NCBI RefSeq assembly: GCF_014203225.1
Contig: NZ_JACHIO010000003.1
Span: 248,001-312,000 of the forward strand
Length of the DNA stretch: 64,000 bases
Direction of reading: 5' to 3'
Source: Granulicella mallensis
GTDB lineage: Bacteria; Acidobacteriota; Terriglobia; Terriglobales; Acidobacteriaceae
This document shows positions 1-64,000 of the stretch, in pieces (the stretch's first letter is position 1; each line of letters starts with the position of its first letter). The position numbers were made by a program, and so were the translations under genes. Under the pieces are notes generated by a model that did no database searches, was not told where the DNA came from, and saw only the letters and a list, made by a program, of their open reading frames with translations.

Positions 1-127
1 TTGGAGCTTTTACATCCCCTCCTTCCCATTAGATTCTGCAATCGTAGTCGCCCTTCTCGCACCGCCGCGATGTCTTCTGGCCTTGATCCTTGCCATCGCA
101 GCATCGCCGGGGCGGCCTGGAGACACG

Positions 128-2341
128 ATGCAGAAGAGCAGCTCGCAACTTCCCCTATTGATTTTTACGGCAGCCATCCTTGGAGTCGCCAGCGCGTCGG
201 CTCAGGAAACGAAGCGGCCTTGGATGGATTCCCAACTGTCTCCAGGGGAGCGCTCAGAGCTGGTCCTGAAAGAACTGACTCTGGATGAAAAGTTGGCGCT
301 GGTACATGGCAACGGCATGTCGGGCGAGTCGCAGTGGCGGATGCCTCTAACCCCTCTCACCAATGGCGGCGCTGGTTACACTCAAGGCGTCGAGCGCCTG
401 GGTATTCCTCCCCTGATTATCTCGGATGCCGGCTACGGCGTGAGAGCCAGCGGCGCGAATGGAAGATACTCGACGGCGATGCCTTCCAACCTGGGTGCAG
501 CTTCGAGCTGGGATCCAGAGTCCGCGTGCCAGTTCGGCGAAGTGCTCGGCGGCGAACTTCGGGCTCAAGGTTTCGATGTGAGCCTGGGAGGCGGCGTGAA
601 TCTCACCCGCGAACCCCGGAACGGGCGGACCTTCGAGTACGCGGGCGAAGATCCGCTTCTGGCCGGCACTGTTGTTGGCAACATGATGAAGTGCGAGCAG
701 GAGCAACACGTCATCGGCGATATCAAGCACTACGCCGTCAACGACCAGGAGACAGGACGATTCATTGTGAATTCTGTCATCTCGAAACGCGCGATGCAGG
801 AGTCCGATCTATTGGCCTTTCATATTGCGATCTCTATCGCCAATCCCGGCGCCGTGATGTGCTCTTATAACCGAATCAATGGCGACTTCGGTTGTGAAAA
901 TTCCTACACGCTGCAGGATGTTCTCAAGAAGGATTGGGGATTCAAGGGCTTCGTGATCTCGGATTGGGGCGGCACGCACAGTACGGAGAAGGCGTCCTCT
1001 GCCGGACTCGATCAAGAGCAGCCTATGGCCGACTACTTCGGACCGAAGTTAAAGGAGGCGGTAGAAGCAGGGAGAGTACCTCTGTCCGAGATCGATGACC
1101 ATGCTCGCAGGGTCTTGTACGCGGAGTTTTTAGCTGGCATCGTCGATGATCCTCCGCATAAGAGTGTAGTCAACGTAGAAAAAGGGCTTGAGGTTGCGCA
1201 GCGTGTCGAAGAAAAGAGCATCGTTCTCCTAAAGAACAACCAGGCCGTGCTCCCCATCCTTCCGTCCAAGGTCCACAGCATTGCAATCATCGGCGGCCAC
1301 GCGGATGTAGGAATGATCTCCGGTGGTGGTTCTGCACAAGTTGACCCGCCTGACGGCAATGCCATTATGCCCCCTGGTAAAGGCGAAACACATTGGCAGG
1401 ACCATATCTGGTTTCCGACTTCCCCCTTACAGGCTTTGCGAGCGAAGTTGCCGAACACAAGAATTGAATTTAACCCGGGAACGGATCTGCAGTCAGCGGC
1501 AGCTTTAGCCAAGACCGCGGATGTGGCGATTGTCTTCGCCTATCAGTGGGAGTCCGAAGGGATGGACCTGCCGAACCTTTCGCTTCCGGACAGCCAGGAT
1601 ACGCTGATCGCGCAGATAGCGGCGGCCAATCCGCATACGATCGTTGTTCTTGAGACCGGGACTGCCGTTACGATGCCCTGGCTCGACAAGGTGGCCGGGG
1701 TTGTTGAGGTTTGGTATGCGGGCAGCGCCGGGCACAAGGCGTTAGCAAACATCCTTCTCGGGGACGTCAATCCGTCTGGCAAGCTGGCGATGACCTTCCC
1801 CAAGGGGGAGGCGGATCTTCCTCGCCCTTTAATCGCGGACCTCCCTCCGAATGACGAAGGACAAGGACATTATGCTGTGAACTCCGAAACGCGTGTCTCC
1901 AGTTATGCCGTCCACTACGACGAAGGTTCAGAGGTCGGCTACAAGTGGTACGAAGCCCAGCATAAACAACCGTTGTTTCCGTTCGGTTTTGGCCTTTCGT
2001 ATACGTCCTACGCGTATTCCGGCCTAAGCGTCGATTCATCCGCGAAAACAGTCCGCTTTACAGTCAAAAATACGGGCAAAAGGACAGGGACTGAGATCGC
2101 GGAAGTCTACGCCACACTTCCCAAAGAAGCTGATGAATCGTTCAAACGCCTGGTCGGTTGGAAGCGTGTCACGCTCGCGCCTGGCGAGTCACAGGATGTC
2201 ACCGTAGCCATCGATCCACAGGAACTGCAGACCTTCGACGAATCGAAGAACACATGGATGCTTACGAACGGCGAATACGGAATCCTGGTTGGACCGGCTT
2301 CAGAGAGCACCCCTTTGAAAGCGAGCCTTCAGGTTCGCTGA
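128..2341 (+). CDS. Secreted family 3 glycoside hydrolase (beta-glucosidase-like)
   Basis: Exported exo-glycosidase, probably removing terminal beta-linked sugars from plant-derived oligosaccharides outside the cytoplasm. The ATG at 128 opens straight into a signal peptide (MQK, then a hydrophobic run ending ASASAQ, cleavage near residue 25). An in-frame TTG at 83 would only add 15 residues ahead of it and is not preferred. The (beta/alpha)8 domain has the family signatures KHYAVND and VISDWGG; Asp279 in the latter is the expected nucleophile. An alpha/beta sandwich follows, and a fibronectin-III-like domain closes the 737-residue protein, a normal GH3 length. It leads a block with an acyltransferase 61 bp downstream and two more GH3 genes nearby. 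The family is clear; the exact sugar and linkage cannot be read from sequence. Confidence 0.93.
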   Translation: MQKSSSQLPLLIFTAAILGVASASAQETKRPWMDSQLSPGERSELVLKELTLDEKLALVHGNGMSGESQWRMPLTPLTNGGAGYTQGVERLGIPPLIISDAGYGVRASGANGRYSTAMPSNLGAASSWDPESACQFGEVLGGELRAQGFDVSLGGGVNLTREPRNGRTFEYAGEDPLLAGTVVGNMMKCEQEQHVIGDIKHYAVNDQETGRFIVNSVISKRAMQESDLLAFHIAISIANPGAVMCSYNRINGDFGCENSYTLQDVLKKDWGFKGFVISDWGGTHSTEKASSAGLDQEQPMADYFGPKLKEAVEAGRVPLSEIDDHARRVLYAEFLAGIVDDPPHKSVVNVEKGLEVAQRVEEKSIVLLKNNQAVLPILPSKVHSIAIIGGHADVGMISGGGSAQVDPPDGNAIMPPGKGETHWQDHIWFPTSPLQALRAKLPNTRIEFNPGTDLQSAAALAKTADVAIVFAYQWESEGMDLPNLSLPDSQDTLIAQIAAANPHTIVVLETGTAVTMPWLDKVAGVVEVWYAGSAGHKALANILLGDVNPSGKLAMTFPKGEADLPRPLIADLPPNDEGQGHYAVNSETRVSSYAVHYDEGSEVGYKWYEAQHKQPLFPFGFGLSYTSYAYSGLSVDSSAKTVRFTVKNTGKRTGTEIAEVYATLPKEADESFKRLVGWKRVTLAPGESQDVTVAIDPQELQTFDESKNTWMLTNGEYGILVGPASESTPLKASLQVR

Positions 2342-2402
2342 GGGTCTTCACCGAATACCACTTCGAGACTGGAAAGACGAAACGCATAAGGAGACCTCTC
2401 AA

Positions 2403-3551
2403 ATGAACGACGTATCAACCCTGGGTCAGACGGGTAGTGCAGTTCGAGTCGATCGGACAAGCACCGGGAAAGAGCACTTTGAGGTGTTGGATGGATTGAG
2501 AGGCAGTGCAGCCATTCTGATTGTGATCTTTCACGTCTTCAATTACTCCTTTGGCTGGGATACTCCTCTAAGCCTGATGCACCATGCCTACCTGGCAGTC
2601 GATTTCTTCTTCGGGCTCTCCGGCTTTGTCGTCGCCTATGCCTACGATGACCGATGGACACGAATGTCTACCCTCCAATTCTTTCGCATCCGGCTCATTC
2701 GGCTTCATCCGTTGGTGCTGGTGGGCGCAACCTTTGGTCTTCTTGGCTATCTTTTCGATCCCTTCGGCAAGGGGATAAACCACACCTCAGCGCCGATGTT
2801 ACTGCTGGCCTATGTGACTTCACTTCTCCTGTTGCCTTCTCCGCCAGTAGGGGGACGGCAGAACGAAAGCCAGGCACTGAATGGGCCAGCGTGGTCCCTC
2901 ATGCAGGAGTATCTCGGGAATATCGCGTATGCTCTGATTCTTCGCCGGCTGCGTGCGCTCACACTCGGAATCATCTTCGGAGTCTCCGGACTGCTGCTCA
3001 TATGGACCGCTAATATGAAAGGTTCGCTGGATGGAGGCTGGGGATACCCGGAGATCTGGATGGCACCCCTGCGGTTGACCGTCTCTTTTGTGATGGGCCT
3101 GTGGCTGTACCGTATTCAGGCTCGTATCCGCCGTCCCAAAATTGGACTCCTGGTTCTTTCGATTCTTCTTGTGGTCATCTTTCAGGCGCCAAAGCTCCCC
3201 AACGCAGGCGGGCTTTCTTTCAATGGTCTCTATGATGCTGCGTGCGTGCTGTTCTTATTCCCGCTCATCATTATTTGTGGCGCGCACTCTGATGCCGGTG
3301 CAGGCATGATGAGGTTGTGCAAGTTCAGCGGCAGGCTCTCCTATCCCCTCTACATCACACATATCGCGTTCGTATATATCATTGCGAACTTCGCTCATAC
3401 GAGACATCCGTCCAAGTCCGTGCTGCTGACTTATATCTTCCTGCTTCTGCCATTCGTGATTGCTGTAGCATGGCTAGTTCTTAAGTACTTCGATGAGCCT
3501 GTTCGTGCGTGGCTGACCCGCCGCTATGGCATAAAGCGGGCAGCAGCATAG
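2403..3551 (+). CDS. Acyltransferase family 3 membrane protein (OafA/YrhL type)
   Basis: Integral membrane O-acyltransferase expected to move acetyl or another acyl group from the cytoplasmic side onto an exported sugar or glycoconjugate. The 382-residue protein starts with a short soluble stretch, then the family signature LDGLRGSAAILIVIFH (catalytic His in the first membrane segment), followed by about ten hydrophobic segments (for example FFFGLSGFVVAYAY and LVLVGATFGLLGYLF). The C-terminus has the usual KYFDEPVRAWL ending. The ATG at 2403 follows GGAGACCTCTCAA. It lies between two GH3 glucosidases on the same strand, so it may modify the same glycans or surface sugars. Its C-terminal motif recurs in a remnant at 5913-6026, indicating an old duplication. 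The substrate is unknown. Confidence 0.9.
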   Translation: MNDVSTLGQTGSAVRVDRTSTGKEHFEVLDGLRGSAAILIVIFHVFNYSFGWDTPLSLMHHAYLAVDFFFGLSGFVVAYAYDDRWTRMSTLQFFRIRLIRLHPLVLVGATFGLLGYLFDPFGKGINHTSAPMLLLAYVTSLLLLPSPPVGGRQNESQALNGPAWSLMQEYLGNIAYALILRRLRALTLGIIFGVSGLLLIWTANMKGSLDGGWGYPEIWMAPLRLTVSFVMGLWLYRIQARIRRPKIGLLVLSILLVVIFQAPKLPNAGGLSFNGLYDAACVLFLFPLIIICGAHSDAGAGMMRLCKFSGRLSYPLYITHIAFVYIIANFAHTRHPSKSVLLTYIFLLLPFVIAVAWLVLKYFDEPVRAWLTRRYGIKRAAA

Positions 3552-3610
3552 TACCCCAAATAATCGCAGCATAGAAGCCGATTTATTTTCGAAAAACGGA
3601 GGACAAAAAC

Positions 3611-5911
3611 ATGATGTTGAAAAAGTATTCTGCAATCGCTCTTTTTTTTGTCGCAGTCTCTGGTGTCATTTCCGCCGGGGCACAGACAAGTCCCTTCAGT
3701 GCTGAGGCCAAACAGAAGGCCGAGTCTCTCCTGAAGCAAATGACTCTCGACGAAAAGGTCGGTCAACTCAATGAATCGTCCGGTCTAGTGGCGCCTGGCA
3801 TCGCTAAAGAAAAACCAGATGATCTCATTGCCAACGGCGGAGTAGGCTCGATTCTTTGGCAGATGGACGTCAAGGAGATCAATCGCCTTCAGCATATCGC
3901 GGTCGAAAAGTCGCGGCTTCATATTCCGATCATCTTTGGTTTTGATGTGATTCATGGATATCGAACCGTCTTTCCAGTACCGCTGGCGATGGCGTCTTCG
4001 TGGGACCCATCGGTCGAGGAGCAGGCACAACATCTGGCGGCACAGGATGCACGCGCTGCCGGGATTGATTGGACTTTTACGCCGATGGTCGATATCGCGC
4101 GTGACGCTCGGTGGGGTCGCATCGTGGAAGGTGCCGGAGAGGATCCGGTTCTTGGTTCCGCAATGGCTCAAGCACAGGTCCGTGGATTCCAAGGCACGAA
4201 GCTTGGACAGAACAGCGTACTGGTGACCGTAAAGCATTTTGCCGGTTACGGTGCAGCCGACGGCGGCCGCGACTATGACTCTTCCTATGTGCCGGAGGAA
4301 TTACTTCGCAATCTTTACCTGGTTCCCTTTCATGCAGCGGTTCAGGCTGGGGCTGGCGGAGTTATGAGTGCCTATATGGACCTGAACGACGTGCCGGCGA
4401 CTGGCAACCATTGGCTCCTGACCGACGTTCTCCGGAAGGATTGGGGGTTCCAGGGTATTGTGCTTTCGGATGCCTTTGCAGTCGGAAACCTCGTTACCCA
4501 TGGTTACGCGAGCGATAGCGAAGATGCGGCCTATAAGGCGATCACTGCAGGCCTGAACATGGATATGGCGAGTCTCACCTACACACACAATCTTGCAAAG
4601 GTAGTGAAAGAGGGCAAAGTCAGCGAAGCCTACATCGACCAGATGGTGTTGCCGATTCTGGAGGCGAAGTTTGATCTAGGACTCTTCGACCATCCCTACG
4701 TCGACGAAGCCAGTGTCGATGCGGTCCTGAACCGTCCGGAAGGTATCGCGCTCGAGCGCAAACTGGCAGGACGTTCCATGGTGCTGCTTCGCAATGAGAA
4801 CCAAACTCTTCCCTTGTCGAAGGGGCTGAAAAAGATTGCGGTGATTGGCCCTCTCGCAGATGCGTCCCATGATATCGAGGGCGGATGGACGGTGGAGGGC
4901 CTCTTCGGAAAGGGGTCCAAGAGTCATCCGGTGACTGTGCTTGCCGGTATCAAAAATAGGCTGGGTGCCGATACGCAAATCACGCTTGTCGCCGGGCCTC
5001 AGCCGTCGAAGGTCTATACCGGGATGTTGGATCAGTTTCTAGGTACAAAGGCTTTACCTCCGCCTACTCCTCAAGAAACCGCCGACTGGATTGCCAAGGC
5101 CAAAGCAGCGGCCGCCGACGCTGATCTCGTCGTGGCCGTCATGGGTGAAACGGCGAACATGAGCGGCGAAGCGGCTTCGCGAGCCAGCCTGGATCTGCCA
5201 GGAATCCAGGAGCAGATGCTAGAAGCTGCTGTTAGCGTTGGCAAGCCGGTGGTGCTCGTGCTTGAAAATGGCCGGCCACTCGATATTCACTGGGCCTCTG
5301 AACACGTGCCGGCAATCCTCGAGGCCTGGTACCCAGGCACACAAGGTGGCAATGCCGTGGCCGACGTACTGTTCGGGGATGTGAATCCTGGCGGGAAGCT
5401 GCCGGTAAGTTGGCCGGGCGCATCGGGCGTCGAGCCACTTTACTACAACCACACGTTGACCCATGATCCCGAAGATCGCCCTGGATTCACGTCACGCTAT
5501 TGGGATGTCGCTTCCAAACCGCTTTACCCTTTCGGGTACGGCCTCAGCTACACGGCGTTCAAATTCTCCAACCTCCATCTCAGCAAGAACAGCATGAGCG
5601 TGAGCGATAGCAACGAGGTAAGCGTCGACGTCACGAATACGGGCTCTATCGCAGGGGATGCTGTTGCACAGATTTATATTCATCAACGCTATGGTTCGGC
5701 CTCTCGCCCCGTTCGCGAACTCAAGGGATTTGAGCGGGTTCTCCTCCAGGCGGGAGAAACCAAAACTCTCAGGTTTCCTCTTGGAACGGAACAACTGCAT
5801 TTCTGGAGTCCGCAGTCGAAAACCTGGGTGGTGGAACCCACCGATTTCGATGTGTGGGCCGGAGGAGATTCAACGGCAAGTCTTCACGCGGAATTTAAAA
5901 CCACGCAATAA
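3611..5911 (+). CDS. bglX: Secreted/periplasmic beta-glucosidase, GH3, BglX type
   Basis: Family 3 beta-glucosidase of the BglX subgroup, exported to the periplasm, where it would hydrolyse beta-glucosides and short oligosaccharides. The start at 3611 (ATGATG, after GGAGGACAAAAAC) gives a signal peptide ending ISAGAQ. BglX-like features are the N-terminal KQMTLDEKVGQL, the KHFAGYG motif, and IVLSDAFAV, where Asp287 is the probable nucleophile (the usual W after SD is A). The alpha/beta sandwich contains GDVNPGGKLP and PFGYGLSYT, and a C-terminal FnIII-like domain ends the 766-residue protein. It differs strongly from the other two GH3 proteins in the window, so it is not a recent copy. It lies 59 bp after the acyltransferase gene and may be co-transcribed with it. 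Confidence 0.92.
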   Translation: MMLKKYSAIALFFVAVSGVISAGAQTSPFSAEAKQKAESLLKQMTLDEKVGQLNESSGLVAPGIAKEKPDDLIANGGVGSILWQMDVKEINRLQHIAVEKSRLHIPIIFGFDVIHGYRTVFPVPLAMASSWDPSVEEQAQHLAAQDARAAGIDWTFTPMVDIARDARWGRIVEGAGEDPVLGSAMAQAQVRGFQGTKLGQNSVLVTVKHFAGYGAADGGRDYDSSYVPEELLRNLYLVPFHAAVQAGAGGVMSAYMDLNDVPATGNHWLLTDVLRKDWGFQGIVLSDAFAVGNLVTHGYASDSEDAAYKAITAGLNMDMASLTYTHNLAKVVKEGKVSEAYIDQMVLPILEAKFDLGLFDHPYVDEASVDAVLNRPEGIALERKLAGRSMVLLRNENQTLPLSKGLKKIAVIGPLADASHDIEGGWTVEGLFGKGSKSHPVTVLAGIKNRLGADTQITLVAGPQPSKVYTGMLDQFLGTKALPPPTPQETADWIAKAKAAAADADLVVAVMGETANMSGEAASRASLDLPGIQEQMLEAAVSVGKPVVLVLENGRPLDIHWASEHVPAILEAWYPGTQGGNAVADVLFGDVNPGGKLPVSWPGASGVEPLYYNHTLTHDPEDRPGFTSRYWDVASKPLYPFGYGLSYTAFKFSNLHLSKNSMSVSDSNEVSVDVTNTGSIAGDAVAQIYIHQRYGSASRPVRELKGFERVLLQAGETKTLRFPLGTEQLHFWSPQSKTWVVEPTDFDVWAGGDSTASLHAEFKTTQ

Positions 5912-5912
5912 A

Positions 5913-6026
5913 CGTTCGGTGCACGTTGCTTTGCTACTGGCATCGTTCGTGATCCTCTTCGCGTGGGTTGCGGTGAAGTTTTTCGATGAGCCGATCCGCA
6001 CCAAGCTCCGTCACTACAACCTTTAG
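5913..6026 (+). pseudogene. Remnant: C-terminus of a second acyltransferase-3 gene
   Basis: Immediately after the bglX stop, an open frame encodes VALLLASFVILFAWVAVKFF followed by DEPIRTKLRHYNL. This closely matches the last segment of the intact acyltransferase at 2403-3551 (LLLPFVIAVAWLVLKYFDEP). Only the final membrane helix and tail survive and there is no start or signature His region, so this is the end of a deleted paralogue. It ends 31 bp before the PhzF gene start, suggesting that a whole acyltransferase gene once stood between bglX and phzF. Confidence 0.7.
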
Positions 6027-6057
6027 AAGAGGAACGTCCCGCTCTAAAGAGGACACT

Positions 6058-6948
6058 ATGCAAATCCGGTATGCCCTTGTCGACGCCTTCACAGAACGCC
6101 CGCCAGGAGGGAGCCCCGTCGCAATTGTCCCTCATGCCGAGACGCTGGATGAACCCACCATGCGGCGAATCGCGGGAGAGCTTAATCAGGTCGCGACGAC
6201 ATTCATTCTTCCGCCCAAAAATGATTTCGCGGATTGGAGGTTGAGATCTTTCACTACCACTGGCCACGAGGTCTTCGGCGTAGGACACAATTCGCTCGGC
6301 GCGTGGTGGTGGCTGGCCAAGTCCGGAGATCTTATGCTGGATGAAGGCCGCAATCACTTCATGCAGGAGATTGGCGGGGAGCTCTTGCCTGTGGAAGTTC
6401 GCTGCCAGCACAGCCAGCCTGTCACGGTTGCCCTTACGCATATGTCTCCTGTATACGGAGCTGTTTGTGAAGATCTTCCGAAGCTTGCCGATGCCCTTGG
6501 AGTAGAGGACGAGGACATCATGTTGTCTTTGCCGGCACAGGTAGTTTCAACGGGAGTAGCTCATCTGCTTGTCCCAGTAATAGATCGAGAGATCGTAACC
6601 AAGGCTCAACCAGACCCTCAACAACTCAAACGCCTCCTACAAGAAGTAGACGGAGAGGGATGTTACCTCTATTGCCTGGATGACTCCGAGTTACCATCCT
6701 CCGTCGCGCATGCTCGATTTTTCAATCCAGCACAAGGGATTGTCGAGGAGGCCGCTACTGCGACTGCTGCTGTACCTCTGGCCGGCTTCATGCTGAGATA
6801 CGGAATCGCCGGGAACAGGAAAACTCTTTTCATTGAACAAGGGTATGAGATGAAGCGCCCATGCGTTTTAGAGGTTGAGATTGAAGACGATGTTTTGCGG
6901 CTGGCAGGCCGAGCTATCACGGTCATGGAAGGTACGCTTCACATCTAG
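6058..6948 (+). CDS. PhzF-family isomerase/epimerase-like protein
   Basis: Member of the PhzF superfamily, cytosolic two-domain proteins of diaminopimelate-epimerase fold that catalyse isomerisations or have unknown roles. The ATG at 6058 follows AAAGAGGACACT and gives a 296-residue protein, normal for the family. The N-terminal pattern DAFTERPPGGSPVAIV and MRRIAGELNQVATTF match the family; Glu41 in GELN sits where the catalytic Glu of PhzF lies. FTTTGHEVFGVGHNSLGA is the second conserved block and has a His where many members have Leu/Pro. No phenazine genes are nearby, so a phenazine role is unlikely and the substrate is unknown. The stop codon touches the left arm of a large inverted repeat, so the 3' untranslated region is that repeat. 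Confidence 0.85.
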   Translation: MQIRYALVDAFTERPPGGSPVAIVPHAETLDEPTMRRIAGELNQVATTFILPPKNDFADWRLRSFTTTGHEVFGVGHNSLGAWWWLAKSGDLMLDEGRNHFMQEIGGELLPVEVRCQHSQPVTVALTHMSPVYGAVCEDLPKLADALGVEDEDIMLSLPAQVVSTGVAHLLVPVIDREIVTKAQPDPQQLKRLLQEVDGEGCYLYCLDDSELPSSVAHARFFNPAQGIVEEAATATAAVPLAGFMLRYGIAGNRKTLFIEQGYEMKRPCVLEVEIEDDVLRLAGRAITVMEGTLHI

Positions 6949-7274
6949 TGTGGTGAGTCATTAATTCGTTAAAGACAGAGGGTCTGTTCATCACAGCGCG
7001 AAGCGCGTTCCCTGATGCTTCAGCATCAGGGAGACGGAGGGAGCCGTAGCCTTTAGGCTACGGAATAAGGGGCTGGCAAAGATGCGGCCTTTAGGCCCGG
7101 GCCTTCTTTCGGCTGCGAACAAAAGGCCCGGGGCTAAAGCCCAATTCTTGCCTGGCTCTTATTCCGTAGCCTAAAGGCTACGGCTCCCTCCGTCCCGCGA
7201 CGCTAAAGCGTCACGGTTTGCGCTTCGCGCTATGGGGTAACGCTGGTTCTTCAACGAATTAACGACTCACCACA
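6949..7274. repeat. 326-bp nested inverted-repeat element
   Basis: Outer arms 6949-6970 and 7253-7274 are 22-bp inverted repeats with one mismatch (TGTGGTGAGTCATTAATTCG...). Inside, 7033-7069 and 7158-7194 are perfect 37-bp inverted repeats, each containing the palindrome CCGTAGCCTTTAGGCTACGG. Smaller palindromes such as CCCTGATGCTTCAGCATCAGGG also occur. There is no coding frame. It separates the convergent PhzF and GH3 genes and abuts the PhzF stop codon, so transcribed RNA could fold into a very long hairpin acting as a bidirectional terminator. The nesting resembles REP/BIME or MITE-type repeats; a related short palindrome lies at 59086-59125. Confidence 0.9.
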
Positions 7275-7307
7275 CCTGTCCTGCCTGATGTTGTTCTCCG
7301 TTGCAGA

Positions 7308-9497
7308 TCATCGCCCTTTCAAGCGTATGTCTCGCGAGGAGGAGCCCACGTAGGTCACGGCGTCCGGAATGTACCGCCAATCCGTGGCGGACGTGTCCCA
7401 AACGCTTTGGGTCCTGGGCGAGACCGTCATATCGACCTGTTGGCTTGCTCCAGGCTTCAAATGAATCTTGCTCCAGCCACCCAATCGCAGAGGCGGTTCC
7501 CCCGCATAATCAATTCCCAGGTAGACCTGCGGAACTTCTGCACCCTCAACAGTGCCGTCATTCTTGACCGTGAACGACACGTGGAGAGTGTGATCCGGAT
7601 CGCGTTTCAGGGAGAGGTCCGAGTATGTAAAGTGGGTATACGACAGCCCGTAGCCGAACTCAAAAAGCGGTGCAAGTTTCTTGGCGTCGTACCAGCGATA
7701 GCCTATATTGAGTTTTTCGGAATAGACAGGATCTTTAGAAAGGACGCCGGTAGCTCCCCAGGTGGGGGTGTCCTCGTCCCGGGCAGGAAACGTAAACGGC
7801 AGCTTGCCGGAAGGATCCACCTTGCCAAACAAGACATTGGCGATCGCTTTGCCTCCAGCTTCGCCTGGATACCAGGCTTCGACGATCGCCGCGACCTTAT
7901 CTTTCCACGGCATCAAAATCGGATTACCACTTTCGATTACAACGATCGTATGAGGGTTGGCGCTTGCAACAGCCTCTACCAGTTCATTCTGGTTCGAGGG
8001 GTTCTGCAGACTGAGAGTCCTCAAATCTCCGAAGTCTTCTCCAGCGGGCTGCGCGACTACGATAATCGCGAGGTCTGACCGGCGTGCCAGCGCGACTGCA
8101 TCGGCGATTTCGCCCGGACTATAGGCGCGGAAGGGAGCGTGCTCGTCCTGGACCCCAGAAAATTCGACTTCGCTGGCCGGCGATAGGTCGCGAATGGCTT
8201 TTGTCAGGGGTACAGGAACCTTCAGCCACGGACTGCGCCACCATCCGCAGCCATTATGGTCGACGAATTCCAGACCTTCACACCCAGTGAACGAGCCCGT
8301 CACCGGATGCATCGTGTCTCCAGAACCACCACCAGACATCACAGCTACGTCTGCATGGGAGCCGATGACCGCAATACGCTTCAGCTTTGAGGCTGATAGC
8401 GGAAGCTGCTGACGATCGTTCTTGAGCAATACGATGGATTGTTCCTCTACGGATTGTGCAAAGGTCCGCGTCGCATCGAAATCAATCTTTTCTCCACCGA
8501 GGGGAGGATGATCCATCACGCCGGAAGAGATCATTGCGTAGAGTTTGCGGCGCACCATATCGTTGACCCGCTCCTGGGTGATGTCATGGTTGGCCAACGC
8601 AAACAGGACTGGGACACGCCCGAAGTAAGAAGGGCCCGCATCGCTTCCTTCTTCTTCATCAAGTCCGGAGTTGATCGCCTTTGCCGTCGTGTGAGTCGCT
8701 CCCCAGTCCGACTGTACCTGGCCCGGAAAGTGCCATTGCGTTTTCAGAATGTTCGTAAGAAGCACCGAATTCTCGCAGGCATACTCGGCATTCAGCCGGT
8801 TATAGCTGCACATAACGCTTGCCGGATGGCCCTGTTCAACGGCGATTTCAAAAGGTAATAAATAAAGCTCTCGCAGGGTGCGGTCATCGATGCGGCTGTC
8901 TCCACCTATGCGGTTTGTCTCCTGTTCATTTCCCGCAAAGTGTTTGATCGACGCCATTACCTTCTGGCTCTGAGTCCCTTTCGTGCGCGCCGCCAACAGT
9001 TCCCCCGCGAGGAGTGGATCTTCGCCTAAGTACTCGAAGGCTCTGCCTCCTCTGGGCTCTCTTGTGAGATTTGCACCTCCGCCAAGACCCATTGCGAATC
9101 CCTGGGCGCGCAACTGGATCGCTATTTCACTCCCGTAGTCATAAGACAACTGCCTGTCCCAACTGGCAGCAAGTGCAATCGTCGCAGGGAAAGTAGAGCT
9201 CGGCTGGGTTGTGCTCCCTGAACCTGTGGCCGAATCGGAGATATTGATCCCGGGAATATGGAGCCTCGTTACACCCTCGATATATCCGCCTCCGCCACCT
9301 GGCGAGGCATTGGAGGGATACCTGGAGAGAATCAACTGAAGCTTCTCGTCGAGCGTCAACTTCTTCAGTAGTTCATCTGCGCGCCGCCAGACAGCGTCAT
9401 TTGTTATCCCGCTCTCCTGGGCCTTCGGCGTTATCGTGAGGGAAACGGCAAAAGACATCACCAGAAGCACTGCAATCCATACTCGATTAGGCTGCAT
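7308..9497 (-). CDS. Secreted family 3 glycoside hydrolase (beta-glucosidase-like)
   Basis: Third GH3 enzyme of the block, on the opposite strand. The ATG at 9497 (reading leftwards) has AAGGA seven bases upstream and opens a signal peptide ending ITPKAQ; an upstream ATG at 9539 would place the hydrophobic segment internally. Of 729 residues, the barrel holds KHFAGNEQET and QVQSDWGATH, with Asp264 as expected nucleophile, followed by the sandwich domain (GGGSGDTMHP, GKVDPSGKLPF, FEFGYGLSYT) and a C-terminal FnIII-like domain. The domain order is like the gene at 128-2341, and the two share GGG.NLTREPR and the QET block, so they are probable distant paralogues. It is likely exported and acts on beta-glycosides; substrate not determinable. 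Confidence 0.92.
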   Translation of the reverse strand: MQPNRVWIAVLLVMSFAVSLTITPKAQESGITNDAVWRRADELLKKLTLDEKLQLILSRYPSNASPGGGGGYIEGVTRLHIPGINISDSATGSGSTTQPSSTFPATIALAASWDRQLSYDYGSEIAIQLRAQGFAMGLGGGANLTREPRGGRAFEYLGEDPLLAGELLAARTKGTQSQKVMASIKHFAGNEQETNRIGGDSRIDDRTLRELYLLPFEIAVEQGHPASVMCSYNRLNAEYACENSVLLTNILKTQWHFPGQVQSDWGATHTTAKAINSGLDEEEGSDAGPSYFGRVPVLFALANHDITQERVNDMVRRKLYAMISSGVMDHPPLGGEKIDFDATRTFAQSVEEQSIVLLKNDRQQLPLSASKLKRIAVIGSHADVAVMSGGGSGDTMHPVTGSFTGCEGLEFVDHNGCGWWRSPWLKVPVPLTKAIRDLSPASEVEFSGVQDEHAPFRAYSPGEIADAVALARRSDLAIIVVAQPAGEDFGDLRTLSLQNPSNQNELVEAVASANPHTIVVIESGNPILMPWKDKVAAIVEAWYPGEAGGKAIANVLFGKVDPSGKLPFTFPARDEDTPTWGATGVLSKDPVYSEKLNIGYRWYDAKKLAPLFEFGYGLSYTHFTYSDLSLKRDPDHTLHVSFTVKNDGTVEGAEVPQVYLGIDYAGEPPLRLGGWSKIHLKPGASQQVDMTVSPRTQSVWDTSATDWRYIPDAVTYVGSSSRDIRLKGR

Positions 9498-9959
9498 ATC
9501 ATTCCTTCGCATTCTCAATGAACTTTCCCTCAAATCCAAAGCTTCGGTCCTTTCGACCGCGGCGATCGTCGCTATGTCGTGAAGCCGAAGAGTATCCGAT
9601 CCAATGCTTTGTATCGAGCTCTTCCCGTCGGCATGGTTTCCCAGCGTGATTGCCCAGTATCACAATACTTGCCTCTTCATTTCTGGATAAGCACCATCGC
9701 GTATGGAGCAGACCGATGTCGTGCAAGCCCCTGTTGCGACAATCACTTAAGTCTGGACTCAGCGCCAGTATGGACGGCTGTATGCTACAGAGCAACGGCC
9801 CAGTCCTAACCGGCATTGCTTATCACCGCGGGGCTGGCGATGGCCTTGCCTTCGGGCCTCCGTTTGCTGGCTGCGCGACAGGAAGACGTCCGGGTTCGTT
9901 TCAAAATACCCCAGGGGCATGAGCCCGCGGAGTCGGCAACGGCTACTGGATAATAGCTT
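9498..9959. other. Intergenic region, no gene seen
   Basis: About 460 bases between the divergent GH3 and hpnB genes. Short open frames here lack a ribosome site and recognisable sequence. The region must hold the promoters of both flanking genes, but I could not pick a convincing pair of -35/-10 boxes. Confidence 0.5.
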
Positions 9960-11090
9960 ATGATTTTTATTCCTGTTCTGCTCAGCGTCGTGATCTGGGC
10001 ATGGCTACTGATTGGGCATGGGGCTTTCTGGAGGTCCGGACCCGTTCTAGGAGCTGCACACCCGACTCGGCGGCTCAAAGTGACGGTCGTGATCCCAGCC
10101 CGGGATGAGGCCGAGCATATCGCAGACACTCTGAGATCTCTGCTCATTCAGCAGTTCGACGGCGAGCTAAAGATCGTGCTGGTAGACGACAACAGCTCAG
10201 ATGGAACGGGAGTCCTCGCGCGTGAGTTGGGGGTAACGGACGGACGCCTCCGTGTCCTGGACGGCGAGCCGCTGAAAACCGGCTGGACAGGCAAGATGTG
10301 GGCGGTCTCGCAAGGTTTGCGGCAGATGGAAACGCTGGCGGCGGACTATGTTCTGCTTACCGATGCCGATATCGTGCACGGACCAGGACACTTGGCCTCC
10401 CTTGTCTCCCGTGCAGAACGAGATCAACTCAGTCTTGTGTCGGAGATGGTTCGTCTGCGGTGCGAGAGCCTTGCGGAGCGAGCTACGCTGCCGGCCTTTG
10501 TCTTCTTCTTTCAGATGCTCTATCCCTTTCGCTGGGTTTACGATCCGGGGAGAACGACCGCTGCGGCTGCGGGAGGTACGATGCTGGTATCTCAGGAAGC
10601 CTTGCGAAAAGTTGATGGGGTAAACCGAATCAGTACCGCACTGATCGACGATGTGGCTCTGGCGCGAGAGATCAAGCGTGAAGGCCTCAGAATCTGGCTT
10701 GGACACGGCGACCGGGTGGTCAGTAAACGAAGATATGCCGGATTCAGAGACGTATGGGAGATGATTGCGCGAACAGCCTACGTGCAGCTTGGCTACTCTC
10801 CCTGGATCCTCATAGGAACATGCGCCGGCATGCTGCTGGTGTATGTTGAGCCGGTACTGGCCGGCATCTTCGCAACTGGCGCGCTGCGTTGGAGTGGGGC
10901 GGTTTGCTGGATCGCCATGGCCTTCGCCTTCCAACCCACACTTTGGCGTTACCGGCGTTCTCCCGCATGGGGATTGCTACTCCCGGTGATTGGGCTGTTC
11001 TATCTGATGGCGACAATCGGTTCAGCCGTGCGGTTCTATCAGGGACGAGGCGGGGAGTGGAAGAATCGGAACTATCCGGTTCATAAGTAA
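9960..11090 (+). CDS. hpnB: Hopene-associated family 2 glycosyltransferase, HpnB-like
   Basis: Membrane-anchored GT2 glycosyltransferase resembling HpnB, a family often found with hopanoid genes though its reaction is not settled. The 376-residue protein begins with a hydrophobic anchor (residues 4-20), then the GT-A fold: VIPARDEAEHIADTL, VLVDDNSSDGT, LKTGWTGKMWA and the metal-binding LLTDADI. The acceptor region has ALIDDVALAREIKR, and RRYAGFRDVWEMIART matches the Q/RxxRW-like loop position. The C-terminal third has three to four membrane segments. No squalene-hopene cyclase or other hopanoid gene is in the window, so the role is inferred from family only. Confidence 0.85.
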   Translation: MIFIPVLLSVVIWAWLLIGHGAFWRSGPVLGAAHPTRRLKVTVVIPARDEAEHIADTLRSLLIQQFDGELKIVLVDDNSSDGTGVLARELGVTDGRLRVLDGEPLKTGWTGKMWAVSQGLRQMETLAADYVLLTDADIVHGPGHLASLVSRAERDQLSLVSEMVRLRCESLAERATLPAFVFFFQMLYPFRWVYDPGRTTAAAAGGTMLVSQEALRKVDGVNRISTALIDDVALAREIKREGLRIWLGHGDRVVSKRRYAGFRDVWEMIARTAYVQLGYSPWILIGTCAGMLLVYVEPVLAGIFATGALRWSGAVCWIAMAFAFQPTLWRYRRSPAWGLLLPVIGLFYLMATIGSAVRFYQGRGGEWKNRNYPVHK

Positions 11091-11233
11091 CGAAGCCTTT
11101 CTGATCTGGATGATTCTCCGACCAAATTTCTCAGCCTGCTTCGCTTATGGTGGAACAGGTAGAGATGGCAAGGACGCAAGAACAACAACAATTCTGTCAT
11201 CGATGAAACACATACAAATGGAGAATAGAACCC

Positions 11234-11689
11234 ATGAACTTGCAGTTCGATCCGGCATTTCACAAGTTGCTCGTTGAAAGTTATGAACGTCTCACCGGAC
11301 AAAGTCTGGTTCCGAGTGGATTGAACACTGAGGAGTCTGCAAGATGGCTGTATACAGATGCGCCATTTGCTGTTCTCGCCCACAATACAGCGCCTGATGC
11401 GGTCTTCATTTATGGGAACAAAGCGGCAATGCAGCTCTTTGAGTATCGCTGGGACGAACTCACCGCATTGCCCACACGTTTATCTGCCGAACCGTTGGAA
11501 CGTGAGGAGCGTCAACGGTTTCTGGAACGTGTGGAGCTCGACGGGTTTATTACGGGTTATTCTGGCGTCCGGGTCGCGAAATCGGGAGCACGCTTCCAGA
11601 TTATGAACGCAACTGTCTGGCAGTTAATAGACGAAGACGGAAGCCATCAAGGACAGGCGGCAATGCTTCCGCAATGGAAGCCTCTTTGA
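11234..11689 (+). CDS. MEKHLA domain protein
   Basis: Small soluble 151-residue protein made of a single MEKHLA domain, a PAS-like fold known as a C-terminal domain of plant HD-ZIP III proteins and as a stand-alone bacterial protein. Diagnostic parts are the N-terminal LLVESYERLTGQSL, APFAVLAHNTAPDAVFIYGN and LPTRLSAEPLEREERQRFL. The ATG at 11234 begins MNLQFDPAFH. It may sense a small ligand or redox state, but no function is established and no partner domain is attached. It is followed 62 bp later by the DUF2165 membrane protein on the same strand. Confidence 0.82.
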   Translation: MNLQFDPAFHKLLVESYERLTGQSLVPSGLNTEESARWLYTDAPFAVLAHNTAPDAVFIYGNKAAMQLFEYRWDELTALPTRLSAEPLEREERQRFLERVELDGFITGYSGVRVAKSGARFQIMNATVWQLIDEDGSHQGQAAMLPQWKPL

Positions 11690-11751
11690 AATGGAACACT
11701 CGCTACTTTCACTACATATTTTCAGATACTTGGAGCGGATGGACAATCGAA

Positions 11752-12249
11752 ATGAGTCTTCGCATAGCAAAGATATTCCTGCTCATCGCCGTTGCGTTCT
11801 ACTACACGTTGGTCGTCTTCAATAATTTGACAGACTACGGATCAAATTATGCGTTCGTGCATCACGTTCTCCTCATGGACACAACCTTCCCGGGCAACCG
11901 TGGCATGGGGCGCGCAATCCATTCAACGCTTGTGCAAACGATGTTCTATGACGGGATTATTGGTTGGGAGGGGGCGACCGCATTGCTGACATGGATCGGA
12001 GTTGTCCAGTTGCTACGTGCCGTTCGCAAACAGCCGACCGTCTTCAATGCCGCCAAGCGGTACTCGATCATCGCTCTTACCCTGGGCATGCTTCTGTGGT
12101 TTACCGCATTCATCAGCGTAGGTGGCGAGTGGTTTCTCATGTGGCAATCGAACATCTGGAATGGTGAAGACAAAGCATTTCATATATTCGTTGTGCTCGG
12201 GATCATCTTGCTGCTGGTCGCACTTCCGGACACGGAGGCTCAGCAGTAA
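11752..12249 (+). CDS. DUF2165 small integral membrane protein
   Basis: Predicted inner-membrane protein of 165 residues with four hydrophobic segments: IAKIFLLIAVAFYYTLVVF, GATALLTWIGVVQLL, SIIALTLGMLLWFTAFI and IFVVLGIILLLVALP. The first loop holds the family pattern VVFNNLTDYGSNYAFVHHV and the downstream MDTTFPG. The ATG at 11752 was chosen because the longer frame from 11674 overlaps the MEKHLA gene and adds a non-conserved leader. The function of DUF2165 proteins is unknown. Confidence 0.82.
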   Translation: MSLRIAKIFLLIAVAFYYTLVVFNNLTDYGSNYAFVHHVLLMDTTFPGNRGMGRAIHSTLVQTMFYDGIIGWEGATALLTWIGVVQLLRAVRKQPTVFNAAKRYSIIALTLGMLLWFTAFISVGGEWFLMWQSNIWNGEDKAFHIFVVLGIILLLVALPDTEAQQ

Positions 12250-12331
12250 GTTAACTCGCACCGACGGTATGCCAGGAGCATGAATGCGCCTTCGAAATCG
12301 CACAACTCGAGATGCTTGCATCACAAATCAT

Positions 12332-12718
12332 TTAGGTAGGCCACGCCAGCATCGCCCTGGCCACGATACGGTAGAGATCTCGCTTGCTGGCACCCGACTG
12401 CGCCTCCACAGCCAATCCCCATCCGATGCTCATGACGTACCGTGCTAGCTCCTAAGGATCTGAATCGCGGGGGAGATCTCCCGATGCTATGGCTTCTTGA
12501 AAACATCTCTTCAATTTCGCCCGACGAGCCTTACGCTCTGATGCGAGTTCCTGCCGCACCTGGACGGCTGTCTCCGAACCTGGCAGTGAGCAGTTCATGA
12601 TGAGACAGCCACGTGGATTCGAGGGATTGCTGTAGACGTCGGCGCATCCATAGAGCATCGTTTCCGCAACGCCACGCGCACCTTCCCTGGAGTGCAGAAA
12701 CGGTTTGAGGATGTGGAC
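12332..12718 (-). pseudogene. TetR/AcrR-family regulator remnant with in-frame stop
   Basis: Reading leftwards, the frame encodes NPRGCLIMNCSLPG, VRQELASERKARRAKLKRCF and GDLPRDSDP, then TAG at 12454-12452, then continues in the same frame with ELARYVMSIGWGLAVEAQSG and RDLYRIVARAMLAWPT to TAA at 12334-12332. This is the C-terminal ligand-binding domain of a TetR regulator. The helix-turn-helix half is missing upstream, and the internal stop cuts the rest, so the gene is doubly broken. It lies back to back with the FAD-linked oxidase gene that a complete regulator might once have controlled. Confidence 0.75.
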
Positions 12719-12858
12719 GAACTTCTTGCCTCGCCAGCTACCTGCCGTAATTTGGCCTAAGGAGCACACGCGGGCGCTTCTACAACGGCGAATAGTGGTA
12801 AGAACAGATACAAAATGGTCATAGGCTGTACAAATGGGCAAGCCTTCGTAAGTAGGGT

Positions 12859-14226
12859 ATGGGTATGATAACTACCACAATCGATCAGTTCATCCAGGAC
12901 CTTCGCGAAAACGTTGAAGGAAAAGTTTATGGTTCAGTTGATGAGTCTTTTGGATCTCTCGTCAAAGTCTGGAATGGAGCGATCAGCTCCAAGCCGTCTG
13001 CCTTAGTCCGTTGCGAAGGCGTATCTGACATTCGAGAAGTCGTTCTTCTCGCATCACACTATGGAATTCCCGTCTCTGTTCTCGGTGGTGGCCATGATTG
13101 GGCCGGACGAGCATTTTGTGAGGGTGGAGTGGTGATTGATCTGCGATCTATGCGGGATGTTCGGCATGATCCAGAGAACGAAATTGTCGAATCGCAGGGA
13201 GGAGCCACTATCGGCGATCTGCTTGCCGGGCTTCCTGATGACACCGTTATCGTCACCGGAACCGCCAAGCAGGTTGGACTGGCTGGTTTCACCATGGGCG
13301 GTGGCTACGGCCCTCTGAACGGGCAGTTCGGTCTGGCTTTGGATAATCTTGTTGAAGCGACTGTCGTCCTGGCAGATGGTTCAAGCGTCACGGCAAATGA
13401 ATCGGATCATGCCGATCTTTTCTGGGCGATTCGTGGTGGCGGTGGAAACTTCGGAGTACTGGCTTCACTTAAGACGAGAACACACCGCCTGAGTGAGGTT
13501 CAGGCTGCCTTTATCCTGTTTCCGATATCCGAAGCTAAGACGGCCCTGGGCCGCTATCAGGAGATACTGGACAATGCTCCAGATGAATTGGGTTTGATGA
13601 CCGGCTTCTTAATGGGCCAGGACGGAAAACCGATGCTCTTTATCGCGTCGCACTGGAGTGGGGACAAGATGCAGGGTGATGCCCTGCTGGGTCAGATAAC
13701 AAGCCTGAAAGGCGCTATCACGGTCAGTCATGGATCTTCGCGCTATGCCGATTCCATGGGTATCTTTGATCCATTAGTTGTGAATGGCCGACATCACTAT
13801 ATTGAAACCCGCAACCTGGATCGTTTCAATGTTGAATCGATTGCCGCGCTTGTTGAGGGGGCAGAACAGATGAGCTCTCCGTTCTCAGGGATTGTTATTC
13901 ACGATTTTCACGGCAAAGGAACCCGTGTATCTCCGGATGCGACTGCTTTTCCCTTGAGGAAGGCTCATTTGCTTGTAGAGATCGTCTCCGCCTGGGACAA
14001 AAGCTCGGAAGAGCTGGATGCCAAACACCGCAACTGGGCTACAGCTCTTTCACAAAATCTGGCGCCGCACTCTCTTTCCGGCGGCTATGTAAACCTGCTC
14101 ACCGATCAAATACGCGTTGAGCAATTCTATGGAGAGACGGCAACGCGTCTTCGCGAGGTCAAGCACCACTACGACCCGAACAATATGTTTCGGTCGGCAC
14201 CTGGATCAATCTACCGGTCCGAATAA
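12859..14226 (+). CDS. FAD-linked oxidoreductase, berberine-bridge/VAO type
   Basis: Flavoprotein oxidase of 455 residues with the PCMH FAD-binding fold of the berberine bridge enzyme group. The N-terminal FAD domain holds SALVRCEGVSDIREVV, SVLGGGHDWAGRA (His79 is the residue that usually carries the 8-alpha covalent FAD bond), GGATIGDL and GFTMGGGYGPLNGQFGLALD. The second covalent anchor of bicovalent members, a Cys before the Val-Gly-x-x-Gly stretch, is absent (GTAKQVGLAG), so FAD is probably singly linked. The C-terminus ends with the BBE motif KHHYDPNNMFR. There is no signal peptide. Substrates in the family include sugars, alkaloids and aromatic alcohols; the substrate here is unknown. 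A hairpin at 14245-14281 follows. Confidence 0.88.
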   Translation: MGMITTTIDQFIQDLRENVEGKVYGSVDESFGSLVKVWNGAISSKPSALVRCEGVSDIREVVLLASHYGIPVSVLGGGHDWAGRAFCEGGVVIDLRSMRDVRHDPENEIVESQGGATIGDLLAGLPDDTVIVTGTAKQVGLAGFTMGGGYGPLNGQFGLALDNLVEATVVLADGSSVTANESDHADLFWAIRGGGGNFGVLASLKTRTHRLSEVQAAFILFPISEAKTALGRYQEILDNAPDELGLMTGFLMGQDGKPMLFIASHWSGDKMQGDALLGQITSLKGAITVSHGSSRYADSMGIFDPLVVNGRHHYIETRNLDRFNVESIAALVEGAEQMSSPFSGIVIHDFHGKGTRVSPDATAFPLRKAHLLVEIVSAWDKSSEELDAKHRNWATALSQNLAPHSLSGGYVNLLTDQIRVEQFYGETATRLREVKHHYDPNNMFRSAPGSIYRSE

Positions 14227-14244
14227 CAGCCATGGAAGTTGTTG

Positions 14245-14281
14245 CGGTAGATAGCTCCTATGTCATTTGAGCTATCTACCG
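14245..14281. terminator. Bidirectional terminator hairpin
   Basis: Perfect 13-bp stem, CGGTAGATAGCTC (14245-14257) pairing with GAGCTATCTACCG (14269-14281), around an 11-base loop. It sits exactly between two convergent genes (FAD oxidase and AraC regulator), as expected for a shared terminator. The T-run on either strand is weak. Confidence 0.7.
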
Positions 14282-14297
14282 GGCAGCTCGGCCATCG

Positions 14298-15146
14298 TTA
14301 TCCAAGAAGGTTCGTGCGGTATCGGCTGGGTGTAACGCCTACCACTCTACGAAATATGCGGGACAGATGATGCTGATTGGCAAATCCACTGCTCAATGCA
14401 ATTTCAGTCAGCCCGAGGCGTCTATCCCGCATCATCGATTTAGCCCTCTTGGTGCGTAGTTCCAGGACGTATTGGTATGGACTTTTGCCCGTGCTTTGAC
14501 GGAAGCTGCGGATCAAATGCGATGGGCTCATTCCAGATTCACGGGCAAGATCGTCGAGACGGATTGATTCAGTAAGGTTCGCTTGAATAAAGTCGATACA
14601 GCGTCGGAGTGTCGACGGGGCCAAGCCGCCTGTCAAGGTCGGCTTCAGGGGCAGCGTAGCTGAATATCTATTAACGAGATAGGACGATAACGCTGTAACC
14701 ATGCTGTCGAGAAAAAGAGCGCCGGCCTGAAAACACTCTCGCCTTTGTTGCAGCAGGATGGTAGTCATCTGAAGTAGCGTCGCATCTTCCAGGATGTCGA
14801 GAGCCATAAGCTCGACCCTTTTGATTCCGCAGTCTTGCAGAACGGGTGCAAACAAATCCTCGTTGAGTGTTATGTGTCCAAATGCTGTCTCCTCTGCGAA
14901 TTCAAAGACTCGTGCATCATTCATCCGGCAGATAGAGATGTTGCCAACAGGCGTATTCTTCGGATACTGAGCAGTAGGCTTTACCTGAACTGCCGAGGTC
15001 GGCTTCAATGTAATAGCGAGACTAATTTGCGAGGAGGCTGGAGTCTTCCATTCGCCAGCCCCCACTGCAATCTCAGAGATCGTCACATTTGTGTCTTTAT
15101 CCCTGAGACTATTCATCCTTGTTTCTGATGAATCGAGCATGTTCAT
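14298..15146 (-). CDS. AraC-family transcriptional regulator
   Basis: Cytosolic transcription factor with an N-terminal cupin-like effector domain and a C-terminal double helix-turn-helix. The DNA-binding part is plain: CIDFIQANLTESIRLDDLAR, ESGMSPSHLIRSFRQSTGKS, then GLTEIALSSGFANQHHLSRI and the end FRRVVGVTPSRYR. The ATG at 15146 has GGAG about nine bases upstream and gives 282 residues; a longer reading to 15215 lacks support. It is convergent with the FAD oxidase and divergent from the cyclase-family gene at 15582, so the cyclase and HD genes are the likely targets. The inducer is unknown. Confidence 0.88.
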   Translation of the reverse strand: MNMLDSSETRMNSLRDKDTNVTISEIAVGAGEWKTPASSQISLAITLKPTSAVQVKPTAQYPKNTPVGNISICRMNDARVFEFAEETAFGHITLNEDLFAPVLQDCGIKRVELMALDILEDATLLQMTTILLQQRRECFQAGALFLDSMVTALSSYLVNRYSATLPLKPTLTGGLAPSTLRRCIDFIQANLTESIRLDDLARESGMSPSHLIRSFRQSTGKSPYQYVLELRTKRAKSMMRDRRLGLTEIALSSGFANQHHLSRIFRRVVGVTPSRYRTNLLG

Positions 15147-15581
15147 ACAGTGAAACTCCGTCAACTTGATGGCCGATGCACGCGTGTGGACCCACCCTCC
15201 TATTGGATGAAACAAATAAGGAGACGACTCTCTGGATCCAGCGGACTACCGCGCAGAAATCTTTAGCATATCCAACCAAACCTGAAGAATCTGGACGGCA
15301 ATCTACCTTGTGGACTGCCGACGATTGCTTCTTGCCAGCACTCTCAAGAAATAACCCCTCCAGGGACAAATTATTCCCTCTTTATCGAGAGGTTGCTCGG
15401 TTTTCGTCGAGCGACTCCTGCCATATCTGCAGGAATGAAACCTCTCCGACAGGCCCCTGGTGAGAACACTTTTAGTGTGAGTCCGGAAATGAAACTTCTC
15501 TGCCAAACCCTTCAGCGAGAATCGCCCTCTCATGGCGATTTCAGATACATCGCAGATCAGCTTCGCGTGTAAAAAAACTAC
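15147..15581. other. Intergenic region with imperfect direct repeats
   Basis: About 435 bases between divergent araC-type and cyclase genes. No gene is convincing. Two imperfect copies of a unit beginning ATGAAACCTCTCCGACAG and ATGAAACTTCTCTGCCAA lie near 15434 and 15489, followed by related GAGAA stretches. These could be binding sites for the adjacent AraC regulator, but this rests only on their position. Confidence 0.35.
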
Positions 15582-16586
15582 ATGGAAAAGATCGATACAA
15601 ATACGACCTCACCCGTTGACGATCGGGGCATGGCGCGCCTGCTGGGAAGCGATACGTGGACACGCTGTGCACCATTGCTCACAGACGATGGAGCACAATG
15701 CTACGAGTTGTCACACATCCTCAGCGACACGATGCCTTCATCGCCCTTCGCCCAGGAATTGAAAGTTGCGGCGAGTCCTACGACGGGAATCCCGGGAACC
15801 CGGCATGTTGGAAATAAAGAGATGCTGACTGGCGATTTTACTCAGCAGGGCACGCATTTAGATGCACTCGGACATTTTGGGGTATTGCCGGAGATGTGGG
15901 CCGGACTAGAGCCACTGCCCCTCGCTAACGCAACTTATCATGGCGGGCTGACGCAGGCTGAGGTGAAGCCGGCGCCTGAGAAACGATTGGTCCGTTTGGG
16001 CGTTGAAAACGTACCTCCAATCTTTACCACCGCGATCCTTCTTGATGCAGAACGGGAATTCGGCGCGGGTGCTCCTCTATCTGCAGGCTTCTCGATTGAT
16101 GCCGAGCACATTGAGACGATGTTGCGCGCTCAAGGCCTCGCGCAACGGGGAATACTTGCCGGAGACGTTGTCTATATCCATACCGGCTGGGGTAAATTCT
16201 GGGCGGATCCTGTCGCTGAAAACTCGGATTATTATCGGAAAGGCCCTGGACTGGGGTTCTCCGGCGCCGAGTATCTTGCCAGTAAGAATGTCGTGTTGGT
16301 CGGGCTGGACAATCCCTTTACCGATCCAGTGAATGGCGGCCAACTGAGTGGTCTCGCGTCGCCACCTGCAGATATGCCTGCAGGTCTTCCCTTTGGAACA
16401 CATCATTTCAATCTGGTGAAAGCGGGTGTTTTGCAGATGCAAAATATGCGACTTCTTGAGCTTGCTCAAGATCGTGTGTGGATATCCTGTACCGTTATAC
16501 TTCCTCTCCGCTTAGAAGGTTGTTCTGGATCCCCTGTCCGGCCCATTTCCATCGGAAAGCCGTCACGCCAGTTGGCAGATGATTAG
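15582..16586 (+). CDS. Cyclase-family (kynurenine formamidase-like) metal hydrolase
   Basis: Soluble 334-residue member of the cyclase/kynurenine formamidase superfamily, metal-dependent amide or lactone hydrolases. The signature HxGTHxD appears as DFTQQGTHLDALGHF; Gln replaces the first His, as in some non-formamidase subgroups. Further family elements are CYELSHILSDTMPSSPF at the N-terminus, GILAGDVVYIHTGWGKFW and VVLVGLDNPFTDPVN. The start at 15582 follows a short A-rich tract and lacks a strong ribosome site. An HD-domain gene follows 68 bp downstream on the same strand. The substrate is unknown; a role in tryptophan breakdown is not supported because no kynurenine genes are nearby. Confidence 0.82.
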   Translation: MEKIDTNTTSPVDDRGMARLLGSDTWTRCAPLLTDDGAQCYELSHILSDTMPSSPFAQELKVAASPTTGIPGTRHVGNKEMLTGDFTQQGTHLDALGHFGVLPEMWAGLEPLPLANATYHGGLTQAEVKPAPEKRLVRLGVENVPPIFTTAILLDAEREFGAGAPLSAGFSIDAEHIETMLRAQGLAQRGILAGDVVYIHTGWGKFWADPVAENSDYYRKGPGLGFSGAEYLASKNVVLVGLDNPFTDPVNGGQLSGLASPPADMPAGLPFGTHHFNLVKAGVLQMQNMRLLELAQDRVWISCTVILPLRLEGCSGSPVRPISIGKPSRQLADD

Positions 16587-16654
16587 TCTCCTGTACTCAA
16601 AAGCACAAGACTATTTTCAGCCTGGTCGTTGTGGCAATCTGGAGAGGAGGGAGT

Positions 16655-17266
16655 ATGTCGAAGCTAACGAATGATGTTAAGTGCGAGGTCATCAAGCGGG
16701 TAAATCATCCGAGACAATCGGTTGCACACCGCTTCGATCACGTAGAACGTGTCATGCGGAACGCCCTTAAAATTGCTGCAACCATCGAAGAAGTAGATTA
16801 CGAGATTCTCGAACTCGCGGTGCTCTTGCACGATGTTGACCAACCGGCTGGAAGGAAAGCTGAACATGTGGAATTGAGCTTGCTTGCTGCAGAGGAAATT
16901 CTGCGGCAAGCAGGTTGTCCGAGTGATCGGGCAAACGCAGTTCTCGCGGTGATTGCGGAACATTCCACAGAGCACGTCCGTACGGTCAAGCCATCTACAG
17001 ATGAAGCAAGAATTCTGTTTGACGCCGATAAAGTCGATGGTCTAGCGGCGATGGGTATCGCTCGTGTCTTTTCACTGTTCGGACAGATGGGGTTCCCGCC
17101 TTCTGACGCGATACGGTGGTACAGGAGCAAGATTGAAGTTGCTTTGGAATACATACAGACCGATGAAGGACGCAGACTTATTCTGTTGAGATTGCCCTAC
17201 GTTCAAGAATTTCTCTCTGAAATGGAGTTAGAAGCTGGAGCAGGCGCGGATATCTGGGAATCATGA
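16655..17266 (+). CDS. HD-domain phosphohydrolase
   Basis: Cytosolic 203-residue protein with a metal-dependent HD phosphohydrolase domain. The motif series is visible: His29 in HRFDHVERV, His59-Asp60 in LAVLLHDVDQPAGRK, the later His of VIAEHSTEH, and ILFDADKVDGL for the last metal ligand. The start at 16655 is set by GGAGAGGAGGGAGT directly upstream; a longer frame from 16631 would overlap this ribosome site. It resembles YedJ/uncharacterised HD hydrolases more than signalling HD-GYP proteins. It is probably co-transcribed with the cyclase-family gene. Substrate unknown. Confidence 0.85.
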   Translation: MSKLTNDVKCEVIKRVNHPRQSVAHRFDHVERVMRNALKIAATIEEVDYEILELAVLLHDVDQPAGRKAEHVELSLLAAEEILRQAGCPSDRANAVLAVIAEHSTEHVRTVKPSTDEARILFDADKVDGLAAMGIARVFSLFGQMGFPPSDAIRWYRSKIEVALEYIQTDEGRRLILLRLPYVQEFLSEMELEAGAGADIWES

Positions 17267-17348
17267 TTTGGGAACAATCGCGCCATATGCTCCGCATCTG
17301 CATCACTCACACCTTTAGCTCGGAGAGCCCACAGCCCTGGTCGTCAAG

Positions 17349-18938
17349 CTATTCCATCACCGCAACCAAGGTGCGTTGAAGATCGTCATCTGCTACTGGC
17401 GCGGTATCGACTGAACGAACAAGAATATATGTCAGAAGTCCGGTGAGAGCAGCTACTGCGGCTGCAACCAGGCTTGCCGCGGCAAATCCTCCCGCGAACG
17501 CTGCCCATCCAGCAGCGTGAACCTGCGCCTGAAGTCTTGCGGGAACGTCGGTCATCACTCCTGTCAGGTCGCCTGAGGCGACCTGCTTCGCGGCATGGGC
17601 CACAAACTTTGGCTCAAGGCCGAGAGCCACACCTGCGCTAATGAATTGGCGCGAAACAACCCGGGCCAGCACCGCGCCAAGCCCTGCGACCCCTAACAAC
17701 AGGCCGACAAACCGAGTGGTCGAGGCCAATCCCGATGCCATTCCTGCACGCTGCGCGGGAACCGCGCCTTGCATGACTTTGGCGGTCTCACTATTCAGGA
17801 GGCCGGCACCCACTCCCGCCACCAGCATGCCAACGAGAAAGACGGGGTAGCTCATCCCAACGTGTGCGAAGCCATAAAGGAGGAGGTTGCCAAGCATAGT
17901 CGTCATGAGACCAAAGGTGAGAAGCGCGCGGCCTGAGTAGCTTTTCGCCAACCGGCCACCGAGACGCGGAGTCAGAAACATGGGCAGCGCAAACGGGATC
18001 ATCGCAAGACCCGCCTTGGCGGGCGCGAATCCATAGGCATTTTGCAGGTACATTGGCAGGTAGAAAATCATTACCTGAGCGCCACCGGCATATCCCAACA
18101 TAGCAAAGGCCGATCCCAGAAAGGTCGGCTGGGCAAAGAGCGCGAGGTCTACCATCGGACGCGTTTGGCGGACCTCCACGACGACGAAGGCGATGAACAA
18201 GCCCGTAGCCGTAACGAAGCGCCAGAGGATGGCGGCGTTTCCCCATCCCATGCTGTTCCCGTCGATCAGCGCCCAGATCAGCAGAAACAACCCTGAACTC
18301 AAAGCCAAAATACCCGCAATGTCGAGCGTCTTGGCCTCATGATCGCGCGACTCCTCCACGATCACAACAGAGGTTACAAAAAGCACAGCACAGAGAGGAA
18401 GGTTCACCAGAAAGGTCCAGCGCCATCCCAGGAAGCCGGTGATCGCTCCGCCGATGATCGGTCCGCTCGTGATAGCAATACCAATGCAGGCACCCCAGAA
18501 GGCATAAGCTTTTGCCCGCGCCTGTCCTACATAGGCGTGATTGATGACTGCAAGGGCCGCAGTCAGCAGAAGGCTGGCGCCAATGCCCTGCAAGGCCCTT
18601 GCCAGATTGAGCATCTGTGCAGAGTGCGTCAGCCCGCAGAGCCCTGACGCGAAAGCAAAGATAGCCAGGCCGACAAGCATCGTACGCTTCCTGCCATGGC
18701 GGTCCGCATAAGAACCTGCGGCCAGCAATAACGCGGCAAAGGGAAGCACATAAGCGCTCACGACCCATTCGATATCCGTGAAAGAAGCGCCAAGAGATCT
18801 CGCGATTGTAGGCAACGATACCGCGACGATATTGGCGTCGAGCATGATCAGAGAACAGACGAGAGAGGTCGTCAACAGGATCGCGAATTTACGCTGTTCC
18901 GAAGACTTCGAATTCGATATTCGAGGAGATTTGGTCAT
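17349..18938 (-). CDS. MFS multidrug efflux transporter, DHA2 (EmrB/QacA) type
   Basis: Inner-membrane proton-driven drug exporter of 529 residues with about 14 membrane segments. Early signatures are LDANIVAVSLPTIARSLG (motif D of 14-TM drug pumps), GSYADRHGRKRTMLVG (motif A), LARALQGIGASLL (motif B) and IGIAITSGPIIGGAIT (motif C). The start at 18938 follows the tract TAGGACTCCGCT and leaves a 20-residue cytosolic N-tail. It lies downstream of and on the same strand as a MarR regulator, a common repressor-pump pairing, and the two are separated by the 116-bp repeat at 18952-19067. Exported compounds cannot be named. Confidence 0.92.
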   Translation of the reverse strand: MTKSPRISNSKSSEQRKFAILLTTSLVCSLIMLDANIVAVSLPTIARSLGASFTDIEWVVSAYVLPFAALLLAAGSYADRHGRKRTMLVGLAIFAFASGLCGLTHSAQMLNLARALQGIGASLLLTAALAVINHAYVGQARAKAYAFWGACIGIAITSGPIIGGAITGFLGWRWTFLVNLPLCAVLFVTSVVIVEESRDHEAKTLDIAGILALSSGLFLLIWALIDGNSMGWGNAAILWRFVTATGLFIAFVVVEVRQTRPMVDLALFAQPTFLGSAFAMLGYAGGAQVMIFYLPMYLQNAYGFAPAKAGLAMIPFALPMFLTPRLGGRLAKSYSGRALLTFGLMTTMLGNLLLYGFAHVGMSYPVFLVGMLVAGVGAGLLNSETAKVMQGAVPAQRAGMASGLASTTRFVGLLLGVAGLGAVLARVVSRQFISAGVALGLEPKFVAHAAKQVASGDLTGVMTDVPARLQAQVHAAGWAAFAGGFAAASLVAAAVAALTGLLTYILVRSVDTAPVADDDLQRTLVAVME

Positions 18939-18951
18939 AGCGGAGTCCTAC

Positions 18952-19067
18952 CTAGAGCAAATTTCCTGTTACTGGGAAGTTGGATCGGGCGTGCAGTACC
19001 GTTTTTCTGGGGAAAACGGCTATAAATGTCGCGGTTTCGCTATACACCTACAGAAAATTTGCTCTAG
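18952..19067. repeat. 116-bp IS630-type MITE at the end of the marR gene
   Basis: Terminal inverted repeats CTAGAGCAAATTTCCTGT (18952-18969) and ACAGAAAATTTGCTCTAG (19050-19067) match with one mismatch. The ends lie in CTAG, the preferred target of IS630/Tc1-like elements, which duplicate TA. No coding frame is inside. The right end overlaps the marR stop codon, so the TAG of the element is the stop. A diverged half copy with the same internal block (TAGGTGTATAGCGA) is at 39762-39831. Confidence 0.75.
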
Positions 19068-19564
19068 CGGGTAACAGGGTTGGGTGTTGGCGAAGTAAGA
19101 GTTGCATCGGCCGCAATGCCAAGCAAAATGCCACGAAGTTCAGCCGCTTTCGCAATCCCAAAGTTTGTCTCGAAAAGGACCTGGGCAGAGTGCCATAGCT
19201 TATTTGATTCGGCGAACGCGGCCCGGCCCTTCCGTGTCAGCACGACATATTTCCGACGCCGGTCCGTCTCAGCAGCTTCCAACGAGACGAGCTGATCTCG
19301 TTCAAGAGGGCGCAGGTTGTGCCCAAGCGTCGAGCGGTCCATCACGAGCGCATCAGCAAGTTCACGCATTGTCGGCGGCTTTTCGCCTAACCGACGGATC
19401 TCCGAGAGGATGGAATACTGTGTGGACTTCAGCCCGGAAGGCGCGAGAACACTGTCATATAAGTGCGAAAGCCGTCGGGATGCCTTGCGCAACGCAGTAC
19501 AGTTGCAGTGATTCTGCGTATCGATAGAAGCTGGCGGCGAAAGGATGTCCTGAGTTCTGGGCAT
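19064..19564 (-). CDS. MarR-family transcriptional regulator
   Basis: Winged-helix repressor of 166 residues, acting as a dimer on DNA. The N-terminus holds a Cys-rich HCNCTALRKASRRLSHLYD, typical of a MarR subgroup. The recognition region reads TMRELADALVMDRSTLGHNL and the wing DRRRKYVVLTRKGRAAF. It is encoded just upstream of the DHA2 efflux pump on the same strand, so it most likely controls that pump and itself in response to a toxic ligand. Its stop codon is formed by the end of the MITE at 18952-19067, so the present C-terminus may have been changed by that insertion. Confidence 0.9.
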   Translation of the reverse strand: MPRTQDILSPPASIDTQNHCNCTALRKASRRLSHLYDSVLAPSGLKSTQYSILSEIRRLGEKPPTMRELADALVMDRSTLGHNLRPLERDQLVSLEAAETDRRRKYVVLTRKGRAAFAESNKLWHSAQVLFETNFGIAKAAELRGILLGIAADATLTSPTPNPVTR

Positions 19565-19689
19565 ATGCCCCTAATTATACAGATATATGCTTGGCTTGAT
19601 TTGTGCCAATGAAAACCATAACGACTGGACTGACGAAGAAGGCCATCTCTCGGATGGCCTCTATAGCTTAGAGATTCTTATGGTATTTA

Positions 19690-19734
<45 letters not shown>

Positions 19735-20167
19735 GCGTCGGGTAAGGGTTGGAGTCTGTTTGTTTTCAAGAGGATAAGATGGAGTCGAGAGGCGTTTTTG
19801 GAGCCCCTACGGCGCACAATTTGGTGAAGTTCTGTTCTTGATCCTGGCCGTGGAGAAACAGATCTCATCGCAGTTATCTGCCAGTTCCCTGCTTTCCGGA
19901 GACTGAAGTAAACCATAACGGCAAGGGAACGCTAAGTGGCAGAGTGTATCGGTAAAACTCTAAGAAACACCTATCACCTTTCATGCTACGCAAGTGTCCG
20001 CGAAACATGAGGCGCGTTTGCGGACCATGAAAGACCCGCCGTCTTCTCACGGAGACCAGCGGTATTACCTCTGCGATCCACTCATGAATGATCAAGGCTT
20101 ACACAAAGATGCTCCGAGAGCTCGGCGTGCCATTCGATCAAATTACATACGACGAATTTGGGAATTT

Positions 20168-20194
20168 TGGAGAGGCAGGACTCGAACCTACGAC
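20168..20194 (-). pseudogene. 3' fragment of a second tRNA
   Basis: The minus strand reads GTCGTAGGTTCGAGTCCTGC followed by CTCTCCA, a T arm almost identical to the tRNA-Asn fragment at 19690-19734 but with a different acceptor strand and no CCA. No anticodon arm can be folded from the upstream sequence. The isotype cannot be assigned. Confidence 0.5.
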
Positions 20195-20488
20195 TTCTAC
20201 CGCGCGAAGATAGGGTCGAAACGGCCGACTACATATTCTAAAGGGCTTATTGGCGGGGAATAGCCGGTAAAAACCGCCGTTCCGGCCGTTGAGGGCAGCC
20301 TTGTTCTTTTCGAGAACCGGGTACGAAGGTTCCTCTTCCAGTATCGTTCGTTTAGAACCACCGCATCCCGTATTCTCCGGCTGGGTAGCTCCAATTCATC
20401 ATCGCGGCAATCCATTGGATAGGAATATCGTAATAGGACACCATGCACCACAACCTGCGATGATAAGGTGCAAGCTGAAGCGTCACCT

Positions 20489-22849
20489 ATGGATACGGAC
20501 GCAATAACCCCGCCAAAAGCGATCACTCGACTACAGGTTCAGGTGCGTGGCATTGTGCAAGGTGTCGGATTCCGCCCGTTCGTCTACAAACTAGCTCACA
20601 GGCTGGGCCTCTCGGGCCACGTCTTCAACTCCACCTCCGGCGTCACTATCGAAATTGAAGGCAGTAAATTCGCCCTCGATTCTTTTCTGAAGACACTGAG
20701 GACGGAGCCACCTCAACTCGCAGATATACAAGAAATAACCGTCTCGCACATCGTTCCGTTTGGGGCCGCTGGCTTCTCTATCCTCCACAGCCGCGAGGAG
20801 GGGGGCGCAATGGCTCTCGTTCCAGCCGACGCAGGCACCTGCGACGCGTGCTGGCAGGACTTTAGCGATCCAAATAACCGCCGCTTTGGCTATCCCTTTA
20901 CCAACTGCATCCATTGTGGTCCGCGCTACACCATCACCGAGGGCATCCCGTATGACCGCCCCAGCACCACTATGTCAAACTTCACGATGTGCAGCGCCTG
21001 TGCGGCTGAATACGCTGACCCCAATGATCGCCGCTTCCATGCGCAGCCCAATGCCTGCAGCCGCTGTGGACCTTCACTCGCGCTTCTTCCGCGCGGTGCC
21101 GCATTGCCGGAATCATTTACAGACACAGATGCACTCCCCATTCTTCGTCACGCGCGTAGCCTTCTTCGCGAAGGAAAAATTCTCGCGGTCAAAGGCCTGG
21201 GCGGCTTCCTGTTCGCGTGTGATGCCACTAACGAAACTGCGGTCGCCGAACTTCGCCGCCGCAAACATCGTCCGCATAAACCATTCGCTTTAATGGTCCG
21301 CGACATCGACGCTGCTCGTGCGTTGTGCGGAATCACCCCCGAAGATGAAGCCGCTCTTCGTCACCTGCGCCGCCCCGTCGTCATCCTTCCACGGCGTCTC
21401 GATACGAATCAGGTGCCTGGCATCGGGCTTAGTGTCGCTCCAGACAACAACACTTTGGGGATTATGCTTCCCTACACCCCTCTGCATTACCTGCTCTTCA
21501 GCGATTCAGCGCAGGAGGACTCCGCCTTCTCCGCCTTGGTAATGACCAGCGGCAATATCAGCGAAGAGCCTATTGTGATCTCGAACATTGACGCACTTCT
21601 ACAGCTCGACGGAGTCGCCGACTGGTTCCTTCTGCATAACCGCGAGATTGCAACGCGCGTTGACGACTCCGTCGTCCGCACCTTCGAAGGCCGTGAGCGT
21701 GTCCTCCGCCGGTCCCGAGGCTTTGCTCCCCAGACCCTATCTCTGGCATCCGCGAATGAATCGGTCCATCCATCGGTACTGGCCTTTGGCGCCGAACTGA
21801 AGAACACCTTCTGCCTCACCCGAGATGGCCATGCCATTCTTAGTCAGCACATCGGAGACCTGCAGAATTACGAGACCATGCAGTTCTTCGAGGAAACGCT
21901 TGCGAAGATGAAGCGTCTCTTCCGTGTCACGCCGCAGGCCGTCGCTTACGATTTACATCCGCACTATATGAGTACCCGCATGGCGCTGGCCTCCAGTATT
22001 GAGCGCAAGATCGCCGTGCAGCATCACCACGCCCACATCGCCAGCTGTATGGCCGAAAATCACTTGGGCGGCGAGGTCATTGGTGTAGCGCTTGATGGTA
22101 CCGGTTACGGCACCGACGGCAAGATCTGGGGTGGAGAATTTTTTACCGCCAATCTCGGCGGCTTCACCCGTCGCGCGCATCTGCGCTACCTGCCGCTCCC
22201 CGGCGGCGATGCTGCCGTCCGTCAGCCCTGGCGCATGGCGCTCAGCTACCTGCGCGATGCCTTCGGCCCCGAGATCCCCGATCTTGCCTGCCTCCGAGCT
22301 ATCCCTCTAAAGCAGCGCGACATCGTCAACACGATGATCGCCAACAAGCTCCAAACCGTCGAGACGTCCTCCTGCGGCCGGCTCTTCGACGCCGTCGCGG
22401 CTCTTCTCAACCTCTTCTCGGAAGTCACCTTCGAAGGCCAGGCCGCCATCGCGCTTGAAAGTATCGCGCTCTCCGGTGTCACCGGACGCTATGAATTCGA
22501 CCTGCACGATGGCGAACCCATGACGATAGACCTCCGTGCCACGATCCTCGCCATCGTCAACGACCTCGCCGCCGGCAAACCCGCCGGGGAGATATCCGCC
22601 CGCTTCCACAACACCTTGAGCACAGTTATTGCTGCAACCTGCTGCCGAATCCGCGACTTCAGCGGGCTGGACCGGGTCTGTCTCAGCGGAGGAAGCTTCC
22701 AAAACATGGTGCTACTGCATCCGACAGTGGTACAGTTACGCCGCCACGGCTTTCAGGTATTTCTGCACTCTGTAGTCCCGGCAAACGATGGTGGCATCTC
22801 ACTGGGCCAGGCCGCAATCGCTTGTGAACGGATCCGAACAGGAGCGTGA
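20489..22849 (+). CDS. hypF: Carbamoyltransferase HypF
   Basis: First enzyme of [NiFe]-hydrogenase cyanide ligand synthesis: it converts carbamoyl phosphate and ATP to carbamoyl-adenylate and passes the carbamoyl group to the C-terminal Cys of HypE. Domains in order are acylphosphatase (VRGIVQGVGFRPFVYKL, residues ~10-95), two zinc fingers (CDACWQDF, CIHCGP, CSACAAEY, CSRCGP, ~105-200), a YrdC-like domain (KGLGGFLFACDATN onward) and a Kae1-like domain (QHHHAHIASCMAE, GVALDGTGYGTDG, CLSGGSFQN). At 786 residues it is full length. The ATG at 20489 was chosen; a GTG 21 bases upstream is possible. hypC follows after 3 bp. Confidence 0.96.
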   Translation: MDTDAITPPKAITRLQVQVRGIVQGVGFRPFVYKLAHRLGLSGHVFNSTSGVTIEIEGSKFALDSFLKTLRTEPPQLADIQEITVSHIVPFGAAGFSILHSREEGGAMALVPADAGTCDACWQDFSDPNNRRFGYPFTNCIHCGPRYTITEGIPYDRPSTTMSNFTMCSACAAEYADPNDRRFHAQPNACSRCGPSLALLPRGAALPESFTDTDALPILRHARSLLREGKILAVKGLGGFLFACDATNETAVAELRRRKHRPHKPFALMVRDIDAARALCGITPEDEAALRHLRRPVVILPRRLDTNQVPGIGLSVAPDNNTLGIMLPYTPLHYLLFSDSAQEDSAFSALVMTSGNISEEPIVISNIDALLQLDGVADWFLLHNREIATRVDDSVVRTFEGRERVLRRSRGFAPQTLSLASANESVHPSVLAFGAELKNTFCLTRDGHAILSQHIGDLQNYETMQFFEETLAKMKRLFRVTPQAVAYDLHPHYMSTRMALASSIERKIAVQHHHAHIASCMAENHLGGEVIGVALDGTGYGTDGKIWGGEFFTANLGGFTRRAHLRYLPLPGGDAAVRQPWRMALSYLRDAFGPEIPDLACLRAIPLKQRDIVNTMIANKLQTVETSSCGRLFDAVAALLNLFSEVTFEGQAAIALESIALSGVTGRYEFDLHDGEPMTIDLRATILAIVNDLAAGKPAGEISARFHNTLSTVIAATCCRIRDFSGLDRVCLSGGSFQNMVLLHPTVVQLRRHGFQVFLHSVVPANDGGISLGQAAIACERIRTGA

Positions 22850-22852
22850 AGC

Positions 22853-23179
22853 ATGTGTCTCGCCATTCCAGGGAAAGTCGTTGAGACCTTCGACAAGGGC
22901 GGCATGCTGATGGCCCGCGTGCAGTTTGGCGGCATCACCCGCGAGGCTTGTCTCGAATACGTTCCCGAGACCATCGTCGGCGATTACGTGCTGGTCCACG
23001 TCGGCTTCGCCATCAGCCGTATCGATGAGGCGGAAGCCGAACGTACCTATCAGGCCCTCAAGGAGTTGGACCAGCTCACGGAGCTCGAGTCTCCTATCGT
23101 CGAAGAGGTGGAAGAGTCGCCGCCGGTCACTGACGAACCTATAGCCGAGCCCGTAGTTGCCGGGGGTAAAACCCAATGA
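22853..23179 (+). CDS. hypC: Hydrogenase assembly chaperone HypC
   Basis: Small chaperone that works with HypD to assemble and carry the Fe(CN)2CO unit to the large subunit. The N-terminus [11 protein letters not shown] has the essential Cys2 directly after the initiator Met. The conserved part ends near residue 75 ([15 protein letters not shown]). At 108 residues it is longer than the usual 75-90 because of an acidic, proline-containing tail ([17 protein letters not shown]). It starts 3 bp after hypF and overlaps hypD by an ATGA. Confidence 0.95.
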
Positions 23180-24330
23180 AATACCTCGATGAATATCGTG
23201 ACAGCGAAGTAGCCGCAAAGATCCTGGCCGAGATGCGCCGCATCCAGACCCGTCCCTGGGTGCTCATGGAAGTCTGCGGCGGCCAGACGCACTCGATCGT
23301 CAAGCACGGCATCGACCATCTGCTGCCGCCGGGCGTGGAACTCGTCCACGGCCCCGGTTGCCCCGTCTGCGTCACGCCGCTTGAGATGATCGATAAGGCC
23401 CACGCCATCGCGCGCTGCCAGAATGTCATCTTCTGCTCCTTCGGCGATATGCTTCGGGTCCCTGGCTCGGACGGCGATCTCTTCACTATCAAATCTCTCG
23501 GCGGCGATGTCCGCATCGTCTACTCGCCGCTCGACTGTCTCAAGATCGCCCGCGCCAATCCCGACAGGCAGGTCGTCTTCTTTGCCATCGGCTTTGAGAC
23601 CACCGCTCCCGCCAATGCGATGCTCGCCTGGCGCGCGCGCGAGGACAAGGTGAACAACCTCTCCCTGCTCGTCTCGCATGTGCTCGTCCCGCCTGCGCTT
23701 GAAGCGATCCTCAGCGCGCCGGACAATCGAGTGAACGGCTTCCTGGGTCCCGGTCACGTCTGCGCCGTCATGGGTTACAGCGAGTACGAGCCCATCAGCG
23801 CCCGCTTCCATGTGCCTATCGTGATCACCGGTTTTGAGCCCATCGATATCCTTCACGGCGTACTCATGACACTGCAGCAACTTGAAGAAGGCCGCGCCAC
23901 GGTCGAGAATCAGTACTCCCGCATCCTCGACCGCACCGGCAATCTGCCCGCACAAAATCTCATCGGCAAGGTCTTCGAAGTCGGCGACCGCAAGTGGCGC
24001 GGTATCGGCTCCATTCCACGGAGCGGCTATCGACTGCGCCCGGAGTTTGCCTCTCACGATGCCGAAAAGATCTTTGACGTCGCAGAGATCGCCACGCTGG
24101 AGCCCGCTATCTGTATCAGCGGCGAGATTCTGCGCGGCATCAAGAAACCTCACGATTGCCCGGCCTTCGGCACGCAGTGTTCTCCGCAACGTCCGCTCGG
24201 GGCAACGATGGTCTCGGCGGAGGGTGCTTGCGCCGCCTACTACGCCTATGGCCGGCATCTCAATCCGCAGGGCATGGATGCACCTCTGAATCAGATCGAG
24301 TCCGCCCCCGTCCCCGTAGTTCTTGGATAA
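23176..24330 (+). CDS. hypD: Hydrogenase iron-ligand assembly protein HypD
   Basis: Fe-S scaffold on which the Fe(CN)2CO moiety of the [NiFe] centre is built with HypC. Conserved blocks are all present: [78 protein letters not shown] and the C-terminal cysteine region [17 protein letters not shown]. At 384 residues it is a normal length. The gene overlaps hypC by 4 bp and precedes hypE by 14 bp, so translation is likely coupled. A long antisense frame over this gene is a codon-bias shadow. Confidence 0.96.
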
Positions 24331-24344
24331 GAAAGCGAGACCGT

Positions 24345-25454
24345 ATGCCCATGGCGATCGCACCGGAGACCGTGAAGGTAAAGGAAGAAGAAAGAGTCTC
24401 GCCCGTCTTCGGCTCGTGTCCGCTGCCCATCTTCGATCACAAGCAGATCGTGCTCGGTCATGGCAGTGGCGGCAAGCTCACTTCCGAACTCATCGAGAGG
24501 ATCTTTCTTCCTGCCTTCAGCAATCCCATTCTCGATAAGCTCGACGACCAGGCTCTCCTCAGCATCGGTGGCATGCGTCTTGCCTTCACCACCGACTCCT
24601 TCGTCGTCACCCCCATCTTCTTCCCCGGAGGCGACATCGGCCGCCTCGCCGTGCACGGTACCGTCAACGATCTGTCCATGAGCGGTGCCCGCCCCCTCTA
24701 CCTTTCAGCCGCGTTCATCCTGGAGGAAGGCCTGCGGGTTGAGGATCTCTGCCGCGTCGTCGAATCCATGCGGGCCGCCGCCGCTGATTCCGGGGTGCAC
24801 TTCGTCACGGGGGACACCAAGGTCGTCAACCGGGGCAAGGGCGACCAGATCTTCATTACCACTACCGGCATCGGCGTCGTGGAGGCGAGCGTCAACATCT
24901 CCGCCAGCCGCGCCCAGCCTGGCGATTGCATCCTCCTGAGCGGGACCATTGGGGACCACGGCATGGCCATCATGTCGCAGCGTGAGGGCTTGGAGTTCGA
25001 GAGCGAGATCTCCAGCGACTGCGCGTCTCTTCACGATCTCGTCGCACAGATGCTAGCCACCCCCTCTGAGACAACGGACTTCCTTCACTGCCTGCGAGAC
25101 CCGACGCGCGGCGGCGTCGCCACCACGCTCAACGAAATTGCTAAAGCCAGCCATTCCGGCATGCTTCTGCAAGAACAGGCCATTCCCGTACGCGAGTCCG
25201 TCCGCGGCGCCTGCGAGATCCTCGGGCTAGACCCGCTTTACGTCGCCAACGAGGGCAAGCTGCTAGCCGTTGTGGTGCCCGAGATGGGCGAAGCTGTCCT
25301 CGGCCGTATGCGCCAGCATCCCCTTGGGAGGGACGCTGCCATCATTGGCGAAGTCGTCGCCACTCATCCGGGCATGGTGTTGATGAAGACCGGTATTGGC
25401 GGTACCCGTGTGCTTGACGTCATGTTCGGCGAGCAACTGCCGCGCATCTGTTGA
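24345..25454 (+). CDS. hypE: Hydrogenase maturation protein HypE
   Basis: PurM-like ATPase that dehydrates the thiocarboxamide on its own C-terminal Cys to thiocyanate, the source of the CN ligands. Motifs include VLGHGSGGKLTSELI, FTTDSFVVTPIFFPGGDIG, GDTKVVNRGKGDQ, DPTRGGVATTLNEIA and the terminal PRIC whose Cys is the carbamoyl acceptor from HypF. The ATG at 24345 (second ATG at 24351) gives 369 residues; a longer frame from 24156 lies inside hypD. It is the last gene of the hypFCDE set; a 305-bp gap with a candidate promoter follows. Confidence 0.96.
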   Translation: MPMAIAPETVKVKEEERVSPVFGSCPLPIFDHKQIVLGHGSGGKLTSELIERIFLPAFSNPILDKLDDQALLSIGGMRLAFTTDSFVVTPIFFPGGDIGRLAVHGTVNDLSMSGARPLYLSAAFILEEGLRVEDLCRVVESMRAAAADSGVHFVTGDTKVVNRGKGDQIFITTTGIGVVEASVNISASRAQPGDCILLSGTIGDHGMAIMSQREGLEFESEISSDCASLHDLVAQMLATPSETTDFLHCLRDPTRGGVATTLNEIAKASHSGMLLQEQAIPVRESVRGACEILGLDPLYVANEGKLLAVVVPEMGEAVLGRMRQHPLGRDAAIIGEVVATHPGMVLMKTGIGGTRVLDVMFGEQLPRIC

Positions 25455-25478
25455 GGAGTTTATTGTCAAATCGCATGG

Positions 25479-25551
25479 ATGCAATCAACAAAAATTGCAT
25501 GCAAGAAATAATTCGAAATGCTTTGACATACCGAATGGCAAGGCGTACGTT
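25479..25551 (+). promoter_or_regulatory. Candidate promoter and operator upstream of hhyS
   Basis: In the 305-bp gap between hypE and hhyS an inverted repeat ATGCAAT-N8-ATTGCAT (25479-25485, 25494-25500) lies just upstream of TTGACA (25523-25528), a 17-base spacer and TACGTT (25546-25551). The -35 is perfect and the -10 poor. The spacing fits a sigma70 promoter that an activator at the inverted repeat could assist. This would start a long leader of about 200 bases before hhyS. Confidence 0.4.
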
Positions 25552-25759
25552 AGAGCCCGCTTGAAATTTGCCGTTCTTGCTTCTTTGAAGTTCCAGTCGG
25601 AATGTACCTTCTGCTGATGTATCTTTTCTCAGGAAGCTTGCATCGTAACTCTTACGGCCTGTAGCCCGGCAAGCCACGATCCCGGACACTCGTATGCTGT
25701 AAAGCCCCGTCCAATGGGGTGCACTCCCGCACGCATTTATTACCGCGAAGGAGGATGCA

Positions 25760-26812
25760 ATGGCTGAACAAGCAAGCACGATCACCAAGGCTCCCGCCGT
25801 CTCCGATATACACATTGTCTGGATCACTGCCGGTCTGGGTTGCGACGGGGACAGCGTCTCCATTACCGCAGCCGAGCAACCCAGCATCGAAGACGTTCTC
25901 CTGGGAGCTATTCCCGGCCTTCCCAAGGTCCACCTGCACAACCCCGTTCTTGCTTACGAGAACGGCGATGATTTTATGAAGTTCTACTACGACGCCGAAA
26001 AGGGTTTACTCGATCCTTTTGTACTGGTCGTCGAAGGCTCCATCCCTAACGAGAAGATCAAAGAAGAAGGCTACTGGGCTGCCGTCGGCACGAACCCCGA
26101 GACCGGCCAGCCGATCACTACCTGCGAATGGATCGATCGCCTCGCGCCGAAAGCTCTCGCGGTAATCGGTGCAGGAACTTGCGCTACCTACGGTGGCATT
26201 CATGCCATGGCGGGCAATCCTACCGGCTGTATGGGCCTCGCCGACTATCTCGGCTGGGACTGGCGCTCCAAGGCCGGTTTGCCCATCGTCAACGTGCCCG
26301 GTTGTCCCGTGCAGCCCGACAACTTCATGGAGACCGTGCTCTACCTTCTCTATCAAGTCGCCGGACTCGCACCCATGATTCCTCTCGACAAGCAGCTCCG
26401 TCCTACATGGCTCTTCGGCAAGACGGTGCATGAAGGCTGCGACCGCGGTTCCTACTATGAGCAGGGCGACTTCGCTCACAACTATGGCTCCTCCAAATGC
26501 CTCGTCAAACTTGGCTGCTGGGGCCCGGTGGTCGATTGCAACGTGACCAAGCGTGGCTGGATGCGTGGAATTGGCGGCTGTCCTAACGTTGGCGGCATCT
26601 GCATCGGCTGCACCATGCCCGGATTCCCCGACAAGTTCATGCCGTTCATGGATGAGCCGCCGGGCGGCACGCTCTCTTCCACCATCATCGGCACCTATGG
26701 GCGTATGATCCGCACCCTTCGCGGCATCACCAACACGACGCTCAACAAAGAGCCGAAGTGGCGCCACTCAAGGCCAGAGCTCACTACCGGCTATCACCCT
26801 ACGACCTACTAA
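25760..26812 (+). CDS. hhyS: Group 1h [NiFe]-hydrogenase small subunit
   Basis: Fe-S electron-transfer subunit of an actinobacterial-type high-affinity uptake hydrogenase (group 1h, formerly group 5). The 350-residue protein has no Tat signal, as usual for this group, so the enzyme sits on the cytoplasmic side. The proximal-cluster segment reads GLGCDGDSV: Cys28 is followed by Asp31 where standard enzymes have a second Cys, the 3Cys/1Asp pattern known from the Ralstonia enzyme. Other cluster ligands lie in GAGTCATYGG, NVPGCPVQPDN, HEGCDRGSYYEQGDF, SSKCLVKLGCWGP and GICIGCTMPGFPDKF. The ATG at 25760 follows GAAGGAGGATGCA. It is followed 26 bp later by the large subunit. Confidence 0.95.
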   Translation: MAEQASTITKAPAVSDIHIVWITAGLGCDGDSVSITAAEQPSIEDVLLGAIPGLPKVHLHNPVLAYENGDDFMKFYYDAEKGLLDPFVLVVEGSIPNEKIKEEGYWAAVGTNPETGQPITTCEWIDRLAPKALAVIGAGTCATYGGIHAMAGNPTGCMGLADYLGWDWRSKAGLPIVNVPGCPVQPDNFMETVLYLLYQVAGLAPMIPLDKQLRPTWLFGKTVHEGCDRGSYYEQGDFAHNYGSSKCLVKLGCWGPVVDCNVTKRGWMRGIGGCPNVGGICIGCTMPGFPDKFMPFMDEPPGGTLSSTIIGTYGRMIRTLRGITNTTLNKEPKWRHSRPELTTGYHPTTY

Positions 26813-26838
26813 TTAAAACGGAACGCAAGGATAATTCC

Positions 26839-28641
26839 ATGGCGACGATTCCTGAAACTCTGGCCCACGAAGCACAGAAAAAGCGCACTCTTGTCGAGAT
26901 GAACTGGGATCCGATCACCCGCATCGTCGGGAGCCTCGGTATCTTCACCAAGATCGACTTCCAGAACCGTGAAGTCGCCGAGTGCTACAGTACCTCCTCC
27001 ATCTTTCGCGGGTACTCTATTTTCATGAAGGGGAAGGATCCGCGCGATGCCCACTTCATCACCAGCCGCATCTGCGGCATCTGTGGAGACAACCACGCGA
27101 CCTGCGCCGTCTACGCGCAGAACATGGCCTTCGGCGTGCGTCCGCCCGCGTTGGCCGAGTGGATCATCAACCTCGGCGAAGCGGCCGAGTACATGTTTGA
27201 CCACAACATCTTTCAGGACAATCTCGTCGGCGTCGACTTCTGCGAGCAGATGGTGAAGGAGACCAACCCCGGCGTCTGGGACAAAGCCCAGTCCACGCCT
27301 TCGCCCAATGCGGACAAGCACGGCTATAAAACCATCGCCGACATTATGACCGCGCTCAACCCCTTCACCGGCACCTTCTACCGCGAGACGCTGGCGATGA
27401 GCCGCCTTACCCGCGAGATGTTCTGCCTTATGGAGGGCCGCCACGTCCACCCCTCTACGCTCTATCCCGGTGGCGTCGGCACTGTGGCCACCATTCAGCT
27501 CTTTACCGACTACCTGGTTCGCCTGATGAAGTATGTCGAGTTCATGAAGAAGGTTGTTCCGCTGCACGACGATCTCTTCGACTTCTTCTACGAAGCTCTT
27601 CCCGGCTATGAGAAGGTCGGCCTGCGCCGCACGCTGCTGGCCTGTTGGGGCTCCTACAACGATCCTGATTATTGCGACTACCAGTATAAGAACATGGATG
27701 CATGGGGCAAGAAGATGTTCGTCACCCCCGGCGTCGTCGTAGACGGCAAGCTCGTTACGAATAACCTGGTCGACATCAATCGCAACATTCGCATCCTGCT
27801 CGGCAGTTCCTACTACGAGGACTGGCAGGGCAAAGAGACCTTCGTCAAGAAGGACCCCCTCGGCAATCCGATCGACCAAAACCATCCCTGGAATCAGACG
27901 ACGACGCCACGTCCGCAGAAGCGCGACTTCAACGGCAACTACACCTGGGTCATGTCGCCGCGCTGGTATGACGAACGTACCGGCGATCATCTTGCACTCG
28001 ACACTGGCGGCGGCCCCATCGCGCGCCTCTGGTCCACCGCGCTCTCCGGCCTGGTCGATATCAACTATGTGAAGGCCACCGGTCACAGCGTCAAGATCAA
28101 TCTTCCCAAAACTGCGCTTCTTCCCGAGGTTGAATTCGAGTGGAAGATTCCGCAATGGAGCAATACCATCGAGCGCGATCGTGCTCGCACCTACTTCCAG
28201 GCCTATGCCGCTGCTACGGCCCTGCACTTCGTTGAAAAGGCTCTCGCCGAACTGCACGCAGGCCGCACCGCTACCTGGTCTGAGTTCAAAGTTCCCGATG
28301 ACGCTATCGGTTGCGGATTCCACGAGGCGGTACGCGGCGTGCTTTCGCATCATGTTGTCATTCGCGACGGGAAGATCGCCAACTATCACCCCTATCCGCC
28401 TACTCCATGGAATGCGAATCCGCGCGATATCTATGGCACGCCCGGCCCCTATGAAGATGCGGTGCAGAACACGCCGCTCTTCGAGGAGAACGGTCCCGAC
28501 AAGTTCAAGGGGATCGATATTATGCGAACTGTTCGCAGCTTCGATCCCTGTCTTCCCTGCGGCGTGCATATGTATGTCGGCGACGGCCGCACCATTGAGG
28601 TCCAACACTCGCCCATGTTTGGGGCTGCGGGGAACAAATAA
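26839..28641 (+). CDS. hhyL: Group 1h [NiFe]-hydrogenase large subunit
   Basis: Catalytic subunit binding the NiFe(CN)2CO centre, oxidising H2 at trace concentrations. Nickel ligands are Cys79 and Cys82 in SRICGICGDNHATC and Cys571 and Cys574 in DPCLPCGVH. Beyond His577 is a 23-residue tail that the maturation protease encoded at 32078 should remove. The start at 26839 (MATIPETLAH, with AAGGATAATTCC upstream) gives 600 residues; the longer frame from 26758 overlaps hhyS. MNWDPITRIVGSLGIF is the N-terminal large-subunit signature. The stop overlaps the next start (TAATG). Aerobic soil bacteria use such enzymes to scavenge atmospheric H2 for energy during carbon shortage. Confidence 0.96.
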   Translation: MATIPETLAHEAQKKRTLVEMNWDPITRIVGSLGIFTKIDFQNREVAECYSTSSIFRGYSIFMKGKDPRDAHFITSRICGICGDNHATCAVYAQNMAFGVRPPALAEWIINLGEAAEYMFDHNIFQDNLVGVDFCEQMVKETNPGVWDKAQSTPSPNADKHGYKTIADIMTALNPFTGTFYRETLAMSRLTREMFCLMEGRHVHPSTLYPGGVGTVATIQLFTDYLVRLMKYVEFMKKVVPLHDDLFDFFYEALPGYEKVGLRRTLLACWGSYNDPDYCDYQYKNMDAWGKKMFVTPGVVVDGKLVTNNLVDINRNIRILLGSSYYEDWQGKETFVKKDPLGNPIDQNHPWNQTTTPRPQKRDFNGNYTWVMSPRWYDERTGDHLALDTGGGPIARLWSTALSGLVDINYVKATGHSVKINLPKTALLPEVEFEWKIPQWSNTIERDRARTYFQAYAAATALHFVEKALAELHAGRTATWSEFKVPDDAIGCGFHEAVRGVLSHHVVIRDGKIANYHPYPPTPWNANPRDIYGTPGPYEDAVQNTPLFEENGPDKFKGIDIMRTVRSFDPCLPCGVHMYVGDGRTIEVQHSPMFGAAGNK

Positions 28642-29234
28642 TGGCCGCCTCTGCTGTTGTCATTGAAAGCATCGGAGAAAACCAGTCTGCTTCGGCTGTA
28701 TCACCACAGCCTCGCAAACCCAATGAGTTCAAGGTTCAAACCGATCGCGTCGAAAAGCTCGCAGCCCGTCTCGAACAGGCCAACGATCCCGAGACCCGCG
28801 CCACGGCGCTTGAACTCGTGCAGTCCGTCATTGAGCTGCACGGTGCCGCATTGCAGGCTCTCATCGACCGCTGCATCGCTACCGAAGAAGGCGAACGCCT
28901 CCTCAATGAGGCCCTGCAGGACGATCTCGTCTCCAGCATGTTCCTTCTGCACAACCTGCATCCGGACGATCTCGAAACCCGCGTCCTGCGCGGCATTGAA
29001 TCTGTACGCCCGTATCTGCAGGAGCATGGTGGCGACTGCGAGCTTGCCGGACTGGACAACGGTATTGTGCGCCTGCGTCTTCACGGTAACTGTGGCAGTT
29101 GTCCTTCTTCCTCGCTCACTCTCAAGAACGCCGTTGAAGAGGCGCTCTTTCAGGCCGCGCCGGATATCAAAGAGATCATCGCGGAGAACGCGGCTGCCAA
29201 ACCTGCCACCTCAAACCTTGTGATGATCCAGTAA
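28641..29234 (+). CDS. NifU-like C-terminal domain protein of the hydrogenase locus
   Basis: Protein of 197 residues whose C-terminal third (about 120-195) is a NifU C-terminal domain, with EHGGDCELAGLDNGIVRLRL and the cluster-binding GNCGSCPSSSLTLKNAVEEA (CxxC). NifU-type domains carry transient Fe-S clusters. The helical N-terminal part (VEKLAARLEQANDPETRATA...) is specific to hydrogenase-linked members. The start overlaps the hhyL stop by one base (TAATG), indicating translational coupling. It probably delivers or repairs Fe-S clusters of HhyS, or acts as an electron-transfer partner. Confidence 0.85.
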   Translation: MAASAVVIESIGENQSASAVSPQPRKPNEFKVQTDRVEKLAARLEQANDPETRATALELVQSVIELHGAALQALIDRCIATEEGERLLNEALQDDLVSSMFLLHNLHPDDLETRVLRGIESVRPYLQEHGGDCELAGLDNGIVRLRLHGNCGSCPSSSLTLKNAVEEALFQAAPDIKEIIAENAAAKPATSNLVMIQ

Positions 29235-29243
29235 AGGAGACCT

Positions 29244-29423
29244 ATGGCACACGATGACGTAAAGCCGGACGCCCCTTCGCATACGCCTGGCACACCTCGA
29301 GGCGAGAACCGCGCCGCGCCTCTCAAGACTCGGATGACGCGCATGGCAAAGGATGCCACAGGGATCAATGTTGCCGATCGCAAGCCGATTCATCCGCTGA
29401 TGCCGAATCTTCCTCCAGCGTAA
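29244..29423 (+). CDS. Small 59-aa protein in the hydrogenase locus
   Basis: Short gene preceded by an excellent ribosome site (AAAGGAGACCT) 9 bp after the NifU-like gene. The product starts MAHDDVKPDAPSHTPG, is rich in Pro, Arg and Lys, lacks hydrophobic or cysteine motifs, and ends HPLMPNLPPA. It is probably disordered and may bind or stabilise the hydrogenase or a partner. I do not recognise a family. The real-gene call rests on the ribosome site, tight spacing and the 21-bp gap to the next gene. Confidence 0.65.
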   Translation: MAHDDVKPDAPSHTPGTPRGENRAAPLKTRMTRMAKDATGINVADRKPIHPLMPNLPPA

Positions 29424-29444
29424 AGAGCAAAGCCAGGGCAAGCC

Positions 29445-30104
29445 ATGAGTGAACCTTTCAATGAGGCACCGGAGCGCGACGCGGCGTCTTCCTTTCTGCG
29501 CCAGTTTGCCCGCCGGCGCACGTCCACGGAGCCGGAAGAGCGCTGCGAACTCTGTAGCACCGCGCTTAATCCTTTGCATCAGCACCTTCTCGATCCGAAG
29601 AAGCGGCAGATTCTCTGCGCCTGCGACGGTTGCGCCATTCTCTTCTGCGGCCAGGCGGGAGCGCACTATCTTCGCGTACCCCGCCGACTCCGCCGCCTCA
29701 TCGACTTTCAGATCAGCGATCTGCAGTGGGAGGCGTTGATGGTTCCCATCAACCTCGCCTTCTTCTATCACGACACCGCCGCTGACAAGGTCTTCGCGAT
29801 GTATCCCAGCCCGGCTGGCGCCACCGAATCTCTTCTCACACTCGATTCCTGGCAGGAGATCGTCGCGCAGAATCCTGATCTCCAGACCATGGAGGCTGAC
29901 GTCGAAGCTCTTCTCGTCAACCGGGTCGGCAACAGTTCGGAGTACTATCTCGTGCCTATCGATGAGTGTTATCGCCTGGTCGGGATCATCCGCATGCATT
30001 GGCGCGGGCTGTCCGGTGGCACCGAAGTGTGGAAAGAGATTCAGCGGTTCTTTGACGACCTGCGCGCACGCAGTACCGAGAGCCGGAGGCCAGCACATGC
30101 CTGA
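29445..30104 (+). CDS. DUF5947-like protein of the hydrogenase locus
   Basis: Protein of 219 residues of a family found beside actinobacterial-type hydrogenases. The N-terminal half has a possible zinc or cluster site, ERCELCSTALNPLHQHLLD followed by ILCACDGCAILF (two CxxC pairs and a His), then VPRRLRRLIDFQISDLQWEA and a mixed alpha/beta remainder ending in an amphipathic helix. There is no membrane segment. It overlaps the next gene by 8 bp. The role is unknown; the metal-binding pattern suggests maturation, Fe-S handling or electron transfer. Family assignment is from memory of the domain's hallmarks. Confidence 0.75.
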   Translation: MSEPFNEAPERDAASSFLRQFARRRTSTEPEERCELCSTALNPLHQHLLDPKKRQILCACDGCAILFCGQAGAHYLRVPRRLRRLIDFQISDLQWEALMVPINLAFFYHDTAADKVFAMYPSPAGATESLLTLDSWQEIVAQNPDLQTMEADVEALLVNRVGNSSEYYLVPIDECYRLVGIIRMHWRGLSGGTEVWKEIQRFFDDLRARSTESRRPAHA

Positions 30105-30765
30105 GCTTCAGTTCCAGATCGAGGGCGCAGAGGCGGTGAAGCACGCGGCTACGCCCTTGCTTGCACTCAAGCTGCGCATCACGAATCTTCCCGCGAGCGA
30201 GCCCATCCACACTCTCACGCTCAAGTGTCAGGTCCAGATCGAGCCGGCAAAGCGTCGCTATCTTCCGCCCGAGCAGGAAAAACTCGCCGACCTCTTTGGC
30301 GAACCTTCGCGCTGGAGTCGAACCGTGAAACCGCTGCACTGGATGAACACCAGCGTCGCCGTGCAGGGATTTACCGGCAGCGTTCTCGTTGACCTCGAAC
30401 TTCCGTGCACCTTCGACTTCAACGTCGCTTCCACCAAGTACTTCCACGCGCTCGAAGCCGGCGACATTCCCCTCTGCGTCATGTTCAGCGGAACGGTCTT
30501 CTACCAGTCGCAGCAGGAGACATTGCAGGTCGCGCAGATACCGTGGGATCGCGAGGCTTATTTCAAATTGCCTGTCGCGACATGGAAAGAGATGATGGAC
30601 GCTCACTTTCCCAATAGCGCCTGGCTCAGTTTGCGCCGCGACGCCTTCGAGCAGCTCTACGACTACAAAGTCCGCAACGGTTTGCCTACATGGGAACAGG
30701 CCATCGAGCGTTTGATCGCCTCAAACGAGGTCGTCTCCGGGAGACCTGATGAGGTGACGGCATGA
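30097..30765 (+). CDS. DUF6084-like protein of the hydrogenase locus
   Basis: Soluble, beta-rich 222-residue protein of a family that accompanies DUF5947 in group 1h hydrogenase loci. Notable segments are LQFQIEGAEAVKHAATPLL, THTLTL-like strand IHTLTLKCQVQIEP, GEPSRWSRTVKPLHWMNTSV and the C-terminal WLSLRRDAFEQLYDYKVRNG. No catalytic residues are obvious. The ATG at 30097 overlaps the DUF5947 gene by 8 bp and the stop overlaps the next gene by 4 bp, so the three are translationally linked. Function unknown. Confidence 0.72.
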   Translation: MPELQFQIEGAEAVKHAATPLLALKLRITNLPASEPIHTLTLKCQVQIEPAKRRYLPPEQEKLADLFGEPSRWSRTVKPLHWMNTSVAVQGFTGSVLVDLELPCTFDFNVASTKYFHALEAGDIPLCVMFSGTVFYQSQQETLQVAQIPWDREAYFKLPVATWKEMMDAHFPNSAWLSLRRDAFEQLYDYKVRNGLPTWEQAIERLIASNEVVSGRPDEVTA

Positions 30766-32081
30766 ACTTCGAAAGTGCGGAGAAGATTGCCGCGGCCATC
30801 CTCTACGAGGGATACATCCTCTACCCCTATCGCCCTACCGCAATTAAAAATCGCCAGCGCTGGAACTTCGGCACACTCTATCCGCGCGTCTATGCCGAAG
30901 CTCAAAAGCCGGAGGAGCCCTTTCGCCTGCAAGCTGAGTGCATCGTCCTCGCTGAGGAGGGCGCGACTCTCGACATCAAGATCAGCTTTCTCCAACTCAT
31001 CCGCCAGGGCCGCGCCCTCGACGGTACGGAAGATGCAGCCGCCCTCACCGATCCCTCCCTCGCATGGGAGGAAGCGGTCGAGCGCACCTCCGAGCATCCA
31101 CAGCTTCTCCTTGGCGATCTTCTCGCTCAACCTCAGCAGCTCACGCTTCATCTCGGGGCAGCCACACTCCCTGGAGATCAGGTCGTCGCACCTCGGACAG
31201 ATCTCCAGGCGCTCTTTACCGTTCGTATCGAGGCTCTCGAGTCCGGTACCTTGAAGCTTCACATTGAACTGGAGAACACCACGCCACTGCGCAGCGAAGC
31301 CGCTGCCAAACGTGACGAAGCGCTTCCGCACTCACTCGTCTCCGCGCACATGCTTCTCGGTCTCACCGGTGGCGAGTTCGTCTCGTTGCTCGATCCGCAG
31401 GAGAGCTATAGCGGGGCCGTCGCCACCTGTAGCAATACCGGAGTCTTTCCTGTTCTTGTCGGCACGGAGCCGGAGCGCACCATGATGTTGTGTTCGCCGA
31501 TCATCCTCTACGACTATCCGCAGATTGCGCCTGAAAGCGGCGGTGATTTCTTCGATGGCACCGAGATGGACGAGATGCTCACCCTCCGCGTCCTCACCCT
31601 GACCGATGCGGAGAAAGAGGAGATGCGCAATGGCGATCCACGCGCTCGCCAGATCCTTGAGCGCACGGAAAATATGACACCCGAAGCAATGCTCAAAGCG
31701 CATGGTGTTGTTCGCTCCTTGCGCCAGGTCCGCGAGATCCCTGCCAACGAACCCTTCGGAGAATGGAATCCCTTTGTTGAAGCCAAGGCGCCGCCAGAGA
31801 GCGTTACCGTCTTCGGAGTGGCACTTCGCGTCGGCGACCGTGTGCGCATCTGGCCGCAGAAGAACGCCGACATCATGGACATGGCACTCGAGGGCAAGGT
31901 CGCCGTCATCGAAGCGATCGAGCAGGACTTCGAAGACCAGGTACAGTTCGCCGTTGTACTCGATGATGATCCCGGCCGCGAGTTCGGCATGATGCGTCAG
32001 CCGGGGCATCGCTTCTTCTATTCGCCCGAAGAGGTCGAACCGGTCAGCGAAGCGTTTGCTACGGAGAGAGAACTCAAATGA
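30762..32081 (+). CDS. Conserved 439-aa hydrogenase-locus protein, function unknown
   Basis: Large soluble protein I cannot assign to a characterised family. The N-terminus ILYEGYILYPYRPTAIKNR and FGTLYPRVYAEAQ are distinctive. The middle (residues ~100-230) is beta-rich, and the segment TTPLRSEAAAKRDEALPHSL precedes a conserved-looking VSAHMLLGLTGGEFVSLLDP. The C-terminal 80 residues (VGDRVRIWPQKNADIMDMAL ... FAVVLDDDPGREFG) look like a small beta-barrel that could bind a partner. It overlaps neighbours at both ends by ATGA, between DUF6084 and the protease, so it belongs to the hydrogenase operon and probably serves assembly. Confidence 0.75.
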   Translation: MNFESAEKIAAAILYEGYILYPYRPTAIKNRQRWNFGTLYPRVYAEAQKPEEPFRLQAECIVLAEEGATLDIKISFLQLIRQGRALDGTEDAAALTDPSLAWEEAVERTSEHPQLLLGDLLAQPQQLTLHLGAATLPGDQVVAPRTDLQALFTVRIEALESGTLKLHIELENTTPLRSEAAAKRDEALPHSLVSAHMLLGLTGGEFVSLLDPQESYSGAVATCSNTGVFPVLVGTEPERTMMLCSPIILYDYPQIAPESGGDFFDGTEMDEMLTLRVLTLTDAEKEEMRNGDPRARQILERTENMTPEAMLKAHGVVRSLRQVREIPANEPFGEWNPFVEAKAPPESVTVFGVALRVGDRVRIWPQKNADIMDMALEGKVAVIEAIEQDFEDQVQFAVVLDDDPGREFGMMRQPGHRFFYSPEEVEPVSEAFATERELK

Positions 32082-32611
32082 CGGGCACAACTTTAGTTGC
32101 GGGCGTTGGCAACATCTTCCTAGGCGATGACGCCTTCGGTGTCGAGGTGGTGCGCTCTCTTGCTCGCCGCACTCTTGCGCCCGACATCCTCGTGAAGGAC
32201 TTCGGTATCCGCGGCTTCGATCTTGCGTACGCTCTGCTTGAGCCCTGGGACGCCGTCATCCTCGTCGACGCGCTTCCTCGCAATGACGCTCCGGGCACTC
32301 TCTATATCGTTGAACCCGACCTTTCGCAGATGGGAGATCCCTCCACCCCGGGGATGGAGATGAATCCACACAACATGGATCCGGTGCGCGTTCTCAATCT
32401 TGCGCTCACGATAGGTCCGATCACAGCCCCCATCTTTGTCGTCGGCTGCGAACCTCATGACTTCGGTGACGAGTTGGAGGGCCGTATGGGCCTCTCCGCG
32501 CCGGTGCAAGCCGTAGTAGAAGAAGCGTCCAACATGGTGGAAGGACTTGTCGCAAGGATCAGGGCAGGCGCAGCCACCATACAACCGCCGGTATTGGCGG
32601 CAATGCAGTAA
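32078..32611 (+). CDS. Hydrogenase maturation endopeptidase (HyaD/HupD family)
   Basis: Nickel-sensing peptidase of 177 residues that cuts the C-terminal tail of the large subunit once nickel is inserted; the substrate here is HhyL after His577. The N-terminus VAGVGNIFLGDDAFGVEVV carries the acidic metal ligand, ILVDALPRND the second Asp, and PHNMDPVRVL the His. VVGCEPHDFGDELEGRMGLS is the typical HupD-family C-terminal block. The start overlaps the upstream gene by 4 bp. A gap of 24 bp separates it from the 34-aa gene. Confidence 0.92.
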   Translation: MTGTTLVAGVGNIFLGDDAFGVEVVRSLARRTLAPDILVKDFGIRGFDLAYALLEPWDAVILVDALPRNDAPGTLYIVEPDLSQMGDPSTPGMEMNPHNMDPVRVLNLALTIGPITAPIFVVGCEPHDFGDELEGRMGLSAPVQAVVEEASNMVEGLVARIRAGAATIQPPVLAAMQ

Positions 32612-32635
32612 CAAGAGATGGAATGGAGGAAGTCC

Positions 32636-32740
32636 ATGACAGAGAAAATTATCTTAGGCGTGGTTGGATTAGTCATTGTCGTTATCGCGGTAGCAACGGC
32701 TCCGGATCTGATTCGCTACATGAAGATCCGCTCTATGTAA
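32636..32740 (+). CDS. 34-aa single-pass membrane peptide, DUF6893-like
   Basis: Very short gene with GGAGGA seven bases upstream of its ATG. The product has one hydrophobic segment (IILGVVGLVIVVIAVATA) and a basic tail APDLIRYMKIRSM. Small membrane proteins with a PDLxRYxxIRxM ending are typical of actinobacterial hydrogenase loci (DUF6893, from memory). It could anchor the soluble hydrogenase to the membrane or help electron transfer to quinone; this is inference. It lies between the protease and hypA genes. Confidence 0.75.
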   Translation: MTEKIILGVVGLVIVVIAVATAPDLIRYMKIRSM

Positions 32741-32759
32741 AAACCCGGAAGGCCGGCAG

Positions 32760-33107
32760 ATGCACGAACTTTCGATTGCCATCAGCATGATCGATCAGAT
32801 CGCCGAGGAGTCCGCAAGCCGCGGAGGCCTGGACGTGGAGGCTGTCCATCTGCGTCTCGGTGTCTTCGCCGGGGTGGATAAGAATGCTCTGCTCTTTGCC
32901 TATGAACTTGCCTGTGAAGGAACACCTTTGCAGGGATCACGCCTGATCATCGAAACGGTTCCCCTGCTGGTCTACTGCCCTGTCTGCCGGCAGGAGCGCA
33001 CGCCGCCCTCCGTGTACCAGATCTGCTGTCCGGAGTGTCTCGCGCCAACACCGGAGATTCTTACCGGCCGCGAGATGGAAGTCGCATCCCTGGAGGTCGC
33101 CGCATGA
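32760..33107 (+). CDS. hypA: Hydrogenase nickel insertion protein HypA
   Basis: Nickel-delivery metallochaperone of 115 residues acting with HypB. The N-terminal MHELSIA includes His2, the main Ni ligand. The zinc site is CPVCRQ and CCPECLA (two CxxC pairs). The start at 32760 comes 19 bp after the 34-aa gene, and the stop overlaps hypB by 4 bp. The length is normal for the family. Confidence 0.95.
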   Translation: MHELSIAISMIDQIAEESASRGGLDVEAVHLRLGVFAGVDKNALLFAYELACEGTPLQGSRLIIETVPLLVYCPVCRQERTPPSVYQICCPECLAPTPEILTGREMEVASLEVAA

Positions 33108-33799
33108 GTACGCGCATGGTCGAGGTCCGGGCAAAGGTGATGAAGCAGAACGATCTGCTTGCACGCGCACTTCGCGAACGCTTTCAGCAGCAGAACACCT
33201 GCGTCATCGGTCTCGTCTCCAGTCCCGGCTCGGGTAAGACGGCCTTTCTCGAAAAGGTCTTGGCCGGGCTCGCTCGCGATCATGGTGTTGCCGCCCTCGT
33301 TGGCGATCTCGCTACCGAGAACGATGCAGCCCGCCTGCAGCGGGCCACACCGAACGTCAAGCAGATCACCACCGGCACTATCTGTCACCTCGACGCTTCG
33401 ATGATCGAGAGGGCGTTGGAGGGTTGGCATCTCGACAACGTCGATTTCCTGTTCATTGAAAACGTGGGCAACCTCGTCTGCCCCTCCAGCTACGACCTCG
33501 GCGAAGAATTGCGCTTCGTTCTGCTCTCCGCCACCGAGGGCGAAGACAAACCGCTGAAGTATCCCACCATCTTCAACAGCTCTGATGTCGCCATCATCAC
33601 AAAGATGGATATGGCAGACGCTGCCGAGTTCGATCTCGCCACCGCACGACGCAACATTGAAAGCGTTCGCCCCGGCATGAAGATCTTCGAGGTCTCCTCG
33701 AAGACCGGTCAGGGCATGGGAGAGGTCTTCAACTTTCTCCGCGCACAGCTTGCGCGCCCGCGTACGACCGCTCCCCTGCTTGAGGAAGCCGCGCTATGA
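33104..33799 (+). CDS. hypB: Hydrogenase nickel incorporation GTPase HypB
   Basis: SIMIBI-class GTPase driving nickel transfer to the large subunit. The P-loop is SSPGSGKTAFLEK, with GDLATENDA, ENVGNLVCPSSYDLGE and the base-recognition TKMD. The N-terminus lacks the His-rich nickel storage stretch of many HypB proteins and the CxxCGC motif, so it is a minimal form that relies on the adjacent transporter and HypA. The start at 33104 (MSTRMVEVRAKVMKQND) gives 231 residues. It overlaps both neighbours by ATGA. Confidence 0.95.
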   Translation: MSTRMVEVRAKVMKQNDLLARALRERFQQQNTCVIGLVSSPGSGKTAFLEKVLAGLARDHGVAALVGDLATENDAARLQRATPNVKQITTGTICHLDASMIERALEGWHLDNVDFLFIENVGNLVCPSSYDLGEELRFVLLSATEGEDKPLKYPTIFNSSDVAIITKMDMADAAEFDLATARRNIESVRPGMKIFEVSSKTGQGMGEVFNFLRAQLARPRTTAPLLEEAAL

Positions 33800-34533
33800 C
33801 CTCGCCCTTGCAGATTACGCTTGTCTCCTGCGCCATTCTTGGCTTTCGCCACGGCTTCGATTACGACCACATCGCCGCCATCTCAGACATCGCAAGTGTG
33901 CAGACCAAGACCTCCACGGCCATGCGCCTTGGCCTGCTCTATGCGCTCGGCCATGCGACGATGATCACTCTGCTTGGCAGCATCGTTATTCTTTTTCAGC
34001 TCTCTCTGCCGCAGCGCATGGACTCATGGGCTGAGCGACTTGTAGGCCTCACACTCATCCTCCTCGCCGTCTACGTCATGGGCAGTCTTGTCTGGGGAAA
34101 CGCGCGCGCCGTGCCACCCTCGCGGGCTGCCATTATCATCCGCTGCTACCGCAAACTCCGGCGTAAGATCTGGCCTTCCGCCGCTGCCACCGATTCGCGC
34201 ATCGACGATGACGTCAACTATACCGGTCCCGTCGCCTTCGGCATCGGCCTCATCCACGGACTTGGAGCAGAAACACCTAGCCAGCTCGCACTCTTTCTTC
34301 TCGCAGCCAATCTAGGCGGCATCGCTAAAGGCGCCGGCGGCATGGCCATGTTCCTTGCCGGGCTGCTCATCATGAACACCCTGATGACCGCTTCTGCCAC
34401 TGGTCTTTTTCATGGGGCTGTCCCACATCCTCGAGTCATGCGCCTCTTCGTCGGCCTTACTGCGGTCTACAGTTTCGTTGTCGGCTGCATCTTTCTGCTT
34501 GGTTCCTCCGGCCACCTTCCACAACTCAGCTAA
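33796..34533 (+). CDS. NiCoT-like nickel transporter of the hydrogenase locus
   Basis: Inner-membrane nickel importer predicted to supply HypA/HypB. The first helix contains RHGFDYDHIAAISD, a variant of the NiCoT signature HAxDADH with Gly and Tyr replacing Ala-type residues. LLYALGHATMITLLGSIVIL and FGIGLIHGLGAETPSQLAL are the next two family blocks. It has about six membrane segments in 245 residues, shorter than classical eight-helix NiCoT proteins (about 330-350). It overlaps hypB by 4 bp and is the last gene of the locus. Confidence 0.85.
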   Translation: MTSPLQITLVSCAILGFRHGFDYDHIAAISDIASVQTKTSTAMRLGLLYALGHATMITLLGSIVILFQLSLPQRMDSWAERLVGLTLILLAVYVMGSLVWGNARAVPPSRAAIIIRCYRKLRRKIWPSAAATDSRIDDDVNYTGPVAFGIGLIHGLGAETPSQLALFLLAANLGGIAKGAGGMAMFLAGLLIMNTLMTASATGLFHGAVPHPRVMRLFVGLTAVYSFVVGCIFLLGSSGHLPQLS

Positions 34534-34940
34534 AAAGCAAAGCAGAGCCAGTGATATTCGCTCAATCGCAATGCAAAGCCTTTGCTAGCAAACTGCTGGC
34601 AGTTCGCAGCTATGCAAACTGGAAATTGGAGTACCCCGATCTCCTGCTGTTGCTCTTTGGCTTCCCTCCGTTTGGCATCGGCCTTTCTCCTGCGCTCAAC
34701 CCTTGGATCAATCCCAGCGGCTAGCGTCTTGCGAGCTTCAAAGTGAAGTTGCCGAGTATGGCCCAGACCCACAAGCGGATATGCACCAAATGTCATAAGC
34801 CTTTCTTTGCCATCAACACGATGGCGCCAGCTCCAAAGCTTCGATCCGCCGGGAGTGACCAGCAGAAACAGGCCATTACGGTCATACAGCTTATCTGCCC
34901 TCGAGCACTCCCATCGCCACCCGATTCGAAGACTCTTCAA
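34530..34940 (-). pseudogene. Truncated P4-type integrase (N-terminal DUF4102 domain)
   Basis: Reading leftwards, the frame encodes KLYDRNGLFLLVTPGGSKLW, then RHRVDGKERLMTFGAYPLVG and ARKTLAAGIDPRVERRRKAD, the N-terminal arm-binding domain of P4-like tyrosine recombinases. After about 100 residues the match ends; the SAM-like and catalytic domains (with RHRY) are absent, and the normal first 10-20 residues are replaced. It is a dead fragment. It lies right after the hydrogenase locus, with tRNA 3' fragments on the other side, suggesting past integration of the region. Confidence 0.75.
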
Positions 34941-35011
34941 ACCACCCTTAATTTCAGCAGAAAACCATGACCCTGTTCAGAGGTTCCTGAACTGTTCTAT
35001 GCTTCTGGGGT

Positions 35012-36022
35012 ATGAGAACACACTGCATTCTGGCGGGCGTGAGTTTGGTCGTGTGCCTGATGGGCGCGCGGTCGCAGTCTTTGCTGGTGGTGAACCAGGG
35101 AGACGCGACGGTCAGCGTAATCGACCCGCAGACAGGCAAACAAGTAGCCTCTATCGAGGAGCACACGCCTGGGGTGCATGGGCATGAGATCGCAGTGTCG
35201 GCTGACGGCAAGACGGCTTTTCTGCCGATTTACGGAAGCGTCGGGGTCGGCAAACCGGGCATCGATGGACACGAGATGCTGATTCTCGACGTGCCCTCGC
35301 GCAGGATCATCGATCATGTGGATTTCGGTCATGGCGTGCGCCCGCACATGCCTTTGCTGGATGAAGCGAGCGGCATGCTGTATGTCACGACAGAATTGGA
35401 TAAGACAGTGACGGTCATCGATCCGAAGACGCATCGCATTGTGGGTACGATTCCGACAGGGGCCGAACAATCCCACATGCTGATCCTGTCGCATGACGGG
35501 AAGACCGGATATACGGCGAATGTAGGGCCAGGCAGTGTTTCGGTGCTGGACATGCGTGAACGCAAGACGCTGGCGGTGATCCCGGTGGCTGCGGAGGTGC
35601 AGCGGATTGCGATTTCGAACGACGACAAGTGGGTGTTTACCTCAGACCCGAAGCAACCGCGCATGGCGGTCATCGACACCTCGACACGCAAGGTGGCGAA
35701 ATGGATCGACCTGCCGGGGATCGGATATGGAGCGAAGCCGACCACCGATGGCAAGTGGCTGCTGGTGGCGATCCCGACGGCTGGCAAGGTTGCGGTGGTC
35801 GATCTGGCAACGATGACGGTGAAGAACACCGTGGAGGTTCCCCTGGCTCCGCAGGAGGTCGTGATCCGGCCGGACCAGAAGGTGGCTTATGTTTCGTGCA
35901 ATACCAGCGGGAAGGTGGCTGCGATCGATCTCACGACGTGGAAGACGGATCTGATCGCAGCGGGACCGCTGGCGGATGGCATGATCTGGGTCCCTTCAAG
36001 GAAACGCCAACCAGTCCGATAG
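35012..36022 (+). CDS. Secreted YVTN/cytochrome-D1-like beta-propeller protein
   Basis: Exported 336-residue protein with a signal peptide (MRTHCILAGVSLVVCLMGARSQ) and about seven blades of a YVTN-type propeller. Repeats include VVNQGDATVSVIDPQTGKQV, TTELDKTVTVIDPKTHRIVG, TANVGPGSVSVLDMRERKTL and VSCNTSGKVAAIDLTTW. No heme-binding CxxCH or enzyme motif is present, so it may be a binding or scaffold protein in the periplasm. The start at 35012 is an ATG inside the tract CTGGGGTATGAG. Base use is unlike the GC-rich hydrogenase locus to the left. Confidence 0.85.
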   Translation: MRTHCILAGVSLVVCLMGARSQSLLVVNQGDATVSVIDPQTGKQVASIEEHTPGVHGHEIAVSADGKTAFLPIYGSVGVGKPGIDGHEMLILDVPSRRIIDHVDFGHGVRPHMPLLDEASGMLYVTTELDKTVTVIDPKTHRIVGTIPTGAEQSHMLILSHDGKTGYTANVGPGSVSVLDMRERKTLAVIPVAAEVQRIAISNDDKWVFTSDPKQPRMAVIDTSTRKVAKWIDLPGIGYGAKPTTDGKWLLVAIPTAGKVAVVDLATMTVKNTVEVPLAPQEVVIRPDQKVAYVSCNTSGKVAAIDLTTWKTDLIAAGPLADGMIWVPSRKRQPVR

Positions 36023-36579
36023 CGCAACATCGAGCGACTCCCGATGAGCCTCCCAACGCACGGAAAAGGTCTATGGCTTGTCTCGGTCTAAGAGATGCAA
36101 CAGTGCATTTCCCATTATCTCGTTTCGGTGCCACGGGTCACCATAGTTGATGAAAAGTCCAGATAATTCGTCAAGCTACAGCCTCGGAAAACCTCACCTG
36201 AGGCAATGCAAGTCACCCCGTCACTGTTCCCCGAGTAGGGGTAAACCCAACACTGATGTTGCCAACCGCAAAGTAGGCATAGGAAAACGGCTCAATCGAG
36301 AAAGAAAAGCCGGATTTATTATGATTGAGGCCAATACAGGTGAACTCCATGAGGAGGTCGGGGTATGGCGACGTATTCAAAATCGCGGCGCAGTACGTTC
36401 TTGGCATGTCTTCAAGATGTCGAGGGAGTTTGGGCGCCTACCATTACAAAACTCTGCTCGTTACGGTTCGTTCGTTTCTGGGTTTTCACAAGCCAATTGC
36501 ATCCCTACGGGCAGCCAATTTTATTGGCTGCCAAGCTATCCATGAGCTTAGACGGAGAAGCCACAAGAAGGCATCATGC
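36023..36579. other. Intergenic region with one hairpin
   Basis: About 560 bases between convergent genes with no supported coding frame. A perfect 9-bp stem GGCAGCCAA/TTGGCTGCC with a 5-base loop lies at 36510-36532, near the 3' end of the TIGR03435 gene on the minus strand. It lacks a T-run, so terminator function is only possible. The rest shows nothing I can name. Confidence 0.45.
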
Positions 36580-37554
36580 CTAATTTTCTGTCGGCGTTTT
36601 CGCAATACTATCGATGACTAATCGGTTCACACTCGCCTTTCGCGCTTCCAACCTCAGTCCTAGCTCCTGTACTGATTCCAGCACCAATTGTCCACCATCT
36701 GGGTCGGAGGCGCCACTCGATTGTCCTCCCGCTCGCGCCGGCAGATCGATCCCGCTTGCTTTCGCGATCGCCAAGATTTCCGCCAGCGAAATATCGAGGT
36801 TTACTTCGTAGTAGCCTTTCAGGCTGGTCATGTCGACTACTTGTCTGCTGTTACTACCGCCCATTTGCGTGACTCGGGTCAGCATGTCTGCGAATCCCGC
36901 CATCGTCATGGCGCTGGACTGAATATGCAGAGTCTTCGTCTGCATGTCCATCTTCTGGATGAAGATTCCTTTCACGCCCATGTTCATGGTTGTGCTTCCA
37001 TCTGAGTTCACCTTCACTCGCATGGGACCATCCAAGGAGTCCATCTTTATCTCGCCGGGCTTCAGCGGAGTGTTTTCATCAATGGGGGTCGGTGCCTCCG
37101 TCGCGGGTTTCAGTTTGGGTCCATTCTTGGCCACCACAAGCGCCAGCACCGGCTGCTCCTCCGTGGACGGGTGTGCGGTCAACTTGAACCGCTCCTTCAG
37201 AAGCGTCTGCAACATCGCGGGCGCAGCATCCTTCGGGGCTCCTTCCGGCATCTTCGCATTGATATCAAACCGCGTCGTCGTCAACCAATCGGGTCCGTTC
37301 ACCTGATAGGGTTTGAGGCTGTAAGCCAGTGCTATCAGCTCGCGCAATGCCATATAGGTATATTCTGCGCGTCCACCCTCTACGTGGGGCCCAAGCTTCG
37401 GAGCCTGCCCAGCTTGCATCGCCGCAGCTATTTTTGCCATGTCAAGCGGCGCTGCCAGCTTCACCGTTGCTACCTCGAATGTCGCCTGTCCGTGCGCTGT
37501 ATACGTCATGATCAGCGCCACCACAAGCACACAACCTCTCATCCATTTCCGCAT
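36580..37554 (-). CDS. TIGR03435 secreted protein (Acidobacteria-expanded family)
   Basis: Exported 324-residue protein of family TIGR03435, present in many copies in Terriglobia genomes and of unknown function. Hallmarks are FEVATVKLAAPL after the signal peptide (ending TAHGQA), YMALRELIALAYSLKPYQVN, GPDWLTTTRFDINAKMPEGA, MLQTLLKERFKLTAHPSTEE and VLALVVAKNGPKL. The C-terminal half (MAGFADMLTRVTQMGG onward) is also typical. The ATG at 37554 has GGAGGGTTGTG upstream; a GTG one codon earlier is possible. It is a strong taxonomic marker. Confidence 0.9.
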   Translation of the reverse strand: MRKWMRGCVLVVALIMTYTAHGQATFEVATVKLAAPLDMAKIAAAMQAGQAPKLGPHVEGGRAEYTYMALRELIALAYSLKPYQVNGPDWLTTTRFDINAKMPEGAPKDAAPAMLQTLLKERFKLTAHPSTEEQPVLALVVAKNGPKLKPATEAPTPIDENTPLKPGEIKMDSLDGPMRVKVNSDGSTTMNMGVKGIFIQKMDMQTKTLHIQSSAMTMAGFADMLTRVTQMGGSNSRQVVDMTSLKGYYEVNLDISLAEILAIAKASGIDLPARAGGQSSGASDPDGGQLVLESVQELGLRLEARKASVNRLVIDSIAKTPTEN

Positions 37555-37789
37555 CACAACCCTCCAGTGCTTACCTATTTATGGATGTCCTAAACGAACC
37601 GCAATGTGAATCCCCGTTTCGCGTTCACCATCGTTGTAATGCCTGAGGTTATGCGCGTCTCCTACAGCAGGATACCCGCAGATGTCTCGTTGGACCTCTT
37701 TAATCTCCCGTGATTCCATTGCCGATTTCTAGACAGATTCTTAGAGCTTATTCGCGCTACGTAGAATCCGTCTGACTTTTTTCAGTGAA

Positions 37790-38008
37790 ATGCATCAACT
37801 CGTACCGGAAGTGATCGCGAGCCTCATTCGGATGACAGGAGGTAATTTCCTTCTTACTCGCCTCCTCACTCAGATTGAACGGGTTCTCAGCGTCAGCGAC
37901 CTGCACCTTGTATCAGTCGCGGTCGTCGAAGCGGCGGGGGACAGCCTCGTCATCGGCCCGGGATGGCGCGGACTACGCCAAATAATTCTGAAACACTACG
38001 CCAAATAG
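37790..38008 (+). pseudogene. Remnant: C-terminus of a transposition AAA ATPase (TniB/ExeA type)
   Basis: The frame encodes VIASLIRMTGGNFLLTRLLT, then QIERVLSVSDLHLVSVAVVE and AAGDSLVIG, the C-terminal helical lid of AAA ATPases encoded beside transposases. Walker motifs are absent, so only the last ~55 residues of the original protein survive. A second, diverged copy of the same tail and its 3' flank (CTACGxCAAATAATTC) occurs at 39830-39913. Confidence 0.65.
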
Positions 38009-38118
38009 CGATCAAAGCTACACCAAAACACCACGGCCAAAGGAGGGAGACTACCCGAACGAAACGATTCTTGACTGTGGAATAGGGATCGGAGTATCGT
38101 CTCCGCAAAACAGAAAGC

Positions 38119-38135
38119 TCTCCGTTTTGCTCTAG
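38119..38135. repeat. Solo IS630-type terminal repeat upstream of the GH79 gene
   Basis: CTCCGTTTTGCTCTAG resembles the right end of the element at 18952-19067 (TTTGCTCTAG within CTAG). The sequence upstream (CAGAAAG) also echoes the other copy. No matching left end is adjacent. It sits 40 bp before the GH79 start and could be a decayed insertion edge. Confidence 0.45.
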
Positions 38136-38174
38136 TAAAGCGGTTTGCTTCGTTCCCTACTCAAAGGATGCCTC

Positions 38175-39764
38175 ATGAACGACGAATCCAGAATCCCGAA
38201 ACAGCGAGCTCCGCAAGATCCGCTACAACCAATCGACAGAAGAAGTTTTGTTCGTTGGACCACTCTGGCCGCAGCCTCGGCGTTGACAGTGGGCGCTGAT
38301 AGCGTCAGTGCCGAAATGCGCAGTTGGGCTGGCAGTGATGGGGATGCATCCAGCGGCATCCCTGCAACGTTGAGCATTCAGAAAACCCGAGTCGCAGATT
38401 CAGTAATACTGGATTCCGCATTCGCCAGTCTGAGCTTCGAAAAAAGTTCCATCAATCGGTCACCGGTTTATTTAAGCGGTGACAACACGGACCTGATTGG
38501 CCTGCTGAATGCACTCGGAGGCGGCGTGCTGCGGATTGGCGCCAACAGTGTCGACGAAACCACCTGGACTCCAGACGGAGAAGGTCAAATCAGTGGACAA
38601 GTCGCGCCGAGCGATATCACCAACTTCGCGAGCCTGATACGGAGATGCCCGCTCTGGAAGGTCATCTATGGCGTTAACTTCCGGGGCAAAGATGGCTCTA
38701 CCGCCTCGCCGACACTAGCCGCCGGCGAAGCGGCCTATGCCGCGGAGCATCTCGGCAGACAGTTATTGGGATTCGAAATCGGCAACGAACCTGATCTCTA
38801 CGGCGATGGATTGACTTACGACATCTTTCTCAATGGAGGAATGCTCTCTGACGGCACCCTGATCTCCGGCTGGAATCAGTTTGCGGACGCCATTCGATCC
38901 TCTGTACCTCGTGCCATCTTCACCGGCCCGGCAGCTTCAAGCGACAGCAAGGGGTGGGCTGAAGATTTTGCCTCCAGCGAAACTGGCAAGATCGTGCTGC
39001 TGACCGAACACTACTACATCAGCAATTACAGCAGCGCTGCACCCTCTATCTCCGGCATGCTAACGTATCCCAGTCCGCACCTGGTGACAGCCCTGCAAAA
39101 TCTACAGGCTGCCGCAAAAGCCAACTCGGTGCCCTTTCGCATAGACGAATGCAACTCATACTTCTCCAGCAAGAATCCCGCTGGCGTCAGCAATGCCTTT
39201 GCCGCGGCGCTTTGGGCCATCGACTTTATCTTTACCAATGCACAGTACGGCTCGAGTGGCCTGAATTTTCACAACACAGGAAACACTTCTGGCTATGCCG
39301 CGATCGGCGAGACCAGCAGTGTTGTTACTGCGGTACAACCGCTCTACTATGGACTGTTTTTCGTCTCGCAGATATTTGCAGAAGGTACAAGAGGGGTGCT
39401 GCTGGAAAGCACACTCACTGTCAGCGGTGTAGCCTTGACCGCATTCGTAGTAGATTCGGAGAGCGGCACCTACGTTGTTTTGAATAATAAGGACACCACG
39501 AACGCCGCAACCGTGACGATCACCGGGTTCCGTCCCTTTGCATTCAGGGCGACAGTTACCACGCTCGCCTCGTCTGGAAGTACTCCCTCGGAACAACTCA
39601 GTAATCTTGGCATCTACAACGGAGGATCAGCGATCACATTCGGTGAGCAGCCAGTCGCACTCGACGGCAGATGGCACGGAAACTCAAAAGAGTTGCCCGT
39701 ATTCGGCGAAAGCCTGACTGTCACTGTTGCAGCAGCGACCGCAACTCTCATTCATATTCGTTAG
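38175..39764 (+). CDS. Secreted family 79-like glycoside hydrolase (beta-glucuronidase type)
   Basis: Exported 529-residue hydrolase with a Tat-like signal (DRRSFVRWTTLAAASALTVG). The barrel has FEIGNEPDLYGDG, with Glu205 as probable acid/base, and FRIDECNSYFSSKNP, with Glu325 as probable nucleophile, matching GH79 enzymes that cleave beta-glucuronides of arabinogalactan or glycosaminoglycan. A beta-sandwich at the C-terminus (SGTYVVLNNKDTTNAATVTI) is typical of the family. The ATG at 38175 follows AAAGGATGCCTC; an earlier frame start at 38145 lacks a ribosome site. Its stop codon TAG is the first triplet of an IS630-type repeat end. AAA ATPase remnants flank it on both sides. Confidence 0.85.
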   Translation: MNDESRIPKQRAPQDPLQPIDRRSFVRWTTLAAASALTVGADSVSAEMRSWAGSDGDASSGIPATLSIQKTRVADSVILDSAFASLSFEKSSINRSPVYLSGDNTDLIGLLNALGGGVLRIGANSVDETTWTPDGEGQISGQVAPSDITNFASLIRRCPLWKVIYGVNFRGKDGSTASPTLAAGEAAYAAEHLGRQLLGFEIGNEPDLYGDGLTYDIFLNGGMLSDGTLISGWNQFADAIRSSVPRAIFTGPAASSDSKGWAEDFASSETGKIVLLTEHYYISNYSSAAPSISGMLTYPSPHLVTALQNLQAAAKANSVPFRIDECNSYFSSKNPAGVSNAFAAALWAIDFIFTNAQYGSSGLNFHNTGNTSGYAAIGETSSVVTAVQPLYYGLFFVSQIFAEGTRGVLLESTLTVSGVALTAFVVDSESGTYVVLNNKDTTNAATVTITGFRPFAFRATVTTLASSGSTPSEQLSNLGIYNGGSAITFGEQPVALDGRWHGNSKELPVFGESLTVTVAAATATLIHIR

Positions 39765-39831
39765 AGCAGTCCCGTATAGGTGTATAGCGAGCCACAGGTC
39801 TATAGGCTGTTTTTTCCAAAAAACAGCCTAT
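39762..39831. repeat. Partial IS630-type MITE copy ending in a 30-bp palindrome
   Basis: It begins TAGAGCAGTCCCGTATAGG and shares the internal block TAGGTGTATAGCGA with the reverse complement of the element at 18952-19067, in the same order and spacing. It ends in a perfect 14-bp stem, ATAGGCTGTTTTTT pairing with AAAAAACAGCCTAT around CC (39802-39831). The right half and second terminal repeat are missing, replaced by ATPase debris. The first TAG is the stop codon of the GH79 gene, and the palindrome may terminate its transcript. Confidence 0.65.
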
Positions 39832-39913
39832 CCTCGGCGTCAACGACGCCCAGGTCATCTCGGTCGAAATCGTCGAGGCAGCTAGAGACAGCCTTGTCAT
39901 CGGCCAAGCCTGA
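39830..39913 (+). pseudogene. Second remnant of the transposition AAA ATPase tail
   Basis: An open stretch encodes ILGVNDAQVISVEIVEAARD followed by SLVIGQA and a stop. It aligns with the last 28 residues of the remnant at 37790-38008 (VLSVSDLHLVSVAVVEAAGD). The 3' flanks also match (CTACGACAAATAATTCC here, CTACGCCAAATAATTCT there). The two are diverged copies of one element end in direct orientation around the GH79 gene. Confidence 0.6.
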
Positions 39914-41102
39914 GACTCGGCGCCCTACGACAAATAATTCCTCACCCTACAACGCTGTCCTACCCTAACCATTGACCTTAATGGCATGGAAGAAACCAGC
40001 GGCGAGTCCGCTTCCCTACCCTCTCCATCAAGGTCTGCGATAAGATCATTTCCGTCCAAAGTTGCGCTCTTTGAGGTCTAGATGCCACGACGATTGACAA
40101 TCCACTTATAAGATGTGACCACTTCCACGACCTTGGGTTCTCTAACCCAATTCCAACCCACCGGTGTCCCCTACATAGCGTTCAGAGGTCGGAAACTGTC
40201 GATACAATTTGCCGCATCGAAGGGGGTACCCGGTTCTTTGATATTCAGCAACGTCGAATCTGGAGTATTCGCATGGTCGATACTCTGCAGCACCTTTTGA
40301 GATATATCTACGCATCGCGTGTGGCTCAGCGAGTAGACCGGTGCATCCGCAGGTAGGTTTGTAGGATAGTCGTGATTAAACAGAACGCGATTATGTTTGA
40401 AACTCAGGCCTTCCGCCATCATAGAAGCTCACGATGGACAGCTTTGGGCGGAAACAACCAGGACTTTGGGGCCAAACTTAATCTCTTACTCAGGTCGCCG
40501 GAGGCTTCGCTAACAAATGCTCGACCTGCGATATTGCCAGCCAAGGAGAAGTGATGGGAATGTTGACCTTGATTGGCATCGTTGATAAGAGTAAGACTCC
40601 AGTTCACATCGCTAGCAGCCATACGTGAGCAAATCTGACTTCATTTGAAGTGGTCGTCCATCGATCATAGATGAAGCAACCGGCTCAGATGTCGTGCATC
40701 ATTCTTTTCCTTTTGGAAGCTCAGTCTTCACCAAGCACTCCGGCTGCACAGGCAAGAGACAGCAAGAACTATTCAAGATTTTCTTTTCGTGTGACCCTGC
40801 ACTTTGGTGCAGATGCATCCAATGTGCTCAATCACTGCAGATGTAAAACGCCAGACATAAGCGTCAACGATGGACCGGGATCGTTCTGTGTCATCACCGC
40901 GTTGCAAACTGCCGAAGGTACAGGGCTACGCAACATTGGGATCACGGCTCGCACCAATTTTCGAAGCGTCATCCTGTCGCGCAGTGGACACCTACCCCTC
41001 GGTTGCACGACAGAAATCGTACTCCGGAGCAAAGCGTTGTACCCAGCGAAGAATCGTCGTGTGCGTCAACTCGCCTAGACGCGTGCTGGCAGGATACGTC
41101 TA
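39914..41102. other. Gene-poor stretch with mobile-element debris
   Basis: About 1.2 kb without a supported gene. Several open frames up to 135 codons exist on both strands, but none has a ribosome site plus recognisable sequence. One possible IS6-like transposase fragment lies at 40992-41078. The minus-strand frame near 40171-40422 is protein-like in composition but unassignable. Confidence 0.5.
40992..41078 (-). pseudogene. Possible IS6-family transposase fragment
   Basis: The minus strand reads LGELTHTTILRWVQRFAPEY then FCRATEG and a stop. The phrase THTTILRWVQRFAPE is close to the helix-turn-helix segment of IS6-type transposases (typically VDHTTIxRWVxRYAPE). Only about 25 residues match and the DDE domain is not found next to it, so the call is tentative. 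Confidence 0.35.
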
Positions 41103-42869
41103 TCAGTATCGCCAGCTTGTTAGATCTGCGCCCTTTGGAGCTGTTTGCAGGATGCGCTGCATAATCTTTGGCACATACATCGTTTCGTAATGCAGTCGGC
41201 TATAGGCGTTCGGGAGTTTGGGGTCACCATTCCAGCAGTGTTCTGCGCGAGGCCCGTACGCGATCTCGGCATGTGCGGGTGGATTCGCAGTGTCGAGAAA
41301 GTCTTGCAGCAGGTACACCGCATCGTTCAGCATGTAGGTATCGTCGGAGCCAACGTAGACGTGCAGCTTGCCGTTCAGCTTCGGCTGTAGTTGCGGCCAC
41401 TCACGCTGGAGCTTCGCGTTGAGATCGTAGTGATCGTGCCAGTATTTCGCAACAATGGGATCGATTGCACCGGTCTGCTTGTCGAAAATACGCGCAGGAT
41501 AGCCGTCCGGTCCTATGGGGGAGAAGACTGCCTGCCAAATGTCGTACTGTTCGCCGGAGCGCCCGTGGTCGCCAAGCGCAGTCTCGTACTGGTTCACGCC
41601 GCGCTGCGTGATGGTGGTGTGGCCCAGATAATCACGCATCGAAGGCTGTTCGATTTGTTTGTTTGCGCCGCTTGTGAAGTACGCATTCGCGTCGCTGTAA
41701 AGGTCGATGTTGGTATAAGCGTGAAAGTCTACGGGGTCCGGACAGGCGATGAAGGCGCCGTTGTAGTGGTCGGGGTAGAAGACTTGCGCGGCCATGGCTT
41801 CCCAGCCCCCCGTGGAGCCGCCATAGAGGAAGCGCGCCCAGCCCTGTCCGATGGCATGGAACTGCTTTTCGACGGCAGGCAACAGCTCGGTTTCGATGGC
41901 TTCGCCGTAAGGACCCAGGTTCGCAGAATCGATAGCATAGCTGTCGTCGTAGAACGGATTCGCGGTCTGGATCTTGACCACGAGAAAACGTGGGAAGTCT
42001 TTCGCGATCCAAGTTTGGTAGAACTTGTAGGCTTCCTGCTGCTGGATGCGGTTATAACCGGCGAGATGAAAGCGCTCGGAGTAATCGGGCTTGAGATTCG
42101 GGTCGGGAGGCGTGGTGCGGAACTCCGCGAAGCCGTCGTTGAAGTGGTCTTCAAACAGCATCAGCGGGAAGCGTGCCTCCGGATGCTGGTCGAAGCCGGC
42201 GGGCACGAGCACCGTGGCGGAAAGATATACAGGCCGGCCCCAGAACTTTGTCAGGAGCGGTGACTGGATCCGCAGACGGCGGATGAACTCCGAATCGGCG
42301 ATCGGGGTAATGGGCGGAATCACCTCGGTAAGCGTGACGTCGACGTCGCGCACAGGCTTGCCGTTCGCGCCGATCGAGATAGGAAAAGGCTTGCTGTAAA
42401 GGTTGCCAGGAGCTAGATTCCAGTGCTGTCCTTCGCCACGGTCAGGTGCAAGCTTCAAGGTGCGGCCGTCACCCATATGAAAGGTCTCATAGAGGTTCAG
42501 CACAGCTTGCACCGTGTACTTGCCGGGAGGCAGCTCGCTTAGGTGCAGGTGCGGGTAACCGGCTGCGCTGTCGTCCACGGTCACTTCGCTGCCAGGCCTT
42601 GCACCGTTGAGCGTAAGGCCGAAGATGTTCTGCGAAGCCGGTGTGTCGTTGATCTGCATGCGCGGCTCGTCGCCGAGGTCGTTCGACAGCAGCAGCAACA
42701 GGCGACCATCCAGAGGAGCGGGCTCGGCTGCGCGCTCTCCACCACTCTGCAGTGGTCGTGCATCCTTGGGAATATGCACGCGAAAGCTTTGGGCCTGCAG
42801 CATCACTGCGGCATTGCAACACAACGTGATCGTGAGGGCGGCATTACGGAACACGCATAATTTCGGCAT
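41103..42869 (-). CDS. Secreted alpha/beta-hydrolase fold esterase-like protein
   Basis: Exported 588-residue protein with a signal peptide (MPKLCVFRNAALTITLCCNAAVMLQAQ). The first ~190 residues form a beta-rich domain (AGYPHLHLSELPPGKYTVQA). The C-terminal catalytic part resembles the esterase-D/enterochelin-esterase fold: RPVYLSATVLVPAGF, LPAVEKQFHAIGQGW, then FLYGGSTGGWEAMAAQVFYP, where the Ser of GGSTGG is the likely nucleophile, and AEHCWNGD with a probable catalytic His. The ATG at 42869 was chosen because the longer frame to 42950 would bury the signal peptide. No strong ribosome site is visible. The substrate is unknown, possibly an acylated polysaccharide. Confidence 0.78.
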   Translation of the reverse strand: MPKLCVFRNAALTITLCCNAAVMLQAQSFRVHIPKDARPLQSGGERAAEPAPLDGRLLLLLSNDLGDEPRMQINDTPASQNIFGLTLNGARPGSEVTVDDSAAGYPHLHLSELPPGKYTVQAVLNLYETFHMGDGRTLKLAPDRGEGQHWNLAPGNLYSKPFPISIGANGKPVRDVDVTLTEVIPPITPIADSEFIRRLRIQSPLLTKFWGRPVYLSATVLVPAGFDQHPEARFPLMLFEDHFNDGFAEFRTTPPDPNLKPDYSERFHLAGYNRIQQQEAYKFYQTWIAKDFPRFLVVKIQTANPFYDDSYAIDSANLGPYGEAIETELLPAVEKQFHAIGQGWARFLYGGSTGGWEAMAAQVFYPDHYNGAFIACPDPVDFHAYTNIDLYSDANAYFTSGANKQIEQPSMRDYLGHTTITQRGVNQYETALGDHGRSGEQYDIWQAVFSPIGPDGYPARIFDKQTGAIDPIVAKYWHDHYDLNAKLQREWPQLQPKLNGKLHVYVGSDDTYMLNDAVYLLQDFLDTANPPAHAEIAYGPRAEHCWNGDPKLPNAYSRLHYETMYVPKIMQRILQTAPKGADLTSWRY

Positions 42870-43115
42870 GGGAAAGAGTATACGGTGCGGTCGAGATCGG
42901 CTGATTTCGCCAAACCCGAACGATCTGCTCAATTTCCTTCCGTCATTCATCGGTCGCTTAGCCCAAGCGCATTATCTATGAGCAGGTCACCGGCTTCGAT
43001 CATTTTGCTCAATAGCTCCTGAGGTGACTCCGTCTCTGCGAATATCTCGCCGATACGAAATAGCACATCCCATGCCCATCACAAAGTAAGGATGCTTCGC
43101 AAGAGCGGTCTACGT

Positions 43116-43655
43116 TCAGGCCACCTCATCCAGCTCTTCGCCCTCGTCGGCCTGCCCTTCTTCCGAGACCTCGGCAAAGATCTCTTCTTCCTCGTCGGTA
43201 TCGGCAGAGTGAGCGGGAGGTCCGACTACCGCGGCAGGCACATCGAAGAGACTGCCCGTTACTGCTGGTTTCGATCTAGCAATCTCCGCCGGTTCCGCGG
43301 CCACAGCAGACTTCGCAGCATCTGGCTTTGACGTATCCTTCCTGACCGCGGTCTTGGCTTTTGCCTTGGCTTCAACTTGCGCTGCTTTGATGGCTTCGTC
43401 CATCTCCGCTTGCGACTTCTCAAGCGAGTTCTTCATTTGCAGACAGGAAGAGACGAAATTCACGATTGCGGAGGGCAGCTCTCGATCCAATTCCTCGGCG
43501 GTCCCTGTCACCTTCAATGCTGTTGTAAGAGCGTTGTTCTCGCTCTCCTTCAGCTTTTTCGGAATGATGTTGACACGGATCTCGTCTTCCTCAAGACGGG
43601 TTACGGTCAACAGGACAGCGCGTTGCCGCAGTAAGGGCGAAAGTTCTTTGAACAT
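43116..43655 (-). CDS. PRTRC system protein E, orphan
   Basis: Protein of 179 residues matching the PRTRC system protein E family: MFKELSPLLRQRAVLLTVTR, EEDEIRVNIIPKKLKESENN, ALTTALKVTGTAEELDREL and IVNFVSSCLQMKNSLEKSQA. The C-terminal half is low complexity (Ala/Lys/Glu, then an acidic tail DEEEEIFAEVSEEGQADEGE). The start at 43655 is fixed by AGGAGAGACCC just upstream. PRTRC cassettes normally include A (ThiF-like), B, C, D, F and a ParB-like protein on plasmids or islands; none of them is in this window. It is therefore an orphan copy or the relic of an integrated plasmid. Confidence 0.85.
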   Translation of the reverse strand: MFKELSPLLRQRAVLLTVTRLEEDEIRVNIIPKKLKESENNALTTALKVTGTAEELDRELPSAIVNFVSSCLQMKNSLEKSQAEMDEAIKAAQVEAKAKAKTAVRKDTSKPDAAKSAVAAEPAEIARSKPAVTGSLFDVPAAVVGPPAHSADTDEEEEIFAEVSEEGQADEGEELDEVA

Positions 43656-43918
43656 GGGTCTCTCCTGATGACATATGTCGTTTGGGACACGCTCCAGCCC
43701 GCGTCGTCTTCTCGAGTTCCGGAGCGCTAGGTGTATCCGATCCGGACATTTAACCGCTGTCGCTGTGACATAACCCTGCAAAACTTCCTCCTACCTGCGG
43801 GCCAGGGCTTGGGCTGTTCGATAAATAGCCCCGCGGACGCGGTCATGAAACTTCTCATGCGCTTGATTCGTGTACCTTGTGAAAGTCTCCCATCACCTGC
43901 TTCAAAACGAGGCTCTAC

Positions 43919-46399
43919 ATGAACCACAGAATTGCTCTGGTGGCTGCTGCCACTATGATCGCCGCCGGTTACGCCACGGCCCAGACCGCCCTCCCCTACC
44001 AGAAGCCGCCTGCCGCCATCGAGCAGCTGCTGGAGTCAGCGCCGACGCCTCAAGTGCAGCTCTCGCCCGACCGCAAGACCCTGCTCATCGAGCAGCCCGC
44101 CACCTTCCCCACCATTGCGGACGTCGCCCAGCCGCGTTACCGGCTCGCAGGCATCCGGTTCAATCCGTTGTCGAACGGCCCCAGCGTCGAGCGCTATGAT
44201 GTCTCGCTGAAGCTGCAATCCGTAGACGCAGCAGCAGCGAAGACCATCGCCGGGTTGCCCACCAAACTGAAAGCCGTCGACGCGATCTGGGCTCCGGACT
44301 CCAAACACGCCGCCTTTGTGGCGCATGCCACGGCTCCCGCCAAGGGTCTCGACCTCTGGGTGATCGATGTCGCTACGGCCAGCGCCCATCGTGTCGGCAC
44401 GATCAAGCTGAATGCCGTGCTCGGAGCACCCTGCGCGTGGATGCCGGACTCTGCCTCACTGCTCTGCAAGACAGTCTCAGCCACACGCGGAGCCGCACCC
44501 AGAGTCAGCGACATACCCACCGGCCCCGATATCGAGGAAAGCCTGGGCAAGGTGAGCCCCGCACCGACCTATGAAGACATGCTGAAGACCACCACGGACG
44601 AGGCCATCTTCGAGTACTACGCCTCTGCCGATCTGACCGTGGTCACACTGAGCGGTACCGCCAGGACCCTGCCAGCCAAGGGTCTGATCGAGCGTGCCAC
44701 GCCTTCACCGGACGGCCATTATGCCTTGGTCTCCATCGTGCACCGGCCCTTCAGCTACACCTTTCCCTATGAGCGATTCCCGCAGATCACGGAGATCCTG
44801 CCGCTGACGCCGGGCCGCGTGAAGGTGCTGCTCGATCGCCCTGCGGTGGACAACCTGCCCATCTCGCGCGACGCCGTGGAACCCGGCCCGCGCGACTACC
44901 AGTGGCGCGCCGATGCACCGGCCACCGTCGTCTGGGTGGAAGCTGCAAACAATGGCCTGCCACTTCCCAAGGACGCCAAGGTCGCTGACACCCTCTACAC
45001 GCTCCCGGCGCCGTTTGATGGCAAGGCCACCGTTCTGTACGAAGCACCCATGCGCCTCTCACGCGGTGGCGGCTTTGGCGGAGCTCGCGGGTTGGAGTGG
45101 GGCAACGACCACCTGGCGTTGGTGACCATGTCGCGCTTCTCGGACCGCAAGCAACTCACGGTCGCGATCGATCCCTCGTCTCCCGGTAAGACCGCGACGA
45201 TCTATGCGGGTTCGTCGCAGGACCGCTATCACCAGCCGGGCTCTCCGGTGACCGAGTTGAATGCCGGCGGTCACCCGGTGCTGAAGCTGACCAGGGACGG
45301 TCAGGGCGTGTATTTCATCTCGCCGGGCGCGTCACCCAAGGGCGATCAGCCGTTCATCGCCATCATGCCGCTGGCAGGAGACGCTGCCGGCAAGGAGAAG
45401 ATCCTCTTCCGCTCGGCGGACCCTTACTATGACGAGCCCATCGGGCTACTGTCGGACGACAAGGTGCTGATCCGGCGCGAGAGCCAGACGCAGTCGCCGA
45501 ACTACTTTGTTGCGGCCTTCGATGGGTCAGCCCCTGCGCAGCTCACACACTTTCCCGGCCGCTATGACGGCATCAAGATGCCCACGCGCCAGTTCCTGAA
45601 GTACAAGCGTGCCGATGGCGTCGATCTGACGGCAACCCTGTGGCTACCGTACGGCTATGACAAGAGTCAGGGTCCGCTGCCGACTCTGATGGAGGCCTAT
45701 CCGGCGGAGTTCACCTCGCGCGCTACCGCCAGCCAGGTGAGCGGCTCTCCCAATCGCTATCCGGTCTTCGGTGGCGGCTCGCACGTGTACATGGTGCAGG
45801 ATGGCTATGCGATTCTCGATAGCGCAACCATCCCCATCATCGGCGAAGGAGGCAAGGAGCCGAACGATACTTATGTCGAGCAGCTGGTGGACGGAGCGAA
45901 AGCGGCCATCGATGAGGGCGTCAAGCTGGGTGTGGTTGACCCCAATCGCGTCGCCGTCATGGGACACAGCTACGGCGCCTTCATGACGGCCAACCTGCTG
46001 GCGCATTCCAACCTGTTCCGGGCGGGTATTGCGGAGAGCGGCGCCTACAACCGCAGCTTGACTCCGTACGGCTTCCAGAACGAGGAGCGCACCTATTGGC
46101 AGGCCCCCGACCTCTACAACAAGATGTCGCCGTTCAGCTATGCCGACAAGATCAAGACACCGATTCTGCTCTTCCATGGCGAGGCCGACGACAACACCGG
46201 TACCTACCCCATCCAGAGCGAGCGCTTCTACGCTGCGCTGAAGGGCCAGGGTGCAACGGTGCGTCTGGTGTTCCTGCCGCTCGAACCGCACGCTTACGGC
46301 GCGCTGGAGACCAAACAGCACGTGCTATGGGAGATCGATCGCTGGCTAAATACGTATGTGCGGCCAGTGGACCCACCGGCCGCACCAACCGGAAACTAG
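43919..46399 (+). CDS. Secreted S9 prolyl-oligopeptidase family peptidase (glutamyl endopeptidase-like)
   Basis: Exported serine peptidase of 826 residues. A signal peptide (ending AAGYATAQ) is followed by a beta-propeller domain (~60-540) and a C-terminal alpha/beta hydrolase domain. Catalytic residues are Ser684 in GHSYGAFMTANLL, Asp757 in HGEADDNTGT and His791 in LPLEPHAYG. The block IAESGAYNRSLTPYGFQNEE is characteristic of the S9D glutamyl endopeptidase subgroup. The start at 43919 (MNHRIALVAAAT) is an ATG seven bases after GAGGC. Its 3' end abuts a truncated Ig-like protein gene on the other strand. Confidence 0.9.
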   Translation: MNHRIALVAAATMIAAGYATAQTALPYQKPPAAIEQLLESAPTPQVQLSPDRKTLLIEQPATFPTIADVAQPRYRLAGIRFNPLSNGPSVERYDVSLKLQSVDAAAAKTIAGLPTKLKAVDAIWAPDSKHAAFVAHATAPAKGLDLWVIDVATASAHRVGTIKLNAVLGAPCAWMPDSASLLCKTVSATRGAAPRVSDIPTGPDIEESLGKVSPAPTYEDMLKTTTDEAIFEYYASADLTVVTLSGTARTLPAKGLIERATPSPDGHYALVSIVHRPFSYTFPYERFPQITEILPLTPGRVKVLLDRPAVDNLPISRDAVEPGPRDYQWRADAPATVVWVEAANNGLPLPKDAKVADTLYTLPAPFDGKATVLYEAPMRLSRGGGFGGARGLEWGNDHLALVTMSRFSDRKQLTVAIDPSSPGKTATIYAGSSQDRYHQPGSPVTELNAGGHPVLKLTRDGQGVYFISPGASPKGDQPFIAIMPLAGDAAGKEKILFRSADPYYDEPIGLLSDDKVLIRRESQTQSPNYFVAAFDGSAPAQLTHFPGRYDGIKMPTRQFLKYKRADGVDLTATLWLPYGYDKSQGPLPTLMEAYPAEFTSRATASQVSGSPNRYPVFGGGSHVYMVQDGYAILDSATIPIIGEGGKEPNDTYVEQLVDGAKAAIDEGVKLGVVDPNRVAVMGHSYGAFMTANLLAHSNLFRAGIAESGAYNRSLTPYGFQNEERTYWQAPDLYNKMSPFSYADKIKTPILLFHGEADDNTGTYPIQSERFYAALKGQGATVRLVFLPLEPHAYGALETKQHVLWEIDRWLNTYVRPVDPPAAPTGN

Positions 46400-47158
46400 C
46401 TGCAGCACCGGCTGCCACGCTCGTGCTCGAACCGGTCGAGATCCCAAGTGTGAAGGGCAAGCCTACCGTGAAGCTGGTGGTTGCCGTTGCCGCGGTGTAG
46501 TTTCCGCTCGCTGCCTGATTCGCCGCCAGCACAACCGTTCCTGTTCCGGTAACCGTGACGACGTTGTCAGCGATCGTCGCCGGACCGCTCGTAACTGCAT
46601 AGGTCACCGCACCGTTTGAGGCCGAGGTCGCACTCACCGCGAACGGTGCGGCACCCACTAGCTGCGAAGAAATCGGAGCAAAGATCAGAGTGGGCGCGAT
46701 CTGGGTTACGAAGTTAGCTGTGATCGACTCCGGCCCGTTGATCGGGAGAGTCAGTGGATTGCTGGTGGATGTCGTCGCGCCGGTGAAGTTCACGAAATAG
46801 TATCCGGCGGAGGGTGTCGCGGTGATCATGGCGTTGCTGCCCGCTGCGAAATAGACGCCCGCGCTGATGCTGCCTCCGGTTCCAGCAGCGGTGGTGAGCT
46901 GGTACTCGGTGGTGAAGGAGGCGGTATAAACAGCTGAGGCCGAGGGAGCGGTGACCTTATCCGACGTAGCGGTGGTGCCGTCCTGCCACTGCGCGAAGGC
47001 TAGCTGTGTACCCGTGGCTACCGCCGTAGGCGAAACCACACTCAGAGTGCAGCTATTGCCGGGAGTCCAGAGCAGCGTGACCGGGGTGGTGTAGGTGCCG
47101 GGCATGCAACCGGTTCCGGCAGACGTGAAAGCCAGACCAGAGGGAGAGCTGGTGATGA
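46400..47158 (-). pseudogene. Internal fragment of a large secreted Ig-like/MBG repeat protein
   Basis: The minus-strand frame has the low-complexity Ser/Thr/Ala/Gly composition of big acidobacterial surface proteins: ITSSPSGLAFTSAGTGC at the upstream edge, TPVTLLWTPGNSCTLSVVSP, GAGYYFVNFTGAT-type repeats (SAGYYFVNFTGATTSTSNPL), TLIFAPISSQLVGAAPFAV and GNYTAATATTSFTVG. It has no signal peptide, start or natural stop of its own. The upstream end stops exactly where an IS630 transposase fragment begins (near 47155), and the downstream end runs into the S9 peptidase gene at about 46400. It is a piece of a much longer gene cut on both sides. Confidence 0.75.
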
Positions 47159-47370
47159 ATGCTTTATCTGCGCCCTATTCTCCTGATCTTAACCCTATTG
47201 AGAAGGCTTGGGCAAAACTCAAACAATGGCTTAGAGAGGCCAAGGCCCGAACCAAAGAAACTCTCGATCACGCCATCATAGGTGGCTTTACCTCGCATCA
47301 CCCCGGACAATGCTAAGGCATGCTTCAGACTCGCCATAAATGGTCTGCATTTAAAAAGAAAATGCTCTAG
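47155..47370 (+). mobile_element. IS630-family insertion sequence remnant (transposase 3' end)
   Basis: The frame encodes LSAPYSPDLNPIEKAWAKLK followed by QWLREAKARTKETLDHAI, the last part of the IS630 DDE domain with the final acidic residue in NPIE. A one-base shift near 47293 then allows ITPDNAKACFRLAINGLHLK, the normal C-terminus. The element ends in AATGCTCTAG at 47361-47370, with the CTAG typical of IS630 targets. The 5' two thirds of the transposase are missing, so it is inactive. Confidence 0.8.
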
Positions 47371-47738
47371 GCGAATCTTCTACGAGATCGCCACGAAGGA
47401 AGTAACAACTAACTAACACAAAGCAATGGAGAGTCCACCAGCGCTATCTCAGCAACCTCTCAAGATGAGAACCTCAACCCGAGCTCAAATTGGTGAATCG
47501 GCATACTCAACCACGATGCAGGCACTGCGTAGTGCTGCCCGAAAGATCCCTTCATACTTACTCTCCTGAAAGGAAACGGGCGACTGATTGCTCTACTGCT
47601 TCTGAACGGCGCAAAACAACAGAGGAAGATATGGTAACTAGACTTCGGCCGAGCCGCTGTTCCCAGAGACGATGTAACTCCCACCTTCGGCGTAGGCCGT
47701 TTGATTTCCCGGCATCCCTGTGGAATTATTTCCACTAT
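47371..47738. other. Intergenic region, no gene seen
   Basis: About 370 bases between the IS630 end and the NRPS stop codon. Short frames on both strands have no ribosome site or recognisable content. No strong terminator hairpin for the PKS-NRPS transcript was found. Confidence 0.45.
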
Positions 47739-50700
47739 CTATACTTGTCCAGATAGTGTGGGTGGCTTGGAGGAGTTGAACTCCGGAGGATAAGTGGTTG
47801 AACGGACATCCCTCCCTGCGTTAGGTAACGGCAGGCATTTCAGACACGCTTTTATCTGAACGCTTAGTTGGAGCACATGGGGTTCGGCCAGCACGGTGAC
47901 ATGATCACCTGGGGTCGTCCTCTGCTCAAAACCGCGTCGAGAGAGCCTACTCCACCACTCAGCCGCATCCGATGGCGATTCCTCCTCTGCTCGAAAGTAG
48001 GTGACGGTCAGATCTGCGGGTTGTGGCTGGTAGGCCCTGCGTGCAGCCACGTGCGCTCGTCCCGTCTTCAGCGAACGCCGCACCCACTGTTCCAGCCCTT
48101 CACGCGGCAGCATCTTCAGTTCGCTCAGTTCCGCGACGACTCGTCTTACCTGCTCTTCTTCAGGTAAGCCCTCGATCGCAGCGGTCTCAAAGGAGCTGCT
48201 TCGGCGTGTAAAACGTGCGGCGGCCTGCACAATGCCTGCGAGTACCTTTGCCGTATCGATCTTCTCGATTACTCCCTGGTCCGCCACCCCCGCGCGCGGC
48301 GAATCGATCAGCCCGAGAAACGCGACCTCATCGCCTAAAGCACGTAGTTTGGCTGCCATCTCGAAAGCGACCATACCTCCCAGCGAATGCCCACATAGCA
48401 GGTATGGCCCCTCAGGCTGCAGCCGCTTCAGCTCTACCAGATAGCTCGCCGACATCGCCTCCACGCGGTCATGTGGTTCCTCATCGTCCTGGATTCCCCG
48501 CGCCTGGAAGCCATACACCGGAATGTGCAGCCCAAGATGCCTCACCAGAAACATGTAGTTGTAAAGCGCACCACCACCGGAGTGAACGAGGAAGAGCTTG
48601 ACTGCAGACTCACCCGACCACAACTCAACAACCCTGGAGACATTGGAGGACGCCGATTCAAGGATCTCTGCCAACCGCCGGATGGTTGGCTGCTTCAGGA
48701 AGGCGGACAAGACAAGACGCCGGCCAAACTGATGCTCAACCCGCATCAGCATACGCATGGCAAGCAAGGAATGCCCTCCGAGATCAAAGAACTCCTGTGT
48801 CACGCCGAAGTGGCCTGCGGGCAGTATCTCCTGCCAGAGCCTGAGCAATGCCTCCTCCGTCGCATTGCGCGGCGACTCCACCTTTGCATCCGCGGCTTCG
48901 GGGGTCGGCCGAATCTGCTGGAGGCGCTTGCGATCTACCTTGCCGTTCGCCGTCAGCGGCATCGCTTTGACGAAGACAAAACTGGAAGGCACCATCGCAT
49001 CCGGTAGCGTCTTGCGTAAAAATGCCCGGATCACCAGCGCTGTGCAGACCGAGGGATCATGGGGCATCACATACGCGATCAGCCGTGTGTCGAGGACGCC
49101 AGCCCTCTCCTCCAACTCCGCAAGCACCACGACAGCAGCCACCTGAGGATGCTCGCGCAGACGCGCTGCCACCTCCTCCGGCTCCACACGAACACCATGG
49201 ACTTTCACCTGAAAATCCATACGACCCAGGAACTCGAGGTTGCCGTCAACAGTGAATGCCCCTCTATCGCCGGTCAGGTACAGCAGGTCATCGGAATACT
49301 CAGAGAACGGATTTCTGATAAACCGCCGAGCCTGTTCCTCCGGAACGTTCCAGTAGCCCGCGCTACGGAACGGAGTGCGGATTGCGATCTCTCCGGGTTC
49401 GCCTATGGCACAGCATTGCTTCGCGGGCGACAGAATAAGTACCTGCGTCTGAGGCAACGGCTTGCCGAGAGGCTGCACGCCGGCACGCATCTGCCGGGGA
49501 ACCCGGTAGAAACACTTCGCGAGCGTGGTTTCGGTGGGCCCATAAAGATTGATCAACTCGCACTCTGCTGCAATGACCTTGCGAAAGCGCTCGATCAACG
49601 CAGAGGTGAGAGGTTCACCAGCGAAAAATAATCTCTTCAAATGGGACAGTGGCGCAGGCGACGGCTGTGCCAGCCACAGATCCACGACGGAGGGCACTGT
49701 GTGCATACTGGTGATCTGTTGCATCTGTAACCAGTCCAGCACAGCGCCCGGCGAAGCAAGGTTATTCGCAGAGGGCACCACCAGTGTCGCACCCGATGTA
49801 AGCGGCAGGAAGATATCGCGCAGCACAACATCAAAAGAGAGCCCGGTGAGATGGGCACACCGGTCCCCAGGGCCAATACGGAACTCCGCACGTTGCCAGG
49901 CGAGAAAGTGAGCCAGCCCCTCATGTGTTCCCAGCACTCCCTTCGGTCTCCCCGTGCTGCCGGAGGTAAAGAAAAGATACGCGGCACCGGGGCCACTACC
50001 CAGCGTCAAATCGTGCACGACTTCGGCGCCATCCACCGTGAAGCGCAAAGTAACCAGGCCAGGCATCGCGTCCTGCCATGAAGACGGAACCGGGTGACCC
50101 GCAATCTGCCAGAGAAAGCGCGCTTGCGCCTCTTCAAGCATCATCAAACGGCGCTGTTCGGGAAGATCCTCACTCAGCGTAAGAAGGACCGCACCTACCG
50201 CAAGCACCGCGGCCATGGCCACCGCCATCTCCACAGAGCGCGGGCCACTGACGGCAACGACCTCACCCGCCACGACACCATGGCACTGCAGGTGTACTGC
50301 GCTCGCCTGGACCTGTTGCCAAAACTGTATGTAGGTCAACTGCTTTGACTCGCCCCTCACCGCCAGCGCATTCGGCGTCCGGCTCGCCCAGTCGCGAATG
50401 CTCTCCACAACCCGCGGAAGTTGAGGCTTCGGAATAGGCTCTGCAAAAGGCTGTGGTTTGTTTCCATCCAGCATCAGGCTTCCTAAGGTCCTTCGCGGAT
50501 TATCGAGAATCTGTACCAGCAGATGATGAAACTGATCCAGGAACAGCTCTACTCTTTCCCGCGTATAGAGCGCAGGACGGTACAGCAAGCAAAGGCTGTA
50601 AATTCTTCGTTCCTCAGTGATCTGCATTTGCATGGAGAACTCGGAGCCCTGTACCGGAGCCTCCAGGAGGTTGACGCGAATTCCCGGCCACTGCCACGAG

Positions 50701-51914
50701 CGCGCGGGGACAGGGGCAAAGTTGAAGAGCACATCAAACAATGGGGCTGCTCCCCCACGCTTCGTCTGAAGCGCATGTACAACCTGCTCATAGGGAGCCT
50801 CACCATGCGCAATACCCTCAAGCACCCGTTCGCGCACGGTCTGCAACAACTCTTCTACCGTATCCGTCTCCTGTATCGTCACGCGCAGAGCCAGTGTGTT
50901 AACGAAGACCCCAACCAGCCTCTCGCTATCAGCCCTATCCCTCCCGCTCACAGGAGAACCTACGATCAAATCCTCCTGCCCTGTGCACCGTGCAAGCAGA
51001 ATGTAGAAAACCGTCAATAGCAGAGCAAATGGTGTCGTACCGTGCGATGCGCTGAACGACTGCATTTGGGTAGAAAGCTCAACACCAAGCTGCCTGGACA
51101 GACTGGCTCCCGCAGCAGGAGGAACGGCAGGATCCTCTGAAGCATCCGGACGCAGCCGAACCGCAGCCGGAGGCTCGGCAAGGCGGCTCTTCCAGTACTC
51201 CATGATGGGACCGAATCCAGGCGATTCGATCCTCCGGCGCTGCCATGCGGCAAACTCGTGATACTGCATGGGCAGCGGAGCCAGGCTGCACTCGCCTCGT
51301 AGTTGCTGCGCGGTATAAAGTGCGGTCAGTTCTTCCAGAACCAGACCAATCGACCAACCATCTCCCGCGATATGGTGTAGAGCGAGAACAAGATCATGAC
51401 GATGCGGTTCCATGCGGATCAACAGCGCACGGAACGGAGACTCCTCACCGAGCGAAAAGGGCCGGGTTGCCTCCTCGCGAAACGCCACCTCTTTGCGCGA
51501 ATCCCGATCCTGAACCCCGACCGCGCACAGATCAAGGATGCGCAGCAGTCCGTCTCCCGGCGCACCAACAGAGGGCTGCAATTGGCCGTCCTTCACAGGA
51601 AAAGTGGTGCGTAAGACCTCGTGCCGCAAAACGATCTCGCGCAATGCAGCCGCCAAAGCATCCACGGCAAGCTCACCTTCAAGCTCCAACGCACCGCACA
51701 GGATATGAGCTGTATCATCCCCTGCTGTAGCACGGTGAAAGTACATTCGCTCCTGCGCGTAAGAGAGTTGCCGAGGCTCGCAATCCGGTCCGTTGCCTGC
51801 AAAGGTGCGCGGAGTCTCCGGGGCCTTTGGCACGAGGCTCTTCTGTTTCAGGCGCTGCATCAGCAACTCGCGTTCACGCGGCGAAAGCTGCGCGATACGT
51901 TCAGCGGTTGTCAC
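47739..51914 (-). CDS. Single-module NRPS (C-A-PCP-TE)
   Basis: Terminal enzyme of a hybrid assembly line, 1391 residues. Domains: condensation (~45-480, active motif HHIAGDG at 180-186), adenylation (~505-1000, YLFFTSGSTGRPKG near 646, YGPTETT near 791, GRMDFQVKVHGVR, Lys992 in NGKVDRK), peptidyl carrier (LGGHSLL, Ser1049) and type I thioesterase (GHSLGG, Ser1177; late His in TTPGDHVTVL). The A-domain pocket read by eye against GrsA is D-V-R-T-F-A-L-L-A-K. The Asp235 equivalent (Asp695) indicates an alpha-amino acid; I cannot match the rest. The GTG start at 51914 overlaps the PKS stop (GTGA). The last ~35 residues beyond the thioesterase look unrelated and may come from a lost stop codon. 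Confidence 0.93.
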   Translation of the reverse strand: MTTAERIAQLSPRERELLMQRLKQKSLVPKAPETPRTFAGNGPDCEPRQLSYAQERMYFHRATAGDDTAHILCGALELEGELAVDALAAALREIVLRHEVLRTTFPVKDGQLQPSVGAPGDGLLRILDLCAVGVQDRDSRKEVAFREEATRPFSLGEESPFRALLIRMEPHRHDLVLALHHIAGDGWSIGLVLEELTALYTAQQLRGECSLAPLPMQYHEFAAWQRRRIESPGFGPIMEYWKSRLAEPPAAVRLRPDASEDPAVPPAAGASLSRQLGVELSTQMQSFSASHGTTPFALLLTVFYILLARCTGQEDLIVGSPVSGRDRADSERLVGVFVNTLALRVTIQETDTVEELLQTVRERVLEGIAHGEAPYEQVVHALQTKRGGAAPLFDVLFNFAPVPARSWQWPGIRVNLLEAPVQGSEFSMQMQITEERRIYSLCLLYRPALYTRERVELFLDQFHHLLVQILDNPRRTLGSLMLDGNKPQPFAEPIPKPQLPRVVESIRDWASRTPNALAVRGESKQLTYIQFWQQVQASAVHLQCHGVVAGEVVAVSGPRSVEMAVAMAAVLAVGAVLLTLSEDLPEQRRLMMLEEAQARFLWQIAGHPVPSSWQDAMPGLVTLRFTVDGAEVVHDLTLGSGPGAAYLFFTSGSTGRPKGVLGTHEGLAHFLAWQRAEFRIGPGDRCAHLTGLSFDVVLRDIFLPLTSGATLVVPSANNLASPGAVLDWLQMQQITSMHTVPSVVDLWLAQPSPAPLSHLKRLFFAGEPLTSALIERFRKVIAAECELINLYGPTETTLAKCFYRVPRQMRAGVQPLGKPLPQTQVLILSPAKQCCAIGEPGEIAIRTPFRSAGYWNVPEEQARRFIRNPFSEYSDDLLYLTGDRGAFTVDGNLEFLGRMDFQVKVHGVRVEPEEVAARLREHPQVAAVVVLAELEERAGVLDTRLIAYVMPHDPSVCTALVIRAFLRKTLPDAMVPSSFVFVKAMPLTANGKVDRKRLQQIRPTPEAADAKVESPRNATEEALLRLWQEILPAGHFGVTQEFFDLGGHSLLAMRMLMRVEHQFGRRLVLSAFLKQPTIRRLAEILESASSNVSRVVELWSGESAVKLFLVHSGGGALYNYMFLVRHLGLHIPVYGFQARGIQDDEEPHDRVEAMSASYLVELKRLQPEGPYLLCGHSLGGMVAFEMAAKLRALGDEVAFLGLIDSPRAGVADQGVIEKIDTAKVLAGIVQAAARFTRRSSSFETAAIEGLPEEEQVRRVVAELSELKMLPREGLEQWVRRSLKTGRAHVAARRAYQPQPADLTVTYFRAEEESPSDAAEWWSRLSRRGFEQRTTPGDHVTVLAEPHVLQLSVQIKACLKCLPLPNAGRDVRSTTYPPEFNSSKPPTLSGQV

Positions 51915-54900
51915 AGTCCCTCCGCTGACGAGGTACTTTCTGCCGTCTCCGTGAGCACCGCCTCCAGTTCCTCCGCGCTCATCGACTCAATGTCAGCAAG
52001 AAGGTCTTCCAACATACCAGCATCTATGTGCTCCGCCTGGAGAGCGCATATCACGCCTGCCAACTCAGCCACTGTCGGCGCCCGCAACAGGCTGACAAGC
52101 GGTATCTCGACGCGCAGCATGGCATACAGCCGGGCGTTTAGTTGAGTTGCCAGCAATGAGTGTCCCCCAAGGGCAAAGAAGTTGTCATGCACTCCGATGG
52201 GGCTTACGCCAAACAGATTCTGCCAAATAGCGGCCAGTTGCCGCTCCAGTTCGTTCCGTGGAGCCTCATAGTTCGAAGCGAGTGTTGGCCTCTCCTGCAG
52301 GCTGACAACGGATGCCGAGAGGACTTTGCGTTGTCCAACCCATTGTCTGAGCCGTTCGTCCAGGCTGCCCGAAGAGACTGCGACCTGGGTTAGCGCAGGC
52401 TGTGCCAGCACGCGGACAAAGGCCTCCGCGCCCTCGTGGCCATGCACGTAATACGCGCTGACCGTGCCTCCCAGCAGATTGTTCCCAGCGCCGGCATCTT
52501 CCAGTCTCCAGGAGTCCCAGTCGATGCTGAGCCAACGGGGCCCGATACCGTTTCCAGTACGGCGACGATTGGCCCACGCTGCAAAGGAATCCAAATAAAG
52601 ATTGGCTGCGCTGTATGCCGTAAATCCGATGCCTCCCAACAGCGCGGAGAGTGAGGACGTGAGCATGCAAAAGTCAACGGTCCGTGTCTCCAGAATCCGC
52701 TGCAGTGTCATCACACCAAACACCTTTGCGCGGAGCTGTTCCTCACTGTGCTCCGGCCGCATATGAACGATCTCGGAGAACGTGTCGATGCCGACGCTTC
52801 CGGCGGCGTGGATGACACCATGCACGCCGCCAAAGCGGGCCTCTGCCCTGGCGAAGGCCTCCCGCATTGCAGGTTCACTGGAGACATCGGCCTGCACGAT
52901 CAGCACCTCCACGCCCCGCGCCTCCAATGCCTGTAGTTTGCGGATGGTCCTGCTAGTCGGATCTTCTTCAGGGCGAGTCTTCTGCCAGTCCGACCACGCT
53001 GAACGCTCCGGGAACTTCGACCGGCCAAGCAGCACCAGGCGGGCTGCAACCTTCTCCGTCAGATACTCCGCAATCGCCAGGCCTACAGAACCCAACCCTC
53101 CGGTGATGAGATAAATCCCCTGCCTGCGGAGCGGAAGATCATGGTCACCGGGCATCGGAATAGATACCTGCGTCCAACTTTCAACCAGGCGGTCGCCATC
53201 ACGATAGGCCACGGCCGTTGCCTCGTCATCGCAGAGTAGCTCGTTATACAACTGCGCGGCAGCCTCACGCACGTTATCTGCTGAGACGTCGATATCTGTA
53301 ACGCGGCAGAAGAAGTTGGCATGCTCCTGCGGAGCAACCAGCGCGGGACCACGCAGCAGCGCCTTTTCCGGCGACACGTTATCTTTTCGCGTGACCTGAA
53401 AGAGATGATTGCTGACAATATCGAGCCGTTCGGGATGATCGCGTCCCGAGCGCAGCAACGCCTGCAACGTCGCCACGAGCCCGCCATAGCCGCTGGGATA
53501 CAGTCGCCAAAAACACTCAGAGGACGGCGCGCAATCCGGCTCTGCAGGCATAAGCGACCAAAGGTGAACGATCCGCTGTGGAACGAAGTCCTCTGCCTGC
53601 AGACGCGCAAACAATGCCGACAGACTCTCCGGCGAAGAGGGATCCACGGTGTAGTCTTCGTCACGGCCACACCTCTCATTGCCGAGAGCAACCGTCCGGA
53701 CATCAGCTTGGTTGAATCGCAGTCTCTCTGCCAGCCTCGCTCCAACTCCCGTGGCGTCGCTCAGAATCAACCATTTCTTCAATGCCGTGACATCCGGGAC
53801 AAGGGGCGCCAGCGAAGGCTTCCAACCGCGCAGATAAAACCAATCATGCAGAGGCTTGCGCACCTGCTCGGCACGTCCGTCAGATAAGGCAGGATTGGCA
53901 GGAGGCTCTATCCAGAGCCGCTGGTGCTGGAATGGATACGTCGGCAGTGGAACGCGCCGTGCAGGATGAGCAGCCGTCAGTGCGGTCCAGTCCAGCGGCG
54001 CTCCCGCGACCCACAGTCGAGCCAGCCCATTCAGCAAAGCAGCTAACTCGGACTCCGAGCTATAGTGCCAGCGCATCAGCGGAACCACTGCCGGTCGCCC
54101 CTGAGCAAACTGTGCCTGCTCCCGCACGGCCTGCGAGGTAAGGCCCTGGCCCGGCCCGACCTCCACCAGCAGCCGAGAGGACTCTTTCATCAACTCGCGC
54201 AGACCGTCGTAGAAGCGTACGGTGTGGCATAGATGTTGAGACCAATATCGTGGATCTACCGCCTGTTCATCACGAATCCATGTGCCGGTCGTACACGATA
54301 TATACGGAATGCGCCCCCTGGATAACTTGACTCCGGACATCGCCTGCTCCAGCAATTTTGCTACAGGCTGCATCATCATGGAGTGGTAGGCGTAAGCGCT
54401 GCGGAGCCGCTGAAAGCTAACGCCACGCTGCTTGAGACGTGTCTCGGTTTCAGCGATTCCGGCCTCACTTCCCGACAGCACGCTGACGTTGCTGCCGTTG
54501 ACTGCAGCCAGCGACACCTCCTCAGAGACGTACTGCGCAGCCTCCGATTCCTGCAACGGTACAGCGAGCATCAAGCCTGGCAGCGCATGATCTTCAATCA
54601 AGAGGGCGCGTGTTGCTACTGTGCGTAACGCGTCGTCAAGTGAAAAGACGCCGCTGACGTATGCTGCGGCAAACTCTCCGATACTATGGCCGATGCAGGC
54701 CGCAGGTACCAGTCCCCAACTCAGCAGCAGGTCTGCCAGTGCGGCTTCCGTGACGAAGATGCCGGTCTGCAGAAAAGCCGGGCGTTCTCCAGGACTCTCG
54801 GCCGGAGCTGCGCCGCGTCCAAGCATCGCCCGCAGATCGGGTTTTGACGGCTGTTTCGAAGCAGTGGGCTCATAGTGGGGATGGCTGTAATCTTTGCCCG

Positions 54901-56647
54901 GGTACAGTGCGCTCCGAATATCCGCCTTAAGCACAGGCTGCAACAACGACGCACTACGATCGACTGACTCGCGAAATGCCGGCTGTGTGCAGTAAAGCTC
55001 CCACCCCATGCCTGGGTAGTGGTCACCGAGCCCCGGGAACATGAACACCAGCTCCGGCTTTGCAGACACCGTTCCCCTGAACAATCTCTGTGCGTCACCA
55101 TGGGACAGCAGTCTGCCGGCTTCGACGGTATCGTACGCTACCACCGCCGCTCTTTGCTGGAACGGTTTGCGGCCAATCTGCAGCGTATAAGCTACATCCG
55201 CCAGATCCAGCACTGCATGCGACGAAAGGTGATTGCCCAGTTGCGCGAGGGCCACGTTCAGCGCCTCTTCGGACTGCGCAGATACAGGCAACAATTGCGG
55301 CATGCGTCCCCCAGTGTCCCCTTCCCGGAGAAACTGCGGAGCTTCCTCCAGGACGACATGGACATTTGTGCCGCCGATACCGAAGGAGCTCACTCCCCCG
55401 CGCAATGTTCTCTCCTGAGAGAAGTGAATGCTCTCACTGTTTACATAAAACGGTCCGTCCTCCATATGGGTCGCGGGGTTGGGCCGCCGGAAGTTCAGCA
55501 TCGGAGGCATCTCACGGTGATGCAAAGTGAGAACCGCCTTCATCAATCCTGCAACGCCCGCAGCGCTGTCAAGATGACCGACATTGCTTTTGACGGAACC
55601 GAGTGCGCAAAACGCGCGTCTGCCATCACAGTCGCCGAAAGCCTCGCGTAACGCTGCTACCTCGATAGGATCACCCAGCACGGTGCCTGCGCCGTGCGTC
55701 TCGATGAAGGCCATATCCGTGGGCTCCAGACCAGAGACAGCCAGGGCTTCGGCGATGACACGGGCCTGCCCCGTCACACCAGGCGCAGTAAAACCGACCT
55801 TTGCGGCGCCGTCATTATTCGCAGCCGAGCCCCGAATCACGGCATAGATATGATCTCCGTCCTCCAGCGCATCTTCCAGCCGCTTGAGAACGACGACTCC
55901 AGCGCCATCGCCAGACACCGTTCCCTGCGCATCCGCATCGAAAGGGCGGCAATGTCCATCCGGAGAGAGGATGCTGCCGGTCTCGAATAGATACCCATTC
56001 ACCAGGGGCAGGTGAATGGAAACGCCGCCTGCCAACACCATGTCCGTCTCTCGTAACAGCAGGCTTTGGCAGGCCAGATGAACAGCTATCAGCGACGTAG
56101 AACAAGCGGTACCGACGCTGATGCTGACACCGCGCAGTCCCAGGTGGTAGGCAACGCGCGTGGCAAGAAAATTCGAGTCGTTCCCCAGCGCGGCCTGGAA
56201 GGCGCCAGTCCCTTCCACCAGTTCACGGTTCGGCCAGACATGCCGTAGCAGATACATGCTGAGGATGCTGCCTGCAAAGACGCCGATCGCTCCCGGATAG
56301 TTCTGCGCGGTATATCCTGCATCTTCCAGGGCGCTCCATGCGCACTCCAGAAATACACGCTGCTGGGGATCCATGATGGCGCCTTCACGGGCACTCAAGC
56401 CAAAGAAGCCGGCATCGAAACCGTCGGCCTGGTCGATTGCACCCTTCACCGGCACGTAGCCAGGCTGACCCCAGACAGACTCCGGGATCCCGGACTGCGT
56501 CAACTCCTCTTTGGAAAATCTGGTAATCGACTCGGTGCCCGATTGCAGGTTCTTCCAAAATCGTTCAGGGGTATCGGCGCCTGGAAAACGGCAGGACAGG
56601 CCAATAACTGCAATCACTCCGGCAGCAGCGGAAGCCTCTTCGATCAC
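51911..56647 (-). CDS. Single-module type I PKS (KS-AT-KR-ACP)
   Basis: Polyketide synthase of 1578 residues. KS: VGTACSTSL with Cys182, ETHGAGT with His318 and SNVGH with His358. AT: GHSIGEFAAA with Ser655; the specificity box reads YAYH, between malonyl (HAFH) and methylmalonyl (YASH) types, so the extender is uncertain. KR: TGGLGSVGLA near 1192, catalytic Ser near 1332, Tyr1345 and Asn1349. ACP: LGGHSLL with Ser1497. There is no loading domain, DH or ER, so the chain must start from an acyl group delivered in trans and would leave with a beta-hydroxyl. The start at 56647 reads MIEEASAAAGVIAVIGLSCR. Downstream it is coupled to the NRPS; a 266-bp divergent region lies upstream. Confidence 0.94.
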   Translation of the reverse strand: MIEEASAAAGVIAVIGLSCRFPGADTPERFWKNLQSGTESITRFSKEELTQSGIPESVWGQPGYVPVKGAIDQADGFDAGFFGLSAREGAIMDPQQRVFLECAWSALEDAGYTAQNYPGAIGVFAGSILSMYLLRHVWPNRELVEGTGAFQAALGNDSNFLATRVAYHLGLRGVSISVGTACSTSLIAVHLACQSLLLRETDMVLAGGVSIHLPLVNGYLFETGSILSPDGHCRPFDADAQGTVSGDGAGVVVLKRLEDALEDGDHIYAVIRGSAANNDGAAKVGFTAPGVTGQARVIAEALAVSGLEPTDMAFIETHGAGTVLGDPIEVAALREAFGDCDGRRAFCALGSVKSNVGHLDSAAGVAGLMKAVLTLHHREMPPMLNFRRPNPATHMEDGPFYVNSESIHFSQERTLRGGVSSFGIGGTNVHVVLEEAPQFLREGDTGGRMPQLLPVSAQSEEALNVALAQLGNHLSSHAVLDLADVAYTLQIGRKPFQQRAAVVAYDTVEAGRLLSHGDAQRLFRGTVSAKPELVFMFPGLGDHYPGMGWELYCTQPAFRESVDRSASLLQPVLKADIRSALYPGKDYSHPHYEPTASKQPSKPDLRAMLGRGAAPAESPGERPAFLQTGIFVTEAALADLLLSWGLVPAACIGHSIGEFAAAYVSGVFSLDDALRTVATRALLIEDHALPGLMLAVPLQESEAAQYVSEEVSLAAVNGSNVSVLSGSEAGIAETETRLKQRGVSFQRLRSAYAYHSMMMQPVAKLLEQAMSGVKLSRGRIPYISCTTGTWIRDEQAVDPRYWSQHLCHTVRFYDGLRELMKESSRLLVEVGPGQGLTSQAVREQAQFAQGRPAVVPLMRWHYSSESELAALLNGLARLWVAGAPLDWTALTAAHPARRVPLPTYPFQHQRLWIEPPANPALSDGRAEQVRKPLHDWFYLRGWKPSLAPLVPDVTALKKWLILSDATGVGARLAERLRFNQADVRTVALGNERCGRDEDYTVDPSSPESLSALFARLQAEDFVPQRIVHLWSLMPAEPDCAPSSECFWRLYPSGYGGLVATLQALLRSGRDHPERLDIVSNHLFQVTRKDNVSPEKALLRGPALVAPQEHANFFCRVTDIDVSADNVREAAAQLYNELLCDDEATAVAYRDGDRLVESWTQVSIPMPGDHDLPLRRQGIYLITGGLGSVGLAIAEYLTEKVAARLVLLGRSKFPERSAWSDWQKTRPEEDPTSRTIRKLQALEARGVEVLIVQADVSSEPAMREAFARAEARFGGVHGVIHAAGSVGIDTFSEIVHMRPEHSEEQLRAKVFGVMTLQRILETRTVDFCMLTSSLSALLGGIGFTAYSAANLYLDSFAAWANRRRTGNGIGPRWLSIDWDSWRLEDAGAGNNLLGGTVSAYYVHGHEGAEAFVRVLAQPALTQVAVSSGSLDERLRQWVGQRKVLSASVVSLQERPTLASNYEAPRNELERQLAAIWQNLFGVSPIGVHDNFFALGGHSLLATQLNARLYAMLRVEIPLVSLLRAPTVAELAGVICALQAEHIDAGMLEDLLADIESMSAEELEAVLTETAESTSSAEGL

Positions 56648-56913
56648 GCGAAATCCCTCTATGTAACAGCGCTCTGTTTTACTCAGCGGACGGAACAGAA
56701 GACCTCTACACGAGGCACTCTATACAGATAAATGCGATAAATGTACAAGGTCGCCCATAACGCGTCAAGATGACGCTCAGAGGTCTGGCAAGGCCTCCAT
56801 TACAGCCGGCTAAATATATCTACAATTTTTAGAAACAAACCCATTACAGGTCGGTTATACTTGCCGTGCCTTTTACAAGGCGATCAAAAATCTGAGCATT
56901 TCCAGGAGCTACT
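56648..56913. promoter_or_regulatory. Divergent promoter region between PKS and tetrapeptide-repeat gene
   Basis: The 266-bp gap must contain start signals for both strands. For the rightward gene a good -10 TATACT lies at 56856-56861, about 50 bases before the ATG; the matching -35 position (AAACAA) is weak, so an activator may be needed. For the PKS side I find no convincing pair. The region is AT-rich compared with its neighbours. Confidence 0.4.
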
Positions 56914-57159
56914 ATGGCAGAGCAGTTAAACGTATCCGGAGTCTCAAAAGTCCAGGGCAAGACACTGAAGGCCCCCCTCAAGTCAGCCCTAAAGACCAAG
57001 CTGAAAGCTAGCTTCAAGGGCGATATCAAAACCAAACTGAAGACCAAGCTGCAGAACAGCCTCAAGGCTAAGTTGAAGCCTGTCTTCAAAGCGAAGTTCA
57101 AGCCTGAGTTCAAAGAACTCAAGTCGACGCTGCCCCCCGCAGCAGGCGCCAAGGCTTAG
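56914..57159 (+). CDS. 81-aa lysine-rich tetrapeptide-repeat protein
   Basis: Small basic protein with a good ribosome site (CAGGAGCTACT). Residues 18-69 form 13 uninterrupted tetrapeptides with a bulky hydrophobic residue first and Lys second: LKAP, LKSA, LKTK, LKAS, FKGD, IKTK, LKTK, LQNS, LKAK, LKPV, FKAK, FKPE, FKEL. Only one unit has Gln instead of Lys. The leader MAEQLNVSGVSKVQGKT and tail KSTLPPAAGAKA are non-repetitive. There is no signal peptide or Cys. A four-residue period with alternating hydrophobic and basic character suggests an elongated amphipathic, nucleic-acid-, membrane- or carrier-binding structure. I do not recognise a family. It is divergent from the PKS and followed by a strong terminator, so it is its own transcription unit. 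Confidence 0.75.
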   Translation: MAEQLNVSGVSKVQGKTLKAPLKSALKTKLKASFKGDIKTKLKTKLQNSLKAKLKPVFKAKFKPEFKELKSTLPPAAGAKA

Positions 57160-57184
57160 GCCCCATCTCTATACATATCGAGTG

Positions 57185-57221
57185 CAGAAGATGCGCGCCC
57201 CTTCCGGTCGCGCATCTTCTG
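57185..57221 (+). terminator. Terminator hairpin after the tetrapeptide-repeat gene
   Basis: Perfect 13-bp stem CAGAAGATGCGCG (57185-57197) and CGCGCATCTTCTG (57209-57221) around an 11-base loop, 26 bases after the stop codon. The stem's 3' arm is T-rich although no long T-run follows. It should end the short mRNA before the phosphatase gene at 57261. Confidence 0.75.
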
Positions 57222-57260
57222 TCAACAGGTGTCCGCTCAACTGAGAAGGATGGCAACACC

Positions 57261-59084
57261 ATGTTCATTCGCACGCACCAGAGTGCATCGTCGCGTCTTT
57301 ATTCGAATTTCAGCCTGTATTTTCGCAGTGCGGCACGCCTCTCACAAAAGACATACCAGGGCGTAGCCTTCCTGCTCGCCTGCTGGATCTCAACGTGCTC
57401 CGTTTTACCAGCCCAACAGCAGGCCAAACAGGATTCAGCAGAGGATAAGCATCCCCCAAAACTCATCCTGCAGATCGTCGTCGACCAACTTCGCGAGGAC
57501 ATGCTTTCGCGAATGGCTCCCCGCTTTGGAAAGGGTGGCTTCCGCTATTTGATGGATGAAGGCGTCTGGTACGTCTCCGCGACACATCCTCACGCGAATA
57601 CAGAGACCGCCGTGGGCCACACCGTCCTGGCTACCGGAGCCTATCCCTCCCGTAACGGCATCATTGGAAATAAATGGCTCGATCCAAAGACAGGGAAAGT
57701 ACAGGACTGCGTAAATAACCTTGATTACTTTCTGGTTGGAACGCAGAAAACCAGCGCTGCTCCTCTGCAGATTCTGACCACAACCTTCAGCGACCAGATG
57801 GCTCTTGCCACCAACGGCAAGAGCCATATCTTTGCGGTCTCCGAGAAGGACCGGGCGGCGATCCCACTTGCAGGACACAACGGCAAAGCGTTCTGGTTCA
57901 ACACTGATAACGGTCAGTTCAATACCAGCACCTATTACTACTCCGCCTACCCCGCCTGGGTCAGCGACTGGAATAACAAGAAGGATGCAGATGCCTGGCA
58001 AAACAAGGAGTGGGTGCCACTCGACAAACCCACAACCTACCTCTACTACGGAACCGGCCCGTTTGCCAAAAACATGGGGCCCTACGGCGATGCCTTCCCG
58101 CATCACTTTGGAACACTGGGAGGCGACGGCACATTCTATACGAAGCTGACGATCAGCTACGTCGGCAATCGACTGACTGCAGACTTTGCAAAGGCCCTAA
58201 TCGAGAACGAGCAACTTGGCTCTCATGAAGGAACAGACTATCTGGGGATCAGCTTCTCTTCAACCGACATCGTCGACCACAACTTTAGCCCCGACAGCAT
58301 GGAGGGTGAAGATGTTCTGCTGCGTCTGGATCAGACTCTGGCCTGCCTGTTCTCTTACATCGACAAGACCGTGGGCCTGAAAAATACTCTCATCGTACTT
58401 GCCGGCGATCACGGCTCGGCCGACGTTCCCGAGTACCTGGAGACACTGCACATTCCAACGGGAAGGCTCGATACCACTATCGACGACCTCGTTACGGCGG
58501 TGAATCAGGTCCTCCTCGATAAGTATCAAGTTCCAAATCTGCTCTTCCCCTCTCACCAGCCATTGCCTTATCTCTACCTTGACCACGACCTCATTCAGAA
58601 AAATCATCTCGACCTGGTAGAAGTGCAGCGCACGGCGGCAGACGCTGTCATGAGCAAAAAAGGAATCTACCTGGCTCTTCCAGCCACCTCAACACAAACC
58701 AATAACTCCAACGGTGATGCCCAATTGCTGGAGCGCATTCAGCGCATGCACAATCCGGCACGGGCAGGTGATCTCTACGTCGTCCAACTGCCGCAATGGC
58801 AACTAGGAAGACCGCCGGCATCTGGTGAAGGGAACCTCCCCGGGGCTGGCGTTGATCACGGTTCGCCCTGGGAGTACGACACCTCTGTCCCGGTCATCTT
58901 TGCTGGAGCCAGGCTAAAGCATAGTGTCATCTCACGCCCGATCAGCACAGTGGATGTCGCCGTCACCCTCTCTGGAAAGCTGGGCATCGGCTATCCCTCA
59001 GGCAGTGCCGGCACAGTGCTTCCTGAGATTGTGCCCGCCGCTATGGCATGCCAGGATATGGCCGACGAAGAGCACTGCAAGTAG
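57261..59084 (+). CDS. Secreted PafA-type alkaline phosphatase/phosphodiesterase
   Basis: Exported member of the alkaline phosphatase superfamily, 607 residues. A long N-region precedes the hydrophobic signal segment (VAFLLACWISTCSVLPAQQQ). The metal and nucleophile block is LILQIVVDQLREDM (first Asp), then TETAVGHTVLATGAYPSRNG, where a Thr is the expected nucleophile as in PafA, then SSTDIVDHNFSPDS and VLAGDHGSAD for the second metal site, and GVDHGSPWEYDTSVPVIF near the end. PafA enzymes release phosphate from phosphomonoesters. The gene stands between the two halves of the biosynthetic cluster but on the other strand; it could be an unrelated phosphate-scavenging enzyme or act on a phosphorylated product. 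Confidence 0.88.
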   Translation: MFIRTHQSASSRLYSNFSLYFRSAARLSQKTYQGVAFLLACWISTCSVLPAQQQAKQDSAEDKHPPKLILQIVVDQLREDMLSRMAPRFGKGGFRYLMDEGVWYVSATHPHANTETAVGHTVLATGAYPSRNGIIGNKWLDPKTGKVQDCVNNLDYFLVGTQKTSAAPLQILTTTFSDQMALATNGKSHIFAVSEKDRAAIPLAGHNGKAFWFNTDNGQFNTSTYYYSAYPAWVSDWNNKKDADAWQNKEWVPLDKPTTYLYYGTGPFAKNMGPYGDAFPHHFGTLGGDGTFYTKLTISYVGNRLTADFAKALIENEQLGSHEGTDYLGISFSSTDIVDHNFSPDSMEGEDVLLRLDQTLACLFSYIDKTVGLKNTLIVLAGDHGSADVPEYLETLHIPTGRLDTTIDDLVTAVNQVLLDKYQVPNLLFPSHQPLPYLYLDHDLIQKNHLDLVEVQRTAADAVMSKKGIYLALPATSTQTNNSNGDAQLLERIQRMHNPARAGDLYVVQLPQWQLGRPPASGEGNLPGAGVDHGSPWEYDTSVPVIFAGARLKHSVISRPISTVDVAVTLSGKLGIGYPSGSAGTVLPEIVPAAMACQDMADEEHCK

Positions 59085-59386
59085 TGCGAAGCACATTCCC
59101 TGAGGCTTCAGGCTCAGGGAGGCGGCGTCTTTAGAACAGTGTCCCCATAGAGGTAGAGGATTTATTTTCGACTTTCCTGCAAAATTGTCATCTCGACCGG
59201 AGGCGGCGTTTTTTGCCGCCGTAGCGGAGAGACCTGCAGCTTGCCTGCGCAGGCGATACTGCCTCCCCCAGCAAGCCTGCAGGTCTCACGAAGTCGAATG
59301 GACGCATGACATAAGCCGTCATGCGTCGATCGAGGACAAGTCATGGGTAGTTGGGGAAAATCCTCGGCCCCTATGTGGAAACCGCT
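59085..59386. repeat. Two palindromic dispersed-repeat units
   Basis: This 300-bp gap between convergent genes holds (a) GCGAAGCACATTCCCTGAGG with CCCTGAG/CTCAGGG arms at 59098-59119, similar to the palindrome at 6990-7030 in the 326-bp element; (b) a hairpin GGCGGC-N7-GCCGCC at 59202-59220; and (c) inverted arms GAGACCTGCAGCTTGC (59229-59244) and GCAAGCCTGCAGGTCTC (59271-59287). The TCTCGACCGGAGGC...GGAGAGACCTGCAG arrangement looks like an acidobacterial dispersed intergenic repeat. The hairpins may terminate both flanking genes. Confidence 0.7.
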
Positions 59387-60556
59387 TTAACCTAAACAGC
59401 GTCGGACACGCTCCGGCCATTTCTCCGGATGGAACCCCTTCTGGCTAAGAAAGCCATAGGTCCAGCGATCGATTCCGAACCCGATGCAGGAGCTCTCCGC
59501 AAGACTACCGTTCATCAATTGCGTCCCGTAGACAGAGGTATAGAAATCACGGTGCAGATTGAAGGAGGAAGCCGCCAGAGACTCGTCACGGAACGGTAGT
59601 GGGAAGAGAAGTTCGTACTTCACTTCACCCATACGTTGGAAGATGGTCTTGTCACGGTTGGCATCCAAGAAGAACGGGTCGTTCGCGACCTCGACGGTCA
59701 CCGTGAGATCCAGCTCGCGGCATAGCTGCAATGTACGTTCTAGTACCTGTTGGCGCAGACTTTGCATGTCGGCATAGGATCCGAAGAACACGATGTCGCG
59801 AACGGTAAAGTCCCACCCGCGCGCCAGTGGACGAAAGCGGTTGTTCTCGTAGCGGAAGACATGGTTCTGCATCGTCAGCGTGCGCACCTCGCCCTCGGCG
59901 AGCGTGACTCCGCGCATCTGCCGGTAGCACGGCAGGCAGACACCAGGAGTGAGCACATGCTGAGGCGAAGTTGCGTGCTTGCCGGCGTGATAAACAATCT
60001 CCTCCGGCGCTCCCATCGCCTTGGCGACCGAGTCGAGCACAGACAGATCATCCGGTAGATGAGAGCAGAAGGTAACGTGCTGAGGAAAGTGCCCCAGATA
60101 GCCCAGTTCGGCAACGATCGTAGCGGGAAGGAGCGTTGGATACTGTTGCTCTTCAGCATGAAACTCTTTCGCTAACTTCAAGAACTCCTGTTCAAAGAAA
60201 CGGAACAGCTGCAGGATGCTGCCGCGAATTCCTGCCAACCCCGGTCCCAGTGGCAGCAGATCGTTCGTATGCGAGAGCTCTTCGTCGACATCGAACCATG
60301 TGTTTTCTTGGCTCTCCGTCTGGAAGAGCACCTTGGAGGCAATTCGCCGATGCGTCTGGAGTATGCTGGCGACGAAAGATGCTGTTCCATCGGCGGCATC
60401 GTTGTCTCTGCACTGGATCTCGAGGCTGCCGCCGGAAGCATTAAACGTTGAGCTCAGCACATGATCGCCATTGAGTGCCAGGCCGTGAAGCACCGCTTTG
60501 ACCGCGGCTCCGCTTGCCCGTGAAAGATCGAGGGTACGCGTAACGATATCGCTCAT
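59387..60556 (-). CDS. Amino acid:[carrier protein] ligase, class II aaRS-like
   Basis: SerRS-like enzyme without a tRNA-binding arm that activates an amino acid with ATP and transfers it to the phosphopantetheine of a carrier protein (family of Bradyrhizobium Bll0957). Class II motifs are visible: motif 2-like CLPCYRQMRGVTLAEGEVRT and motif 3-like GSLAESSCIGFGIDRWTYGF. Cys residues in HVTFCSHL and SSCIGFG fit the zinc-coordinating active site of the family. The N-terminal ~90 residues form an extra domain, making the protein 389 residues long. Known members prefer small amino acids such as Gly or Ala; the choice here is unknown. It overlaps the acyl-CoA dehydrogenase gene by 4 bp and shares an operon with a free carrier protein, its obvious partner. 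Confidence 0.85.
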   Translation of the reverse strand: MSDIVTRTLDLSRASGAAVKAVLHGLALNGDHVLSSTFNASGGSLEIQCRDNDAADGTASFVASILQTHRRIASKVLFQTESQENTWFDVDEELSHTNDLLPLGPGLAGIRGSILQLFRFFEQEFLKLAKEFHAEEQQYPTLLPATIVAELGYLGHFPQHVTFCSHLPDDLSVLDSVAKAMGAPEEIVYHAGKHATSPQHVLTPGVCLPCYRQMRGVTLAEGEVRTLTMQNHVFRYENNRFRPLARGWDFTVRDIVFFGSYADMQSLRQQVLERTLQLCRELDLTVTVEVANDPFFLDANRDKTIFQRMGEVKYELLFPLPFRDESLAASSFNLHRDFYTSVYGTQLMNGSLAESSCIGFGIDRWTYGFLSQKGFHPEKWPERVRRCLG

Positions 60557-61698
60557 ACGGCGGCCTCATTGTAGGTATAGCGGGCGATCGCTGTTTCCAG
60601 CACCTGCGTACTGCCTTCGATCACCTCCATAATCTTCGCGTCGCGGAGAATGCGCTGCATGGGGGATTGCGCCGAACATCCAACCGCCCCGTGAATCTGC
60701 ACGGCGTCGGCCGCGATGCGGTTGATGGCCTGGGATGCGAAGTACTTTGCAATCGTGCTCGCTTTGACCGCAGCTGGTGAGTTCCTGCCTCGTGTGCTGG
60801 AAGCTCTCCAGCAAAGCAACCGCGCGGCTTCGATGTCCGTAGTCATCCGGCAGATCATCCGCTGCACCAATTGAAACTCTGCCAGCGCCGCATTGAACTG
60901 ATGGCGGGTCTGCGCATAGTGCAGACAGGCCTCCAGGCAGGTGCGCGCCATGCCGACGCAGGCCCAGGCAAGGTTCAGGCGGCCCTGATCGAGCCCCGTC
61001 GCAGCGAAGTGCGTCAGACCGAAGGGAGACCGCCCTACCAGGGCCTCCGCAGGCAGAAAGCAGCGCTCAAAGCGCAGCGTCGCCAGCATGTAGCCGCGAC
61101 AACCGAGCATGCCGTGAATGGGTATCCTGGTTAGCCCTTCTGTATTGGAAGGAACGATGAAGATCGCCGGCCCATTCTCCATTCGAGCGAGCACCAGGAA
61201 TACATCCGCGGACTGGCCGCAGGTGATCCATGTCTTGGTGCCTTCGAGCGTATAGCCACCCTGTACGGCCATCGCCTGCAACTCGACGGCTGCGGCATCG
61301 CTACCCACGTTGGGCTCGGTGATCGCCAGTCCGGCTAGGCATTCGCCGGAGGTCAGTCGCGGCACCCAATAGTCTTTTTGCGCGGCGCTTCCCCAGCGAG
61401 CAATAATAATGCCGCCCATGTGATGCACGTTGACCAGCCCCTGAATCGAGGCACTTCCTGCGCCCAGCGCTTCGTGCATCAACCCATGTCGTATCGCAAG
61501 GTCCTCTGGATCTCCGGCGGGGCCGCCCTTGTCCGCAGGAAAGCCGCTGGCAAACGCTCCTTGCTGGCGGAGCGCCTGGATCACCTCCGCGGGAATGCGC
61601 TCTTCATGATCCACCTGCTGCGCATAAGGAACAATGTGCTTCTCTGTGAAGTCGATCCACTGGCGGTGAAACTCGTTGTAATCTTCAGGCCAGCGCAT
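60553..61698 (-). CDS. Acyl-CoA dehydrogenase family flavoprotein acting on a carrier-bound substrate
   Basis: FAD-dependent dehydrogenase of 381 residues. Family blocks are LAGLAITEPNVGSDAAAVEL, GYTLEGTKTWITCGQSADVF, the middle beta-domain, AWACVGMARTCLEACLHYAQ, then QINRIAADAVQIHGAVGCSA-type helix (INRIAADAVQIHGAVG) and LRDAKIMEVIEGSTQVLETA. The usual catalytic Glu position of short-chain members lies in IMEVIEGS. It sits between the carrier protein (1-bp gap) and the amino acid ligase (4-bp overlap), so its substrate is probably the aminoacyl-carrier protein, oxidised at alpha-beta or alpha-N. The exact reaction is not known. Confidence 0.88.
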   Translation of the reverse strand: MRWPEDYNEFHRQWIDFTEKHIVPYAQQVDHEERIPAEVIQALRQQGAFASGFPADKGGPAGDPEDLAIRHGLMHEALGAGSASIQGLVNVHHMGGIIIARWGSAAQKDYWVPRLTSGECLAGLAITEPNVGSDAAAVELQAMAVQGGYTLEGTKTWITCGQSADVFLVLARMENGPAIFIVPSNTEGLTRIPIHGMLGCRGYMLATLRFERCFLPAEALVGRSPFGLTHFAATGLDQGRLNLAWACVGMARTCLEACLHYAQTRHQFNAALAEFQLVQRMICRMTTDIEAARLLCWRASSTRGRNSPAAVKASTIAKYFASQAINRIAADAVQIHGAVGCSAQSPMQRILRDAKIMEVIEGSTQVLETAIARYTYNEAAV

Positions 61699-61699
61699 C

Positions 61700-61963
61700 T
61701 CAGGCGCCTATCTTTTTCTTCACTAATTGCACCATTGCACGCAGCGTCCTGAAGTTATCCATCTCCAGGTCATCGCTCTCTATCTGGAAGTGAAACTCCT
61801 GCTCCAGGAAGGACACCAGTTGCATTGCGAATAAGGAATTGCCGAACCCCAGAGCAAAGATGTCGTCCTCTTCGCTCAGCGTACGACCTGCAAAGCTCCG
61901 CGCTAAAAAGCCGTGGATGCGTTCAGTAATCTGTTCTTCGGTTTGTACAAGAACTTCGCTCAA
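61700..61963 (-). CDS. Free-standing acyl/aminoacyl carrier protein
   Basis: Carrier protein of 87 residues with the four-helix pattern of ACP/PCP domains. The phosphopantetheine site reads ALGFGNSLFAMQLVSFLE; the Ser of NSL takes the place of the usual D-S-L/G-H-S-L. The acidic helix IESDDLEMDNFRTLRAMVQL follows. No transferase or synthase domain is attached. Its position directly between the kinase and the dehydrogenase, with the amino acid:carrier-protein ligase two genes downstream, makes it the likely acceptor of the activated amino acid. A phosphopantetheinyl transferase is not seen in the window. Confidence 0.88.
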   Translation of the reverse strand: MSEVLVQTEEQITERIHGFLARSFAGRTLSEEDDIFALGFGNSLFAMQLVSFLEQEFHFQIESDDLEMDNFRTLRAMVQLVKKKIGA

Positions 61964-61974
61964 GCTCGTTGCTC

Positions 61975-62631
61975 CTACTTTGAGTGTGTGAAAACAGTTT
62001 CAGAGAAATCCTGTGCTGCAGGGAGAGCCGAATGCCCGCGGCGCTGCAGCTCCAGAGACACCGTCTCAATCCAGCTCTGTGGCGGCAGGGTGCCGTCCAA
62101 AACAATGTCGGAGGTCCTGCGGGCCTCATCTACGGCCACCTGGTAAGCTCGCCGTCCTGCCTGTAAAAACGCTTTCAGATCGGTCACGACATGACGTAAC
62201 TGATCCGTCGCTTCACGAGAGCCGGACTCTAATGTTCGGATCACACGCCGTGCAAGAGCGATGTCCATGGGAGTATCGAGAAACACCACGAGGTCCAGCA
62301 ACCCCTGGAGCTCGCGCCGCGCTCTACCGAAAGGTTCTTCCACCAGCAGGAACGGTGCAGGAGAGATCATCTGTCCCTGCGGCGAATGCACCTTCTTTCC
62401 TGCCCTTAGCGCAGCAAGGTTTGTTGCGAGCTGAGGTGTCTGGAAGGCATTGAGATCAGCGCCCGCATCCAGCCATCCCACGATGTCTGCCGGTACGTTC
62501 GAAACAGAGATGTAGTCATCAAAAGCCAGGCTGACTGTCTCGGGCAAACGCGCGGACAGCTCTCGCAGCAGCGTTGACTTGCCGCTGCCGGAAGTGCCGG
62601 AGATGCCAATGCAGAAGATCTCAGTTGGCAT
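61975..62631 (-). CDS. P-loop kinase, uridine kinase-like, in the diaminopropionate operon
   Basis: Soluble P-loop NTPase of 218 residues related to uridine kinase/phosphoribulokinase. The Walker A is GISGTSGSGKSTLLREL, the Asp-rich motif FDDYISVSN, and VVFLDTPMDIALARRVIRTL contains the lid arginines. PFLLVEEPFGRARRELQG is the region where uridine kinases have FEGI. It overlaps sbnB by 11 bp and precedes the carrier protein by 11 bp, so it is part of the pathway. One option is a free L-serine kinase that supplies O-phosphoserine to SbnA; another is phosphorylation of the product or an intermediate. The substrate cannot be told from sequence. Confidence 0.8.
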   Translation of the reverse strand: MPTEIFCIGISGTSGSGKSTLLRELSARLPETVSLAFDDYISVSNVPADIVGWLDAGADLNAFQTPQLATNLAALRAGKKVHSPQGQMISPAPFLLVEEPFGRARRELQGLLDLVVFLDTPMDIALARRVIRTLESGSREATDQLRHVVTDLKAFLQAGRRAYQVAVDEARRTSDIVLDGTLPPQSWIETVSLELQRRGHSALPAAQDFSETVFTHSK

Positions 62632-63664
62632 GCTTACCTACAGTCCAACTCTCAGGCAGAAAATCATGCACGACAGTTGCATGACCTGTCTTCCTGGCAA
62701 GTTCTACGGCCACGTTGCCCGCCGCCACATCCAGAATGCCCAACCCAAAAGGACTGAAGAGGAGCGGCTTGCCCGGGATGCGGACCGGTGTCTTTCCGGC
62801 CAACACCGCACCCAGAGTCGTGCGGATGAAATCCCGGTTCTGCACCTGCTCGCTGGCCAGGTGGATGGAGGTCTGGTTGCTGCAAACGTGCTCCACGTCG
62901 TCGACAACGTTATCTGCTTGCAAGATTGCCTCCGGCGTGAAGTCGCGCAGAGAGACATGCAAAATCACAGCATCAGACTTCACGCGATCAAGCTGGCCGA
63001 GGTATGGCGTCGTTGCCGTTGTTGCCAGGCTGACAAGATCGCTGGTGCTGAGGAGCGCACCGGAGTCTTCGGAGATGCTGAACCGTCTTCCCTCTGCCAG
63101 ATGCTGACAGCCCTCGACGAACTGAACCGCGCGTGAAGGAAGCAGGTCGAACACTTGGATGTGATCCACCTCCGGATGAACAGTGAGGAGGAATCGTAGC
63201 GTATGAAAGTTGATAAAACCGGCTCCGATCAGCCCAATGGTCCGCACGGATCCCGGGGCCTTAAAGGTCTGCGCAGCCAACGCGGCGCTGGCTGCCGTGC
63301 GATACGCGTTGATAAGCGAGCCCTCCAGAATGGCTGTCGCAAAACCCGTGTTCGGAGAGTTGAGCACCAGAACAGCAGAGGCACGGTCTTGCCCGCGTTG
63401 AAGATTGCCCGGGAACGAGGCCACCCATTTCATTCCGGCTATCGGTTGTTTCCCGCCCAGATAAGCAGGTTTGGCGATGATGCGTGCTGACGGATCGTGC
63501 GGAAAACGCAGGAATGGGCAATTCGGCAGGGACGTATCACCGGCCTCATGGGTCAGATAGGCAGCGCGTACAGCTTCGATCAGGCCCAGTTCCTGGCCTT
63601 CAAACAACACTCCAATCTCCTTTCCACGCAGCAACAAGATGTCGCCGTTGTTCAAACTTCCCAT
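62621..63664 (-). CDS. sbnB: SbnB-like dehydrogenase for L-2,3-diaminopropionate synthesis
   Basis: Ornithine cyclodeaminase/mu-crystallin family enzyme which, in the SbnB subgroup, oxidatively cleaves N-(1-amino-1-carboxyl-2-ethyl)-glutamate to L-2,3-diaminopropionate and 2-oxoglutarate with NAD. The Rossmann motif is IGLIGAGFINFHTLRFLLT; ARIIAKPAYLGG and MKWVASFPGN are the substrate-site blocks, and NTGFATAILEGSLINAYRTA the family signature. The ATG at 63664 gives 347 residues; a longer frame to 63721 would lie inside sbnA. It overlaps sbnA by 13 bp. The specific SbnB call depends on that neighbour and on the close overall match. Confidence 0.87.
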   Translation of the reverse strand: MGSLNNGDILLLRGKEIGVLFEGQELGLIEAVRAAYLTHEAGDTSLPNCPFLRFPHDPSARIIAKPAYLGGKQPIAGMKWVASFPGNLQRGQDRASAVLVLNSPNTGFATAILEGSLINAYRTAASAALAAQTFKAPGSVRTIGLIGAGFINFHTLRFLLTVHPEVDHIQVFDLLPSRAVQFVEGCQHLAEGRRFSISEDSGALLSTSDLVSLATTATTPYLGQLDRVKSDAVILHVSLRDFTPEAILQADNVVDDVEHVCSNQTSIHLASEQVQNRDFIRTTLGAVLAGKTPVRIPGKPLLFSPFGLGILDVAAGNVAVELARKTGHATVVHDFLPESWTVGKHAN

Positions 63665-64000
63665 GCCTGATCCGCCTCCTCCATCGTTAGTGAGGCATCC
63701 CCAAAGTGTTGCCCCGTCCACTCTTTGGAGAAAATGGTGTCCAGATAACGCTCGCCTCGGTCGCAGAGAATCGCGGCGCAGGTCGCGCCGTCAGGAATGC
63801 TGGCCTGATACCTGGCAATGGCAGCTACAACGGCGCCGGCAGAACCACCGGCAAAAATGGCCTCCCGGCGCAGTAGATGGAAGCACCCGCGCACGCATTC
63901 GATGTCGGAGACTTTGACGTGGTCATCTTCGAGGCCGGAGTAATACAGTTCCGGCAACCGCGAAGCTCCGTGGCCCGGGATCAGCCGCTTCTTCGGCTGG
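63652..64000 (-). CDS. sbnA: SbnA-like O-phosphoserine-dependent ACEGA synthase (partial)
   Basis: C-terminal part of a PLP-dependent cysteine-synthase-like enzyme; the gene continues past the right edge. Visible are RLIPGHGASRLPELYYSGLE, VSDIECVRGCFHLLRREAIF, AGGSAGAVVAAIARYQ and ILCDRGERYLDTIFSKEW, all typical of SbnA rather than CysK (DRGERYLDTIFSKEW is the SbnA-type ending). SbnA joins O-phospho-L-serine and L-glutamate to form the substrate of SbnB. The overlap with sbnB and the shared pathway support the assignment. The PLP lysine lies outside the window. Confidence 0.85.
   Translation of the reverse strand, partial: QPKKRLIPGHGASRLPELYYSGLEDDHVKVSDIECVRGCFHLLRREAIFAGGSAGAVVAAIARYQASIPDGATCAAILCDRGERYLDTIFSKEWTGQHFGDASLTMEEADQAWEV

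Follow-up and report, generated by a model that had tools for sequence, protein, structure and literature searches.

A FAAL-NRPS-PKS gene cluster of Granulicella mallensis with a SerRS-like ligase that probably loads serine for an aminomalonyl extender unit

A cluster of 33 kb in the genome of Granulicella mallensis (6.47 Mb) is probably best explained as a FAAL-NRPS-PKS cluster for an acylated peptide, in which a SerRS-like ligase would load serine for the aminomalonyl extender unit of the PKS. What is new is that a SerRS-like ligase probably serves in an extender pathway, a task that another type of enzyme is known to perform in other systems. The left end of the cluster lies in the window (the 64,000 nucleotides analysed, positions 248001-312000 of contig C3), and its right end lies outside, at about 81208. 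We infer every substrate and reaction from gene content, synteny, domain make-up and the kinship of the PKS acyltransferase (AT), which were read directly from the sequence.

Gene layout of the cluster

The genes are listed below. Coordinates beyond 64000 continue the numbering of the window, and HAD stands for 3-hydroxyacyl-CoA dehydrogenase throughout.

47739-51914 (-), NRPS1, C-A-PCP-TE, last module and release (Pfam, motifs, synteny)
51911-56647 (-), PKS module KS-AT-KR-ACP without a loading domain (Pfam)
57261-59084 (+), PafA-like phosphatase with hydrophobic N-terminus (416.4 bits, under the model cut-off of 650)
59387-60556 (-), SerRS-like amino acid:[carrier protein] ligase (NCBIfam, structure matches, synteny)
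60553-61698 (-), acyl-CoA dehydrogenase family protein, ACAD (Pfam, NCBIfam)
61700-61963 (-), free ACP with GNSL motif (Pfam, motif)
61975-62631 (-), P-loop kinase of the uridine kinase/phosphoribulokinase superfamily (Pfam, NCBIfam)
62621-63721 (-), SbnB (NCBIfam TIGR03944, over cut-off)
63652-64686 (-), sbnA (TIGR03945, over cut-off; only the 3' part, to 64000, inside the window)
65112-65837 (+), PPTase (outside the window)
66084-69458 (+), NRPS2, C-A-PCP (outside the window)
69458-73819 (+), NRPS3, C-A-MT-PCP (outside the window)
73981-75234 (-), threonine-synthase-like protein (outside the window)
75252-79127 (-), FAAL-ACAD-ACP loading protein (outside the window)
79214-80284 (-), luciferase-like monooxygenase (outside the window)
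80297-81208 (-), HAD (outside the window)

The genes and domains claimed in the earlier note (C-A-PCP-TE, KS-AT-KR-ACP without a loading domain, sbnA/sbnB, a kinase, an ACP and an ACAD) were all recovered with Pfam and NCBIfam models. SbnB scored 385.9 against TIGR03944 (cut-off 326.9) and SbnA 407.1 against TIGR03945 (cut-off 349.95), and the two genes are adjacent. The true start of sbnB is probably downstream of the GTG used for these coordinates. The operon sbnA-sbnB-kinase-ACP-ACAD-ligase consists of six genes that overlap or are separated by 1-11 bases. The ACP and ACAD genes are adjacent, with 1 base between them, and the ACP gene is one gene away from that of the ligase, while the HAD gene is located 18 kb away from ACP-ACAD-ligase. 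The phosphatase gene, a probable cluster member, sits between the PKS and ligase genes on the opposite (+) strand. The FAAL protein contained AMP-binding and PP-binding domains; fatty-acid--AMP ligase models ranked next after one NRPS/PKS model, all under their cut-offs. The C-domain motifs were HHIAGDL in NRPS2, HHILLDA in NRPS3 and HHIAGDG in NRPS1.

Two overlapping integrase fragments (81657-82651(+)) are located directly past the last cluster gene. The G+C content was 58.8% in the cluster, 56.3% before it and 54.6% after it. Both observations point to a possible past transfer of the cluster. A large peptidase-like protein is encoded at 43919-46399(+), 1.3 kb before the cluster, and weakly matched models for lasso peptide isopeptidase and for Dpp5, under their cut-offs. 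The Rfam search gave no matches at gathering scores.

Conservation of the cluster and of the HAD-ACP-ACAD-ligase block

At E 1e-10 the ligase was matched in 11 of 396 genomes of the source phylum, its own included, and the best other match was 34% identical. The scan of species genomes with the ligase gave six loci with 46-54% identity, from Azospirillum, Methylobacterium, Phaeobacter, Pseudophaeobacter, a Rhodobacteraceae MAG and a Myxococcales MAG. Presence was counted within the contig stretches fetched around these loci. HAD, ACP, ACAD, ligase, SbnA, SbnB, kinase and PKS were present in all six. The same holds for NRPS1, which comes after the PKS in the same orientation and is partial in Methylobacterium, and for the threonine-synthase-like gene, with one weak match (44 bits). 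NRPS2 and NRPS3 were found in five relatives, the PKS contig of Methylobacterium stopping short of them. FAAL-ACAD-ACP was found in five as well (one partial), and the Myxococcales MAG gave only a weak AMP-ligase match. A PafA-like phosphatase was encoded near the cluster in four of the six and a PPTase in three; no luciferase-like monooxygenase was seen in the fetched stretches beyond one 24-bit match.

In four relatives FAAL-ACAD-ACP, NRPS2, NRPS3, PKS and NRPS1-TE are colinear on one strand. The Myxococcales MAG has NRPS2-NRPS3-PKS-NRPS1 in this order, and Methylobacterium has the PKS followed by NRPS1 on a contig of 6.5 kb. Compared with the relatives, the cluster parts of the source genome are rearranged into divergent blocks. 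The earlier note had placed the PKS-NRPS pair in one pathway with the sbn-ligase operon and had asked whether the two occur apart in most relatives. Both sets share a genome in 6/6 relatives and one fetched stretch in 5/6 (in Methylobacterium they are split over two contigs), and the proposal of one pathway is therefore upheld.

An asparagine-synthase-like gene was present within the clusters of Phaeobacter (L028:5009-6919(+); TIGR01536 over cut-off) and Pseudophaeobacter (L029:5126-7051(+), judged by its N-terminus); none was seen in the source cluster. In Pseudophaeobacter leonis (G401:C109, L042) the NRPS2, NRPS3 and PKS genes are each broken into several ORFs, by either decay or sequencing error.

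The HAD-ACP-ACAD-ligase block is contiguous in all six relatives, with the ligase last. It also occurs on two Streptomyces plasmids, as HAD-ACP-ACAD-ligase-discrete AT, with KS and NRPS genes alongside. The two plasmid ligases are 67% identical to one another, and no sbn genes were annotated in the 20.8 kb viewed. Around the serine, the free ACPs from both Streptomyces cassettes and all seven clusters share (N/T)S(L/M)F(A/S)(M/V)Q. Another 28 ligase loci were assessed, 14 from their annotation and 14 through ORF comparison, with flanks of up to 12 kb and some contigs ending sooner; a HAD gene was found only at L064 of Alkalihalophilus. There it sits with an FkbH-type (HAD-IIIC phosphatase) gene, and the ligase and HAD genes lie beside different ACP genes.

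The ligase, the acyltransferase and the extender unit

That the ligase is SerRS-like, as the earlier note had it, was borne out by matches, below the cut-offs, to the amino acid--[ACP] ligase model NF005479 (139.2 bits, cut-off 357) and the archaeal-type SerRS model (116.8 bits, cut-off 611); no Pfam match was obtained at E 0.001. The protein thus appears to be a distant branch relative to the NF005479 family. The solved structures nearest by sequence were the Bradyrhizobium amino acid:carrier protein ligase and archaeal SerRS. Fold comparison with a mediocre AlphaFold model (mean pLDDT 67.3; residues 138-210, 232-249 and 293-310 below 50) placed archaeal SerRS first, and the closest carrier-protein ligase of known structure was the glycine:[carrier protein] ligase. 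The zinc site of the SerRS-like core is presumably Cys/Glu/Cys, and we take the aligned columns to hold the zinc ligands. C207 and C357 of the ligase are conserved. Asp254 replaces Glu in all seven PKS-cluster ligases; Glu occupies this column in archaeal SerRS, in the Gly ligase and in the Streptomyces ligases.

In a tree of 37 ligase sequences the seven PKS-cluster ligases formed a separate clade (100/100). Those of the two Streptomyces cassettes grouped elsewhere with L044 (91/89), and the block label changes twice on the tree. A third clade (100/100) comprised 16 others and holds the DUF1839-type loci, with the order ACP-ACAD-ligase-DUF1839 in six of eight annotated loci; no HAD gene was present in the stretches of DUF1839-type loci that were read. 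Directly ahead of the SFN motif, each of the seven PKS-cluster ligases has Ser, the two from the Streptomyces cassettes have Ala and Gly, and 11 of the 16 third-clade rows have Leu, Met or Ile. This position was not taken as proof of specificity, since small residues occur there in other contexts too. The ligase is proposed to be a seryl-ACP ligase, which would put L-serine on the free ACP without tRNA.

A 3-hydroxyacyl-CoA dehydrogenase requires a beta-hydroxy acyl group, which serine can provide and Gly, Ala and Dap cannot. HAD and ACAD would oxidise the seryl CH2OH to COOH, the ACAD carrying out the second oxidation. The free ACP would then carry the resulting aminomalonyl extender unit, from which the AT and the PKS module would make an alpha-amino-beta-hydroxy unit.

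The evidence from the AT is independent of the ligase. ZmaA of zwittermicin was the best of 108 solved sequences matched by the source AT. In the AT tree six cluster ATs were sister to the two discrete Streptomyces ATs with 93/93 support, which is below the 95/80 mark of the tool; the Myxococcales AT was too gappy and was excluded. The signature GYSxG, which marks ATs for ACP-bound extender units, was present in five of the seven orthologous cluster ATs, which read GYSIG. Of 32 ATs compared, eight carried it (the five cluster ATs, both from Streptomyces, and ZmaA); it was absent from 20 other PKS ATs, of which 16 come from one genome. The source AT and the Myxococcales AT have GHSIG. At the first RXR position the six cluster and two Streptomyces ATs have Ser or Ala, and the five HAFH-type ATs compared whose motif is ungapped have Lys or Arg. 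Excerpts of one source assign GYSFG and GYSLG in zwittermicin ATs to hydroxymalonyl-ACP and aminomalonyl-ACP, respectively, and GHSIG to the malonyl-CoA AT of ZmaK; they tie a change in RXR to ACP-bound substrates, with hydrophobic residues expected there (PMC4207774). It is proposed that the PKS AT takes aminomalonyl-ACP. A hydroxymalonyl extender was rejected, as no FkbH-like family was among the matches of the cluster proteins scanned.

According to excerpts of another source, the zwittermicin pathway converts serine into aminomalonyl-ACP with a seryl-AMP synthetase, an ACP, a HAD and an ACAD (PMC6395733). As far as these excerpts go, the cluster resembles the zwittermicin A subcluster (ZmaG, ZmaH, ZmaI and ZmaJ, with the acyltransferase ZmaF) in having an ACP, an ACAD, a HAD and a dedicated amino acid loader, and most relatives likewise have a GYSxG acyltransferase. 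The loader here is a SerRS-like class II protein, whereas ZmaJ is a seryl-AMP synthetase of the adenylation-domain type, and no stand-alone amino acid A domain of this type was present among the cluster proteins scanned. The AT is a domain of the PKS and not discrete as in zwittermicin, and the assembly line and product differ. With a SerRS-like ligase in the place of ZmaJ, the system would work like the aminomalonyl-ACP pathway without being a strict member of it. The earlier statement that no characterised pathway has exactly this gene set was not contradicted by the literature searched, but the sub-pathway would be the zwittermicin A one with a single enzyme replaced. No report of an extender pathway that uses a SerRS-like ligase was found in the open-access literature searched, and excerpts of the solanimycin, foxicin and Entotheonella papers do not describe the gene set.

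The contiguous block in all six relatives, and its occurrence with a discrete AT on two Streptomyces plasmids, count for an aminomalonyl extender. The separate position of the Streptomyces-cassette ligases in the tree, the exchange of Glu for Asp, and the GHSIG motif and distant HAD gene of the source genome count against it. In these last two features the source copy is atypical.

Predicted product, alternative readings and related ligases

The A-domain codes, read by eye with GrsA numbering, were D(I/V)WQVTTDD for NRPS2, DAST(V/I)AAVC for NRPS3 and DVRHFALLA for NRPS1. They hold in the aligned rows of six NRPS1, six NRPS3 and five NRPS2; the Rhodobacteraceae NRPS2 row is a neighbouring protein and was left out. 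The pocket region of NRPS2 is acidic, ends in two aspartates and was closest to a PvdL module. As the PvdL code is, we assume, that of diaminobutyrate, NRPS2 probably takes a diamino acid, likely Dap from SbnA/SbnB. The code of NRPS3, which we take to be a tyrosine code, suggests that this module probably takes tyrosine, with a built-in methyltransferase. These assignments were deduced from the codes as read and from the PvdL match; no paper on the codes was found in the literature searched. Dap is best read as a peptide residue and not as the ligase substrate.

The FAAL domain would activate a fatty acid, the fused dehydrogenase would probably desaturate it, and the fused ACP would hand the acyl chain to NRPS2. 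The chain would then pass from NRPS2 (Dap) to NRPS3 (Tyr), to the single PKS module and to NRPS1 with its thioesterase, giving acyl-Dap-(methyl)Tyr-[alpha-amino-beta-hydroxy C2 unit]-X. No known product of the cluster was found in the literature searched. The kinase (in 6/6 relatives' clusters) and the phosphatase with its hydrophobic N-terminus (in 4/6) weakly suggest a phosphorylated intracellular form, and the two are possibly a pair for self-protection and release. Alternatively, the kinase might supply SbnA with phosphoserine.

The earlier note had the operon supply the starter of a PKS that lacked one, so that the ligase-bound amino acid would end up in a small aminoacyl-beta-hydroxyacyl-amino acid. 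Inside the window the PKS indeed has no loading partner, and the operon lies beside it. The cluster continues past 64000, however, and the PKS thus has upstream partners that are hidden from a reading of the window alone: NRPS2, NRPS3 and FAAL-ACAD-ACP precede it colinearly in four of six relatives, and NRPS2-NRPS3 do so in a fifth. A starter role is very improbable, and the small product gives way to an acylated peptide with three amino acids and one C2 unit. It is also improbable, to a lesser degree, that the ligase charges the ACP with Dap, which the ACAD would turn into dehydro-Dap to be used in trans. The ligase shares its operon with sbnA/sbnB, and in viomycin-type pathways an ACAD-like enzyme acts on a Dap-derived residue. 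Such loading would leave unexplained the HAD gene linked in 6/6 relatives, the Streptomyces block has no annotated sbn genes nearby, and NRPS2 has an A domain of its own with the acidic, PvdL-like pocket.

A glycyl or alanyl carrier as in the ACP-ACAD-ligase loci of the Bradyrhizobium type, with a PKS using malonyl-CoA, would agree with the closest solved carrier-protein ligase and with GHSIG in the source AT. The PKS-cluster ligases form a clade apart from the one with the DUF1839-type loci, however, no HAD gene was seen in the stretches of these loci that were read, and five of seven orthologous ATs have GYSxG, so that we give this explanation little credence. Drift of the source copy alone, its AT having switched to malonyl-CoA and its extender genes being lost while the pathway persists in the relatives, is unlikely but would account for GHSIG, the longer AT branch (0.81), the rearranged cluster, the separated HAD gene and the integrase fragments at the edge. 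Against it, all cluster genes are open, and the KS, KR, carrier and TE motifs are intact.

Further known systems resemble parts of the cluster. The Bradyrhizobium Bll0957 glycine:[carrier protein] ligase (PDB 3mey/4h2s) has the same SerRS-like core, and its gene is next to ACP and ACAD genes as here. The ligase studied belongs to a separate clade, has about 100 extra N-terminal residues outside the Gly ligase match, and occurs with a linked HAD gene in a PKS-NRPS context. SbnA and SbnB correspond to the Dap pathway of staphyloferrin B, but Dap is here proposed to feed an NRPS lipopeptide line, and no other sbn genes were among the families matched by the cluster proteins. Zwittermicin also contains Dap-derived residues. 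As in FAAL-started lipopeptide lines, a FAAL-type AMP ligase fused to an ACP heads the NRPS line; here an ACAD domain lies between them, and no characterised line with the order FAAL-ACAD-ACP was found in the literature searched.

We lean towards the view that a tRNA-free ligase descended from SerRS displaced an adenylation-domain enzyme in making an extender unit, which would give the family a biological role, and that related ligases hint at a general route for feeding aminoacyl-ACPs. The table of one published source names Ser, Gly and Ala as the amino acids attached. The ligase is kept in the aminomalonyl-type block in Pseudomonadota and a Myxococcales genome, with a second form in Streptomyces. 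If the proposal is true, it would be a compact loader for setting amino groups on polyketide backbones. The cluster also flags a scattered lipopeptide family with no product found in the literature searched.

The idea of a general route draws on other contexts, with diiron oxygenase, amidinotransferase, BtrH and polysaccharide genes. L062, L063 and L065 (Streptomyces NBC_01431, NBC_00335 and Tistrella pTM2) have a diiron oxygenase, a carrier protein and a SerRS-like ligase in a row, and two of them have a nitronate monooxygenase gene; this set looks like one for N-oxidation of a carrier-bound amino acid. On a Streptomyces decoyicus plasmid (L061) the ligase and ACP genes lie by those for a glycine amidinotransferase, dpgABC, a P450 and a PGM1-related peptide ligase. 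On plasmids of Alkalihalophilus and Priestia koreensis (L064 and L073) they adjoin a BtrH-like gene, as if the aminoacyl group were handed on by a BtrH-type transferase. On a Tsukamurella plasmid (L072) the ligase, an ACP and a PPTase are encoded within a polysaccharide gene cluster.
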